From assembly GCA_033980235.1 (NCBI GenBank), contig CM067062.1:7772400-7836399 (forward strand): a stretch of DNA of 64,000 bases, in the 5' to 3' direction. Source of the stretch: Diadema setosum. Lineage: Eukaryota; Echinodermata; Echinoidea; Diadematoida; Diadematidae. The notes below the pieces were generated by a model. It saw only the letters and a program-made list of their open reading frames with translations, was not told the DNA's origin and did not search any database. Below are positions 1-64,000 of the stretch, one piece after another; the first letter of the stretch is position 1; every line of letters begins with the position of its first letter. The translations under genes were made by a program, and so were the position numbers.

Positions 1-34
1 TATAGTCTTTTTAGATGGTTGATAATGATAATAA

Positions 35-107
<73 letters not shown>

Positions 108-913
108 GGGAGTCGGGAGTCTTATCAATTATGCCACAGCGCCTCCGCTGTTTGGTTGACGATAGAGGGAAGAGAAGATATTGGAAGGGTGTTCCCAGTA
201 TATAACGCATTGCCCAATGAAAAGTAAAGAATGATTCAAGTTTCATCTCAACAAAATTTTTCGAAAAAAAAAATAAAATCTTGGCCTCTAATACGTGTAG
301 ATTGTGCTCTGTACTGCCTTGCATCTTTTTTTGTAATTATAAGTTCTCACCTCAACTAGTCCATAAAATTATAAAGGATGACTGAACGGTATACCTAATT
401 GACATAATTATGTGATACTAGTTACAGAAGAATGTTTATGAACATCTAACGCCCTTCTAAATTTTCCTCAATTTCAGCATATTATAATACGCTTACACGT
501 AAAGCAATAAAGACATTGTATCATCTCTTTTCCCTCTCCTTCTTTCTCTCTCTCCCACTCCGTCTGCGTAAGTATCTTTACTCGATTCCCGATTGTTAAT
601 AATCACAAAAGTGTAACTTTTAAGGTTTCCTTTCTTATGGTCCACAAAGCCCACGTATTTTCATAAATGTCTGAAATAAAGTTCCCTCCCTGCCTGACGT
701 CTAAAGCATAATGTCCTTGGTCCAGTGGTCGTACCATTTAATGGGCACTTCATCGCAAATACAAAGCCCACGTATTTTCATAAATGTCTGAAATAAAGTT
801 CCCTCCCTGCCTGACGTCTAAAGCATAATGTCCTTGGTCCAGTGGTCGTACCATTTAATGGGCACTTCATCGCAAATGTTTAAACCTCCGGATGTGGGTC
901 AGTAGGCATTTAC

Positions 914-1123
914 CTTCAACTGGTTGACAAGATGGGATTGATGAGTTAGCGGGTGGACCGTTGTCGGAAGGGTCGATGCACAGTAAAGTTGCACTACCAT
1001 TGAGGGTGTAGCCATCATCGCAGTGCAGGGTGAATACTGTGTATCCATTCAGTGTCGTGTTTGAATCCCATTTTCCGTGAGAGACGTCACCAGGATGACC
1101 ACATTTCGGTGTATTACTTTGAA
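914..1123 (-). CDS. Receptor A exon 9: CCP/sushi domain 4
   Basis: A 210-base exon, phase 1-1 (CTCAG acceptor, G|GTAAAT donor). It is a recent copy of the preceding exon: KCGHPGDVSHGKWDSN is identical, followed by LHCDDGYTLNGSATLLC and IPSCQPVEG. The tryptophan is lost here too (PPANSSIPSC), and the loop is nine bases shorter than in CCP3. The gene continues left of the window, perhaps with more copies, because position 1 already lies inside a repeat unit. Confidence 0.83.
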
Positions 1124-1903
1124 CTGAGAGAATGATTATCGAAGTCATTGTAAATGTCCCGGTAAATGATATGGTTAGTTGTATGTACAAGGCAAGATAA
1201 TATTCTAAGAACTATCATTTTTGTTTGCTGCCAAACATCTCTATAGTCCTTTCTAGATGGTTGGCGATAGAGGGAAGAGAAGGAATTGGAAGGGCGTTCC
1301 CAGTATATAACTCAGTGCCCAATGAAAAGTAAAGACAGATCCAATGCTCCATCTCAATATTTTCTTTCTCGAAAAATTAATGAAACTCGTAATCCTATAC
1401 GTGTACATTGTGCTCTGCAATGTTTTACATCTATTTGTAATCACAAGTTCTCACCTCAACTAGTCCATATATTATGGATGACTGAACTGTGTACCTGAAT
1501 GACATTATTCATGATACTAGTTACAGTAGAATGTTTGACATTGAACATTCAACGTCCTTCTGAAGTGTCCTTAATTTCAGCATATTACGCTTGCACGTAA
1601 AGCATTGAAACCATTACTATACCTCTTTTCTCTCTCTCTTTCATTCTCTCTCTCCCTCTCCGTGTGCGTAAGCATCTTTACTAAGTACTCGATTCCCGAT
1701 TATTAATAATCACAAAAGTGTAACTTTTAAAGTTTCCTTTCTTATTGTCCACAAAGCCCACGTATTTTCATAAATGTCTGAAATAAAGTTCCCTCCCTGC
1801 CTGACGTCTAAAGCATAATGTCCTTGGTCCAGTGGTCGTACCATTCAATGGGCACTTCATAGCAAATGTTTAAACCGTCGGATGAGGGTCACTAGGCATT
1901 TAC

Positions 1904-2122
1904 CTTCAACTGGTTGACAAGATGGGGTTGATGCCTTATAATTTGGTGAGTGAGCGGTTGGACCATTGTTGGAAGGGTCGATGCACAGCAATGTTGCACT
2001 ACCATTGAGGGTGTAGCCATCATCACAGTGCAGGGTGAATACTGTGTTTCCATTCAGTGTCGTGTTTGAATCCCATTTTCCGTGAGAGACGTCACCAGGA
2101 TGACCACATTTTGACTCGTTTT
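1904..2122 (-). CDS. Receptor A exon 8: CCP/sushi domain 3
   Basis: A 219-base exon, phase 1-1 (TTCCAG acceptor, G|GTAAAT donor). It encodes KCGHPGDVSHGKWDSN, LHCDDGYTLNGSATLLC and ASTPSCQPVEG. The four cysteines are kept, but the usual tryptophan before Cys4 is replaced (NYKAST instead of VWNAST). It is nearly identical to exon 9 and lies in a duplicated block of about 1.24 kb. Confidence 0.85.
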
Positions 2123-2244
2123 CTGGAAAAGACAGAATGTCTATTTCAGACATTGAAATTTGAATGGTGATATTGCAAAATTAGTAGAACAGGTTCAATT
2201 CAAGTATATCAGACACGTAACGATATCATACTATAATTCGAGCA

Positions 2245-2705
2245 ACGTTTGTCTGTTTGTTCCTCTACTCCTCCCAGGTCCTTGGTCCGATCTCCACCAA
2301 ACTTAGTGGGTGGATGCAGGTTGACCGCGAAATTGCCCTTGAAGTGTTCATTTCTGGAAAAGTTAAGGTCACTGGGGTCAAAAGGTCAAATAACTTCAGA
2401 CACCCGATAGAGGGCGCTATGTAGGCCTACTTATATGGGGATTCCCCCAGAAATATAATCAGACAACCGATAGAGGGCGCTATGTAGGCCTACTTATATG
2501 GGGATTCCCAGGTGTACGCCAAAGAGATTTTCCTCCTCAAAATCTCTTTGGTGTACGCCTACTTATGCTTCCAACAAGTTTGGCCAAGATCGGACCAAGG
2601 AGTAGCGCAAAACAGATATTTGACGTCTGTTGACCAAGTGACCTTGACCATTTCTGGGGGAATCCCCATGGAGGATTTCTGACACTCCACGGGTACATTG
2701 ACTAG
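2245..2705. repeat. Inverted-repeat element with internal tandem and hairpin
   Basis: The left part has CCTTGGTCCGATCTCCACC at about 2280. The right part has its inverse (GATCGGACCAAGGAG) at about 2590. Inside, a 63-base block starting CGATAGAGGGCGC is repeated in tandem (2405 and 2468). A hairpin with arms of about 20 bases (GTGTACGCCAAAGAGATTTT and its inverse) lies at 2512-2560. It sits in the intron between CCP3 and CCP2 of receptor A. Confidence 0.55.
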
Positions 2706-3472
2706 TAAATGTAATTCTGTAAACAAATTATTCTTCGTTGTTGTTAACGACCTAATACTATAATGGCAAATCTGAAAATCAAATAATTTCATTTAACGAT
2801 AGTGGTGGACAGAAAGGCTGATGTAAGTTTGATATATCTATTAAAATGTAATGTTGTTGTGGTTGCTACAGTGAAATAATAACAAAGGTATAAATGTTCC
2901 AGTGCTATACAGCTATATTATGCATATGGAAATAGAGCGACACAGGCAATGACAGGTGTTCGTTAATGGGTGTACGTGGAACTCCCCCTCTCTGTGTGAG
3001 TATAGATGCCAACTTAAGCCAGAATGGGCAAAGGATAGGTATGACATTACCAGTCTTTTCTCATTTTTAAGAGGCTATACCACTCTGAAGAATATTCCAC
3101 TTATAAGAAGTAGTTTCTCTGTGGAGTGTCATTTGGTTGCACTAATTCTATCGAACATACAATATTAATTAACAACGAGGCAGTAAATGCGCCGAATTTC
3201 TATATTTTAGAAATAGGGGTGTGTATACAATATAATTATTAGAGAGTATAAGACATCAAGACATTGTTAGACGACCTAGATTTTCTTTTTTTGCTAAGTG
3301 TTTATGTTATGACAGCAAACTCCCGAAAGCCATTACTTAATTCTGATATTTAAATTGCCCGCCGTTTTCAAATCATAGTCCGTCTCTGAGCCCACTGTTT
3401 GTAAAACTATTCCGTGTATTAGAGCTATGTGAACGTCAAAAAGAAACGTTGTCTGATAGATTGCAAATTTAC

Positions 3473-3700
3473 GTTCAACTACTTGGCAATAAGGGGTTGA
3501 TGCGTTCCAGACAAGGGAAGATGTCGTTTGACCATCATCAGACATGTCCGATGACTGCATACACAGCAGAGTTGCACTACCATTGAGCACATAACCATCG
3601 TCACAGTCCAGGGTTACCATGGATCCAAGCAGCGTTCTGTTTGAATCCCATTTTCTGTGTGTTACGTTACCAGAGTGACCACATGTTAACCGATCGTTAC
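3473..3700 (-). CDS. Receptor A exon 7: CCP/sushi domain 2
   Basis: A 228-base exon, phase 1-1 (TCCAG acceptor, C|GTAAAT donor). The CCP module has TCGHSGNVTHRKWDSN, LDCDDGYVLNGSATLLC and VWNASTPYCQ. All four cysteines and the conserved tryptophan are present. The Cys3-Cys4 loop is longer than in neighbours (MQSSDMSDDGQTTSS). It groups with the CG(H/Y/N)(P/S)G(N/D)V type found in receptor B CCP3 and CCP4. Confidence 0.87.
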
Positions 3701-3999
3701 CTGGATGGGAGAGAATGCCTACAAAACACAATATTAGGTGAGAGAAACGTTGGATTACATGTCTAGTAGAACAGGACAATGCCCACACGAGAAAAAAAAA
3801 TATGTCGACTAATTCTTTCAGAATACAATCATGTTCATTAATATTGTTTGTTACTGCTAGGAAATGATTTAAAAACATTTCGATTACGCGCCTGTGGTTG
3901 ATTTTATGCTTGTGATTACGAAGGTTAGCTCTTTTCAAAACGCAAAACTTGTATATCTGAGGCTAAGTTAATCCGAAAGTGAAAGAGACTTTGTTAAAT

Positions 4000-6290
4000 A
4001 ATAGAGATATTTATTGCAGTCATCCTCAGTGGAATCATTTCAAACATTTCTAAAACATATCTGTTTGATATATTGTAGAAAAAAAGGAATACATACTTCT
4101 TCTTTTTCTTCGTCTTATTATTCCCTTTCTTAATCTTTTTAGTATTTTTGATGAATTGTTGCGCTATAGAAGTTGACACTATTTTCATCATTATTAGTGT
4201 ATAATTGTATTTATCTCAAGGTTTCTGTGTTATAAAAGCTCAGATATGCAAGCTACTTTGAGATCAATTTTCCATCATAATTGCATTCATAATTCAGTCG
4301 AACAAAAGAATAGATATCCACTCGAGTATATTATAGTCTTTCATATACCATGCAGTGCATTGGCTCATGAACTCGTACCAAAGACACAATGTTGTCCAGA
4401 TGTATAGAAATTTCTTCCTACTGACATACATAATAGTTCTTCTGCAATTTCTTTGAAATACATTTAAGTGAATACCTTCACAATTATGCATTTAGTGACT
4501 GACTGCGAAATTTCTTCTTGTTTTCAGAAGAAAATTACAAATTAAGGCGTAACGTTCCAAATGTTAATGTCCGTTATTCTTGCCTTTTTCTTCTTCAGTT
4601 TTTGCTGTTTCTCTAACAATCACAATCACTGGTAATAGGAGTAGAGAGGTAGCTGATCGGCCTACAACACAGCGCTGCATTTCAGGCAGGAAAGTCATGG
4701 CACAGAAGCCCCACGCATAAGGGCAGGGCACGCGCAAGACATGCTGCAGGCACTGACAACAGATGAAGTCTCCTCCTCACCATTACTTCAGGGTCTGAAC
4801 ACCAAATCAGACGTAAGTAGTTATGTAGCTGTATTAGTTTGTTTTTGTAATATTCTGAAACAACCTTGTTATTATTGTTATATTTTTTGTATAGAGATTT
4901 ATGTTATGTTCGCTGGTTCACTATGATTATGTGAATTAATTATGTTAGAGTATATTATGATGTATGTCAGATTGGATATGTTGTATAATGGTAAAATAGG
5001 ATTTTGCTTTAGTTTGGCAAGAAGGCAGACCAAGTCAGCAGGCGAATGTTATATGTGAAATGTTTACATTTACAGTGATATGTGTGGATACAGTGTATTT
5101 TGTTTTTCTGTGATTGTGTCAGGAAAATACAATCCAGGTTCTGTTGTTCACAGTTAAAGTAAATGAAGTTAGAATTTTGGTAAATGATAAGTTGAAATAC
5201 AAATTTGGTTGCTAAAGAACTTAAATGAGAAATGGATTTATCTGTTAAGAGAATAGAGTTTTAGTTGTTTTTTGTTGTGAGATAGTTCACATACGAGATG
5301 ACCTGTAATGTTCATATTTTAAGTCGGTATATCGTTATATACATGGCGGCGGTTTATTTCTGTAGTATATAGGTATATATAGGTCTCTGTGATGGTGTAA
5401 GAATTAATTATGGTATTATACATTAGCATTATTGGTTAGGTGTAAGGAAATATTGAACTGTGGTACTACCCTGTGAATAAGTAATGTTATATGAGTGGTG
5501 GTTATAATATTCCCATGTATTATAGATCGACACCGACGAGCTGGGCTCGACGGCATTGCTACTACACTCGACGGCACGACCATTATCTCGACGGCATCGC
5601 CACTACACTCGACGGCATCACCATTATCTCAACGGCATCTCGGTTAGCGTGAGGGCAATTCCCGCTAGCTGGACAGAATTCCTATTAACTCGATGGTATA
5701 GCCCTCCGGTGCACACAGTGGCATTCCAACATTACCGGACGACATCCCGGACATCTTGGAAACCTCTGCATTACCTTACGGACTATCTCATCACCCGTTT
5801 CACCCCCATCCTCGTAGGACAGAACAAATTTGAATCACACGTGCGCATAGGATAGAGTATTGAACCTGAGGTATTTTGTTGAACCCGGGTCTAGTATTTG
5901 TCTAGAGTGTTTAGGAAGTGTCCAGGAATTGTGAGTATTATGTCATTGATTTGCTCCTGAACGTTTCTATATTTTTTCTGTGTAAATATGAACGAAATTG
6001 TATTGGGGTTTTTGTGGGGAAATACTGTAAAAATATGGGTTTTTTTTTTGTTTCTGAGAAGCTACATTCTTTGTTCAGTAAACTCATAGAGTGTTTAAGT
6101 GCATTATTTACATTGTATCTCATAGCAGAACCTCGCTATCGTCACTCGTGGAATGCAGATCTTGAGCTGACACTGATGAAATTACGTAATCCATTTTGTG
6201 CTACTTATTAATCTTGGTAGAGTAGATCACTGCGTTAAATCTTTAACAGTCAATTCTGTTTACTTACATTGAGTTCTTGCAACAAGTAAC
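4000..6290. other. Intron of receptor A, no exon seen
   Basis: The interval lies between CCP2 and CCP1 of receptor A. I see no further CCP motif on the minus strand. At 5545-5640 there is a short tandem array based on CTCGACGGCAT, alternating two slightly different 20-base units, so the true period is about 40 bases. The rest is AT-rich with no domain-like ORF. Confidence 0.5.
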
Positions 6291-6294
6291 TAAA

Positions 6295-6720
6295 CACAGT
6301 CCTGTCGCTGTACATGTAAGTCGCGACAGGGCTGTACCGTGTGGACACTACGTAATCTCAGGATTCTGGGGCGCCGACTCGATTTTGAATTTACCGCACC
6401 ATATTTGTTACTAAAACTACAGTGTACATAAGCTGACAACTTTATCTATTTAGTTACCATTTTCAGCTATTGATATTGACATGTACACAATTTACAACTT
6501 ACCAAAAATTACACCTTTTTTAATCGTGTACGCCGCAGAAATCGTAGAAATCGCAGAAATGATTCGAAATGTCGGCCCAGCACTGGGCAAAGATGGCGCT
6601 GTCGACTGTGTGGCCGTGTTCGAGGGGTTTAGTAGATATGTGTATGGGGTTTCGTAGATATGTGTATCACACACCGTACAGCCCTGTCGACTTACACTTG
6701 TGTACAGCGACAGGGCTGTG
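6295..6720. mobile_element. Foldback MITE
   Basis: The left end (CACAGTCCTGTCGCTGTACA, then GCGACAGGGCTGTACCGTGTG) is inverted at the right end (CACACCGTACAGCCCTGTCG, then CAGCGACAGGGCTGTG). No transposase ORF is present. The arms are about 50 bases. It is intronic in receptor A. Confidence 0.7.
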
Positions 6721-7023
6721 TATAGTTATGCAACAAGTTGCTTCGAAAAGATCAAGGTCTTTGTTATATTGCAAAACCCCTGTGCTCTCAACACATTTTT
6801 ATGTCAGATTCAACTCCAATACACAGCTTTGTGTAGGTTTCGTTTTGTTGCCATAAACACTGTCTTATTACGCTGGAATTGGTTGTGACTTCGACTGAGC
6901 CGAGTTGTCGCGGACACCTATCTCATTTTATCAGTGTAACTTGGACCTGATACTAGACAATCCAAAAAGATAATATTTCCCTTAAAATCTTATATTGAAT
7001 ATGAGTGTACGGAAAAGACTCAC

Positions 7024-7233
7024 TGTCAACCGCTTCGCAAGATGGGACCGATGAGTTCCAAACAGGAAAGTAAGTCGACCTTCCAGGTTGTCCTACACAC
7101 TGCAGTGCTACGCTGCCATTTATGACGTAATCTTTATCGCAAGTGAGGGTTACTATGGAGCCAAACCACGTGATGTTGGTATCCCATTGTCCGTGTTGGA
7201 TAATGTCAAGTTGATCGCAAAAGCCGTAGGAAA
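7024..7233 (-). CDS. Receptor A exon 6: CCP/sushi domain 1
   Basis: A 210-base exon, phase 1-1 (CTGTAG acceptor, A|GTGAGT donor). It carries one complement control protein module: GFCDQLD, TLTCDKDYVINGS, LQCVG, then PVWNSSVPSCEAV. This gives the four cysteines and the tryptophan before Cys4. Asn-x-Ser/Thr sites are present (NIT, NGS, NSS). It is the direct counterpart of receptor B CCP1, with the same length and the same SYGFCDQLD start, so CCP order is conserved between the copies. Confidence 0.88.
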
Positions 7234-7894
7234 CTACAGCAAAGGCAACCATAAATTACTTCAATTTATATGACGGTATGATGCACAAAAACGTATTTAG
7301 AATCACCATTACGCAAGCCGCTTGTATTTGAGAATGTTTAAAGCCATAGAAAACTGGATATAAAATCACAAAAAACAACCACGTTTCAATAAGGTTAAGC
7401 GATGTACAAGAACTTTCTTGGAATCATCATAACACGGCATTACAGAAACTCGATTGGACTTTTGATACCAAGTGCTCAAAGAACATGACGCAGAAAACGG
7501 ATCAATCAAATTGGAAATCTTGATTATGATCTCGCCGTGTTCATTGCTGCATCACATTATGGTCCTACATTATATAGTTCGTGCATGAAAAGTATCATTT
7601 TTGTTTGGATACAACACGTGGCGGTAAGATCATGTGTGTACGTAGGACAATAACCATTGTTTTAAAATACTGTGATACAGGGTTAGGGCATAACACAGAA
7701 TTTGAAGTAAAGATTAACAACCAAGGAATTATATATAAAGATAGCTAGATTGAAATATCATACGAAAAATTCAAAAAGGAAAAAAAGAGGATATCGTTGC
7801 CTGGATGGAAACAAAGAGATATGATAAACAATAGATTGAACGTAACTGCTTCAATTTGAGATTTTTTTTTTTCCAAGTGGCAGATAGATACATT

Positions 7895-8220
7895 GGCCCG
7901 GATTCACGAAGGTGGTACAAATAAAACCATGGTTTAAACCATGGACAAAAACCATGGAGCGCCAAGTGTCGCATGGAATATTTCGTTACGAAATCAGTCA
8001 TTTCGTCGACAAAATGTCTGTTTCGTTAACGAAATTATCATTTTGTGGACGAAATGTTCATTTAGTTACAAAATATTTTCATTTCGTTACAAAATAATCA
8101 TTTCATCAACGAAATGACTGATTTCGTAACGAAACATTCCAAGCGACACTTTGCGCTCCATGGTTTTTGTCCATGGTTTGAACCATGGTTTCATTTGTAC
8201 CACCTTCGTGAATTCGGGCC
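7895..8220. mobile_element. Palindromic MITE with 3-base ATT flanks
   Basis: Terminal repeats GGCCCGGATTCACGAAGGTG and CACCTTCGTGAATTCGGGCC bound a 326-base element. ATT is present on both sides, consistent with a 3-base target duplication of PIF/Harbinger type. The arms include repeated CCATGG blocks and repeated AAATG/CATTTCGT motifs, so most of the element can fold on itself. It is intronic in receptor A (WSC-CCP1). Confidence 0.8.
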
Positions 8221-9783
8221 ATTGTCGTAAACAGGCTGTATGTCTCCCGCCTCCCGCTTTAATGATTCAGCATTTTCTGTGCAACTTTACTTTTGTCTTA
8301 TATGTTAAAAAAAATATGGCTAAGATAGCACGAGATGAGAAATTATATAAAGAATAATCACAACACCCATTTTTGAGCGTTCCGTCCAGAGGTTCTTCCC
8401 GTCTATAGCAGGGTGGTTGGGGATGGGGGTGGAGGTTAACATTGAACCCTAGTCCTCTGCACTACACCTTCCCCCGACGCCCTTCCCCCAATATAAGCAG
8501 TATAAAAACAAACAAAACAAAACAAAACAAATCAGAGGACACACGTTCAACGGCTGCAGTAGGAGTTGCTTTGAATTAGAGTCTGTGTGCTCAATGACAT
8601 GATAATCTTTATTATATTTTATCTTAAAGTTTTCTATTGTACAATCGCTTCAAACACGACCCAGGAATTTTGCTACCTGTCTTGCAATCGTACTTGCCCG
8701 ATGTCAGTATTCCACTCATGACACCATGTTTAGAGTCACTGGAGTGAGTGTTGTCTTTATTCTTTACACTTTTATCTCTGACCTAATTCGGTCATGCATA
8801 ATCCATGATTTACATAACGATAAGTACAGTTTGAGATGACTAAATTATCAAACCGCATTTCAAGTAATTATTTATCATTCTTCCAAACGCGTCCCCCCCC
8901 CCATTTTTTTTTTCATTCTGTCAGGAGTTGTGTGCAACATTAGATTTGCCTCTAAACTTAATATAACTGAAAACCATATGCAAACAGCATACAAGTTAAA
9001 GTGTTTTCTTTAAAATTTAAATCTTAAAGAGATGTGTTAGAGGCAATTATCATGAATAACATTGGAAAGTGTTGTATGACAAGAGTATTTTTTAGACTGC
9101 TCGTGTGCAGGGGTGAGGTTACCATTTGACAGTAATTTGTCAAACACGAAAGAAAAGGGGAAGATAAAAAGAAAATAACTAAAAAAGATCTAACAATATT
9201 TCAGAAAGACCAAAAAGGAAAAAAAAATCCAGATATGTGATTTTTGTTTTGAAAACAATATTAAAAATACAATGTATACTTCTGCAGTTTATGTAGAAAG
9301 CATTGAAAGTTATCCAAAAAGACAGAGAAGAAAGTGTTTATATAAAAATGATTTGTTTTTCTAAGTTGCCTTGCCATATACTCCATCTATCTTGCACTGT
9401 ACATATCATAATGTAAGGTGTGCATTACCAAAGTAGGTCAGTGATCAGAGAATCAAGACAACACCATGCCGTGCGACACGGAACAGGAGCCCCCTCCCTC
9501 TCTCTCTCTCTCTTTGGAACTTTCAGCATAATCAGCACACAGCAACAAAACTACACGAAATATATAACTCTACTCTTCCTCTTAACAAGTAGGCATCACA
9601 GCTTTCATAATAAAGGATCAATATTTCAAAATTCCTTTCAAACTAACAGCTAGGAATGCACATCTAGTGGGTTCTGTGTCACATATCTTGTGGGTTGATT
9701 AATGCTTCAAACGGAAATCATTAGAGACCATCAATATCAGACTTAAAGAAATACATGTTGAGATATCATGGCACGAAACTCAC

Positions 9784-10004
9784 CATTAAATGCAAAATAC
9801 AGATCGTGTATGGATTGCAGGTCGGCCATGACAAGCACAAGCATGCTCCTTGGTGTATAACGGCTAAATCTGCAACTTTTCTTAGCCCTCGACATATTGA
9901 GACGCATTCCATTTCACTCTCCACGTTTGACTTCGACAGGTTATGAAAAGGACTGTAGTCTTGCAAGGGGGGTGGTTTCACAAAGCATCCAAGAAAACCT
10001 GGTT
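9784..10004 (-). CDS. Receptor A exon 5: WSC domain exon with 64-base deletion
   Basis: The acceptor CTCAG leads into EPGFLGCF, with MECVSICRG and AVIHQGACLC downstream, matching the first two thirds of a WSC (cell-wall stress component) carbohydrate-binding-type domain. After ACLC the sequence jumps, in a different frame, to the equivalent of the domain end (ADLQ to YFAFNG). The exon is therefore 221 bases against 285 in receptor B. The 64-base loss removes about 21 residues and breaks the frame. The normal donor (G|GTGAGT) is intact. A weaker GTATTT at 17 bases before the exon end would give a 204-base in-frame exon, and skipping the whole exon is also frame-neutral. Confidence 0.7.
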
Positions 10005-10453
10005 CTGAGACAAAACAATGCACACCTAATGATGAATTTTCTGCTTGATGAAGAACAAAGCATTTTCTTGGAGTATCGACTAATTATCATGACATTCTGT
10101 TTTCATTAACCAGGTATTTCTAGTTGTTGCGGCATTCACTCCAGCATAGGCCAATCAATCAAACAAGCAAACAGAAAGCTGCATTTGCCTTCGTGTGTTT
10201 CTCATCAAATATATGCATGATTTTGAAAATAACAAATCATGAAGCGTTTCTGATGCTGTATTGTAGGAGGACTTAAGTAGCTTTCGGAGGGTGATCAGAT
10301 GTTGGTTAGAAATAACTATGGGTTTCCTGTTGCTTAGTGCGCAAACAAACTTTCCTTTTTCTAAATCTATGAGCAAGTGAAACATTGTTAAAATCTTTGC
10401 TCAAAACAGCAGGGTAATATCCATAATGTATTTGAATAGCAATATTTCTTCAC

Positions 10454-10531
10454 CTCGGCATTTCACCTTCACTGCACTGTAAGAAGGGCATTTGGCACTT
10501 GTCCACGAGCAGTCTATCAAATTTCGCGAAT
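10454..10531 (-). CDS. Receptor A exon 4: SRCR domain, second half
   Basis: A 78-base exon, phase 1-1, between a CTACAG acceptor and a G|GTGAAG donor. It encodes SRNLIDCSWTSAKCPS and then AVKVKCRG, the C-terminal half of a group A SRCR domain (compare the ESLLDCPW-type motif, then a final VRC-type cysteine). It is too short to be found as a plain ORF; I located it from the conserved DCSW. The receptor B and C equivalents are also exactly 78 bases. Confidence 0.85.
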
Positions 10532-11277
10532 CTGTAGGATGAAATTTTGGGAAATTGCCAAATAGACATCAACCATTTTCAATCATCATGAAGAATTACA
10601 TCACCGAATCAAACGTTTATTCAGTCAAAATGCAACATAAGTAGAATACAAATATAAAATAATATACTTAAGCAATGTCCTTGTAAAAAGCAGTTATATA
10701 CTTATAAACTGTTTAAATTTAATGATTTTAGTGTATTTTCACGTTCCTAAACATATAAAAGTGAATATAATTTGAGTCAATTTCAAATTTAAATGAGATC
10801 GTGATATATACGTTACATTTTTGGCGTTCTTACGACTCATCAAATGTAGTATTATTATTGTTTGTAAATGTCTGTGTATACTTTGTGTACTAGTCAATAG
10901 TGTTGCAACAGTGGATAGTATTTTCCCTTAGTTGTACTTACCTGCCTATGGGAAGGTACTAACCTTTGAATGTTCACATACATGCTTTCATTTATAAAGA
11001 AATAAAGTACTTTATATGTTATATGCCAAACTTCATTTCTTTTAACTATGATTAAAAGTTGTTATTGGAAGTAGAATTAGAATTAGAACACATTTCGCGA
11101 AAATTCGAAAAGCTACGAAAATGAAAAATATACATACGATCGAATATTGGAAATCTAGACCCTTACGCATGTCCAAAGGGATCGATTTGTTTCAAAGGAA
11201 TGATATGAAGAGATTGAATGCAAAAACAGAAAAATGTCATTTTCAAGTTTTAAAATGTAATGTCATTGAATAGAGCT

Positions 11278-11317
<40 letters not shown>

Positions 11318-12312
11318 TGTGATGACAGTGTTCTCTTCATATGACAAGAAGTATTTTTGCCAATGTAAGTACAATAATGACACGTAGTTCAACCATTTTC
11401 TTTGTTTTTCAGCAGCTTTTATCTTGAATATCTCAAATTGACAAAAATTGACATTATGGTATTTTGCATTTAAAATCAGCGATCGAAAGTCACTCATGCG
11501 TGGTTCTTTTTGATCGACGAAAAATGTGAAATGACTGTTTTACCTGTAAATTAATCGATGCTATTTTTCTGAGGGCTATAATATTTTACAGTGAAACGCT
11601 TGTTGCGACTATCATCGAGTGATCAGTTCATTACCATCTTTTTTTTTTGGGGGGGGGGAGGGGGCTGGATAGAGTACCTAAAAATACCATTTTCGCTACT
11701 GCTCACAATATTATAGGTGGATTAATTATATTTGACCTATTTTGTAGCTAGGGCAACCCCAAAATATCAGATATCAAAAGGCAATATTAATTTTTGCAGT
11801 CTACTAAAACAAACCAGCAAAATGAAACGGTCAGTGTCGATATTGTAATTCATTTTTATATGAAATAAAGTGTAGGATGTTGCCTGTGAACAGGCCCTAA
11901 ACAAATACATTGGATGCTGACCTGAGTTGTGGCCTTCGGCATAACTCCAAAACCACAGAACCACGATTTAAATGCCGTTTTGCTATTTTGCGTAATTTGA
12001 AGTGATCACGAAGGTATGTTTTCACATTTCTTATACATTTTTTTTTTTTTCATTTTGAGTCCTCCCGTATAATCGAGGTGTGCGACTTTTTGTTGGTTTT
12101 GTGATGCACGGTCACATAATATAATTGCATCGCTTACACACTTTTGCTAAACACTTCAAACCTAATCGACACAAATTATAAGCAAATTATGATACCAACA
12201 CTGTGTGTACATGTGCATTAAAATGCAGGAACCAATAACAGTCAAATTGAATTGAAAACACAGGGGTAAGTAAAAACAACAAGAACAACAACAAACAAAG
12301 AACTAAAATTAC

Positions 12313-12537
12313 CTTGAAGACAACTACTTTTGGCCCTGATCCATTTCACTTCGTTGCTGCGTTGCTGCGTTGAAAAAGAAACATTCTGGGAAGCAGGGAA
12401 GCCAAGTTCCCTGCAGATCGAATCAGCAATCTGTTCCGTAAATCCATCACTGCAGACAAAGCTGCCCGAGGCTGATCCCAAAACTGCAAAGCCCTCGAGA
12501 GGGGAATGTCCCTCGATGAGTCTCATGGCAGGTCCAT
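12313..12537 (-). CDS. Receptor A exon 3: SRCR domain, first half
   Basis: The 225-base exon is phase 1-1, with acceptor TACAG and donor G|GTAATT. It encodes MRLIEGHSPLEGFAVL, then FVCSDGFTEQIADSICRELG, the hallmark core of a scavenger receptor cysteine-rich domain. Three of the six group A cysteines are here (FVC, SIC, SSC); the other three are in the next exon. The split over two exons and the six-Cys count fit group A SRCR domains. SRCR domains commonly bind polyanionic or microbial ligands; the ligand here is unknown. Confidence 0.88.
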
Positions 12538-15500
12538 CTGTATTCCAACAAATTAATTCTTTATTCGTTAGCGTGTGAATGGCATTGTCGTGAATGTAGT
12601 GTTTTAAAAGACACAGATAATCTGCCCAAAATCCTTTACGACTCAACCAAACATTAAGTGACGATAGTAAATAATCCCAAGGAAGAGCTTAGGTAGCTAC
12701 CATATAACATGCAATGGATGATTCGAAGCTATGGCATACCACATCACTCTATTAAGTTCTGATTCAGATTTTATTCCTTTGTTTTTTATTGAACATCTTT
12801 CAATCGAAATGCAGCCACGTTTACATTTACTAAAAAACAATAAGACGTACATTCAGCACATTCAAACAAGCGAAACTAATCACGCAATAATCTGATAACA
12901 AAATGGAAAGTTTCAGAGATGTCGATTTCACTAATTTAAAGCAGAAGAACAACCGGGAATCTAATTGGTTCATGCAGAATACTGGTGGGCTTGGAATGCA
13001 GGAGACACTCGGAGAAATGGTTTGAAGAGAGTATATACAACCAGTATATTTGCACTGTTGTTCGCATGCATATCATTTTGTATTTTTTAACTCCCCACAA
13101 TTATAACTGTTAGCAATATTTAACCATCACCACTTCATAAGACCTGTAAGTAATTATTGAAGTTTCACTATTCCTAGATGAATCAGTCATTTTTGTTTTT
13201 GTTTACACTTATATTATATACGTTCAGTATGCTTCATGTAATATTCTTTCATGTTTTATGTTTTAGAGTATGCTCTTCATTACCATACTCTTATAGGGGC
13301 CTAGAATCTACCTGATCACACATACATAAAATAAGGCTGTCACGAAATGTGTTGATAGACAAAACAGTTTTATTTGTATTTTTATATCTGGCGTTCTATT
13401 TATTAAACAGACAAGGATAATAATGAGACCTTGCATCACAAAACCAACAAAAAGTCGCACCCCTTGATTTTACATGAGGAATCAGAAAAGGTGAGACGGG
13501 TCAACCAAGTCAATCTTGAGTCTTTCACGTTTTCCTAAAAAGCTATCTTTCTTCTACATTATTCCTGAAAATCCGTTGAACACTCTTCACTTTCAACTCT
13601 AATAACCTTTGAAATGCTACTGCTCTTAAAATTGGCATTAATCATGTACAGAATGTATTAATAGAGCATGCTTAATTTCAGCTTAATTTGATAATCCCTT
13701 TATTGTTGTTGCATCAGTGGTTTACCTTGTATTTTTGTCCCAATCATCTCACAGCTAGCACGGTTTAGTAAAGATTAAGCACTTGGATAGACCCTGTACT
13801 TTAGAACCTCTTTTCTCAGTTCACACTTTTCCAGAGTGTGTGCTTTCTTTCCAATATTAAAATAGGTTAGGAGAATCCATTTGAATTGAGTTATACATCA
13901 TATTAAAGCATAGAGTCTGCTCTTTTATGATCTGCCCTTAAACTAAAAATCCATTACTGGCGACCTTTTGTTCGGTTTGTGATGCAGGGTCACATATGAC
14001 ACTGATTTGCACTAATTTTTGTATTTGTGTGTGTTTCAATTTTCTGTATCTCAAGGATAGCAAGGCTAAAGACGATCGTTCATGATAAAGATAAGGCAAT
14101 GATGTTATTTGAAAAAAAAAAGAATAATAACATGAATATTCGAACTGTATTTCATTGATACAGAGTAGCTGTTGAAAAGGTAGCTCTTGAAAAGTTACAG
14201 CCGACTAGATACTCGTTTTAGACGGTCTTTAATTAATCTTGTAATAACATATTATCTTTGATATAACCGGAAGTTCTAATTTTTTCCAGCGTCAACCTTA
14301 ACACACCGTATAATCTACTATATCATATCCCATTTAGCTCATATTTCAAAATGCACCGCTTTCTAAAACTATTTTTTCTTAATTTCGTTAAATATCCGTT
14401 TTCCTGAAATATCAAATCCGGATGCAGAAGCGGACATGAAAACAATTACGCAATTCCAAATATGTGTGACACAATGATCTGAACTATTTTTAGTATGATA
14501 CATCTTGATATACATGTACGGATTTATCGGAAGAACTTGACCATTCAAGATTAATCCACATTGGTAACTCATGGTAAATAAAAAGTCAGGTTTTGTTTTG
14601 GTTCATAGATTATTTGCTAAAACATTCTCGACTGTTAAGCTCATGAATAACAATGATATCATATGTAGTATACTTTTAATATCTTTGTTAGGATCCTCCC
14701 CTATGAAATGGTATAAAATCCTCCCAATTTATTAGTGTAGTCATTCTGTATCTAATCAATTTGCATTTATCGTTTAACATTGTACCATACTGTCTTTGGA
14801 AATCAGTCTTTAACTTGATCCATCTTGTCAATAAGAAATGAATTGAAGATAATAGATATATGGTATTTTTAGTATGAAATATTTCTAATAACAAGAAATA
14901 TTCGTCACATCGAGGTGATTCAAAAGATGGGAGTTTCAAATGGCTATAATCATTCAATTATTTTATTTTGTCAGTTTTGTATGGATGAAAAAAAGAGTTA
15001 CAGGGTGCGGTTTTTTTTTTGTACCTTTGATTATGAGGATTGGTTTATTAATGTTATTTTATTCATAACATCTTTTAACGAGAACATTCCGTTCAGATCT
15101 GCTAATATCCAGCAGACCTGCTTTTCAAGGAAGGCATACATGTGATAAGGAGGCACGTTTTCGATAACTTTTGTAATCATTTACATTTGGTTTTTTTTTT
15201 ATCAATAATCAGTCATTAATAAAGGCCAACTATCGGACATTTAGTAATAACGTCAGCGAAATAGGCGAAGGACGTCCATCTTACACGTACACATTTCGCT
15301 TTAATTATCAGTATCATCTTATTCTGACACACATGTACACATAATATACTCTCATACAAAGTCGTTGAGGCGTTGTTCTCATTTCTAAGCCACACGCTCA
15401 AACACACACCTCAGGAGACATAAGCCTACACACATATACAATGTTAGATAATATTACCATTCTGCGTTTTTCATCTTTGCCTTTTCCTTCAGGATATATA

Positions 15501-16033
15501 AAAGGAATTGTAAAAGAAATGTAATAGTAGATGTTACCATTTTTGTATAGTTATTGTTGGAGCTGTCATTAAATCCAAACTCTTGTTATGATTGACCTCT
15601 CCTATATATATTGCTACTTTCCCTCTTGCTATCGTTTTTTTTTTTTTTTTTTAGTATGTCACTTTGCTATTTTTCTTTATCAGCAACACTCATCACCAGT
15701 CTGTCATGATATTTGCTATCTCAACATTATATCCCATATATTACGGTCATGCTTGATATTCTGTACTTTTTTATCACTCTATCTGCAGAAAAAAAAAATA
15801 CTACAAAGATCAAACCAAAGCAAACAACAGTTAGGAAATTCCTGTATTTCTAAAATGACATCCAAGGTGATCCAACCATGCTTACTACAGGCTAAAATAT
15901 CGATTTTATAGTCATACTGCAAACACGAATATAGTGCAGCTCCCGAGTTAACGGAATTGCAAGGTATTGATAAAACGATATTAATATCAAATTGACTAGA
16001 TGTTATACATAATGTATAACAAAGATCAATTAC
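12538..16033. other. Intron of receptor A
   Basis: A 3.5 kb intron between the SRCR part 1 and CUB-like exons. It contains the MITE at 13429 and simple T or A runs. I see no additional domain-encoding exon on either strand. Confidence 0.5.
13429..13998. mobile_element. MITE with GACCxTGCATCACAAA ends
   Basis: The left end GACCTTGCATCACAAAACC and the right end GGTTTGTGATGCAGGGTC form an inverted pair about 560 bases apart, followed inward by AACAAAAAGTCGC and GCGACCTTTTGTT. A third, lone copy of the end lies at 12079-12117. It is in the intron between the CUB-like and SRCR exons of receptor A. No coding potential is seen. Confidence 0.6.
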
Positions 16034-16354
16034 CTCTTAAACAGGACGCGGTAACGCGGACTCTGACAGGGTATATATATATCTGCGGGCCAGATATATA
16101 TAGCTGGAGTCTCAGTTTGTGGCCAAGTGAAAAGACAGGTGTAGATCTGGTGTTATTCGAAATTACAACTTCATTTTTCACAGTTGATAGCTCATCCTCT
16201 ATGGTTACTTCCACGTGCTGATTGTTGGTAGATTGCAACCACAAAACGATTCTTCCAGCAGCTAGTATTTCCCACCTGTCGATAAAAACACTAATCCCGT
16301 CCTTTGCCGTCATGATAATAGTATCTGCATTAGCCGAACAGTCCAAAGTGTGAC
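16034..16354 (-). CDS. Receptor A exon 2: CUB-like domain
   Basis: The 321-base exon has a CAG acceptor and a G|GTAATT donor, phase 1-1. It encodes about 107 residues starting HTLDCS and ending VTASCLRG, with a single cysteine near each end. Between them are beta-strand-like blocks (FIDRWEI, IVLWLQS, SLGHKLRLQLYIS). The pattern of an aromatic-rich centre with a terminal disulfide recalls CUB domains (compare W-x-I-x-A-P-x-G-x-R and S-x-G-x-x-L-x-L). The second CUB disulfide and the calcium-site motif are not visible, so I call it CUB-like only. It is about half identical to the receptor B exon by eye. Confidence 0.7.
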
Positions 16355-16807
16355 CTGTGATAAGTTATGAAAACCAAATTAGAAACAAATTATTGTAAAA
16401 CTGATTGATCATTTACTTCACCTCATTGAATAATGCAATATTAAACAAAGACCCTTATTATAGAAGAATATTCTGCCCCTCACCCCCTACTCCATCTATG
16501 GGTTTCACTCGTTTGCTCAGAACCCAATGATAGGGAGACACTAGTCCAAAATATTGTTCTCCCTTTGGAAACACCAAAGAATTATTTGAACTTTTGATGA
16601 ACCTTGAGTTTTTACAGGTCTGATTGTCATCAAGAATTCACGTTTTCATGTTGAAAAGAATTGCAAATGAGGGACCTATGGCCGTAAAAGGTCTGTGATT
16701 TTAAGAAAAAAAAAAGGAATAGTCCTTCCAAGAGAATCGTTCGGAGTGCAAAAGCAAACTAACGCAATAAACTAATCTGAAAAGGTATCAACCTCAAGAA
16801 TACTTAC

Positions 16808-16886
16808 TTATCAATTCGAATGAATATTGTTGAGGGAAAGAGAACAGGATTATCACAAATATCCAATTATTCAGACTGGAAGCCAT
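16808..16886 (-). CDS. Receptor A exon 1: signal peptide
   Basis: The ATG at 16886 opens 26 codons beginning MASSLNNW, followed by a hydrophobic core (IFVIILFSF), and ends at a strong donor, A|GTAAGT, in phase 1. This is a typical secretory signal peptide, so the mature protein should start near the exon junction. The start is supported by its match to receptor B exon 1, where MALSLAKW aligns with MASSLNNW. A TATATATA lies about 60 bases upstream on the minus strand (16946-16953), and a CCAAT-containing motif shared with receptor B is at 16923-16935. Confidence 0.75.
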
Positions 16887-16922
16887 GGCTTTATCCAAGT
16901 TCAGAATTTAGTCTGTTCATCA

Positions 16923-16953
16923 ATTGGCGTGGAATGAGCAGAACGTATATATA
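16923..16953 (-). promoter_or_regulatory. Candidate core promoter or 5' leader of receptor A
   Basis: Read on the minus strand, TATATATA (16946-16953) is followed by ATTCCACGCCAAT (16923-16935), 37 bases before the ATG. The same 13-mer occurs upstream of receptor B (42511-42523), in sequence that is otherwise poorly conserved. It contains a CCAAT core. Whether it acts as promoter or 5' UTR element cannot be told from sequence alone. Confidence 0.4.
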
Positions 16954-16959
16954 CAGAAT

Positions 16960-19240
16960 CAAGCAGCACAATCTTCGGCATTTGCCAGAGTTGCGTAGTT
17001 TGTCCGAAGAATGTAACTTAATCACATAAAGCGTGCATGCCATGAACAAACAAAGCTGTGACAATCTGTCGGCCACTCCCTGGTGATGGTCTGCGCGTCA
17101 CGATGCGCATGAAATATTCCTTATGTTGTCCTGTGTCACGCGAATTGATATGATGACGGATCATCGCTGCCCTTCTTGCTGCGAGAAATAAAAGTGAAAC
17201 TTCACTCCGTGCTCTATATTGAGTTGTATACACGTACTCAACGAGGACGAATAAAGCAGTGAATATCCCGTAGACTAGAGACAAAAGATTGGAAGGTTAT
17301 GCAGAACCAAGATTAATGTCGCCTAAAACGTTTCGCATTGGTTTGCATCTTCATCTTTGATGACTTTCCATTGTAGTATTCAAATTTAATGAACAAGGAA
17401 GTTAAATCACGCAACAAACAAGTCTATAGGATTGCAATTATTTAGCTACAATGACATCTCAAAGGGTTAGACAGTGTTACCACGCCATTGAATTATGCAC
17501 ATTTTATATTATATATACACAATATATACCCACACACCAAAGAACAAAAAGAAGAAAATAAACATTTTTCAACTTCATTTTTTTCATAGGAGATTTTGAT
17601 AAAAATGATAATGATAAAATAAGACCTATTCAACACGATGGGAGACATGAATGACATGGTAAAAATAAGTTCTTATTCCCTAGTATTTCGTTATAACCTC
17701 AAACAAAAACGAAGTAGGAAACTATGGGGGGGGGGGTTAAGAAGTTCATGTTAATTATAACTTCAGATGACACAGGAAGTAAAGCCACAAAGGTGATGGC
17801 AGAGTTTCTTTATTTCATTCTTTTTATCTAGGAATATAAGAATTCATGAGACAAATTCAAGAACCGAATAATATTTTCCAGGTTTTCAGATTTGAAATAA
17901 CAATTCAAAGTTCTACCATTTCTGTTAATATTGCTCCTTCTTTGACAAAAGGTTCTTCGCTCTCTTCCATTGTTATTAGTCTTTCCTTATCTTTTGGGCT
18001 ATTATAGACATTATGGAGATCTTTTTTTTCATGTTAATTCAGGTCTCTTACTGCGTTAAATTTGTCTATTGTTCTCATTGTTATATGGAAGAGTATACAC
18101 TTACGCAAGAATGACAACTTGCTCATTTTTTGCAATTATTACTTTTGTGCCTTTGAAGGGAGAAACAAATGTGTTCACTCATGCATACAACTTCCTTCTT
18201 TTATTCACCTGCCAAGTTGATAGTCATTTACATTATCTTTAGTATTGTTGCGGGAAAATGTGTTGTTAGCATTGACTACTGGGTTTGTTTGTTTTTTTCA
18301 GGATGTAGGCCGAGCAGGAATTATACTCCCAATAGACAGGCAGATTTTCCGCAATGGAAGAGAGTAAGTTAATTATAAGGTGCAGATACATTCACGCAAT
18401 TCGCCATCACGGTGACAGAGGTACAACATGAAGTTCAATTGGAAGAGCGTATTTCCGTGCAAACTGCTAGTTTATTGGCAGATACTTCTCGTTGACACAC
18501 ATGATCGACATGAGTTGTTACAGGACTTGTCTATAATGCACGACATAAACACTCTGTCGGAGTGTCCCTAGATGCAAGCAGTTCCAGATGCAAGAATTAA
18601 TTCTCAAATGTCCCTTGCTTTGTCAGAGCAATCGATATTTATACCTCAATGCCTAATGTATTTCTTTAAACTTGCAAAAGTATTCGGGTGATTCAAATTA
18701 TGTGGAAGCTATGAGAAACATAAAATATTTGGGCGCATACCTTGATATAGGGTAAAACATAGAATTCTTCAGTGGACTATACACAAGATAGAATTCCAAA
18801 CGATGTAATTCGAGGAATGGTCAGAATTTACGGAATGTGCAAGGAATGTGTACTTTATCAGAGATTCAGGCTTGAGCGGAAATTCATTTGTTTTGGAATA
18901 TGCCCTGCTTGGTACTTTATGAGGTAGAGTTATGCCAGAAATCCTAATGTTTTGGGTTAAAGGCCGGAAAGAGGAGAAACCATGAAAAGTGTCAACATGG
19001 AGGGGTGTGCTTAGCACGTGTGGAATGTAATAACATGGATCCCACGAGAATTCGCTGCGGAGGGCAAGGTTTTTCATATACTACAAGGCACAATTGTTCT
19101 GTTTTTTTGCTTATCCACATTTGTTACAGTATCTTTTATCATTGATTTTTAGTCAAACATTTCATGAGAAAAATTAACTTCAAAAAGTATGGGTTTTGTT
19201 TGCTTGTTTGTTTTCTGTGGGTTTTTTTTTTTTTTTGTTG
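16960..19240. other. Intergenic, 5' of receptor A
   Basis: No domain-like ORF was found on either strand. The stretch 17040-17200 is locally richer in GC and CpG than its surroundings (GTCTGCGCGTCACGATGCGC), as is the region just upstream of receptor B. It may belong to the promoter region of receptor A. The remainder is AT-rich. Confidence 0.35.
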
Positions 19241-19268
19241 AATGTCTAACATACACACACATACACAC

Positions 19269-19302
<34 letters not shown>

Positions 19303-19306
<4 letters not shown>

Positions 19307-19855
19307 TCAAACCTGCCTTAGCGGCCACCTGTCTATAGCGGCCACCTGTCTACAGCGGCCACTGCAAAATCCCCCCGAGAGAAAAGCCCTGTTAAAGACC
19401 CTGTGTATAGCGGCCGCCTCTCTAACGCGGCCAGCGGCCACAAATTTTGTTTCCCGCGGGAGATATTAACCTGTCTATAGCGGCCAAAAACCCAATGGAG
19501 CCGTAGCCCAGCCGATAATTCAGCGTATTTTTCTGTTTGGTAGCCGTACAAGCAACGTTCAGTGATCGCCACCGCTGCATTCATCCCTCATTCAGTCATA
19601 ATAACGCACGATTCTTCACGACAATAAACATGTTACTGTGCAACAATATCATATACACCAGCATGGTTAAATGCATGAAACACGGTGTATGCATACGTAC
19701 ACACATACACTGTACATGTTCATGTAAGGATACAACGATGATACATGTACATGTAAGCAATGCACACAAAGTTGGATTACCTGTCTACAGCGGCCACCTG
19801 TCTATAACGGCCACTTTTTCCGTCTCCCTTAGGTGGCCGCTATAGACAGGTTTGA

Positions 19856-19859
<4 letters not shown>
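19303..19859. mobile_element. MITE inserted in a TA microsatellite
   Basis: The ends ACAGTCAAACCTGCCTTAGC and AGACAGGTTTGACTGT are inverted and abut long (TA)n runs on both sides (about 19274-19302 and 19860-19900). Inside, the motif AGCGGCCACCTGTCTA is repeated several times in both orientations. There is no transposase. The flanks fit TA-target insertion. Confidence 0.8.
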
Positions 19860-19903
<44 letters not shown>

Positions 19904-21059
19904 CCTATGCATATAATGAATAGTTGCACATCTATGCATAGAGAAATTTGTCGGGAGAATTAAAGCATCACCACCTCACATGGTCTTCTCCGATCAGTAA
20001 GAATACAGGGTTTTTTCGAAGCCGACTTGAAAATCCACACTGTACAGCGAAATTCTATCGTGATTAAGTGTTCATTATTCTACAATTGCAAGCTTTGTCC
20101 ACTTCTCATAATCAAACTCTGCAAATACGATTGCTCCGCCTGACCAAAAATTCAGTTAGTTTGGGGATAAAGACCTGAGCCTAATTTCCTAAAAGATTTT
20201 AGGATAGTAACTCTTGCTGGAATGGCAACTTCCAATAGCATGGACAGCCAATCAGAAATCTTGATTTTTGTAGTTAGTATGACAATTCCAGCTAGAGTTG
20301 CTATCAAATCAACTTTTTATGCAAATGGGGCTCTGATGGGATTAAAAGTAATTATTGTTTGTGCCAGTCTACTATTGAAGTGACACGTGCATGACACCCT
20401 TTCAAGCCATTATTTACTATTTGCAGATAAGACAAAAACCCAGCTGTAGTACGTCTAAAAAGTTCTTTAAAATATTTAAGGGACAAAAACAACCAGAGTT
20501 ATATTATGTTGATTAGTGTTGTTAAACATAAAAAATGTGAACGATGATTACGATAAAATTGTTTGTAGCATAAACCGTCGATAGTTATGGTTTATTGAGA
20601 AAATAGTGATATTAAGGCTTTATTGCGAAATTATGATGGGAATTATTATGATGTTTTGTGACACAACTGGCCGTACGATATGCATTTAATGTGATAACTC
20701 GAGCATTTTTTTAAACCACTGCTTCCAATGGTAAACAATACCTTTAAGGATCCAAAAGCTTCATCACCCAGCTTGCTCTTATCGAATGACACTATTTGTA
20801 TTTGTCTCTATATCAATTCAGGTTTGATTCATCCGCACAACTGCGCTTACATATTCTAATGCATCTACACTGAGCCAAAATTCATGAATGTCAGAATGAC
20901 AATGCCGCGATTGATACTCTCAAAGCTTCATCCAATAACTGGAGCTATTTTTTGATATAAGGCAACGAAAATTGGCTAGTTGCATGAATGACAATGTTCA
21001 TTGACAAGTTTTCTCGGTTTTGAATTATTCCTCATTAATATCTAATAGTTCTGTAATAT

Positions 21060-21363
21060 TGCACACGCACCCACACACGCACACATACACACACACGCGC
21101 GCGCACACACACACACAGAAACAGAAGAGAAAGTAAGGTATCTGAAAAGAGGGTGAGAGTGATGAAACAACAAATTGTTCAGATTATCATGCAGGTGTAA
21201 AACATGTTATAAAAACATGCTCAGCCCCACATCAGACACCATGTGCCAGGTCACATCTCCAATGTACACATAAACAACACACTATACACCTCCCCCTATA
21301 ACTAATCGTAATTCACAACAAATACAAACACATGCCAACACACACACACACACGCACACGCAC

Positions 21364-21408
<45 letters not shown>

Positions 21409-21410
21409 CA
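21060..21410. repeat. CA microsatellites
   Basis: Two CA-rich runs lie at about 21062-21118 and 21330-21406. The second is a nearly pure (CA)n of about 70 bases with a few CG interruptions. The region is intergenic. Confidence 0.9.
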
Positions 21411-22683
21411 GTCACGTAAACTATTCACAACCCAAACAGTCTCACTTGAAAAAGTGTTTTAGCACAGACAGGGAGGTGCTAGAGAAGGAGAGACAACTAC
21501 TGCTCTCCTTTGAAGTCATGCACGGCACCGCCGAGAAGTTATGCGTTCAACTACAGGTGTTACCTATGTGCTTTGACAAAAGAGAGCATCAATAATCGGA
21601 ACTAGCGCTCTCACATCTAGAAGTACTTGCCCCTATGACTGCATTTCGCTCTCTCTTTCAATGTGATGGCAACAATGAATTTGTGTACCTTGAATTGGAG
21701 CAGCGAATCAAAATGCAGTGTAAAACTGACAATTTCAACAGCAAATAGTTTAAAAGCACGCTGGAACACGCTTTAGCGGAATACTCTATTTGAAAGATCA
21801 AAATATCCCAGATTAAAAGACTAACATGCGGAAATGTGCGCATTATAGAAAAATATTAGATTTTTAAGAGGGCCCAATTTTCATTTCATTTCGATTTTCG
21901 CATTACGAAGAAACTAGAAATACATGTTTATAATATTGAATTCTTTCCTAAATTGTTCTAAACCAATTCGAGTATTTCATTTAAAATTTTACGGTGAAAT
22001 AAAAGTTGTAGTTCAACGAAAGATGAAATGCGTTCTTCATCTCTGAACTTCGTCTTGCAACTAGAGCGGTGCCGAGCATGACTTCAAAGCGTAGTGGAAT
22101 GCTAGACATCCCATTGTAAACGCTTTGAACCCAAACATTGTGTTTGCGTGAATTACGAAGAGTTGCCACTCAATCTCTGTAACACCTCCCTGGCACAGAC
22201 ATGCCCGGTGATATACAGCGCTGTGAATCTGACTTTTCTTTTATTGTATAATGTGAAGTTACCAATTGTATATAATCTTGTCATGACGCAAATCTCTCGT
22301 TTGAAGAGGCTACACCCCAGTAAATAATGCCAGTGCATATGTTGGCAATCAATGACTTAAAATCAAAGATATAAAACACCTGTTTCTTGACCCTGGCCTA
22401 ATCTAAGCATCAGTCATCGCCACAGCACCACAGGAGGGGGGGGGGGGGGGCACCGCGAGAGGAGGAGATTGTTTTGGTTTTGGCATGGGCTATGTAGCTC
22501 CATGGTGCGTGTGTGTGTGTGTGTGTACGTGTGTGTGTGTGAGTGTAGACATTCAGCGTATGCAGACAGAGCATGCCTGTACTGCAGTGACTGGAACTAT
22601 TGTCATTCCATTTTGTCTCTCCCCTTCTCCCTCCCCCATCTCTCCCCCCTCTCTCCCTCTCTCTCCCTCTCTCTCTCTTTCTC

Positions 22684-23282
22684 AGCAGGCTGATTGTAAC
22701 CAGGGAGGTAGTAGTATCACCTCCCCGTTGTAACTCACTGCCAAATAGCACATTGTCAGCACCGGCAAACTGGCAATGCTCTCCTTCTTATTCATGTATT
22801 TTCGTCATTTACGGGTCAATTTTTTTCGTTCGAAATGTAAAATGGATGGCAATAGAATTTCTCAATAGAATATAAAATTGAAAACTTTAGAAAGGATAGA
22901 GAAAATTGAGTTCACTTTGAATGGTCTGCCACAGGCAGATATCCTTATCATGCTCTTACGTAATACGACAGCTGCTTTCTCAATGATCCAGTCAGCAGGC
23001 TGTTGTAACCAGGGAGGTAGTCTCACCTCCCCTTTGTAACTCACTGCCAAATAGCACATTGTCAGCACCGGCAAACTGGTAATGCTCTCCTTCTTATTCC
23101 TGTATTTTCGTTATTTACGGGTCAATTTTTTTCGTTCGAAATGTAAAATGGATAACCATAGAATTTCTCAATAGAATATAAAATTGAAAACTTTAAAAAG
23201 GATAGAGAAAATTGAGTTCACTTTGAATGGTCTGCCACAGGCAGATATCCTTATCATGCTCTTACGTAATACGACAGCTGCT
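22684..23282. repeat. Direct tandem duplication, period about 310 bases
   Basis: The block starting AGCAGGCTG at 22684 recurs at 22994. It has the same inner landmarks: TAACCAGGGAGGTAGT, ACTCACTGCCAAATAGCACA, TTTCGTTCGAAATGTAAAAT and GACAGCTGCT at the end. Identity is high with a few substitutions, which suggests a recent local duplication. It lies between receptors A and B. A C/T-rich run (22600-22682) and a G homopolymer (22437-22450) precede it. Confidence 0.85.
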
Positions 23283-23459
23283 GGAGTCATCAAACCCTGG
23301 CTTGGCCTCCAGGTTTGTCACGCCGAGCAAAAAGTTTATTTGCAATGGACAAGTACTTCGACTCCCAACTCTCAAACGACAAATAAACGCACCCCACTTT
23401 GGAAAAATTCGGCTGGGGTCTCGCCTCAAACGAGAGATTGACGGCATGTGTTGAATTAC

Positions 23460-25140
23460 AAAACAAATGCTCCTTTGTGCCTTTCTATAATTTTCAACAG
23501 CACCTCATTTTTGTTTGTACATGTGTGATTAGGTAGTTATTAGAGGCCTATTTCCATTGTTTAAAAAATCTTTACACATTATTAACTTTCAACTCTGATA
23601 ACGTCTTGAAGCATAATTTCATTCCGGTGAATTTACATTCAGTCATGAATGAAATACACTTAAGGAATGTGCAAAATTTTAGATTAATCTTATTATCCCT
23701 TGCATAGGGAAAACATGACAGGTCTAGTAGATGGTGATATTTGTTTTGAATTAGGAAATAAAAACATTCACACAAAAAAACATCGTGTACTTTGAATATG
23801 TCTCCAGAAAAGAACATATGGGATGATATCATTAAACTCCACAAGACTCTATCCAACCTGATACTGTGAACAGCGTCCACTTATTCTGACTGCCGAAATT
23901 CTAAACCATCATTAATCACTTTTCTTTGCATAAGATAATAAGATCAAGGATCCAATCATGATAACCATTGAAACATTGGTTGATAATTAAAACCATCGGA
24001 AATTAGCCAGTTCACAGTTCCAATCTGAACATGCGCAAATAAAGGTCATTGCAGAACTTTTCTTGAAATGGATTTGCAAGTCAGGTATTCAAAACTTTGA
24101 TAAGGCGTAATGACAACTCTGTTATAAATGAACCATGAGCAGATTGGTATTTTCAGGTGAATGTGCATTCTTTTCAGCAACATTAACAAAATCCATTCAT
24201 GCAGCATTGACTTATTACCACTTCCTGCATGGCTGTTTTCAACTGCTCTTCTTGAAGACTATTCCATGTTTTCCAAAGTCTGTGTCTCTAGAGGTCATTG
24301 CAGAGTTGTGCTAACTGTGAACTGGCTTATTTTTTTTTAGAATGGTATCATGTAGAGTAAGAATAAAACCCATATATGATAGAGAGAGAGAGAGCGAGAG
24401 AGTAAGAAGTACAACAGTTAAGAAAATACCTGAAAGTAAAATGGAGGAAAAATAAGACAGAGAAACAACAAAAATAAAAGAGTTGGTAGTAGATGAAAGA
24501 GGAGTAACAAATCATAGAATGATAAAGGTAAGGGGGTCAAAGCGTGGGAGAAAATGGCCAGAAACTGTGAATATATATTTCTGAAAATGATATTACCAAC
24601 TTATTCATTAGCACAGAGTTCATGCCATTACATGCCATTGAATATTATTGCAATTCAAAATAAAGCTTCTTACTGCTTTCAAAATTCTGTGTAATGCAAC
24701 ATTGGCCAATGCATTGTATGAGTGACGCATCTTTCCTTTCAAATTCAATCTTCTTATACATGTATATGCATTTAGATAATATTATCCTGATTAAATATTC
24801 AGTGACAAACGTTTACCTGTTCATGGGTGCATTAATGTCGGTTCGTGACACCTCTTCACAAAAATCATTGGCAAAGAAGTACATAGGCCTACAGACAGAA
24901 ATGAAATTTTCCTCTATACTGATAATTTGAGAAACTTTCGAAGAGTTCTTTGCCACAAAAGTTATCTCTGATGATATCACTGATTTTTAGGTCCACCACA
25001 AGAGGGTCATGATGTTCATGTCTGCCAACATTCGTGAACTCAGGGTGATCCTGTATTTCTTGATTTGTCGTGGATTTGTCGGGAGTTCATCCGTACATGT
25101 CTGCTTGTTTCGAAAATAACATGGCCATGAGCTTCTACCG
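23460..25140. other. Intergenic, 3' of receptor B
   Basis: No supported gene. There is a GA-rich run at 24380-24403. I could not identify a convincing polyadenylation signal for receptor B on the minus strand here. Confidence 0.4.
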
Positions 25141-27081
25141 TTAGTGTTTCACCTGGTTAGTTTGATAGCTGAATGCAGATTGTAATGGATCATTCAAACA
25201 AGTCGCAAAGGGGTAGCGTTCTTCATTTTCTACGGATATTCGCGTACTCAGGATAATCCTACTTTGCTTGCTTCCCTGCTGATTGGTTGGGAGTTGCTTC
25301 CTCTGTATATGCTTCAAGAACAAGTGAGCCTTTTTACTCCAACTCGGGCATTTCCCTTGGTTTGTCAGGGTAAATGGATGCAGAATATAATGAATCATTC
25401 AGAGAAGTGCAAGACGGTCGCATTTTCCATTTCTTCGAATATTCGCATACTCGGGATATTCCTGCATTTCTTGGTTGGCTGTTGATTGGTCGGAGAAGCT
25501 CCGTCTGGATTTGCTTCAAGAGCAAGATAACTTTTTTCATCCAACTCGGGCACTTTTCTTGGTTTGTCAGGGTAAATGGATGCAGAATAGAATGGATCAT
25601 TCAGAGAAGTTGCAAGGCGGTCGCATTTTCCATTTTTTCGAATATTTGCATACTCGGGATATTCCTGCGTTTCTTGATTGGCTGTTGATTTGTCGGGAGT
25701 AGTTCCGTCGGGATTTGCTTTTGGAACGAGATAGCCTTTTTGATCCGACTCGGGCATGTCTCTTGGTTTGTCAAGGTAAATGGATGCAAAATATAATGGA
25801 TCATTCAGAGGAGGTTGCAAGAGCCTCGCGTTTTTTATTTCTCCTGATATTTGCATACTCGGGATGATCCTGCGTTTCTCGGTTGGCTGTTGATTGGTCG
25901 GGAGGAGTTTCGTCGGGATTTGCTTCAAGAACAAGATAACCATTTTCATCCAACTCGGGCATTTTTCTTGGTTTGTCAGGGTAAATGGATGCAGAACAAA
26001 ATAGATCATTTAAAGGAGTTGCAAGATGGTCGCGTTTTTTATTTCCTCGAATATTCGCATACTCGGGATATTCCTGCATTTCTTGTTTGGCTGTTGATTG
26101 GTCAGGAGTAGCTCCGTCATGATTTGCTTCAAGAACAAGATAGCCTTTTTCATCCAACTCGGGCGTTCCTCTTGGTTTGTCAGTGCAAATGGACGTAGAA
26201 TATAACGGATCATTCTGATGAGTCGCAAGACAGTCAAATTTTTCATTTCTTCTAATATCCGCATACTCGGGATTTTCCTGCGTTTCTTGTTTGGCTGTTG
26301 ATTGGTCGAGAGTAGTGTTGTCGGGATTTTCTTCAAGAACAAGATAGCCTTTTTTATCCAACTCGGGCATTTCTTTTGGTTTGTCAGGGTAAATGGATGC
26401 AGAATATAATGGATCATTCAGAGGAGTCGGAAGAGAGTTGCGTTTTTTATTAGTACGGATGTTCGCATACTCGGAATGATCCTGCGTTTCTTGATTAGCT
26501 GTTAATTGGTCGGGAGTAGTTTCGTTAGTATTTGCTCCAAGAACAAGATAGACTTTTTCATCCAACTCGGGCATTTCTCTCGGTTTGTCAGGGTAAATGG
26601 ATGCAGAATACTTCAGAGGAGTCGGAAGAGAGTTGCGTTTTTTATTAGTACGGATATTCGCATATTTGGAATGATCCTGCGTTTCTTGATTGGCTGTTAA
26701 TTGGTCGAGAGTAGTTTCGTTAGGATTTGCTTCAAGGACAAGACAGCCATTTTCATCCAACTCAGGCATTTCTCTTGGTTTGTCAGGGTGAATGGATGTA
26801 CAATATAATAATGGATCATTGAGAGGTGTCGCAAGAGGGTCGTGTTTTTCATTTCTTCGAAAATTTGCATACTCAGGATTATCCTGCGCTTCTTGGTTGG
26901 CTGTTGATTGGTCGAGAGTAGTGTTGTTGGGATTTGCTTCAGGAACAAGATAGCCATTTTCATCCAACTCGGATATTTCTATTGGTTTGCCTGAGTACAT
27001 TGATGTAGAACATAAAGGATCATTCAGGTCTTTCGCAAGAGGGTCGCGTTTTTCATTTCTACGGATATTCGCGAAATCATG
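25141..27081 (-). repeat. Tandem array of about 204-base units, coding then decayed
   Basis: The units within the ORF start at 27081 (FANI), 26877 (YANF), 26670 (YANI), 26475 (YANI), 26271 (YADI), 26067 (YANI) and 25863 (YANI, truncated). Unit lengths are 68, 69, 65, 68, 68 and 68 codons. Left of the stop codon the array continues for about three more units, in changing frames. The landmarks ASIYPDKP, GYLVP, YLALEANP and NDPLY remain readable, with single-base indels near 25813, 25492 and 25407. The last recognisable sequence ends at about 25141. Confidence 0.85.
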
Positions 27082-27564
27082 GTAGGGAGCAGTTTCGTCG
27101 GACTTTGTCTCGACAACGGGACAGCCAGCTTTATCTACCTGGGACATTTCTCTTTGTCTCCTTTGTCTGCGTTTTTTAGTACTAACGATATTCATGTAGT
27201 CGGGGTGATGCGTTTCTAGGATGTTCGCGGACTGGTCGGACGTTAAGGACCTTCTATTTCCAGTGCCATCAGCGTCTATCTCTTTACGACTTGCCTGAGG
27301 TTGACACGTCTTGACTTTAGTCAAGTTGACATTGGGAAGCAGGTAATCATCCGCATCTAATTCATTTTTGTCTTCACCGTTCTTTGTAGACCGAGGAAAC
27401 TTGACGTCCGCCTCATATTTCTTTTTTATGGTACCTGACATGCCTACGTATAGCTCTTTTTCCTGACCATTCTTTATCCTGACATCCTGGTGAGACAGCG
27501 AACTACTGCTTGAAGAAATTGAAGTATCTTTCTGCCTGCTCACTTTTGCCACAGCATAGTGATA
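25801..27564 (-). CDS. Receptor B exon 12: cytoplasmic tail with tandem tyrosine-motif repeats
   Basis: The acceptor TTTCAG|TAT is followed by 587 codons in frame with the TM exon (YHYAVAKVSRQ), then TGA at 25801-25803. The first 160 or so residues are unique: a Ser run, DDYLLP, then HHPDYMNIV and a basic cluster (KKRRQRRQR). From 27081 the tail is a tandem array of 68-residue units (65-69). Each unit has PEYANIRRNxKRDxLATPLN, then DPLYSASIYPDKP, PELDENGYLVLEANP and a DQSTANQETQ linker. YxN matches the Grb2-type SH2 preference; SxYxxI in two units (SKYANI, SEYANI) matches the ITIM consensus. YLVL to YANI spacing is about 23 residues, too long for a classical ITAM. The last unit is cut short by a frameshift. 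No enzyme domain is seen. Confidence 0.85.
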   Translation of the reverse strand, partial: YHYAVAKVSRQKDTSISSSSSSLSHQDVRIKNGQEKELYVGMSGTIKKKYEADVKFPRSTKNGEDKNELDADDYLLPNVNLTKVKTCQPQASRKEIDADGTGNRRSLTSDQSANILETHHPDYMNIVSTKKRRQRRQREMSQVDKAGCPVVETKSDETAPYHDFANIRRNEKRDPLAKDLNDPLCSTSMYSGKPIEISELDENGYLVPEANPNNTTLDQSTANQEAQDNPEYANFRRNEKHDPLATPLNDPLLYCTSIHPDKPREMPELDENGCLVLEANPNETTLDQLTANQETQDHSKYANIRTNKKRNSLPTPLKYSASIYPDKPREMPELDEKVYLVLGANTNETTPDQLTANQETQDHSEYANIRTNKKRNSLPTPLNDPLYSASIYPDKPKEMPELDKKGYLVLEENPDNTTLDQSTAKQETQENPEYADIRRNEKFDCLATHQNDPLYSTSICTDKPRGTPELDEKGYLVLEANHDGATPDQSTAKQEMQEYPEYANIRGNKKRDHLATPLNDLFCSASIYPDKPRKMPELDENGYLVLEANPDETPPDQSTANRETQDHPEYANIRRNKKREALATSSE

Positions 27565-27879
27565 CTGAAAAAAAAAATGAATAAGAAAATAATAAAATTT
27601 CAGTGTAGGAGATTATCCATAAAACTTCTGCGGGAGCTTTTTTCCTTAGACACGCGTTACACACTTGCCCTACTCTGAAAACCAGATCGGTTTAAATGAC
27701 AAAACTATTTTAACAAGGTAAATCTCGCAACATTTAGGAATCCTTGACATACTTGAAGCGTTCTCTATTCCCTTAATGGAACTGGGAATGAGGTATGAGC
27801 AAAACAAATCACTAGGTTTATAAAAAAAAACCCAACATCAACAATATGTGAGTATAAAATTCATACACGCACACACACA

Positions 27880-27890
27880 CAATGTACATA

Positions 27891-27933
<43 letters not shown>

Positions 27934-28065
27934 CAGATGTATACTCAAGATTTATGCTATGTATAATTATAGAGAAACCAAGTTCAAGAACACTTGAGAA
28001 AGGACGAATCGCTTGACAATTTTTGTGTCAAAATAAAGTGTAAGTAATTACAGCATGAATTTGGT

Positions 28066-28105
<40 letters not shown>

Positions 28106-28120
28106 AATATATATATATTG
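27880..28120. repeat. TA microsatellites in the TM-tail intron
   Basis: Two (TA)n runs lie at about 27888-27932 and 28067-28118, with a CA-rich run just before the first. They lie inside the 984-base intron between the TM and tail exons of receptor B. Confidence 0.85.
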
Positions 28121-28548
28121 TGGAAACTTGGTTTTGTCCTCTATTACTCCTCCCTTTTAGAACTCTCTCCATCATTTCTCGAGCATTATTCAAGACTCAC
28201 AGTTTCACCAGATTTTCATTTACATGTATTTACTTGGATGAGTCTGTGTCCTTGATTTTTTTTTTATCAAACAGATGTATAGCGCCATACAAATGCTGCG
28301 AATCGTCGTCGTAATCACTATATGTATCATTCTTGCATATTAGAAGTTCTTTATAGCTGTACTCTTTGCAGTTTTCTTGCGTTGCACTTTGAAGTTTCCG
28401 CGTTCATATGTTGTACATACATACACTTTGTATCACACTTATACACTTTGTCCTGATTTCCTCATTATATGTATTTTGCCATGTACTTCGCGTTGGTGGC
28501 TGCTTAAATTTTGATTTCAATTTTAATTCAAATAGGGTCATTTCTTAC

Positions 28549-28691
28549 TCGAATATTGGTGCTACGTTTCTTGATGAACTTTCGAAGAATACTAGTACCA
28601 ATCAGTGCGAAAAGAAGAAGTCCAACGACAACTGAGCCCGTAATAGTTGCCTTTCGCATGTACCATTCTCTCCTCATAGATCCACCCCATC
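28549..28691 (-). CDS. Receptor B exon 11: transmembrane helix and stop-transfer
   Basis: A 143-base exon, phase 1 in (TGCAG acceptor) and phase 0 out (CGA|GTAAGA donor). After GWGGSMRREWYMRK comes a hydrophobic segment of about 22 residues (ITGSVVVGLLLFALIGTSIL), followed by RKFIKKR, a strong positive-inside stop-transfer signal. Phase 0 matches the tail exon exactly. This exon makes the gene product a type I membrane protein and links the ectodomain to the repeat tail. Confidence 0.82.
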
Positions 28692-29419
28692 CTGCAATAT
28701 AGATGACATATTTAGTTATAAACGACTTTACTTATGTGTCAGTATATGTCATTTTACAACACAGGAAGAAGACTCTTAGAATACAGAATCATGCACAAAA
28801 AAGAATAAACTTTTTGTAGAACAGTTATGATGTATACATGATACCGAACGTTCGAATTATTATGCTCACTAACTTGTCCACCTATGAGCACAGTGGATGG
28901 CCGAAAGAAAACTGTAGATGAAAGATAATGATGCATATGATTTCCTTTTAAAAAACTTGATGTAATAGGAAAGTCTCACACAGTCTAAGGCTAAAAGAAA
29001 AAGGGTAAGGCATTTTTTTTTTTGCCTTAAAACCACCGGAAATAAATGAAAAAAATCAATGTTAGGTCTAATATATTTTGATAAGGCGATATGCTTTTAC
29101 TTATATCACCTTGAAATAACAATATTTCATATATAACGTAGGCCTATATGAAAAATTGTGAGGGCATGACATCAACTCGCTCATTTCAATGTTCATAAGG
29201 ACTGGTCGAGAAATATTATCCGAAGAAATGTGAAATTTCAAAATGTTATATCTCCCTTATTTCTTATCCGATTTTTTTCCATTTTTGAAACGTACTGTAT
29301 GTTTTTTTTTTCTCCTTCTTTCAGAATTTATTTATTTTTGGGGTGCAGTGGATTTCCTCCCTGAAGGAAAAGCAACGATTAATAATAATAAAAAAAAAGC
29401 AATCTGGCTGTCTACTCAC

Positions 29420-29482
29420 CTGCAGATGATGTTACAGTTACCGTTCGCATTCGCGTAATTCCCTGTGTAGGCTGGCTTGCAC
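29420..29482 (-). CDS. Receptor B exon 10: Thr/Ser-rich stalk
   Basis: A 63-base exon between CAACAG and G|GTGAGT, phase 1-1. It encodes GASQPTQGITRMRTVTVTSS and then Ala before the donor. It is rich in Thr and Ser and has no cysteine, which fits a short juxtamembrane stalk that could be O-glycosylated. It was found only through its fit of phase and splice sites between CCP4 and the TM exon, so it is less certain than the domain exons. Confidence 0.65.
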
Positions 29483-30112
29483 CTGTTGATTGCAAGTAAA
29501 CAGCAGGGTCTTAGATATGTTACCCCCCTTCCCTTTATTGCGTGTTTGTTGGCAACGCAATGTGCACACTCATTCTAACATAATGCACTCACTGTTCCTG
29601 AAGTCCAATAAGAACCAAATGTTTCATCTAAAATTCGGTGTTAAAAATTATATTCGGTGTCACAGCTTTAGTCACCAGCAAGTTATGTTAACGCGATTTA
29701 AGTGAAAATACAAAAAAAAACAAAAAAAAACACACACGATATCATTCGAATGTCGTTTACAGAAACAGCAGAAATCCAACTAAAGCTGGAAATCCTTGAA
29801 ACCTTAGCCGCTTATAGTGCAATCCTACAGTGAAAAAAAGGGATGAATCAAAATAATGAATGGCAATAGATAAAATCAAACCTATGAAATGATAAATGTG
29901 TCAGCGTGATTGGTCTTCCTGTGATAGCCGACTTTACGACAGGTCCCGGCCTTCTTTTTTAGGTAGGGAATGTATTCCTGCTCACTTAAAAAAAAAAAAA
30001 AAAAAAGATTAAGGATGCAAAAAGACAAAAAAGTGTGTAGAATTGCATACAGAAAATGTCATTCGTTTGTTGATTAGTATTAGATAGAGGCAAGGATTTA
30101 GCATTATATTAC

Positions 30113-30328
30113 CTTCAACTGCTATACAAGATGGGGTTGACGCGTTCCAGACTAGTCCGTGAGTCGATCGACTACCTCCTGGTGACGTCACACAGAGCAA
30201 CGTAGCACTACCGTTGGGGACATAACCTTCGTCACAATTTAGTGTTACAGTGGATCCAAGCAGCGTGGTGTTTATACCCCATGTTCCGTGCGATACATTA
30301 CCAGGATTACCACAGTTCGATACGTTGC
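30113..30328 (-). CDS. Receptor B exon 9: CCP/sushi domain 4
   Basis: A 216-base exon, phase 1-1 (TCCAG acceptor, G|GTAATA donor). It encodes NCGNPGNVSHGTWGIN, LNCDEGYVPNGSATLLC and LVWNASTPSCIAVEG, a canonical CCP. It is the membrane-proximal module and is followed by the stalk exon. Confidence 0.88.
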
Positions 30329-31039
30329 CTGGACGGACGGAATATGAACAATGTGTTAGTAAGCTGTAGGGTGACAAGGATTCGCATTTGCTACATACTG
30401 CTTCATTTATCTTACTGCAAAATGTGTGTATCCGTAATAGCCGGTAGGGAATAGCCGGTGGCGTGGGGATATCATGCAACACTGTAGGTTGACCCAACTC
30501 GGATCCCCATAACGAAATGTGTAGCGGCCTACATCTCTTTCGCTGATGTCAATGTAAGCATGCACATATTGTTGCCAGGCAATTCTATACATGTATTATT
30601 GCAGGCCTGCGTTTGTCTTGGTTTTTTAAATGTGCCCCGATGGGCAGTGAATAGAGAGCAACATTATTCATTCAGGCCAACCTTCTCTCCATGTATTAAT
30701 CATAATCTTTGTCGCTACTCAGTGAGTGATGATTTGAATATTATATTCATAGTATGTCGTTTCGTTTAGACATTCACTTTTGGAGCCATTATTCACGTCA
30801 AGCGTTTGTTTACGATGATGGTCTCCTGTCTTTCTGTTATATCCAGAGTTGCTTAATATGTTTTTTGAACGCAGATACACGGGATCCTAAGTTTGCATAT
30901 ATGCGTGAAATGATGCCTCCTTGTTTTCGTTTTGCATCGCGTTAGAAAAATGTTGGATATTTTGATTAATCATATATCTGTTTTAACTTTCAGATTCAAA
31001 TTATACTTTGCTCAATTAGTTCGTTCATTTGACTTTGTA

Positions 31040-31110
31040 TTACATTTATGTATGAAAAAGAAATTCAGAAATCAAATCAAATCAAATCAATTCAAATCAA
31101 ATCAAAATTC
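31040..31110 (+). repeat. (AAATC)n tail-like microsatellite
   Basis: A run based on AAATC/AAATCA follows T-rich unique sequence. It resembles the 3' tail of a truncated non-LTR element on the plus strand. It is intronic, between CCP4 and CCP3 of receptor B. Confidence 0.5.
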
Positions 31111-31628
31111 ATATAAGCATTAAATTTGTTTCTTTTTCGTATTTTAAAAGTAAGACAAAAAGCTTTCCTACTACAAACCTTATTGTCATTGATAATCCAA
31201 ATCCGAACTGTGATTGAGCATGCTGAGTAATAAACAAGTGTTACTTTATTTCTTTGCATCTAAGTGCTCACATTAATAAACTCCTGCATTCAGTGGATAG
31301 TGGTGATTCAATATGGGAGACGTATAAAATCCTCAAATAAAGTAAACTGTTATAGTAAAATGTTCACGTTGATGAACTTGGTTGAAATCCCTCGGTATCA
31401 GCGACAGTGGCTTTAAGAAAACACACTGTGAATTATACACAACTGCTTTGAGATTGCTCGTCTAGTAAGCTTTTCAAACCGTCTTTATTCGGGAAGGTAT
31501 TATTCGTGCTCATTTAAGGAACTCAACAAAACAGAATATGATGGATGTTAATTTTTCATTCTACTCCGCATTGTGTGACATGTTTAGATTAGCTTCAAAG
31601 ATGAAGGCCTATCAGATTGAACATTTAC

Positions 31629-31844
31629 GATCGACTTCTTGGCAAGACGGGGTTGATGCGTTCCAAACTGGTGTGTATGTCAATGGATTATCGTTGGATG
31701 ACGCCACACACAGCAACGTTGCGCTTCCATTGACGACGTAACCATCATCACAATCCAGTGTTACCGTGGATCCAAGTTGTGTGATGTTCGAACCCCATTT
31801 TCCGTGTGAAACGTTACCGGGGTAACCACATTTTAGCCTGTTAC
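31629..31844 (-). CDS. Receptor B exon 8: CCP/sushi domain 3
   Basis: A 216-base exon, phase 1-1 (GGCAG acceptor, C|GTAAAT donor). It encodes LKCGYPGNVSHGKWGSN, LDCDDGYVVNGSATLLC and PVWNASTPSCQEV. This is a canonical four-cysteine CCP with the tryptophan kept and N-glycosylation sites (NVS, NGS, NAS). Confidence 0.88.
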
Positions 31845-32275
31845 CTGCCAATATAGAATGGTTGTAAAAAGACAGTATACAATAATGGGGATCGTCAGTC
31901 ATATGGGAACATGAGTAAACAATTCTTTATTATGTCATGCTTTTCTTCTCCATAAAGTGTGAATTTATAATCCTTATTCTTAGATGGGGGAGGGAGGAGG
32001 GGTTCGTGGAATATCAGGATTAAAAACTAGACGAGACTAATGCAGAAAACTTTTATCAGTTTGGGAAGGTCATTAGTTATGTGCATGGGGACCTGTTATT
32101 ACGTTGGAGATACAACTCGGGGCAGGCTCATTCAATATCATACTGTATATAGAGATATTACAATATGAGGCAAATATGACTTAGGAATTAGAACTAAAGC
32201 AGATCATCAGTGTTTGAACCAGTAAAAAGATTAAGTTTTTTATGATAATAATAATAATTGTTTTGGATATAAACT

Positions 32276-32509
32276 CCAAATTTTATTGTCCAAGAATGGA
32301 AATTCATTTTGCCCAATTGATCGTGGGCCCGGCAGCCACTGAGCAGCGCCAGATCGACGTTGCTCTAACCTTTTCAACTGTTGAACAGCAAACAAGGTAG
32401 CAGCAACTCCCATCTTTTAACGTCTTTTGGTATGACGCGGCCGGGGTTTGAACCCACGACCTCCCGATTGTGAGGGCAGCCGCTCTACTCACTGAGCCAA
32501 CACATCGGT
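32276..32509 (-). mobile_element. tRNA-derived SINE
   Basis: Read on the minus strand it starts with a tRNA-like head: an A-box-like TGGCTCAGTGAGTAGAG and a B box GGGTTCAAACCCC about 35 bases further on. A non-tRNA body follows, and the element ends near CAATAAAATTTGG. It is intronic, between CCP3 and CCP2 of receptor B. Confidence 0.75.
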
Positions 32510-32905
32510 TGTGTCAAAGTTTTAAAGAATTACCGTTGTAGTTCATGCATGAAAATTTAACTTTAGGATTTTAAATAGTCGTAGTACGTCACTTTGATAA
32601 ACACTTTGTTTTCTCTGAATGACTGTTACCTTACCTGAACTGCATGGGCCGTTAATATTCAGCTACAGCCTTTAATTCTGTTGCCTCGTTTGTTTGATCA
32701 AATCATTGTAATCTTAACAACCAAAACATTAAATAAAATTATTTTTGTTGTTGTTGTCATTATCCAAGTCGCAAAAACTGTGGGGTGCAAACGAGCGAAA
32801 CACTGCCTTTTTGGCAATCATGGTGAATGCTGTGTTTGCCGTTTAGGTTTCATAGTCCAGATAAAAAGCTCAGATAAAGCTCAGATAAAAAGAAAAATAA
32901 AGTAC

Positions 32906-33121
32906 CCCAGGACATTGATTCTACACTCTGACAGGTTGGGAGGGATGCATTCCACACAGGTAGATTGCTGTCGGAAGAACGTATGCATTGCAAAGTGACA
33001 CTGCCATTGATGACGTAACTATCATCGCAAGTAAGAGATATTGAGGAGCCAAGTGACGTCTCAGTAGAGTTCCATCTTCCGTTAGAAATATCACCAGGGA
33101 AATCGCAAAACATCCCAGAGG
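32906..33121 (-). CDS. Receptor B exon 7: CCP/sushi domain 2
   Basis: A 216-base exon, phase 1-1. It encodes MFCDFPGDISNGRWNS, LTCDDSYVINGSVTLQC and PVWNASLPTCQS. The donor sits further downstream than in its relatives (G|GTACTT), because the ancestral site after VE has been lost; this adds SMSWG. The polypyrimidine tract of the acceptor is extended by a (CT)n microsatellite (33133-33185). Receptor A has no direct counterpart in this window. Confidence 0.82.
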
Positions 33122-33633
33122 CTGATATGCAAGAGGTAAAGGAGAGAGGGAGAGAGAGAGAGAGAGAAAGAGAAAGAGAGGGAGATAAAAGGATGGTGTC
33201 AGTCGCTGCCAATGCTTGCCCTAACAAAGTAACACTTACAAGGAATATGAAACCATGGCATTAACTTTAAAGGTTCTGTTTTTTTTTTTTCATTATACTC
33301 GTTATGATAGATAGCACTTCCAAATTGTTCAAAGAGCGCAAAGCAAATTTACATGCCTCCACGAATTAGACGTATAACTAAAGATTTCATCCCTCATATC
33401 TACTAGTATATTTGTACAATACTTTCCTATCCCTGAGTGTTTTTTTGTGTTAATAATTCCATTCGAGGAGAGTTTGTGTAGAGTTGGATATTGACATATA
33501 CTCACACTTACCTATTGTCCCTGAGCTGTGCAAGGTTTGAATTCAAAACTAAAGCATCATGTGTTCAGTGAGTGCAATTCAAACGAAATTGAATATGAGA
33601 CTGGGTGGGGGAGGGGGGGGGGGGGGGACGTAC

Positions 33634-33843
33634 CCTCCACTTCTTGGCAACATGGTACCGACGAGTTCCAAACAGGGAAGTACGTCGACCGTCCAGGTAG
33701 TCTCACACACTGTAGTGTGGCGTTACCATTGATGACGTAACCATCCTCACAGGTCAGGTTTACAATGGAACCAAACCACGTGACGTTGGAGTCCCATTGT
33801 CCGTGCTGGACAACGTCAAGTTGGTCACAAAAGCCATAGGAAA
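33634..33843 (-). CDS. Receptor B exon 6: CCP/sushi domain 1
   Basis: A 210-base exon, phase 1-1 (TGTAG acceptor, G|GTACGT donor). It encodes SYGFCDQLDVVQHGQWDSN, LTCEDGYVINGNATLQC and PVWNSSVPCCQEVEG. An extra cysteine lies next to Cys4 (PCC, where receptor A has PSC). A run of about 17 C residues follows the donor on the transcribed strand. Confidence 0.88.
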
Positions 33844-34279
33844 CTACATTATAGGCAACCAGAAATGAGCAAAATTTGTATGAAGTTATGAGGCACAAAA
33901 ACATGTTTTGAATCACCATTACGCAAGCTATCAATTTGATTACCGATGTTCATATCACACGTAGCCAGATAAAGTTTCTGCATGAATTAACGTTTAGTGC
34001 AAAGGATGGGCAGCTCTTCAGACGGAATGTAGATGTGCACTAATTCAAAACAAAGCCATGGAAGGCAGTATAGAAAAGTGAAGGTAAACGCGGTAAGTGT
34101 ACATTAATGTAAAAAGCGACAAAAACATGAAGGAATCTAATTTCGAAGCAAGACATTTAGTTCAAAACACAACAGTCCTGAAATATTAGAAAACACTCTT
34201 ACGCCCCCCCCCCCGAAATAAAGAGAGAAAGATAGATCGATATGATTTTAATGATTGATATCTGTTACTTAATCCTTTC

Positions 34280-37200
34280 ACTTGTTTGTTGTTTGTTTGT
34301 TTGTTTGTTTTTATTTCTGCGTTCAATCAAATACAATTTGAATACAAATTTCAAAAAGTACAAAGACAAAGAATAGCAAGTGCAGTGAAATAAATCGATA
34401 ACAGTACACAAATAGATACACATAGGTGATTGCATCGAGCAATGTAGATACACAGAAACATAAAATAAGATATACAGTATTTTTCAGTAAACAACAGAGA
34501 TCATGGAATGCAGAAGACCACCATCGTATGCGATTAAGCTTGAAATGGATGGAGGCTTCATAAAATGACTATCCAACGATACAACTCTCTTGGAGGAAAG
34601 TGATCAGGTGGGTGCAGTTCAGTTGCAGGTGTGAGTGCAAGATGCAGTTGAAGGAAGAAAATAGAGATTGACTAAAAAAATGACAATCATTTACCATAAA
34701 TGTTTGTTATCTTGATTGGTTTGAAGAATATGATTGTATAAAAGATCGTTTTAGTGAAGCTTTCAAAGAATGAATACTTGAGCAGGACTTTATATTGTCC
34801 GGGAGATTATTCCAAATGTCCGGACCCGAATGTCTTTTAGAATTATGTGTCACTAATAATTTGGGATTCAAAAGATGGAAATTTCTACATATACGAGTAC
34901 GGTACGAATGGACAGAAGTACTAAACCTAAACATGTTATTAAACGATATTGGAAGTTGATCATGTATGCATTTAAACATAATTACTGCTACTTGAATACA
35001 ATGCTTATTCAAATCAAAAACCTTCAATGTTTTAAGTTCATGAAACAAAGAATCAGTATGAGCCAGAAAATGCGATCCTGCACAAATACGTATAACTTTC
35101 TTTTGTAATTTCAAAATAGAATTTATTTTGGTAGAGCCGCAAGTTCCCCGTACAACATTGCACTAACTTATATGTGGGAGAATTAAGGAATTATATCATA
35201 GAAATAAAGTTTAACGAGGAAGAAAGAACTTCAGCTTGGAAATAATCCCTATATTTTTAGAAATACACGTTGTTACATAATGCAAATGCGCATTCCAAGT
35301 CAAACTTTCATCTATATATACTCCCAGAAATTTTGAATTTGTTTTCTTTTCTAATGGGATATCATCAATGTTAATATGTATCAGCGTATATACATTATGA
35401 GAATGAAGTTTAAAATAAAAGAAATTAGTATTTTTTTTATATTCAAAGAAAGTTTATTAGACTAAAACCAATTTGATACTTTACTAATTTCAATATTTAA
35501 AGGATCATTTAAAATCTTAAGATCTTTATGAGAATAAAATATGTTGGGATCATCAGCAAATAAAACAAAAGAGAGAAGAGAGGATGTATTAATGATATCA
35601 TTGACATAAAGAAGGAATAATAGTGGGCCCAGAATTGAGCCTTGAGAAACACCATATTTAATTAAAAGGGGATCAGATTCACAACCATTCAAAGTAACAT
35701 ATTGTCTTCTATTAGTTAGATAATCTTTAAACCATAAAAGTGCTTGTCCCCGAATACCATAATGACTAAGTTTGGAGAGTAAAATAGAATGGTCAAGAGT
35801 GTCGAATGCCTTACTCAAATCACAAAATATACCTGCAACATGTTCTTTATTTGCAAAAGCACTCGTAATGTTATCATAAATTTGTGTCAATGCTAAATCA
35901 GTGGAATAATTCTTTCTGAAACCATATTGATTGGAAATAAGTAAATCATACTTATTGATAGATTTAAGAAGTCTATTATAAACCATTTTTCTAAAATTTT
36001 GAATATACTAGGCAACAAAGAAATGGGACGATAATTGCTAATTTCATGAGGATCATCTTTTTTATGAGTAGGATTGACTTTAGCTATTTTCAGCAGATTT
36101 GGAAAAATACCTTGTGATAAAGAAAGATTAAATATATGGCTTAACGGTTCTGCGAGTGGATAAACTATTTCTTTCAAAAGCGTCATACTAATTTTATAAA
36201 AACCACAAGATTTGGAACTATTTAAAGATTTGGTGATATCAATCATTTCACTGGGACTTGTTGGGTGGAAATAAATAGACTCTTGATTTTGGTCAAAAAG
36301 ATATACTGTAAAATGAGCAGAAGTATTGCTAATTTTAGTAGTAAGTTCCGGACCGATGTTAACGAAAAATGAGTTAAATGAGTTTGCATACGTTTTGAGA
36401 TCATTTATGTTCATGCCGTTTAATGTGATATCATCCGTTGGCGGAGAATCAGGCTTTTCACCTAGGACCTCTTTGATGATTTTCCATGTTGCATTGATAT
36501 TCGAAGAGACCTTTTTCATTCTATCAGAAAAAACTAATCTACGGGATAAACGAATCAATTTTGTCAATCTATTTCGATAAACTTTATGCATATTCAAATT
36601 AAATTCAGTTGGGTTACGAATATGTAACTTATAGAAAGAATCACGAGTGCTTATGGATTTCAAAATACCTTTTGTAATCCAAGGAGTTCTTGGTTTACTT
36701 CGGTTATTTTTTATTCTACATAAAGGAATATTATTTTCATAATAATTCAACAATTTATGATTAAAACACTTATATAGCAAATTAACATTATTAATACTAT
36801 AAATATCTGTCCATTCCTCTAAAAATCAATTCTGTTTCAGCAATTGTACATTACGTTTTTATTCTTTATAATACCATATTTCATCACGTAATTTGTTACG
36901 ACCCAATTTACATTCACAAATTGAGAATATTGGTAAATGATCAGAAACTTCAGAACATAATATACCCCCGTAATTATACTATTATATACATTCGAAAAAA
37001 TATTATCAATCTGAGTTGATGAGTGCGGATTTATCCTGGTGGGTTAATTGATAATCGACACAAAACCATATGAGCACATTAAATGTATACTAGGGGAATT
37101 ATTGTTATCAGACGTGGGGGAAAAATTAATATTGAAATCACCAAAAATAAGAACATGTTCACTTTCATTACCTATCTTATGGAAATATAAATCCAATTCA

Positions 37201-37650
37201 TCACAAAATAATTCACAGTTCAGATCAGGGGATCGATAAATTAAACCTATAATAACATTTTTAGAAATTGAGTTATCAATTTCAGTGAATAACGTTTCTG
37301 CATATCTTAATGTGATTTCAGAACGGATTTTAAACTGTAAACTTTGTGCAATGTAAAACGCAACACCGCCACCCCTTTTTCCTTGACGATCAGCCCTAAC
37401 TATTTTATAATTTTCTAAATTAAAGATATCTGGGGAGTTTTGATGTAACCAAGTTTCACTTATTCCAATAACAGAAAATATTCAAATATTCAAAATTTTT
37501 ATTCAAATTCCTAGAGTTTATATGAAGAAGTGAAATATTATCTTGACTATACGGTATAGTATCATTGAATTCAAGGGGTGTGTAATATTTACTGTCGCGC
37601 ATAGGCATAACGTCAGCAAGAATATCGGGAGTATTCACCTCTGACGCCAT
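34280..37650 (-). mobile_element. Decayed non-LTR retrotransposon (LINE)
   Basis: Read on the minus strand, the N-terminal part (LLHINSRNLNKNFEYL near 37500) is followed by endonuclease-like pieces (ISETWLHQNS, FGDFNIN). A reverse transcriptase follows from 36780 to 35462: NYRPISLLPSIFKILEK, NQYGFRKNYSTDLALTQ, CDLSKAFDTLDH, GVSQGSILGPLLF and the catalytic FADD. A C-terminal region runs from 35114 to 34707. The 3' end is an (AAAC)n tail at about 34281-34311. Frameshifts at about 35930 and stops in several places mark it as dead. It inserted in the WSC-CCP1 intron in the sense orientation of receptor B. Confidence 0.88.
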
Positions 37651-38338
37651 TTTGTAATACAGAAATGTAAATTACCGGAGATTTGAAAGACAACAACTGC
37701 ATAGGTGTTAATGTACATTTTGCAAGTGCATACTATTGTGCAGGTGTGTGTACAAAGTGCAAATGTGTGTGGGGTTTCAATATACAATACAAAGTTCGAT
37801 ACAATTAGACCCATCTTGGTCACAGTTGCAATAATTACTCAATTACAACAGATCACCAGGGGATAGCCGGACCACTCAGTATAAGGGTGTTGTGTTTTAA
37901 AACACGTACACAAAGAGAACTAAAAGACCGTGACACTTGCCCAGTTGAAGTTCAGTGAGACTTTCCAGTATGGGGGGGGGGGGGGGAGAGTAAAGGGGAG
38001 TGAAGGTACATTTCTTGCAACATCTGTATTGGCTATTGAATGTGAGACTTTTAACCATGCACCAACTAACACACGTATCAGTGAAAAAACTACAGTACAA
38101 ATATTAAATGGAAACCAGGGTGTTCAAATAGGAACTTAAATGTATATCGATACGTATGCGATTTTATGATGTAATCAAAAAAAATAATGGCATAACTAAA
38201 TACTTTTTATTGTGTTTGTTTAATCTGACGAAACAATACTAAATTCATCAAATTGATGGAAAATTATAACCATTACGTAAAATGTAAACATATACCTACA
38301 AAATACACATTGTTTACAGCAAAAGCAGTCAAAATTAC

Positions 38339-38623
38339 CATTAAACGCATAGCACACAGCAGATTTGAATTCCAGGTCCGCTCTATCAGCACATATCCAC
38401 TCATGAAGGTTGGTTTCTGAAGAGGATATGCTAGAAAATGACTCTGATGGGACGCACAAGCATGCGCCTCGATGTAGAACAGCTACGTCCGCAAACTGTC
38501 TTTGTCCTCGGCACATGAAGATACACTCCAGGTCGTGCTCGACGGCATGTCTGGGGAAACTCCGACTTAGAGTGTTAATCTGCGTACTTGATAGCTTCTT
38601 GTAACAGCCAAGGTAACCAGGAA
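38339..38623 (-). CDS. Receptor B exon 5: WSC domain, intact
   Basis: A 285-base exon, phase 1-1 (CCTCAG acceptor, G|GTAATT donor). It encodes VPGYLGCY, DLECIFMCRG, ADVAVLHRGACLCVPSES, then EWICADR and CYAFNG. This is the WSC pattern: GCY/GCF start, paired C-x-x-x-C, the AxxxG-x-C-x-C core, and a C-terminal hydrophobic-Asn-Gly end. WSC domains are cysteine-rich modules first known from yeast cell-wall sensors and are thought to bind glycans. This is the reference copy that exposes the deletion in receptor A. Confidence 0.88.
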
Positions 38624-39128
38624 CTGAGGGGAGAAAGACAATAATGAAGAATAATTTTCCCGATAAAGAAATATGAAATATTCTTCCAATTTGTGCACTA
38701 ATTTGATGAATATATTGTATTTCATAATCGAGTTGTTTATTCATACATTTTAAAGGCAACAGTGTTAGTAAAGCTTGGCTGGAAGAAAAAAAGGCCTCAT
38801 TTGTATTTTGGGCATAAAAATTATGTCCGAATTCATAAACCAAGAAAAAAAAAAGAAACCTCTTAATCTCAATTAGTCAGAAAAACTTGCAAAAACTCAA
38901 TTAGCCATATGTTTTATGATCCCAAACCTTAAAATCATGTGGAGGGTAAATTGCTCTTTCAGGAAATGATAAAAGAAAACAACAAAGATTGATTACTTTC
39001 ATCAATTTAGCAATGTGAGTCCTCATGTAAAGTAGGGTCCTGCGCAATTTTGTTATTTTTGTGATGCTGTGTCGACTTATCTACCAAAGGCGCAAAGAAT
39101 CTTTAAACTTTTCAACACGTTTCCTCAC

Positions 39129-39206
39129 CTCGGCATTTTAAGTGCACAGCTCTCCGAGAGAGACATTCGGTCCTTGTCCACGAGCAATTCACCATACTTC
39201 GTGAAT
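39129..39206 (-). CDS. Receptor B exon 4: SRCR domain, second half
   Basis: A 78-base exon, phase 1-1 (CACAG acceptor, G|GTGAGG donor). It encodes SRSMVNCSWTRTECLSRRAV and ends HLKCRG. The three cysteines complete the six of a group A SRCR. The donor is stronger than in receptor A. Confidence 0.85.
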
Positions 39207-39707
39207 CTGTGAGACGAATTAAAAATGCATTTCAATGATAAACGGAGAGCATAAAACTACATTTACATTGTAAAAACACTAGTTACCATTACATCTTCTT
39301 GTAATTGTAGATTTTCTCTATTTAAGAATAAAAAATGTGATAAAGCATAACGTTTGCTTATAAAGGAAAACATCGTTAACTATATCTCCGTCATGTCTTT
39401 ATTTTTGCATTGTTATGACCTCATTTGATCTAATTAATCTCATTTCACCTAATCAAACCGGATACTTCATCACATTGAATTTGTTACCCGTGATCACGAA
39501 ATCATGAAGAAATGCATTTTCAGGACACTTTCCCCTTTAAAAGATGTCTGTAATAACGAACAGCAGAAAAGGTATATATCTTGAAAGGTTCAAACTAACG
39601 GTTGCGAGTTGCACAATGACAACATAGGTAATTTACACCCAGCACTATCCTCTGTAAGATTCGCAACCTGAGATAATCGAACACAGTTGGAGAAAAGTTT
39701 CACGTAC

Positions 39708-39941
39708 GTTCGGGACAACTTTCAGCCTTGATCCAATTTCCTGCGTTTAAATAGGAATACAACTCGACGCTAGAAATCTTCTGATAGGAAGGAAAACCAA
39801 GAGCTCCACAGATCGAATCAGCAACGTTTTCTGTAAAATCATCACTGCAAACAAAGCTGTCCGTAGCAGATTGCCAAACCACAACACCCTCGAGAGGAGA
39901 CTGTTCCCCGATGAGTTTCAGATGAGGAAAAAGTTGTGTAT
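39708..39941 (-). CDS. Receptor B exon 3: SRCR domain, first half
   Basis: A 234-base exon, phase 1-1 (TATAG acceptor, C|GTACGT donor). It encodes LKLIGEQSPLEGVVVW, then FVCSDDFTENVADSICGALG and IKAESCPE: the N-terminal half of a group A SRCR domain with three cysteines. It joins in frame to the 78-base second half (the junction codon makes His). Confidence 0.87.
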
Positions 39942-40040
39942 CTATAGTGTGTCACAAAAATAACAATACTTAAAAAAAAAAGAGAGTAGTATCTCTAAGA
40001 GAAAACGTTGTTACACAACATGAATCCTACTTAATGTTAA

Positions 40041-40435
40041 AGGGACTGTAGTACTGGTTGAGGTGAGGATTCAGGTTCATAACATTTTTTTTGGTGAGAT
40101 AATGAGAAATCTCTTATGAATTGTGAAAGAGCATGTAATTTTAAGAAGGATTCAACTTTTGTTTGGCGAAAATTGGCCTTGAAATGGCTGAGATATCAAA
40201 GATAAAAAAAAAGTGATCCTAATAAAATTGACATGTCAAGACTTTTATTATGATCTCCTTATTTCACCTTGTTTTTAGATATCTAAGTCATTTCAAAAAC
40301 TGATTTTCATTAAACAATCTTTTGAATCCCCTTAAAATTACCCATTGTATTGTAAGATTTCATAGAGTGGTTTCTAAATATCTCGCAAAACGTTACAAGC
40401 TGAATCCTCACTTCAACCAGTACTGTACAGTCCCT
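40041..40435. mobile_element. MITE with TTAA flanks
   Basis: The ends AGGGACTGTAGTACTGGTTG and CAACCAGTACTGTACAGTCCCT are inverted, and TTAA directly abuts both (40037-40040 and 40436-40439). A TTAA duplication is typical of piggyBac or Kolobok-type elements. The internal sequence has no ORF. It lies between the CUB-like and SRCR exons of receptor B. Confidence 0.8.
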
Positions 40436-40752
40436 TTAATGCAAGAAATAAAGAATGCAACAGTTACATTTTAACCTTTGTAGTAATTTATTTCTGCACT
40501 CTGCCGAGTATCAGTGTTTAAGGTGTTTTTAATGGATGTTTTGCGTTTATTTTTTTTTTCTTCAATATTCTATCGAACATGAACATGGCAGGGTAGCCAT
40601 CATTTAACGGCCATCATACTGCACTGTTCTATTTGAAATCAAATCATTTGGTATAGATCATGATGGTGCCTGTAATAACAAAATGACACGTTTATTCATG
40701 ACAGAAATGACAATTTGATTGTTTATCACCCATAAAGAATGGAACAAGTTAC

Positions 40753-41077
40753 CTTTTAAACACGTTGCGGTGATGTCGACTCTCACGGGATATATATATC
40801 TCCGGGTCGGATATATATAGTCTAAGTCTCAACTTGTGGCCAAGTGAAAAGATAGGTGGAGATATGCTGAAATTTTCAAGTTCAATCTCACTCTTAATGG
40901 TAGAAATCTCATCCTCTGTGGTAACCTTTATGTACTGATTGTTGATAGATTGCAGCCATAGAACCATCCTTTGACCCTTAGGTGCTTGTATTTCCCACCT
41001 GTCGGCAACTACCCGTATCACGCTGTCTGCCTGGATCGCAAGGGTAGTGTAACCCATCGAACAGTCGAGAGTTTGAC
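40753..41077 (-). CDS. Receptor B exon 2: CUB-like domain with broken frame at its 3' end
   Basis: The acceptor TTCAG leads into QTLDCS, then VVADRWEIQAPKGQRMVLWL and SLGHKLRLRLYISDPEIYI, collinear with receptor A exon 2. Up to the canonical donor (AAAAG|GTAACT) the exon is 325 bases. This is not a multiple of three and would shift the frame into the SRCR exon. The cause is a two-base shortfall near 40788, just after an (AT)5 run. A second donor, C|GTGAGA, ending the exon at 40787 gives 291 bases and restores phase 1, at the cost of about 12 residues including the C-terminal cysteine. Confidence 0.65.
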
Positions 41078-42363
41078 CTGAAATCAGTGGCGAACATCAG
41101 TGAAATAGATATAAACACATAAGTACCTTCAATATTTAACATAATTTATCATATTTTTTTTCCAGTAGCGTGCCAAAAGAGGGTAGGCCTATACGTTTTG
41201 GAAGATTTATTCTGTATAGAACGCAGCATGGTGCTTCGAGAGAGACAGGCTGCAGTTTCCAGTGTTTCACAAGCACGTGCATTCCTCATGATATTATGTA
41301 ACGTAGTTCAAAAAATGAAATTCAAGTTTATTCCGTTTTTCGACAGTAAAAAAAAATATAGCATAACATACATCACTCTTTCTTCAGTGATAGAAATCGT
41401 ATCAAGAAAACAAAGTGAGTTTAACAGAGTAAAACAGTACTTGTATACTTATACAGTAAAGACACAGTACAATGCCTGAAGTAAATTGAAATAAAGTGAA
41501 ATATCAACGTACATAAGGCAAAAAACGGAGGGACCCACTGAAAAAACAAAGCTTGTAGAGTGTGGGCCCCTCGGTAGAGAAAGAATCAGTGAAAATATTG
41601 GTAGCAATCGGCATCAGAACAGCAACAAAAATGTATGAAGCAACAACAGCGAAAGTAATCATAACAAAAACAAAAAATAAAAATAAAAATTTAAAGACAT
41701 TGACAAAATAGAAATGGAGATGGAAGCCCACAAAGACTCAGACAACGAGTGTCTGGGTGGGCGTCCAAACTGAAAGCAAAAGACATGTATACAGAAAATG
41801 TGGGGCAGAAAATATTGAAGGAAAAAGAAGCAAATAACAAATAAACAAATAACAAAAAATAGTTGAATGGACACCTAACATTGTTTTCCCTTTCAAACCA
41901 TGCATCTTTCTTGTCTGACTCATGCTTCAGAGCGGGTATTTTAAAAGTGGTTTACCTAAAAGGCACCCGTTATTAGGATTCCTTTCGTTGAACTTGCGCG
42001 GATTTTCAACAACTAGAACAGAATATCTAGACAAATGTGTAACCCTCCTTACACATGATTAATCTGCGAACTTAACAACCGCTTGTTCAGCATCGGGTCA
42101 TTTGGTGGCATTGTTATCTCTCTGATGAATTTTCCCAATTTGCGCGTGAAATTGTATGTCTATAATAATGCGTGAAGCTAAAAATTATCAAACTTCCCCT
42201 ATGTCAGCACTGCAATTAATACCAATACCATTAAAAAGGGGAAAATAAGTCATCGTTTTCCGTCTGAAAGGAAATGGGAAAAATACGTATATGCGCATAT
42301 TTTTTTAAGGATAATTGTTGGGGGTTCAAAAATAACCATCAAAGAAAATATAAAAGTACTTAC

Positions 42364-42448
42364 CTATCACGTCCGATGAAACTTTGGGAGGCAACGAGAA
42401 TCCTATCACCATTGTCATTAATGTCCACTTGGCTAAACTGAGAGCCAT
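42364..42448 (-). CDS. Receptor B exon 1: signal peptide
   Basis: The exon encodes MALSLAKW then a hydrophobic stretch (TLMTMVIGFSLP) and ends at G|GTAAGT, phase 1. I chose the ATG at 42448 because MALSLAKW aligns with MASSLNNW of receptor A. An in-frame ATG five codons upstream (42463, MKNEV) is an alternative start. The phase fits the next exon exactly (a shared G makes Gly, then QTLDCS). Confidence 0.75.
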
Positions 42449-42510
42449 GACTTCATTCTTCATGTTTGCTATTCAGAGTCAAACTCTACCATTAAGCACA
42501 AATATGATCT

Positions 42511-42523
42511 ATTGGCGTGGAAT
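42511..42523 (-). promoter_or_regulatory. Shared upstream motif of receptor B
   Basis: On the minus strand ATTCCACGCCAAT lies 63 bases before the chosen ATG. It is identical to the 13-mer upstream of receptor A. It carries a CCAAT core. Its conservation between paralogues whose flanks have diverged suggests function, but a leftover of shared ancestry is also possible. Confidence 0.4.
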
Positions 42524-45500
42524 AAACAACCTTTCTCCTCAAGCAGAATTTTCTAACCCAATATCTGTACTAAACAAGATGGCGTCTTTGTTCAGACTAC
42601 AACTTGTCGCATCAATGACTATACAACGCAATAATTAGACTGTGTCTCCCGCTCGCGCCCCTGCGCACGACAGTGCGCATTAAAGTGTCGACACTCAAGA
42701 TATAGATCAAGTGACATGGTACAATAACAAATCATTGAAGTGTACTGATACAAAAGAAACTATAGCCAACCAAGCATTACAACAATTAAAAGTGATTTTG
42801 TCACTTTGTTGTACACATTATTGGGAGGGGTTTTGAGAAGGGGATTTGTAGACGTGTTGATTATGAAAACGTGCGAAAAAGGGACTTACTTTTTTGTTTT
42901 TGATGACCAGGTTTGATGGGATGAATTTTCAGAACGAAGCAGAAAATCAAGTTCTTTTCAAGATCGACTTGAAATTGAAGCTATATGATTATAACAAAAT
43001 ACGAGGTATCCATTATAGCAAAATAACAAACGTTCATCACTTCGTAAAATCAAAATTGAAGTGTCCTACCGACATTTTTGTCCTTTAAAGAAATGTAAAC
43101 GATTTTCCATATTAGAGCCTAAAAACATGTACAATATTGTTACTGTCTTGATACAGGACCCTTCAATTGCAGTCATTTCTAGAATCTATTTAAAAACAAA
43201 TGTCTTATGTTTCATTATGAAACCGCAATGATAATAATCTTCAAGTCACGGATACAAGTCCCTGCATAGATACTCTTGTCAGTGCCATCATCCCTCTTAG
43301 AGTCTTTTCGAGTGTTATCATATACCCACCATTGTATTCGTTTTTCACCACTTAAGTTAATTTCCCTATAGAGGAAGTAAGTAGTGTTTGACCCGTGGAG
43401 GATAGAACGTGCGATTTTTTGATAGGATCACATCAACATTTCTAGACGAAAAGACCAACAAAAATGGCAGTATTAACAAGGGGAAGATCTCAGAGCTACC
43501 AAGTCTCACGCATTCTGCGTGAGACTCAAGCATTTAGGGCCTGTCTCACGATCTCACGCAGGGCACCCATTTTTCTCACGCATTGGGTGAAGTCTGCAAT
43601 ATGTGCCAAAAATAAGGAGCATAGCTCAAAGGATTCAAGTGATAGTTGCAATTTGAAGGTATATTTTCCTTTTGTCTTTCAAAATTAGTAAAAGATAGTC
43701 ACTTAAGTATGCCCCAGATCGCATCATTAAGAGACTTCAAAAAAGCTCCCTACCATGGGAGGGGTGACACCTTCCTCGTTCGCGCGCGCATGCGCGCGAG
43801 CGCCGAAACGCCGAGTCGTGAAAATCTCACTCATAAAAGTTTTTTGAACTTGGCATCTCTCAGATCTGTACTTCGTCTTTTACAAACTACACCTTTTCCA
43901 ACAGCAAATAATGTTTTGATTATCAAGATAGTGCAATCATGACATCAATAAGATGTTATGGGGGGGGGGAATGGTATGTGAGCAATTTGTGAATTAAATA
44001 CTAATTATGAAACATTGGCATGATCGGTGAGAAACAGTGGCAGCATTCAGAATAAAAGTAATGATTTGGCTAGTTTTGGTATCTATTATGCTGTGAAAGT
44101 CACACTGAGAAGTTTTCTCTTGTACCTGGACAGGGTTTCTTCTCAAGCTACTGATTATAATAAAGGAATCTAGTGCTGAGTTGTTGTTATGTCAAACACA
44201 TTACTTTTTGTTATCATATTTATTTTGTTTTTACTTGACCGGGCTCTGATATGAGTAATTTCTACAATGTTCGTAGGAAAAGTCAAACCATGTAACGACA
44301 TTACGAGTTTTGAAGTCTGACCAATGATTCTCCCCGTGGGGGCGCTGTGGCATAGTGGATGGAAGCGCTGTGGCATAGTGGATAAGACTCTCGACTCCCG
44401 ATCGGAGGACCCGAGTTCGAGTCCCGCCCAGTGCTTGAGTCCTTGGACTAGATGTTTTACCCACCACGTCCCTCTCGACCCAGGTGTATAAATGGGTACC
44501 TGGCAACGCTGGGGTAATAATCATGACAGGGCCCTCTGGTAGAGCAGTGGCAACACTGAAGAGGCTACCCTGGGTAAATAAGACCCTCCCCTCTTTTCTA
44601 TGAAAACATTCCGGTATATGCATTGTTTCACAGCGTCCGGGAAAAATACTTCTTGAAGGGATGAGTAACTATGATCACAATCTATCGAAACTGAAACGGT
44701 AATCTAACCCGTAATTTGGCTGTATAAATAGTATAGCCCGTGATTTCAGACACGTTTTCTCATAGTTTACATAATGTGTTTTCTTCATGGTCTTACTGTA
44801 TGTATGTATATATATATAATAAATAGAAATACAGTGTGATGATGCTGATATTCCTACCGCACGCCTCTGTCATCTTAAGTGAAATTATAGTTGAGACAAT
44901 GTAGATAACAGAAGATGTCGCATGAAACCGGCAGAGTTGTGAAGCTTTCGACCGTGGTCTTCCTCAGCTTTAATGTCTGTTTGTGAAACGAAATATATGT
45001 TTTTGAGCATAACAAATCTGAAGTCATAAACACAATATATTGAATATAAGTTGAGCATGAGTTAATAGTTACATGACATACTTGGCAATATTTTTTGGCA
45101 CTTTGCAACACATTCAACAATGTATAACTGGAAATGAGTGTATAGTGAGTATATATAGCATACAGCCATATCATACAATAAAAATTATCAAACATATATC
45201 ATAAATAAACTAAATAATATGATTACCTGCTAAGCAGACGTTTGCGTTGCCTGGATGTCTTGTGGATGTCTTGTGGCTGTCTTGTGGCGGGATGTGAGTG
45301 ATCATGTGATATTGGGGGAAGGTTTGTGTGCGGTGGTGCATGTCAGGCAGGAGTGGGGTAGTGTAAAGAATTAAGTTCAGTGTTACAAGTGTGTCAGTCG
45401 TGTCAGTGCAGATAAAGAATTGTTAACATACGTCAGTGACGAGTCGAGGATATGTGCACTTTTTGTCAAGAAGTAACATTTTGTGAAATAAGGTTGTATG

Positions 45501-46123
45501 CATGCGACATCATACTCTAGTAGTCTTCTCATCTAGCAGTGACTGTGAAGGTACTTTAAAAATTCATAACTTTTGTTAGTATGCTTTTCCGTCCTTGTTG
45601 CAGTAAAATGTTAAACCTACGTGTTGGGCTTTCCATCTTTTCCATGCCTACCGTTATGTAAGGTAGACTTGGTAGCAAAACAAAGTGTGGAACAAAAACT
45701 CAAAAGAAAACACTGCTATAGGTGCATTACATTGTGTACATAAACTGGAAAAGGAACCGGGGTCTAAACGGCTGATGCATTTCGCCACTATAAATGCATT
45801 TTCTTTTCGTAAGGTCAATAAAGGAACGCGCGAGTATAGTACTACTGCCAAATTGGAACAATTAGCTCAATTATTGACGTCATTACTAATAAGCACTGAT
45901 TTCATGATTTCATCCAATAAAGTCGTTAATATCAAATTTTTCGATCTAGTCATCTTAAACAGTCGAGGTCACAATGTATTGACTTGTACCGTATGCATGG
46001 TATGCCCATGAATTATTTTCCGCAGGGAATTCGTGTCATATACTTCAACATTAGCAACAACACTTTTATGCATATCTAGATTTGTGTTCATGTTCTCGAA
46101 ATAATTCTGATATTTGGGTACAG
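42524..46123. other. Divergent intergenic region between receptors B and C
   Basis: About 3.6 kb separates the two head-to-head genes. I searched the plus strand for a signal peptide or CUB-like exon of receptor C and found none. There is a GC-richer patch at 42640-42700 (CCCGCTCGCGCCCCTGCGC) just upstream of receptor B. A repeat with TCTCACGCATTCTGCGTGAGA lies at 43503-43523, and a GCGCGCGCATGCGCGCG run at 43783-43799. Confidence 0.45.
44341..44625 (+). mobile_element. tRNA-derived SINE with duplicated head
   Basis: The start GCGCTGTGGCATAGTGGAT occurs twice in tandem (44341 and 44364). It is followed by a B box (GAGTTCGAGTCCCGCC, about 44410) and a body with GTGTATAAATGGGTACCTGG near 44482. 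There is no coding capacity. It lies between receptors B and C. Confidence 0.8.
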
Positions 46124-46351
46124 AAAGTATGCCTGCTGTGAAACTCATCGCTGAAAGTTCTCCTCTTAAAGGCTTCGTGGTTTCGGGATCAGTTACACAA
46201 AGCTATGTCTGCGGTGACGGATTTACTGAAAAGTTTGCTGAGGCGGTCTGTCGGGAGCTTGGTTTTCCGACATTTCAAAAGATTGCCAAAATCAGCTTGC
46301 CCCAATATTTTACGGCAACAAACTGGACATTGGTTGAGAGTTGTCCACAAT
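46124..46351 (+). CDS. Receptor C: SRCR domain, first half
   Basis: A 228-base exon, phase 1-1 (GGTACAG acceptor, T|GTAAGT donor). It encodes PAVKLIAESSPLKGFVV, YVCGDGFTEKFAEAVCRELG and WTLVESCPQ. This is the same group A SRCR half as in receptors A and B, but on the opposite strand. No upstream exon of this gene was recognised, so its 5' end may be missing, diverged or further away. The next exon is 14.4 kb downstream. Confidence 0.85.
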
Positions 46352-46917
46352 GTAAGTAAACTCGTTTTCTCTTCCTGATTGTGTAGTGTAGAAAATGGCT
46401 ATGGATATAGGTTCTGATGGGGATTGTTTTACTTCTTCAATTGATTTGTTTGATTACCCATATGCATGGCTTACATGAGAATCTTCTATGTGTCCTTGTA
46501 TTGCGACTATACTGCTCTGCCTTGAATATTTTTTATTACCCATATAAGACTTATATTCTCATATGCATGCATACATACAAATACTGCATAATAAAGTAGA
46601 ATGTTTCACTTCCCGGTATGACACAAGCCATCTTCAATTGAATCAATCAGAATCTAATGGAACTGTGCTTGATTATTGAAAGGAAAACTGCCGCTCACTT
46701 AGAACTCATCAATAAGTGATGGTGCAGATACTGCCAGGAGCCTGGGAATACAAAGGGACAAAAGTGGACAGCATACAGTTTCTTAGTCTGAAGAGTGCAG
46801 AGATGTTGTTTCGAAAACCCGGACTCGAATGTATACAAATTCCTGTGGAAACGAAAGTCTCAGCACATTGATAGCATTTGGTTTAATAGGGGCTTGTAAA
46901 AACAACAAGAGTCATTC

Positions 46918-47238
46918 CACGAAGCTGACACCCACGAGACTGACACCTACGAGTCATACAGAAAAGATTGGTCAATGAGTCATACAGGCCACGAGTCATA
47001 TAGTCCATAAGTTGGACACTGCAGGCAAATAAGACCCATGAGTTCAACACAAGGTTAAAACAGCCCACGAGTTCGACATGAATGTAATGAAAGTAATGTG
47101 TAGGTCTCGTGGGCCTTGTTTGCTTAGTTTCGAACTCATGGGTTGTTGGACTCGTGGGCTGCATAACTCGTGGTCTGTATGACTCATGGGCTTTATGACA
47201 CGTAGGTTATACGACTAGTGGGTGTCGTTCTCGTGACG
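46918..47238. mobile_element. Foldback element rich in CCACGAGT repeats
   Basis: The left part repeats CACGAG and CACGAGTCATA motifs in one orientation. The right part carries the inverse (GACTCGTGG, GACTCATGGG). The ends GACACCCACGAG and its partner near 47218 (AGTGGGTGTCG) pair with mismatches. The middle holds about 40 bases of unrelated sequence. It is intronic in receptor C. Confidence 0.6.
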
Positions 47239-47918
47239 TACACCCAAAATAACTTATAATAGTGTGCAAATTGGATTGTTAATATACCGTCATGTTGACT
47301 GAAAAATCACCCTCTGCTTTAATATGCTGACTTCTGCTATCAGGTAGCAGGAAATGGCACTAGAAAATCATTCTGTTAGATATGCATATCCTTATGTCTC
47401 ATATGCGGTCCTTTAAAGGTGAAATAGCAGCTGATTGTGCACAGGGCAGTGGAGGGAGGGCTGTAGACAGGGCTGTGTTGCACTCGGATAAAGTAGAAGG
47501 GGATGGGAGAGATGTGGTTGTTTATAATAAATAATTATGTGCAATACTTGATATAGTATCTTACACCTTGCACAAAATGGTTTTCAAATGAAAATAAATT
47601 CACATTTTCATAATCATGAATATTTTCTCAATTTTATGAACTGATAATCTTTAGTCATCTAAATATTTTGTATACTTTTTGCATACATTCGGTATAATAT
47701 AAGTATGTCTATACACAGAGAGTACTTTGGCGTTTATACGTGGAACAATGGTCAAGAAGACAAATGAAATGAAAAAAAGTATTTACCTTGCCAAATTGCC
47801 AAATAAAGTAGAATAACATCGCAACATTCACTGTGCAACTAAGGTTGTTGTCACTGATATATTGAGAAGACAAAGTATATGTTTTTCAGTAATTCCTTAG
47901 ATAGATTACCAGGTAATT

Positions 47919-48004
47919 AGGTGATACGCTATCAGCGTATCACCTATTGTGATTGTCAAAATCTCTCTTTATTTTTTAGGTGATACGCTATCAGCGTATC
48001 ACCT
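47919..48004. repeat. Duplicated 27-base palindrome
   Basis: A perfect hairpin with 12-base arms (AGGTGATACGCT, loop ATC, AGCGTATCACCT) occurs at 47919-47945 and again at 47978-48004, with a 59-base period. Related half-sites CGTATCACCTAACTCGTC occur at 55442 and 57474, each followed by a second hairpin (CTCGTC...GACGAG). These look like ends of a family of large repeats. Confidence 0.75.
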
Positions 48005-49362
48005 ATTGTGATTGTCAAAATTTCTCTTTTTTTTTATTCTTCTTTCTTTCTGCCACATTTTGTGTCGTCAATATCTCAAGAATGACATTACGAAATAACA
48101 TGACATTTTCAGTCAACATGTCTCATGACAAAATCTAGCCACAATAAGGTTTTCATGACAGTAACATATCTATGACGTCATCTAGGCGCCATTTTGTGAT
48201 TTTCGGACTTTGTCACATGATCGATCATAACTTCATAACTAGATGTCATTTCTGTATCATTTTCGGTGGACATGAAGTTCAGGTCACGCTCTTTCTTACT
48301 TTTTAACGCTAGTTACACAGGTCGTCATTACGCGCGCGTAAGCGCGCGTCAAAATTTTAAAAGGCTCAAAACGACTTCCCAATGGGAAATCTCGAAGTTT
48401 CAGACAATTTTAAGCGTTTCAAACATTTTCTCGCGTGCGCGTCCGTCCGCGCAATTTCGCGCGCAGAGCTTGTAAGCAACATGAAAATGCAATTTTTTTG
48501 ACTGATTTGGATTCCTTATACTTTGAGTAGCAATATCCATTGATTCCCGAATGATTTCAACCTATAACAAAGGAATGCACTGGCGTCAAAGTTGAAATTC
48601 CACGTGCGCGTCTTTCTGCAAATATAGTGAAAAAACATGTCTTTGTTTATTTCGCCATAGCTCTTTAAATCGTCCGTTGACCCTATATTTCTATTGCATA
48701 TTACAAAAGTATATGAATTGTAAATAACATTCCTATTATCAATATTGCCAGGAATACGTTATGACGTCATCATATCATCATCTGAAATCAAAAAAGTGGA
48801 ATTAATTTTTTTAAGGTACTGTTTCAGACATTCATTTGCTCGTATCTCTGTTGTTTAAGCTCAATATTATCCCAAATTCAGATATGTTGTACTTTGAACA
48901 TTTGCCTCTCAAGTCCATGTGATGGTTTTGAAATATGATGACGTCATCATACTAGAAATTGTTATTAAAGGTAAAGACTCAAAATCAGACAAGTTTACGT
49001 GTTATGTCTATGGGAGGTGATTTTTTTTTAAACCATGCATTGACTTGACAACGTTTAAGCACCTTTACCTCATCTGATTTTGCTCCATTTCCTCTGAAAC
49101 ATACGTATGTTGTAGCTGAGACAATAAGCTTTAGTAATCGTGCATTTTATGTTTTCAAATCTCCTCATTAGGTTGATAATTTTGTAGTTTAAACCTGAAA
49201 ATGAGAATGCAATCTGTACAGAACGATTCCCAATTTTTCTGTGCAACTGTATATTGATCGAATCCACGCTGCCACTTGTGAGAAGTTGAATAGCGCCATC
49301 ACAAGTCAACTAGTCACGATAGAATTATTATATATTTAAGTTTCGCATGCACTCTTCAGGAC

Positions 49363-49445
49363 AGCCTTGTGGCATAATCGCTTAGCGCTGGGTGTTCATA
49401 ACGCCATACCGGAAGGAGAGAAGTTCGACTCCCGCAGGACTTTTC
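49363..49445 (+). repeat. tRNA-like repeat head, copy 1
   Basis: CAGCCTTGTGGCATAATCGC begins an A-box-like segment. The CAT-containing loop (TTCATAA) and a B box (AGTTCGACTCCCGC) follow, then a T-rich terminator. The acceptor stem does not pair well, so I treat it as a tRNA-derived repeat and not a working tRNA gene. Related copies lie at 49980-50070 and 52152-52245. Confidence 0.55.
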
Positions 49446-49979
49446 CCGTTCTTTTTTTTTTTTTTCTTTTCTTTTTTTTCGGCAGGTCAGCTTTACTCCG
49501 ATGTCATTTATCATATTATTTTATCAAGTGTACGTAACCCGTGAACACGGCTGCTCTATTTCCCTTGTTTTGTATTGGAGTTTGGAGATTGGGTTTGCTT
49601 CATTAATTTTGTCACACTTAATGTTGTAAAGTGCCCCTTGTTACAGTGTCCCGCTTGCCACCTTTCGTTTGCTCTTTCCTTTTCTCTTCACTGGTTATTG
49701 TTATACTGTAACAGGATAGGTAGGAACATGTACGTTTAAAAAACTTGCAGGAATGGGAGCTGAATTGATTAACTCTAGTCCAGGTGTATGGCGTCTCGCT
49801 CATCTCTTTGAAATTCCAGGTTGTTATTGTTTGACCCAATAACGGAGATGTAGACAGGTTTTATGTTGCTATAGAGGTATCTTGTGCCACATGAATGGAA
49901 GGCATCACTGTTTAGTAGTAGTAATGAACTTTTTCATGTTGTAAATGATATAAAGATATGAATTTCACATCCAATCTTC

Positions 49980-50070
49980 GGGACAGCCGTGTGGCTTTAT
50001 AGTCGCTTAGCGCGCTGCATGGTCATTATGCACTACCTTAGGACGAGATGTTCGAGACCCGCAGGACGCT
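49980..50070 (+). repeat. tRNA-like repeat head, copy 2
   Basis: It starts GGACAGCCGTGTGGCTTTAT, has CGCTTAGCGCGCTG in the D-arm region and a B box GATGTTCGAGACCCGC, then a T-rich run. It is diverged from copy 1 and has no good cloverleaf. Confidence 0.5.
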
Positions 50071-51580
50071 ATTTTTTTCTCTCTCTCTCTTTCTTTGTTT
50101 TTCTTTTGACAGTTCAGCTTCATTCCGATGTCATTACCCCACGACACACAGTCACTCAAGTTCCTTTTTTTTTTTGTCGGAGGGTGGATGTTGGATTTGC
50201 TTCATTTATCATACGTAATGTTGTAAATTGCCCTTGGTATACAGTGCCCCGCTTGCCACCTTTCGTTTTCTCTTTCCTTTTCTCTACGTTTGTTCCTGTT
50301 ACACTGCACAAGACAGGTCGGGAAATAATTTACATAACTCGACTGGAGCAGGAATGGCAACTGAATAAATTAACTCTAGGCCAGGTGTATGGCGTCTAGC
50401 TCATCTCTTTGAAATTCCAGATTGTTATTGTTTGACCCAATAGCGGAATTGTAGACAGGTTTTATGTTGCTATAGAGGAATCTTGTTCCACATGAGTAGA
50501 AGGCATCACTGTTTAGTAGTAGTAATGAACTTTTTCATGTCCCTCCATGTCAGTTAGGGGTTATAGGGGTTGTGTGTTTATCTGCCAAAGAAAAGGAAAA
50601 CTTATTTTCGTCATGGCTGTTTCTCTATACGTAGCCGTAGGTGATGAGTGTTGTTGGTATCTGAGCAGTGAATAACACAACATCAGGCTGAAATCCCCCT
50701 TAGTTATACGCGCTAAGCGTTCAATTGATATTTATCATCTTGATTTATGTAGTCAATCACTGCTAATGGACGGTTACAGAATTATGTTATGACATCTTTC
50801 ACTGAAAGTTTGTAAAGCAAAGTTTGTGGACAAGGCAAGCAATTGTACATGAATACTCTCCATTGATTTCAGAGGGAAATTATGGTATACCTAAATGTAA
50901 GGGTATCATTGCTTTGGAATTGCTGAGACAATATTATCTTGGCACGAGGGCTTCCACTTCTAATAACAGATCCCTTTGAAGATGTGTCAGTCACGGGTGA
51001 TCGTCATGATTCACCTTTCACGTAGAAGGAATACGTTCCACACTCTTAGTTCGAGAAGACTTACCATCATACTTCAAATTGTGATTAAAGGTAGAGACTC
51101 AAAATCAGACAAGTTGACGTGTTATGTCTATGGAAGGTGATTTTTTTTAAAACCATGCATTGACTTGACAACGTTTAAGCACCTTTATCTCAGCTGATTT
51201 TGCTCCATTTCCTCTGAAACTTAAGTATGTGGTAGCTCAGGCAATAAGCTGCAGTAATCATGCATTTTATTTTGTCAAATCTCCTCATCAGGTTGATAAT
51301 TTTGCAGCTAAAAACTGAAAATGAGAATGGAATGTGGACAAAACGATTCCTGAATCATCTTTCACATATAAGCTTACGTTCCTCATATTTCTCGTCAAGA
51401 CGTACTGTCATGGCCGAGAGGATAAAGGCGACGTCACAAGAGACGTGAGGTTGCACACGTACTGGTTCGAACCCCATAAGAGCACGAAACAAAATACTTA
51501 TATCTTTTGCTTTTTTCCTTTTATGGAGTATTCACCTTCGTCCATGTAGAAATCACGTTTTCATGTAAACGTACACACAC

Positions 51581-51613
<33 letters not shown>

Positions 51614-52151
51614 ATATCCCTTTGTTTTGTGTTGGAGACCACATTGCTTTGACAGGCAACTTGGACTTGAAATTACAAATGTTATTTAAGTGAAGATGAC
51701 TTTTAAAAGACCGCATGGCCATGTTTGATTTTTTTTTTTTTTTTTTTTTTTTTACAATTTAAAGACCTATTGGTAAATATTCATTCACATATCCTTTCCA
51801 ATCAACTTACTTGGACACGCCAACACCACACGAAATGTTCAATTAGTTGCATGACAGAAACAATTTCATCTGAATTATGTAGGACTGTATAAAGAATTGG
51901 ACTTCACGAACATTTCTCAATATTACTTCAAGTCGCTACTTTACATTATTTTCGTTGTCGATCACTGAAAATGAGAATGGAATCTGGTTGAAACGATTCC
52001 CGATTTATCTTTGTAACTGTATATTGATCGAATCCACGCGGCCACTCGTGGGAAGTTGAATAGCGCTATCAGTCACTTGACGTATATAGCCAAAAAACTG
52101 AATATCAATGTATAGCATACATAGATATATTTAAGTTTCGCACAAGATCTT

Positions 52152-52245
52152 CGGATCTTCAGTGTGGCAGAATTGCTTAGCACGCTGCGTGTTTATAATG
52201 CCCGACCGGAAGGAGAGAAGTTAATCGAGTCCCGCAGGACTTTTT
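52152..52245 (+). repeat. tRNA-like repeat head, copy 3
   Basis: GTGTGGCAGAATTGCTTAGC, then TTTATAA in the anticodon-loop position and a damaged B box (AGTTAATCGAGTCCCGC, two or three extra bases). It is followed by GGACTTTTTCC. Confidence 0.5.
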
Positions 52246-54627
52246 CCTTTTATTTCTTTTTTCTTTTTTATCTGCAGTTCAGCTTCACTCTGATGTCATG
52301 AACACAGCTACTCTATTTCCCTTGTTTTGTATTGGAGTTTGGAGGTTGGGTTTGCTTCATTAATTTTGTCACACGTAATGTTGTAAATTGCCCCTTGAAT
52401 TAAAACAGTACCCCGCTTGCCACCATTCGTTTTCTCTTTCCTTTTCTCTTCATTTGTTCTTGTTATACTGTAGCAGGATATTTAGGAACGTGTACGTTTA
52501 TATAATTAACAGGAATGGGAACTGAATTAATTAACTCTAGTCCAGGTGCATGGCGTCTCGCTTATCTCTTTGGAATTCCAGGTTGTTATAGTTTGACCAA
52601 ATGACGGAGTTAAAGACAGGCAGGGAAGGAAGTGACGTGATATTGCTTCATAATGAGGAATTTCGGGCAACACCTTTCCAAGTGTAGTGATTATGACGGG
52701 GTTCTCTGTCGTTTATTTTCGTCATGGTTGTTTCACTAGTTCAGCCATAGGTGACATATGTTGTTGGCATCTGGGAGAATAGAACAGATCTGTACCAAAC
52801 TGGAATAGCCCTATAAGCAATGTGGTAAGCGTTCAATTTTTTGCATTATCTTTCTTCTTTAAAGTCAGTCACTACTGATCGAAATACACAATATAATATG
52901 ACACGTTCTATTGGTAGTTTAGGAAAAGGGAGTTAATGCACGATGCAATGATAAATGTGCTACCATTGATTTTAGAGACGTCATTGTGGTGTGGTACTGG
53001 TGATGGTAAGGGAACCATAGATTGCTTTTAAAGTAATGAGACAATCATTGGACTTTGCATCAAAACCGTATTCCCATCTAGAATATAATGCATGTTCGTG
53101 CGGCGTTTTTTTTTTTAATCCTGACGTGGGCATTTTCTTTTTCTTGTTTTTAATTCAAGAATGTTATATCTAAATTTGTTTCTTTCCCCTAACATTTTTT
53201 TTTTGTTGTTGAATATAAAGTTGGACGTTCCGTGACCGAGTAGAAAAGCAGAGATTTAGTTACAGTTTCAATGCATCTTGTTTACCATCTTCTCTTACAT
53301 TAAATTGATGGTTTTTATATTTGACATGGTCTGTCTATTTGCCAGTTTATGCTCATAAAACACTGCTATAACAACTAATACATTTGCTTCACTTGTCACA
53401 CGCAATGATATGGATTGCAGTTGTGCATGCAGTTTTCCTTTTGCCACCTCTCGTTTTTCTCTCCCCCTTTCCCTCACTTTGGCTTTGTTATACTGCAGAT
53501 GGGAATGATTACAATAACATAACCCAACTTGAGGTAGGAATGAGAACTTAATAAATTAACTCTAGGCCAGGTGTATATAGCGTCTCGCTCATATCTTTGA
53601 AATTTCAGGTTGTCATTGTTCGACCAACGGAGTTGAAGACAGGCTTTATGTTGCTATAGAGGTATCTCGCGCCACATGAATGGAATGCATACGCTGTTTA
53701 GTATTAGTAATGAACTTTTTCATGTCCATCCCTGCCAATAAAAGTGTGTTTGACGAGGTTCTGTGTCATTCTGCCTACGAGAAAACAAAGTTTTATTTTC
53801 GCCATGGCTGTTTCGCTATGCGTAGCCGTGGGTGATGGATGTTGTTGGCATCTGGGCAGTAAAGAACCGAGTATCATGCTATAATACCCCCCCCCCCCCG
53901 TTAGGTTCTAAGCGTTCAATACGGTGATATATCTTTCTTCTTTATTATATCAATCACTGCCGATGGAATTACAGAATTATGTTATGACACGTTTCACTCA
54001 AAGCTTAAAAAACAAAGTTTATGCACGATACAAGTAATGGTGCATGAGTCCTATAGACCATTGATTTTAGGTGAGAAATAATGATATGCCTATAGTAGGG
54101 GTGTCATTGATTAGGAATTAATGAAACGATTAAGCACTCCTTCCACTTCTAACTGTCCCCTTTGAATGTGTGTCGATCACGTGAGATCGTCATAAATTAT
54201 CATTCACGTATAAGCTTACGTTCAAAGTGTACTCTTAGTTAGGAGACCTATAGTTACATGGTTAAAGGCGATGTCTCTTTCGCTGGAGCCGTACGTTTGG
54301 CCTATTTTTCTTTTGCCCTTTTCTCTTTAATTGAGGTATCAATTTCGTCCAGGATAAATCACATTCTCATGTAAACAGACTCACTTGCTCTATATCCCTT
54401 GTTTTGTATCGGAGGCTTCATTGGTTTTAATGCTGGTAAATCTCACAGGCTTGTATATAGCTGTAAGAGATCTCTGAACTGATCATTGTAATAGCAATAT
54501 TAGAGGGAGTCATATTGGTTATGTAAATAATGGTCAAAGGTCATGTTTTAAAAGACCACTGTTAAAGCCAGGATGGATATAAACACTTAATTGTCATGTT
54601 TTATTTGTACATGCCGAGGATCACTTG

Positions 54628-55227
54628 GACCCCGTTTACAGTGCGAGGCTCGGCCGCGGCTCGGCCGCGCCGAGCCCACCTTCATTTCGGTGTAAACGCG
54701 CAAAAGGCCAAATGCGGGTCCAAAATTGGCCTCGCATTATGCCACGCTCTGGAGGTGGTCTCGGCCGCGGTCGAGCCGCGGTCGAGCCGCGGTCGCGCCC
54801 GGCCTTTTTCTCAGTGTAAGCGCAAACTGGGCTAAATGCGCGGCCAATTTTAGTCTGGCTTCCAAACCCTCGCCTGTACTATTTCGCTATTCAGGATATT
54901 AACCACTTCAACGTCGAAAACTAGGATAGTTTAAGGTGGTTTTGTCCTGCAAAGGATTTTCTCCTTCGGCAAAGGCCTTTGCCCGAACGGCGACTTCGTC
55001 GCCACGGAATTCAGTTGGCAAAGGATCTGAAAACCAGACAATACCAAATTGCGTTTGTTTAAAAGTAGAGCGCCACTACGACAAAATATTGAAAGGTTTG
55101 AATCAAAAGCGCGGCCGAGCCCGGCAGTGTAAACGGACTAAATTGCGGGGCTCGGCCTCGCAATTGAGGTTGGCCTTGGCCGCGGCTCGGCCGCGGCTCG
55201 GCCCAGCCCCGCACCGTAAACGGGGTC
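54628..55227. mobile_element. GC-rich MITE
   Basis: The ends GACCCCGTTTACAGTGCGAG and GCACCGTAAACGGGGTC are inverted. Each is followed inward by repeated CGGCCGCGGCTCGG blocks, making the element far richer in GC than its surroundings. Two further inner copies of the GTGTAA(A/G)CG motif exist. The ORFs here are by-products of GC richness. It lies in the receptor C intron. Confidence 0.75.
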
Positions 55228-56741
55228 TAAGTTTATGCACTGTACGTACTCAAAAAGTCCGTAAATCGACTTTGTCGCACACGCACAGAATTTCCACTTA
55301 GTTTGTGTGACAGAAAAACAAATGTGATCTGAATAATGTAGGCCCAAAAAAGTTCAACTAAGTATCTCATTATAACTTCAGTGTGCTATATTACATTCTT
55401 TTCTTTGTCGATCACGGATGACCGACATCTGATGATCCCAAGCGTATCACCTAACTCGTCCTTAGTGTGACGAGTTTCATATCTCGTTTTTATTCTTCTT
55501 TCTTTCTGGACAATTTTGTGTCGTCAATATCTCAACAATGACATTATGGAATGACATGAAATTTTCAGTCAACATGTCTCATAACAATATCTAGCCACAA
55601 TAAGGTTTTCATGACAGTAACATGTCTATGACGTCATTTAGGCGCCATTTTGTGATTTTCGGACCTTGTCACATGATCGATCATAACTTCATAACTAGAT
55701 GTCATTTCTGCATCATTTTCGGTGGACATAAAGTTCAGGTCACGCTCTATCTTACTTTTTAACGCTAGTTACCCAGGTCTTCATTACGCGCGCGTTCGCG
55801 CGCGTCAAAATTTTAAAAGGCTCAAAACGACTTCCCAATGGGAAATCTCGAAGTTTCAGACAATTTTAAGCGTTTCAAACATTTTCTCGCGTGCGCGTCC
55901 GTCCGCGCAATTTCTCGCGCAGAGGGCGTAACCAACATGAAAATGCAATTTTTTTGACTGATTTGGATTCCTGATACTTTGAGTAACAATATCCACTAAT
56001 TTCCGATCGATGTTGACCTATAACAAAGGAATGCACTGGCGTCAAAGTTGAAATTCCGCGCGCGCGTCTTTCTGCAAATATAGTGAAAAAACATGTCTTT
56101 GTTTATTTCGCCATAGCTCTTTAAATCGTCCGTTGACCCGATATTTCTATTGCATATTACAAAAGCATATGAATTGTAAATAACATTCCAAGTATCAATA
56201 TTGCCAGGCAAACGCGATGACGTGATCATATCGTCACTTTGAATAAAAAAAGTGGAATTGATTTTTTTGAGGTACTGTTTCTGACATTCATTTGCTCGTA
56301 TCTCTGTTGATTAAGCTCAATATTATCCCAAATTCACATATGTTGTACTTTAAACATTTGCCTTTCAAGTCCATGTCATGGTTTTGAAATTTGATGACGT
56401 TATCATACTTTAAATTGTGATTAAAAGTAAAGATGCAAAATCGGACAAGTTTACGTGTTATGTCTATGGGAGGTGATTTTTTTTAAAACCATGCATTGAC
56501 TTGACAACGTTTAAGCACCTTAATCTCAGCTGATTTTGCTTCATTTCCTCTGAAATTTAAGTATGTTGTAGCTAAGACAATAAGCTGCAGTAATCATGCA
56601 TTTTGTTCTTTGAAATCTTCTCATGAGGTTGACAATTTTGCAGTTTAAAACTGAAAATGAGAATGGAATGTGGACGAATCGATTCCTGATTCATCTTTCA
56701 CATACATAAGTTTACGTTCCTCATATTTTCTCGTCGAGACG

Positions 56742-56822
56742 TATGGCCGAGTGGTTAAAGGCGCCGTCTCAGAGACGTGAGGTTGCACTCGTGCGGGTTC
56801 GAACCCCACAAGATCACGAAAC
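56742..56822 (+). repeat. Type II (Leu/Ser-like) tRNA-derived repeat
   Basis: It has ATGGCCGAGTGGTTAAAGGC, the A-box signature of Leu and Ser tRNAs, and a B box GGGTTCGAACCCC about 45 bases on. The anticodon arm is replaced by a short palindrome (CGTCTCAGAGACG). A damaged copy lies at 51411-51490, and heads only near 54255 and 57352. It is probably a SINE head or pseudogene. Confidence 0.6.
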
Positions 56823-57989
56823 AAAATACCTAGCTGTTTTACTTTTTTTTTCTTCAATGGTGTATTACACATTCGTCCATGTAGAAATTACGTTCGTATA
56901 TAAACGAACCTATACAAACACACACACACACACAGACACACAATATCCCTCTGTTTTGTGTTGGAGACCACATTACTTCGACTGCTGCAAAATGTTGCAT
57001 CCTGACTCTGTCAAACCGATCATAGTATGTAATGACGACAACGGAGGTGTTGTACTTTGAGCAATTGTCTTTCAAGTCCATGTCATTATTTTGTACTTTG
57101 ATGACGTCATCAAACTGAAAATTGTGATTAAAGGCAAGGTATCAAAATCAGCCGATTATAGGTTTTATGTGTGCGGGACGTATTTTTCCGAAATTGCCAG
57201 AAATGGCACAGCGACCTCAGTCGTTACAAGGCCGCATTTCCTTCTAGCAATGCAATACATGTTCACGCGGCCACGATTGTTGAGTGGGCATTGACTTTTT
57301 CCCCTGTAAATATCTAATTTTTTTTTTTTTTTTGCCTTACCGTTTCCGTGGATGTCTCGTGGCCGAGTGGTTAGAGAAACCGTTTTCCATGCACGCTCAA
57401 TATAACTTCAAAGTGCCTATATCACATTCTTTTCTTTGTCGATCACAGATGACCGACATCTGATGACCCCAGGCGTATCACCTAACTCGTCAGTGTGACG
57501 AGTTTCATGTCTCGTGTTATATTTGACACTACTCCCTTAGAGGGCTCACCCCGTAAATAAAATGGAATGTCTCAGACCCCTTCACAAATTCGTACCAAAG
57601 ATACCACAATAAATGAAGAAAAAATAAATTAAAAATAAATCATGCAGTTTGGCCAAAAAAAAAAAAAAAATGAATAGCTATAGAAATTGAGTATGAATTT
57701 ATCTACAAACTGCATTTTGGTTAGAAGATGAAAGCTTTTCTGGTGGAATTTGAGGGGACTATATTTCATTGGGTACGTGTACGGAAAATAGGTGATTTTT
57801 GTTTGAGTGACAAGAACTCGTAGTCTGGCTTTTCGGACCCCTGGAGAGAATTCGGGCTGAAGAATCCACCCTAAAAATTTGATGGATGAAAGGGTATATG
57901 TCACTTATCCAGGTTAGTGAAGCTGAATCACCTCATTTCTCCCAGCTATTTTAAAGATTTTTTTTTTAATTTGATTTTTAACACACAAC

Positions 57990-59380
57990 CCTATGGGGAA
58001 ATATTTATGGGTGTGAGCCCTATAAGAGGTTTCGTCTATTAAATTCTTAGGTGTTTGTGTTGATAACAAGTTATCATGGAAGTGTCGGAAACAACATCAA
58101 TTATGTAATTGCACGTGACATAGGCATAATGAATAGATTGAAATATCATCTTTCTTCTTCGGCTTTGATTACGCTTTATACAAGTTTGGTGTAGCCGTAC
58201 TTGAATTACAGAATTCTTGCTTGGGGGAATCCATATTCGACGTTGTTAGATAAATTTTTTTCTTCTGCAAAAGATGGCGCTCAGATTTGTTTTTAACCTT
58301 CATATCCGAGCACATACTGACAAGCTCTTCCTTGAATACAAAATTCTGAAAATAAAAGAGTTGTATTTGTTTCAACTTGGTCAATTTATGTTTAATTACA
58401 ACTGCAACCATCTACCCAAAATATTTTATTCTTTATTTCACCGTAACAGCCACGTAACCCACGAGACAATCTAAAGAATATCATCTTCCCTTAGTGAGAA
58501 CTGTACACACTCAAAATGCATTTATTTATACCGGACCCAGATTTTGGAATAGCTTAGATAATGATTCAGAAGAATCTGTGAAGTTCATTACATTTAAGTA
58601 TAAACTTAAAAAATTGTCTACCAGTTAATGTTGTTCAATAAAACAATCCCGTCATGTTTTCCTTTTCTTTGAGATTTAGTAGTGTGTCCACAGACTTTTT
58701 CCATCCCTCTCCTTTTCCCTCTCCTTTTCCTTCTCTATTCTTCCCTGCTCCTCTTTCCTCGTTCTTCGTTGTCCAGTATCAGTTTGAGTGCATTTCCTCA
58801 AGTTCTGTTATTTCTGTATTGTTATTGTTGCTGTTGTCGTTATGTTTTTGGTCTTTTTTGCGGCCGATTGCATATCTTCCTCTCCGTTCAATTTTCCTGG
58901 CATACTTGGCCCCATAGTGTCTGTGCCACAAATGTGATATGTTATATAGCTTATATGTTTGCATTCTAAAATTCTACTAAATACCGTTCATAGTATCAGC
59001 ATCATATATCAATGAGTAAATGTAAAATTATAGTATATAGAAGAATTTAAAATGAATAAGTTTTACTGGTATAACAAATTGGTGCTGTTGTTGTTTTGTT
59101 CCAGTGTTCCACGTCTTACAAGCTTGGCTTTCTTAGTGGAACACTGTTTTCCATCATTGTGATTTACTATTTTTGTTGCCATGGCAAAGTGCATTGTTTC
59201 TTTTTTTATGACATCATTCGTGCATATACTTTATATTGTATTTTAAAAAAAAAATCCTTTATCAGACGAGTGTAAGAAAAATGGAAAAAATTGTGTCATT
59301 TTGGATTATGTCAAATTTTTCTTTTCTTTTTGATGATGGAAATAAATACACTATAGAATTGAATTGAATGGAATTGAAGG
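57990..59380 (+). mobile_element. LINE 3' fragment
   Basis: Plus-strand remnants of the region downstream of reverse transcriptase can be read: KFLGVCVDNKLSWK, an LYTSL-type stretch, HTDKLFLEYKILKIKELYLF and FMFNYNCNHLPKIFYSLF, with stops between. The counterpart in the minus-strand LINE (34707-35114) has HTDSLFHELKTLKVFDLNK. The 3' end has an (ATTGA)n-like tail at about 59355-59380. It is intronic in receptor C. Confidence 0.75.
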
Positions 59381-60778
59381 TTGTAAAAAGTACTCTTTTT
59401 AATGACGGTAATTGAGTCAGATCATACTTTGCCGTGTTGCTGAAAAGAACTGTAAAGTTCTACTCAGTACGGTACGCAGAAGTACTCAGATTCAGATTTT
59501 ATGGAAAGACCACGAAAGATCTCTATTTCTGTGAATCCTCTTGCTTCCCAATTAGCATGCAAAATTGCATAAGTATCATTCATTATTAACTACTTTTACG
59601 CCTATGATTTTGCATAGGAACAATTTATGTTTTTTCCTTTAGCATTCCCGAATATCATGTTAAAAAGTTAGATTTTCTATGGGTACAAAAGAAAAAAAAG
59701 AACAACTTTGGCACTTAGATTGTGTGACAGAAAATCCCACTAGGCTAGAAAATAGTGTGAAAATATTATTTCAGAGTTCGGAAAACACTATGGATTTGGC
59801 CGCGTCGCGCCGCTGCATAGATTTTCTTATGAAGCCTCTACCGGCTTTAGTTGCTCTTGGATCATATTCAAATTTGGCATGAAGAAGCATTATGGAAAAA
59901 CGAAGACGCTTGTCGGATTTGGTTGTTGTTCCGTTTTATACGCAAAACATTAATTTTTCAGGGTCTGCTGTCTGCGTGATACTGGCAGTGTTTCTTGACC
60001 GATTGTTTTTTTCACTAATTCTTATATAAATGTATTAGTCATAGTCAAGTCTAGATACTTTTACCTATTGATAATGCTGACCCCACTGTTCCACCTTTTA
60101 TTATACATTAATTAATTTTATATTAATTATGCAATAACTTGATTGTTACTGAACTGATTTTCTTGAGACTTGCTAAGATCGTGAATAGGTGGTCATTCTA
60201 CACAACAATTAGTGGTGACGCGGCGCCCTCAATGTTCCGACCCGGACGTCGTGTCAGATTTCTTGTATGTGCTCTATCAGCCACATTTCTTCTGCCGAGT
60301 GCTGGATGTCACTGTATTCCGCGACAATTACCATGTTATACAACATTTTGCCCTAATAAGTAAGCTTAATGGATTATGGGGGCGGGTTTCGGAGATAGGG
60401 GGTACATGTCCTCGAACGGGTCCCCCGGCCGAGTACTCTATAGTTTTTAAAGTTCTCTATTGCTGGATGTGGGAGGTTTGGAATACCAGTCCGAAATCAA
60501 GATTTAATATTCACAATTAACATTTTATTACATCATTTTTTTTTTCAAAATAGTCGCCAGTCATTCTTAAGCTATAAAGATTTTTGAATTTGTGTTATTA
60601 TGCAAAACATAAATGTAACAGCATTCCTGTACTCCATAAACTGATTCAACTCCTTTCATAAAATAACCTATTTATACTGTGAGAGTGTGGATTGAATGTC
60701 TGAGCAAACAAACTAAGGCATATTTTTTTTAAAATTAAATTTTGCTTGTTTATCGCTTAATCATTTCACATTTCACAG

Positions 60779-60856
60779 ATTCGCAAAGCGTAATGGACTG
60801 CTCGAGGCCGATCGACATATGCCCTTCTGAAAAAGCACTGAAGCTAAAGTGCTGGG
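60779..60856 (+). CDS. Receptor C: SRCR domain, second half
   Basis: A 78-base exon, phase 1-1 (TTCACAG acceptor, G|GTAAGT donor). It encodes SQSVMDCSRPIDICPSEKAL and ends KLKCWG. The three cysteines complete the six of the domain. The usual tryptophan in DCSW is replaced by arginine. The exon length is identical to receptors A and B, which supports the long intron. Confidence 0.82.
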
Positions 60857-61727
60857 GTAAGTAACTATGGCTCGTGCTTTTGCCTCTTTTTGTGTTGGAT
60901 ATGTTTGTCTGTTTGTTTGTTTGCTTGTTTGTTTTTTGCATTTTTGTTTAATCCTGACATTTTCTCGTAGGAATGAGAGGCAGGTGCTCTAATGCAAAAT
61001 GCGAACACACATTACAAATCCTTTGCTCTGGTGTAGAATTTTAGAGTTAAATTAAAATGTATGGGAACTTAAAACTGTATTCTTGGTGTACAACCTGTAG
61101 TAATAAATCTGAGGACATTTAAGCGAAAATGTCCATTGCAAAAAAAATCCAAACAAACAAAAAAGAGTGAAAAAATTTCGAACACTACAGCCCAACAAAA
61201 AAGAAACTATACATTGAACTTCTTGAATTTTTTTTTTCGTTGTGCTCAAGAAGTTAGTGTCAAAATTACAATTCTAAATCGGTCAGGATAGTGCTAAAAT
61301 GTTCCTCTGGAGAATATCTACATGAGATATTTTTGTTGAAAAGACTCCTTTTCAGAAGGAGTTCATTTGTGGGCCTATTCAAGAGAAGTAGACATGTAGG
61401 ATATTTCATACACAAAATAAGTATCTTGAGTTCACAACATGTTACATAGTTAATGTCATGATCTCATTTGAAACATGGTGTTGATGCCATTCTTGATATT
61501 TGAACAACTTCTCCGAAGAATTGTTGTCTCTCTCTTTCTTTCAAGTGTAACTTGCAACATCCTCTCAAGCCCCTCGAAGGAACGTAAAAATAAGTCAAAA
61601 TTGTAGTACGTGATAAAAACTATACTGCGATCAGATATATCAAAAAGCTGTCATACAAGTAGGTGTTCAACACGAATGTGTATTTCTTGTAAGTTTTTTT
61701 TTTACTCTTTGATCTGCATTTTCGCAG

Positions 61728-61985
61728 AACCTGGATATTTGGGATGCTTCGAAAGCACGTCAGGCCCACTGGACAGCTTGACCAAGCTTGGCGAGCTGTC
61801 AGATATAGAGTGCGCCACCATGTGTCGAGAATTAGCCCTTGACGTAGCTGTCATACACCAACTCGAATGTGTGTGTATGTCATCAGAGAATTTTACTTCG
61901 ATGTCCGATTCTCATCTTCGTAAGTGGTCATGTCCAAGCAAGACCCAGCTAGAATTCAGACCTCGTGAATATTATGCATTTGATG
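61728..61985 (+). CDS. Receptor C: WSC domain
   Basis: A 258-base exon, phase 1-1 (TCGCAG acceptor, G|GTGAGC donor). It encodes EPGYLGCFES, DIECATMCREL, DVAVIHQLECVCMSSE, KWSCPS and YYAFDG. It is an intact WSC domain, 27 bases shorter than in receptor B because of a shorter first half. The gene should continue with CCP exons beyond the right edge; none is visible before 64000. Confidence 0.87.
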
Positions 61986-62279
61986 GTGAGCATTGTGAGG
62001 AAATCTTTCTTTTTTTTCACATTATCGTTTCCGCGGTGACAAAACCTTACATCTCACTTCGGATACGTTGAGAAGCTGCCCAACTGAAGTTTGAATGTAA
62101 AAATATACAGATTTTTATGTTTTAAGATAATCTATGCAATGTTTAATGCAGAAAAAAAAAACTCAGCTTAAGTGCTGCAAAAATAGTCCTTAAATGTGAT
62201 TATGGGATACAAACAACCAATGTAAACATTTGAATAAGTATAATTGACGAGGCAAATACCCCGGTTAAATACTGGTTGG

Positions 62280-62400
62280 TGGTAAGGTTAGAATAAAGAT
62301 TAGGGTTAAGGTTAAGGTTAGGTAGAGGGTAAGGTGTTGGTTTACGGTTAGGTTCAGGATTAGGAAAAGGATTAGGTCCAGGAGAATTGTTCGGGGCAAT
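62280..62400. repeat. Degenerate GGTTA-type short repeat
   Basis: A run of GGTTA, GGTTAAG and TAGGGTTA-like words resembles interstitial telomere-like sequence, but it is degenerate and mixed with other words. It lies downstream of the receptor C WSC exon. Confidence 0.5.
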
Positions 62401-62997
62401 TGCCCATGGTAGGATGTTTTGGGATACAACTGACCTATGTACCCATAAATATGCATCAAATTTGATATCTTGAACATTTTATAAATCACTGCTCCTAATG
62501 GTAAACAGCACCTTTAATTATCTATTAATGAAGATCGCAACGCGTGTTTCCTCCGCTCTCTTCTATGCAGGTTGAATAGTTATTAAAACTTCGGGTACAT
62601 TAGTTCATGATGTATCAAGATATATATTACATTGAAATTATCTTTACCATTTTCAAATACTGACCTTACGGTTTGCTTCTATTTGGACGTTCAAATGAAA
62701 TTGGTATCAGTTGGCATAAGTTCTAACATTGGCAGAAGAAACGGCTGTGGGTCCATGCTACAGCGCCCTCCTGTATCACGAGTCTGTGTGTCTCACGCAA
62801 TTGTAAAATGGGCTTGAGAATCTCTGCAATCTGATTAAATTCATGCATTGACTTTTACTGATCCACACTGAGCCCTGCGTCCTGTAAAATCCGAACGCAT
62901 AGCTCAAGCCTTTGTACAGTGTTGTAGGAGTACCAAACGTATGAGGGGCAATAAATGAATGAATTTACGGGCTTACTTTATAAAACGAATGACTCAC

Positions 62998-63109
62998 TAG
63001 GCGTTTTCACATCAGCCCGATAAAAATCCAAGCTCGAGATATTTTTTAACTTACCAAGTCAGAAAATAGCGCGCTATTTCGAAACATCGGGCTGATGTGA
63101 AAACGCCTA
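62998..63109. mobile_element. Short foldback MITE
   Basis: TAGGCGTTTTCACATCAGCC is inverted at GGCTGATGTGAAAACGCCTA. The arms are about 25 bases and the whole element is 112 bases. It sits downstream of the receptor C WSC exon. Confidence 0.85.
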
Positions 63110-64000
63110 TTGTTTCGTGGATCAATGAGAATTGAATGCTCTCATTTAACTTTTGACACTGTCTAAAACAGTTCGAAAGTTTATATATACTAAATCTTAT
63201 AACCAATTTCGGGCGAACGAATGTCCTTTTTAAAAATTTTTTATCTAACAAATCCTATTATCAATTATGTTATTTTCGGAATGGCAATCCTATATATCCT
63301 ATTTCAATTTGGATGAAAGAGCCTACGGATTAACAAACATTTTGGAATGAAAAAAATATTTTCATTTCATTTTATTTCAATATATTTTTATGTTTCTCAC
63401 ATGATATCACAATAGAGTATATGAATACGAAAATTATACAAAACATAAATCAGATGAGACTTCATCGGAATGTACAAAAGTTTGATTTGCTATAAACACA
63501 AGGTCTGTATTCATGCGAATTGAACTGTGGTAATGATGCGAAAAAATATGATGGGGCCTGCGTAAATCCATTAGCTTGTACAGCCGCGGTTGATCAATCA
63601 GACTATCTCAATTAAATGACGAACCTTACTTCATTGTCTAACTATCAAACTCTCGAAATGTTGAACCTGATTCCATTTTCAGATTAACGACCTTTGGACT
63701 AACAAACCGCTGGAAAGAAGAACAAATATTCGGATCAATGGACCCCTTTATTTCATTTTCGGACAAACGAACTTAGAGGCGTGCGAACTTTCTGTTTTTC
63801 GAATCGTTAAACCTTTGTATAACGAGCCTTCAGAATAACGTGACTCTATGCAGGGTTTGTGTGTGTGCAGTGGCGGATCCAGGGAGGACTGCAACCGGCG
63901 CACGCCCCCCCCCCTTTACTTTTTGTTGAAACAAAACAAATAAAAAGAAAACAATGGGGGAGGGGTGCGTGCGCCCCCCCCCCCTCTTTAATTTTGTAAA
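63110..64000. other. Right edge, no exon seen
   Basis: No CCP or other domain motif is visible on the plus strand. The window ends in C- and G-homopolymer stretches (63905-63914 and 63974-63984). Receptor C presumably continues beyond. Confidence 0.45.

What the first reader, a model, noticed from the sequence alone, without database searches (positions are those of the whole stretch)
25801..27081. Cytoplasmic tail built from tandem 68-residue tyrosine-motif modules
Six full units and one partial unit repeat the order YANI, YSAS-IYPDKP, YLVL. The exon joins in phase to a clear TM exon, so the array is intracellular. YxN sites fit Grb2-type SH2 docking, YxxL/I fits ITIM-like or hemITAM-like use, and repetition would give high-valency recruitment. 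I know of no described receptor family with this modular tail. This is the strongest candidate for an undescribed system in the window.
Basis: partly seen in the sequence, partly recalled or inferred. Interest (0 to 1): 0.88.

Follow-up and report, generated by a model that had tools for sequence, protein, structure and literature searches.

The report
Sea-urchin receptors with multiplied tyrosine tails
A long-spined sea urchin gene encodes a predicted cell-surface receptor whose inner tail repeats one 68-residue tyrosine-bearing segment six times, likely so that one receptor can gather many signalling proteins at once; 78 places in this genome carry such tail segments, and the database hits came only from the same urchin genus.

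Summary
The array is real. It lies in scaffold_4 of Diadema setosum. The tail exon (27564-25801, minus strand) joins in phase 0 to a transmembrane exon; exons outside it encode an SRCR domain, a WSC-like domain and four CCP/sushi domains. An NCBI-listed D. setosum protein from another assembly has the same junction, units and C-terminal end. The unit belongs to a Diadema gene family: 78 tail loci on 8 scaffolds; every row of three protein searches is Diadema. Many members have one cassette, others two to nine, and units match one-to-one between relatives. Two other tyrosine cassettes were multiplied in sister genes, the window's neighbour included. Tyrosine columns are more constrained than the rest of the unit (pN/pS 0.22 against 0.61). 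Best reading: multivalent phosphotyrosine docking tails, likely for SH2 proteins (inferred). Doubts: no transcript data, weak overall tail constraint, and a possibly damaged 5' end in the window gene.

The parts
40787..41077 (-). N-terminal domain exon 2 (looked CUB-like to me, recalled; no Pfam match); modelled to an in-phase alternative donor because of a 2-nt difference from the paralogous exon at 16358-16032
39708..39941 (-). SRCR domain, first exon
   Evidence: PF15494 9.5e-8, PF00530 1.4e-6
39129..39206 (-). SRCR domain, second exon
38339..38623 (-). WSC-like domain exon (PF01822 at 18.9 bits, below the 27.8 cut-off)
33634..33843 (-). CCP/sushi domain 1
32906..33121 (-). CCP/sushi domain 2
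31629..31844 (-). CCP/sushi domain 3
30113..30328 (-). CCP/sushi domain 4
29420..29482 (-). short linker exon, phase 1-1
28549..28691 (-). transmembrane exon followed by basic residues, ends in phase 0
25801..27564 (-). cytoplasmic tail exon, 587 residues and stop
27082..27564 (-). non-repeated proximal tail with YVGM, DDYLLP and PDYMNI, the counterpart of the proximal part of single-cassette tails
26884..27081 (-). cassette 1 (FANI, SMYSGKP, GYLVP)
26677..26883 (-). cassette 2
26482..26673 (-). cassette 3
26278..26478 (-). cassette 4
26074..26277 (-). cassette 5
25870..26070 (-). cassette 6
25810..25869 (-). partial cassette 7 (PEYANI); the frame ends soon after, one extra C relative to the other units
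25173..25800 (-). decayed or out-of-frame remains of further cassettes
900..16886 (-). gene A, tandem paralogue with signal exon and like ectodomain exons; its tail, just left of the window, carries a different tyrosine repeat

Best explanation
The array is the predicted cytoplasmic tail of a type I transmembrane receptor with SRCR, WSC-like and four CCP domains outside, and its repeated 68-residue cassettes likely act as multivalent phosphotyrosine docking sites for SH2-domain proteins. Shown by sequence: an open frame in phase with the transmembrane exon, the same junction and C-terminal end in a second D. setosum assembly's protein, a family with one cassette in many members and two to nine in others, and stronger constraint on the tyrosine columns than on the rest of the cassette. 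Inferred: ligand binding outside clusters the receptor, a Src- or Syk-type kinase phosphorylates the GYLVL and EYxxI sites that sit in acidic stretches, and the number of cassettes sets how many SH2 proteins one receptor recruits. A proximal YxxM site (YMDM in the consensus of 18 relatives, YVGM here) would add PI3-kinase p85.
For: GT-AG exons from exon 2 to the tail give 1237 residues with no stop. P0001 (D. setosum, NCBI) matches 882 residues at 91% with the same STNIR|YHYAV junction, six units and the same ...SSE end. 93 units from 23 open frames give a common consensus. Tyrosine columns have pN/pS 0.22 against 0.61 for the others; 30 of 10000 random four-column sets are as low. In frames under 200 aa (mostly decayed copies) the tyrosine columns fall from 281 of 348 to 45 of 65, while other columns stay at 0.602 and 0.609. 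Units are index-matched between orthologues or close relatives: 8 of 8, 9 of 9, 5 of 5, 5 of 5. Ten aligned proteins keep the YMDM, YLLS, YLVL and YESI tyrosines as invariant columns; in 18, the first two stay invariant and the YLVL one is at 90% or more. Two other tyrosine cassettes were multiplied in sister genes. The tail had no predicted fold (a weak model).
Against: No transcript, phosphopeptide or binding data. Overall tail constraint is weak: omega 0.51-0.82 in nine paralogue pairs, and tyrosines are not always kept (11 of 20 in L023/L024, 10 of 13 in window/L010). Retention between orthologues (26 of 31; 47 of 53) is about what the tails' general identity (89.1% and 94.3%) would give. 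Conserved D, S, K and E columns say that the cassette is more than its tyrosines. No convincing signal exon was found for this gene, its exon 2 is 2 nt short against gene A's, and P0001's model starts only at CCP2, so this particular copy may be damaged at its 5' end.
Confidence: 0.62

Rival explanations
1. The repeats are multiplied endocytic sorting signals: YxxPhi motifs (YLVL, YANI, YMYI) bound by AP-2 when unphosphorylated, making a fast-internalising scavenger receptor.
For: 13 of 27 tail tyrosines in the window gene and 21 of 45 in L018 are YxxPhi, Phi taken as L, I, V, M or F; SRCR genes are a scavenger-receptor class (PMC10855680, passages).
Against: The SIYSxKP and YSxSI tyrosines do not fit YxxPhi but are also kept (68 of 93 and 75 of 92), though less strictly (pN/pS 0.36 and 0.41 against 0.14 and 0.11). 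At GYLVL the +1 Leu (80 of 93) is as constant as the +3 Leu (76 of 93), and acidic positions before it are constant, which AP-2 does not need (recalled).
Confidence: 0.2
2. The array is a neutral minisatellite inside a degenerating gene; the open frame is a by-product of recent duplication.
For: Decayed copies follow the stop; pN/pS between the in-frame units is 0.66; gene B lacks a found signal exon and has the 2-nt difference; other members also carry stops or broken arrays (L016, L020, L027, L040).
Against: Separate genes keep long open arrays (784, 800, 631, 549 aa frames) with units matched one-to-one to D. antillarum or to another D. setosum assembly in the pairs compared; tyrosine columns are constrained; three different cassettes were multiplied.
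Confidence: 0.12
3. An ITIM- or hemITAM-type inhibitory or activating receptor in the strict sense.
For: YxxL/I sites recur once or twice per cassette; ITAM-pattern matches occur in some relatives (5 in L018, 3 in L019, 1 in P0001).
Against: The canonical ITIM pattern occurs 2 times, ITAM 0 and hemITAM DGYxxL 0 in the window tail; the residue at -2 of the GYLVL tyrosine is I, V, L or S in 2 of 78 units.
Confidence: 0.06

Closest known systems
Sea-urchin SRCR superfamily (S. purpuratus SRCR genes with WSC, Sushi and CUB domains)
   Same: SRCR genes that also carry WSC and Sushi domains; 36 WSC and 38 Sushi counted in the sea urchin's SRCR genes (PMC10855680, passages)
   Different: The main text has 0 occurrences of 'tyrosine' and of 'Diadema'; the tail here was found only in Diadema
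Bovine WC1 / CD163 family
   Same: SRCR receptors with tyrosine-based tail motifs such as YEDI and YREM (PMC2906472, passages)
   Different: No tandem 68-residue cassettes in the passages seen; ectodomains lack WSC and CCP (recalled)
p130Cas / NEDD9 substrate domain
   Same: Disordered stretch with extensive tyrosine phosphorylation sites (PMC3983058 and PMC3706375, starts of abstracts in the listing)
   Different: Cytoplasmic adaptor with YxxP motifs (recalled); here a receptor tail with longer mixed-motif cassettes
LAT/SIT-type transmembrane adaptors and CD28-type tails
   Same: YxN, YxxM and YxxL/I sites in an unstructured tail (recalled)
   Different: No amplified cassettes and no large ectodomain (recalled); Pfam SIT matched two relatives only at E 0.13 and 0.1, over the TM region

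Membership tests
SRCR superfamily (animal receptors) | SRCR domain above Pfam cut-off | tested here: met
   PF15494 33 bits (cut-off 27), PF00530 29 bits (cut-off 26.1)
SRCR superfamily (animal receptors) | signal peptide, single TM, cytoplasmic tail | tested here: inconclusive
   TM and tail present; a signal-like exon seen for gene A but none convincing for this gene
WSC domain proteins | WSC domain above Pfam cut-off | tested here: not met
   18.9 bits here and 23.9 in gene C against 27.8; called WSC-like only
ITIM receptors | [IVLS]xYxx[ILV] as the repeated motif | tested here: not met
   2 matches in 587 residues with 27 tyrosines
ITAM / hemITAM receptors | YxxL/I x6-12 YxxL/I, or DGYxxL | tested here: not met
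   0 and 0 in the window tail; ITAM pattern 3, 5 and 1 times in L019, L018 and P0001, hemITAM 1 each in L009 and L019
Grb2-docking receptors | conserved YxN sites | tested here: inconclusive
   6 of 27 here, 7 of 30 in P0001, 8 of 34 in L009, 2 of 49 in L019, 0 of 45 in L018; binding not testable
Diadema SRCR-CCP tyrosine-tail family (this report) | tail cassette EYxxI - YSxSIYxxKP - GYLVLE after a TM exon | tested here: met
Phosphotyrosine docking tails | tyrosine phosphorylation and SH2 binding | not testable with these tools
   needs phosphoproteomics or binding assays

The most novel reading that the evidence does not exclude
Diadema urchins own a private receptor family in which signalling valency is an evolved, gene-by-gene dial: three different tyrosine cassettes (EYxxI-SIYxxKP-GYLVL, YMDMSG-GYLVS, LYxKV/LYVNV) were separately multiplied in tandem behind similar SRCR/WSC/CCP ectodomains, so that receptors with like recognition domains assemble SH2 scaffolds of different size and composition, possibly condensate-forming immune receptors.
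Probability: 0.4. Interest if true: 0.85.

Novelty: new variant of a known kind. Interest (0 to 1): 0.7.

Why it matters
Multivalent phosphotyrosine tails are usually studied in engineered proteins or in single natural adaptors (recalled). Here a natural gene family offers tails with one, four, five, seven or nine copies of the same cassette on related receptors, plus two other multiplied cassettes, so the effect of valency on signalling could be tested with evolved variants. It would also show that large echinoid SRCR families diversify on the signalling side as well as on the recognition side.

Tried and rejected
Rejected: an artefact or sequencing error at the 25801 stop (P0001 ends at the same place). 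Rejected: strong homogenisation of units within arrays (orthologous units match one-to-one). Rejected: strict ITIM, ITAM and hemITAM membership. Not settled: whether the window gene is intact at its 5' end. Led nowhere: a signal-exon scan for gene B (one weak candidate, unlike gene A's); Pfam on the tail (two sub-threshold matches); a search for long repeats in the ectodomain part (none); PDB by sequence (only CCP-type matches to complement and related proteins in the 23 rows); paper searches for a described family; AlphaFold of P0004 (mean pLDDT 37.5; the SRCR part was not modelled either, so low pLDDT is weak evidence for disorder). Self-BLAST and Tandem Repeats Finder did not report the LYxKV repeat of gene A's tail: it was seen by eye and then tested with a pattern chosen after looking (7 matches in 439 residues; 0 of 10000 shuffles reach 7, the highest has 2).

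Full report
WHERE IT IS. The window is G000:C4:7772400-7836399. That scaffold is 43,371,471 bases long, the exact length of scaffold_4 in the Hong Kong Diadema setosum assembly (PMC11066563, passages incl. Table 4). The assembly was made from PacBio HiFi reads.

THE OBSERVATION. A 204-base tandem repeat occupies 25173-27072 (9.3 copies, score 2264). On the minus strand it is read by one frame that ends at 25801. A unit HMM places six full units and one partial one in that frame. Beyond the stop, further copies are out of frame or carry stops. The four tyrosine positions are Tyr in 18 of 24 places in the six full units (read by eye).

THE GENE. Eleven exons with GT-AG borders give 1237 residues without a stop, from exon 2 to the tail; the outer exons are phase 1-1 and the TM-to-tail junction is phase 0. 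Pfam finds SRCR and four Sushi domains and a sub-threshold WSC match. The intron between the WSC-like and CCP1 exons holds LINE-like ORFs: 2 of 4 pieces scanned matched, one reverse transcriptase and one endonuclease. Weak points: no convincing signal exon was found. Exon 2 is 2 nt short against the paralogous exon of gene A, though a good donor just after the gap restores phase. The closest annotated protein starts only at CCP2.

OTHER ANIMALS AND ASSEMBLIES. Three protein searches returned 6, 14 and 25 rows, and every row was D. setosum or D. antillarum. The search needs shared 5-residue words, and only the 7990 best candidates were scored, so distant relatives could be missed. P0001, a D. 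setosum protein on a 48,786,125-base contig and so from another assembly than the Hong Kong one, aligns over 882 residues at 91% with the same junction, units and C-terminal end. Its CCP2-4 part is 99.5% identical and its tail 89.1%. P0002 (D. antillarum) matches locus L019 of this genome at 94.3% over the tail. Units match by position in every comparison made: 8 of 8, 9 of 9, 5 of 5 and 5 of 5. At least the L019 array therefore predates the split of D. setosum and D. antillarum.

THE FAMILY. Combining two own-genome searches (118 matches, 130) gives 78 tail loci on 8 scaffolds, 32 of them on this scaffold. I fetched 33 stretches at loci: 20 of about 10 kb and 13 of 1.2-1.6 kb; the other loci were not read. 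Each of the 13 short pieces holds one copy of the cassette, one of them (L040) broken across two frames and others with early stops. Whole ones have the typical order YMDMSG - DENGYLxS - YEDIP - EYxxI - SIYSxKP - GYLVLE - LYENEIS - YESIP, with exceptions, as in ten returned proteins. The 68-residue unit is the middle of that tail. L025, L026 and L028 also have one copy; the remaining 17 ten-kb pieces have two to nine in their longest frame or are broken up (L020, L027). In 5 of the 16 frame ends listed, the array stops at a TAA in the same unit position, followed by remnants.

OTHER CASSETTES. The neighbour gene A, whose signal and ectodomain exons lie in the window, has a tail just to the left with a different module, LYAKVDK/LYVNVD (by eye). 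A pattern test finds 7 copies in 439 residues against at most 2 in 10000 shuffles (pattern chosen after looking; self-BLAST and TRF did not report it). Its first tail stretch is related to that of L013 and L014, which carry the 68-residue array (E 4e-6 and 1.5e-4). A gene on C29 has 3.0 copies of a 162-base YMDMSG-GYLVS cassette at 97%, and P0005 seems to have two diverged copies of it (by eye). So three kinds of tyrosine cassette were multiplied in one receptor family.

CONSTRAINT. In 93 units of at least 40 residues from 23 frames of at least 200 (of 132 aligned rows), tyrosine columns are Tyr in 60 of 72, 75 of 92, 68 of 93 and 78 of 91. Over 763 of 4278 unit pairs (those up to 30% divergent), pN/pS is 0.22 for these four columns and 0.61 for the rest; 30 of 10000 random four-column sets are as low. 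The pairs are not independent, but all columns share the same pairs. In frames under 200 aa (29 rows, mostly decayed copies) the tyrosine fraction falls from 0.807 to 0.692 while other columns stay at 0.602 and 0.609. Against this, whole-tail omega is 0.51-0.82 in nine paralogue pairs, and several recent pairs have lost tyrosines. Selection keeps the cassette, but loosely.

HOW IT LIKELY WORKS. From established knowledge (recalled): an unstructured tail with tyrosines in acidic stretches and hydrophobic +3 residues is a usual substrate for Src- or Syk-type kinases and a binding site for SH2 domains; YMDM is a PI3-kinase p85 type site. Multiplying the cassette would raise the number of SH2 proteins per receptor. 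AP-2 sorting is the main rival: YxxPhi covers 13 of 27 tyrosines but not the SIYxxKP or YSxSI sites. Grb2-type YxN is a feature of this subfamily and L009, not of L018 or most of L019.

NOVELTY. Literature searches found echinoid SRCR expansions with WSC and Sushi domains (PMC10855680, passages) and tyrosine motifs in mammalian WC1/CD163 (PMC2906472, passages), but no receptor with such a modular tail in the listings (open-licence library only). I rate it a new variant of a known kind: multi-tyrosine signalling receptors, with tandemly multiplied cassettes as the new element.

Noticed in passing
window 900-16886 and L042 (C4:7764000-7772450), minus strand: Tandem paralogue (gene A) with the same kind of ectodomain but a tail of LYxKV/LYVNV repeats (7 pattern matches) instead of the 68-residue cassette.
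   Followed up: partly
window 46132-61987, plus strand: A third, diverged member: SRCR exons (46132, 60778) and a WSC-like exon (61730) on the opposite strand, running out of the window.
   Followed up: no
window 34707-37481, minus strand: LINE-like ORFs with endonuclease and reverse transcriptase matches in the intron between the WSC-like and CCP1 exons of the receptor gene.
   Followed up: partly
window 40787-41077: 2-nt difference in an (AT) run of exon 2 relative to gene A; a good donor directly after it restores phase 1.
   Followed up: partly
window 25801-27564 against P0001: Tail 89.1% identical but CCP2-4 99.5% identical to the other D. setosum assembly's protein: fast tail change within a species or between cryptic lineages.
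   Followed up: partly
L043 and L034 (C29:510162 onward): 3.0-copy, 97% identical 162-base YMDMSG-GYLVS cassette duplication in another family member.
   Followed up: partly
P0003 and P0006: These NCBI gene models look like fusions: P0003 of two neighbouring receptors (by eye), P0006 with retroelement domains (its Pfam column).
   Followed up: no
window 644-877 and 22682-23282: A perfect 117-base tandem duplication and a 306-base duplication at 95%, unrelated to the tail.
   Followed up: no
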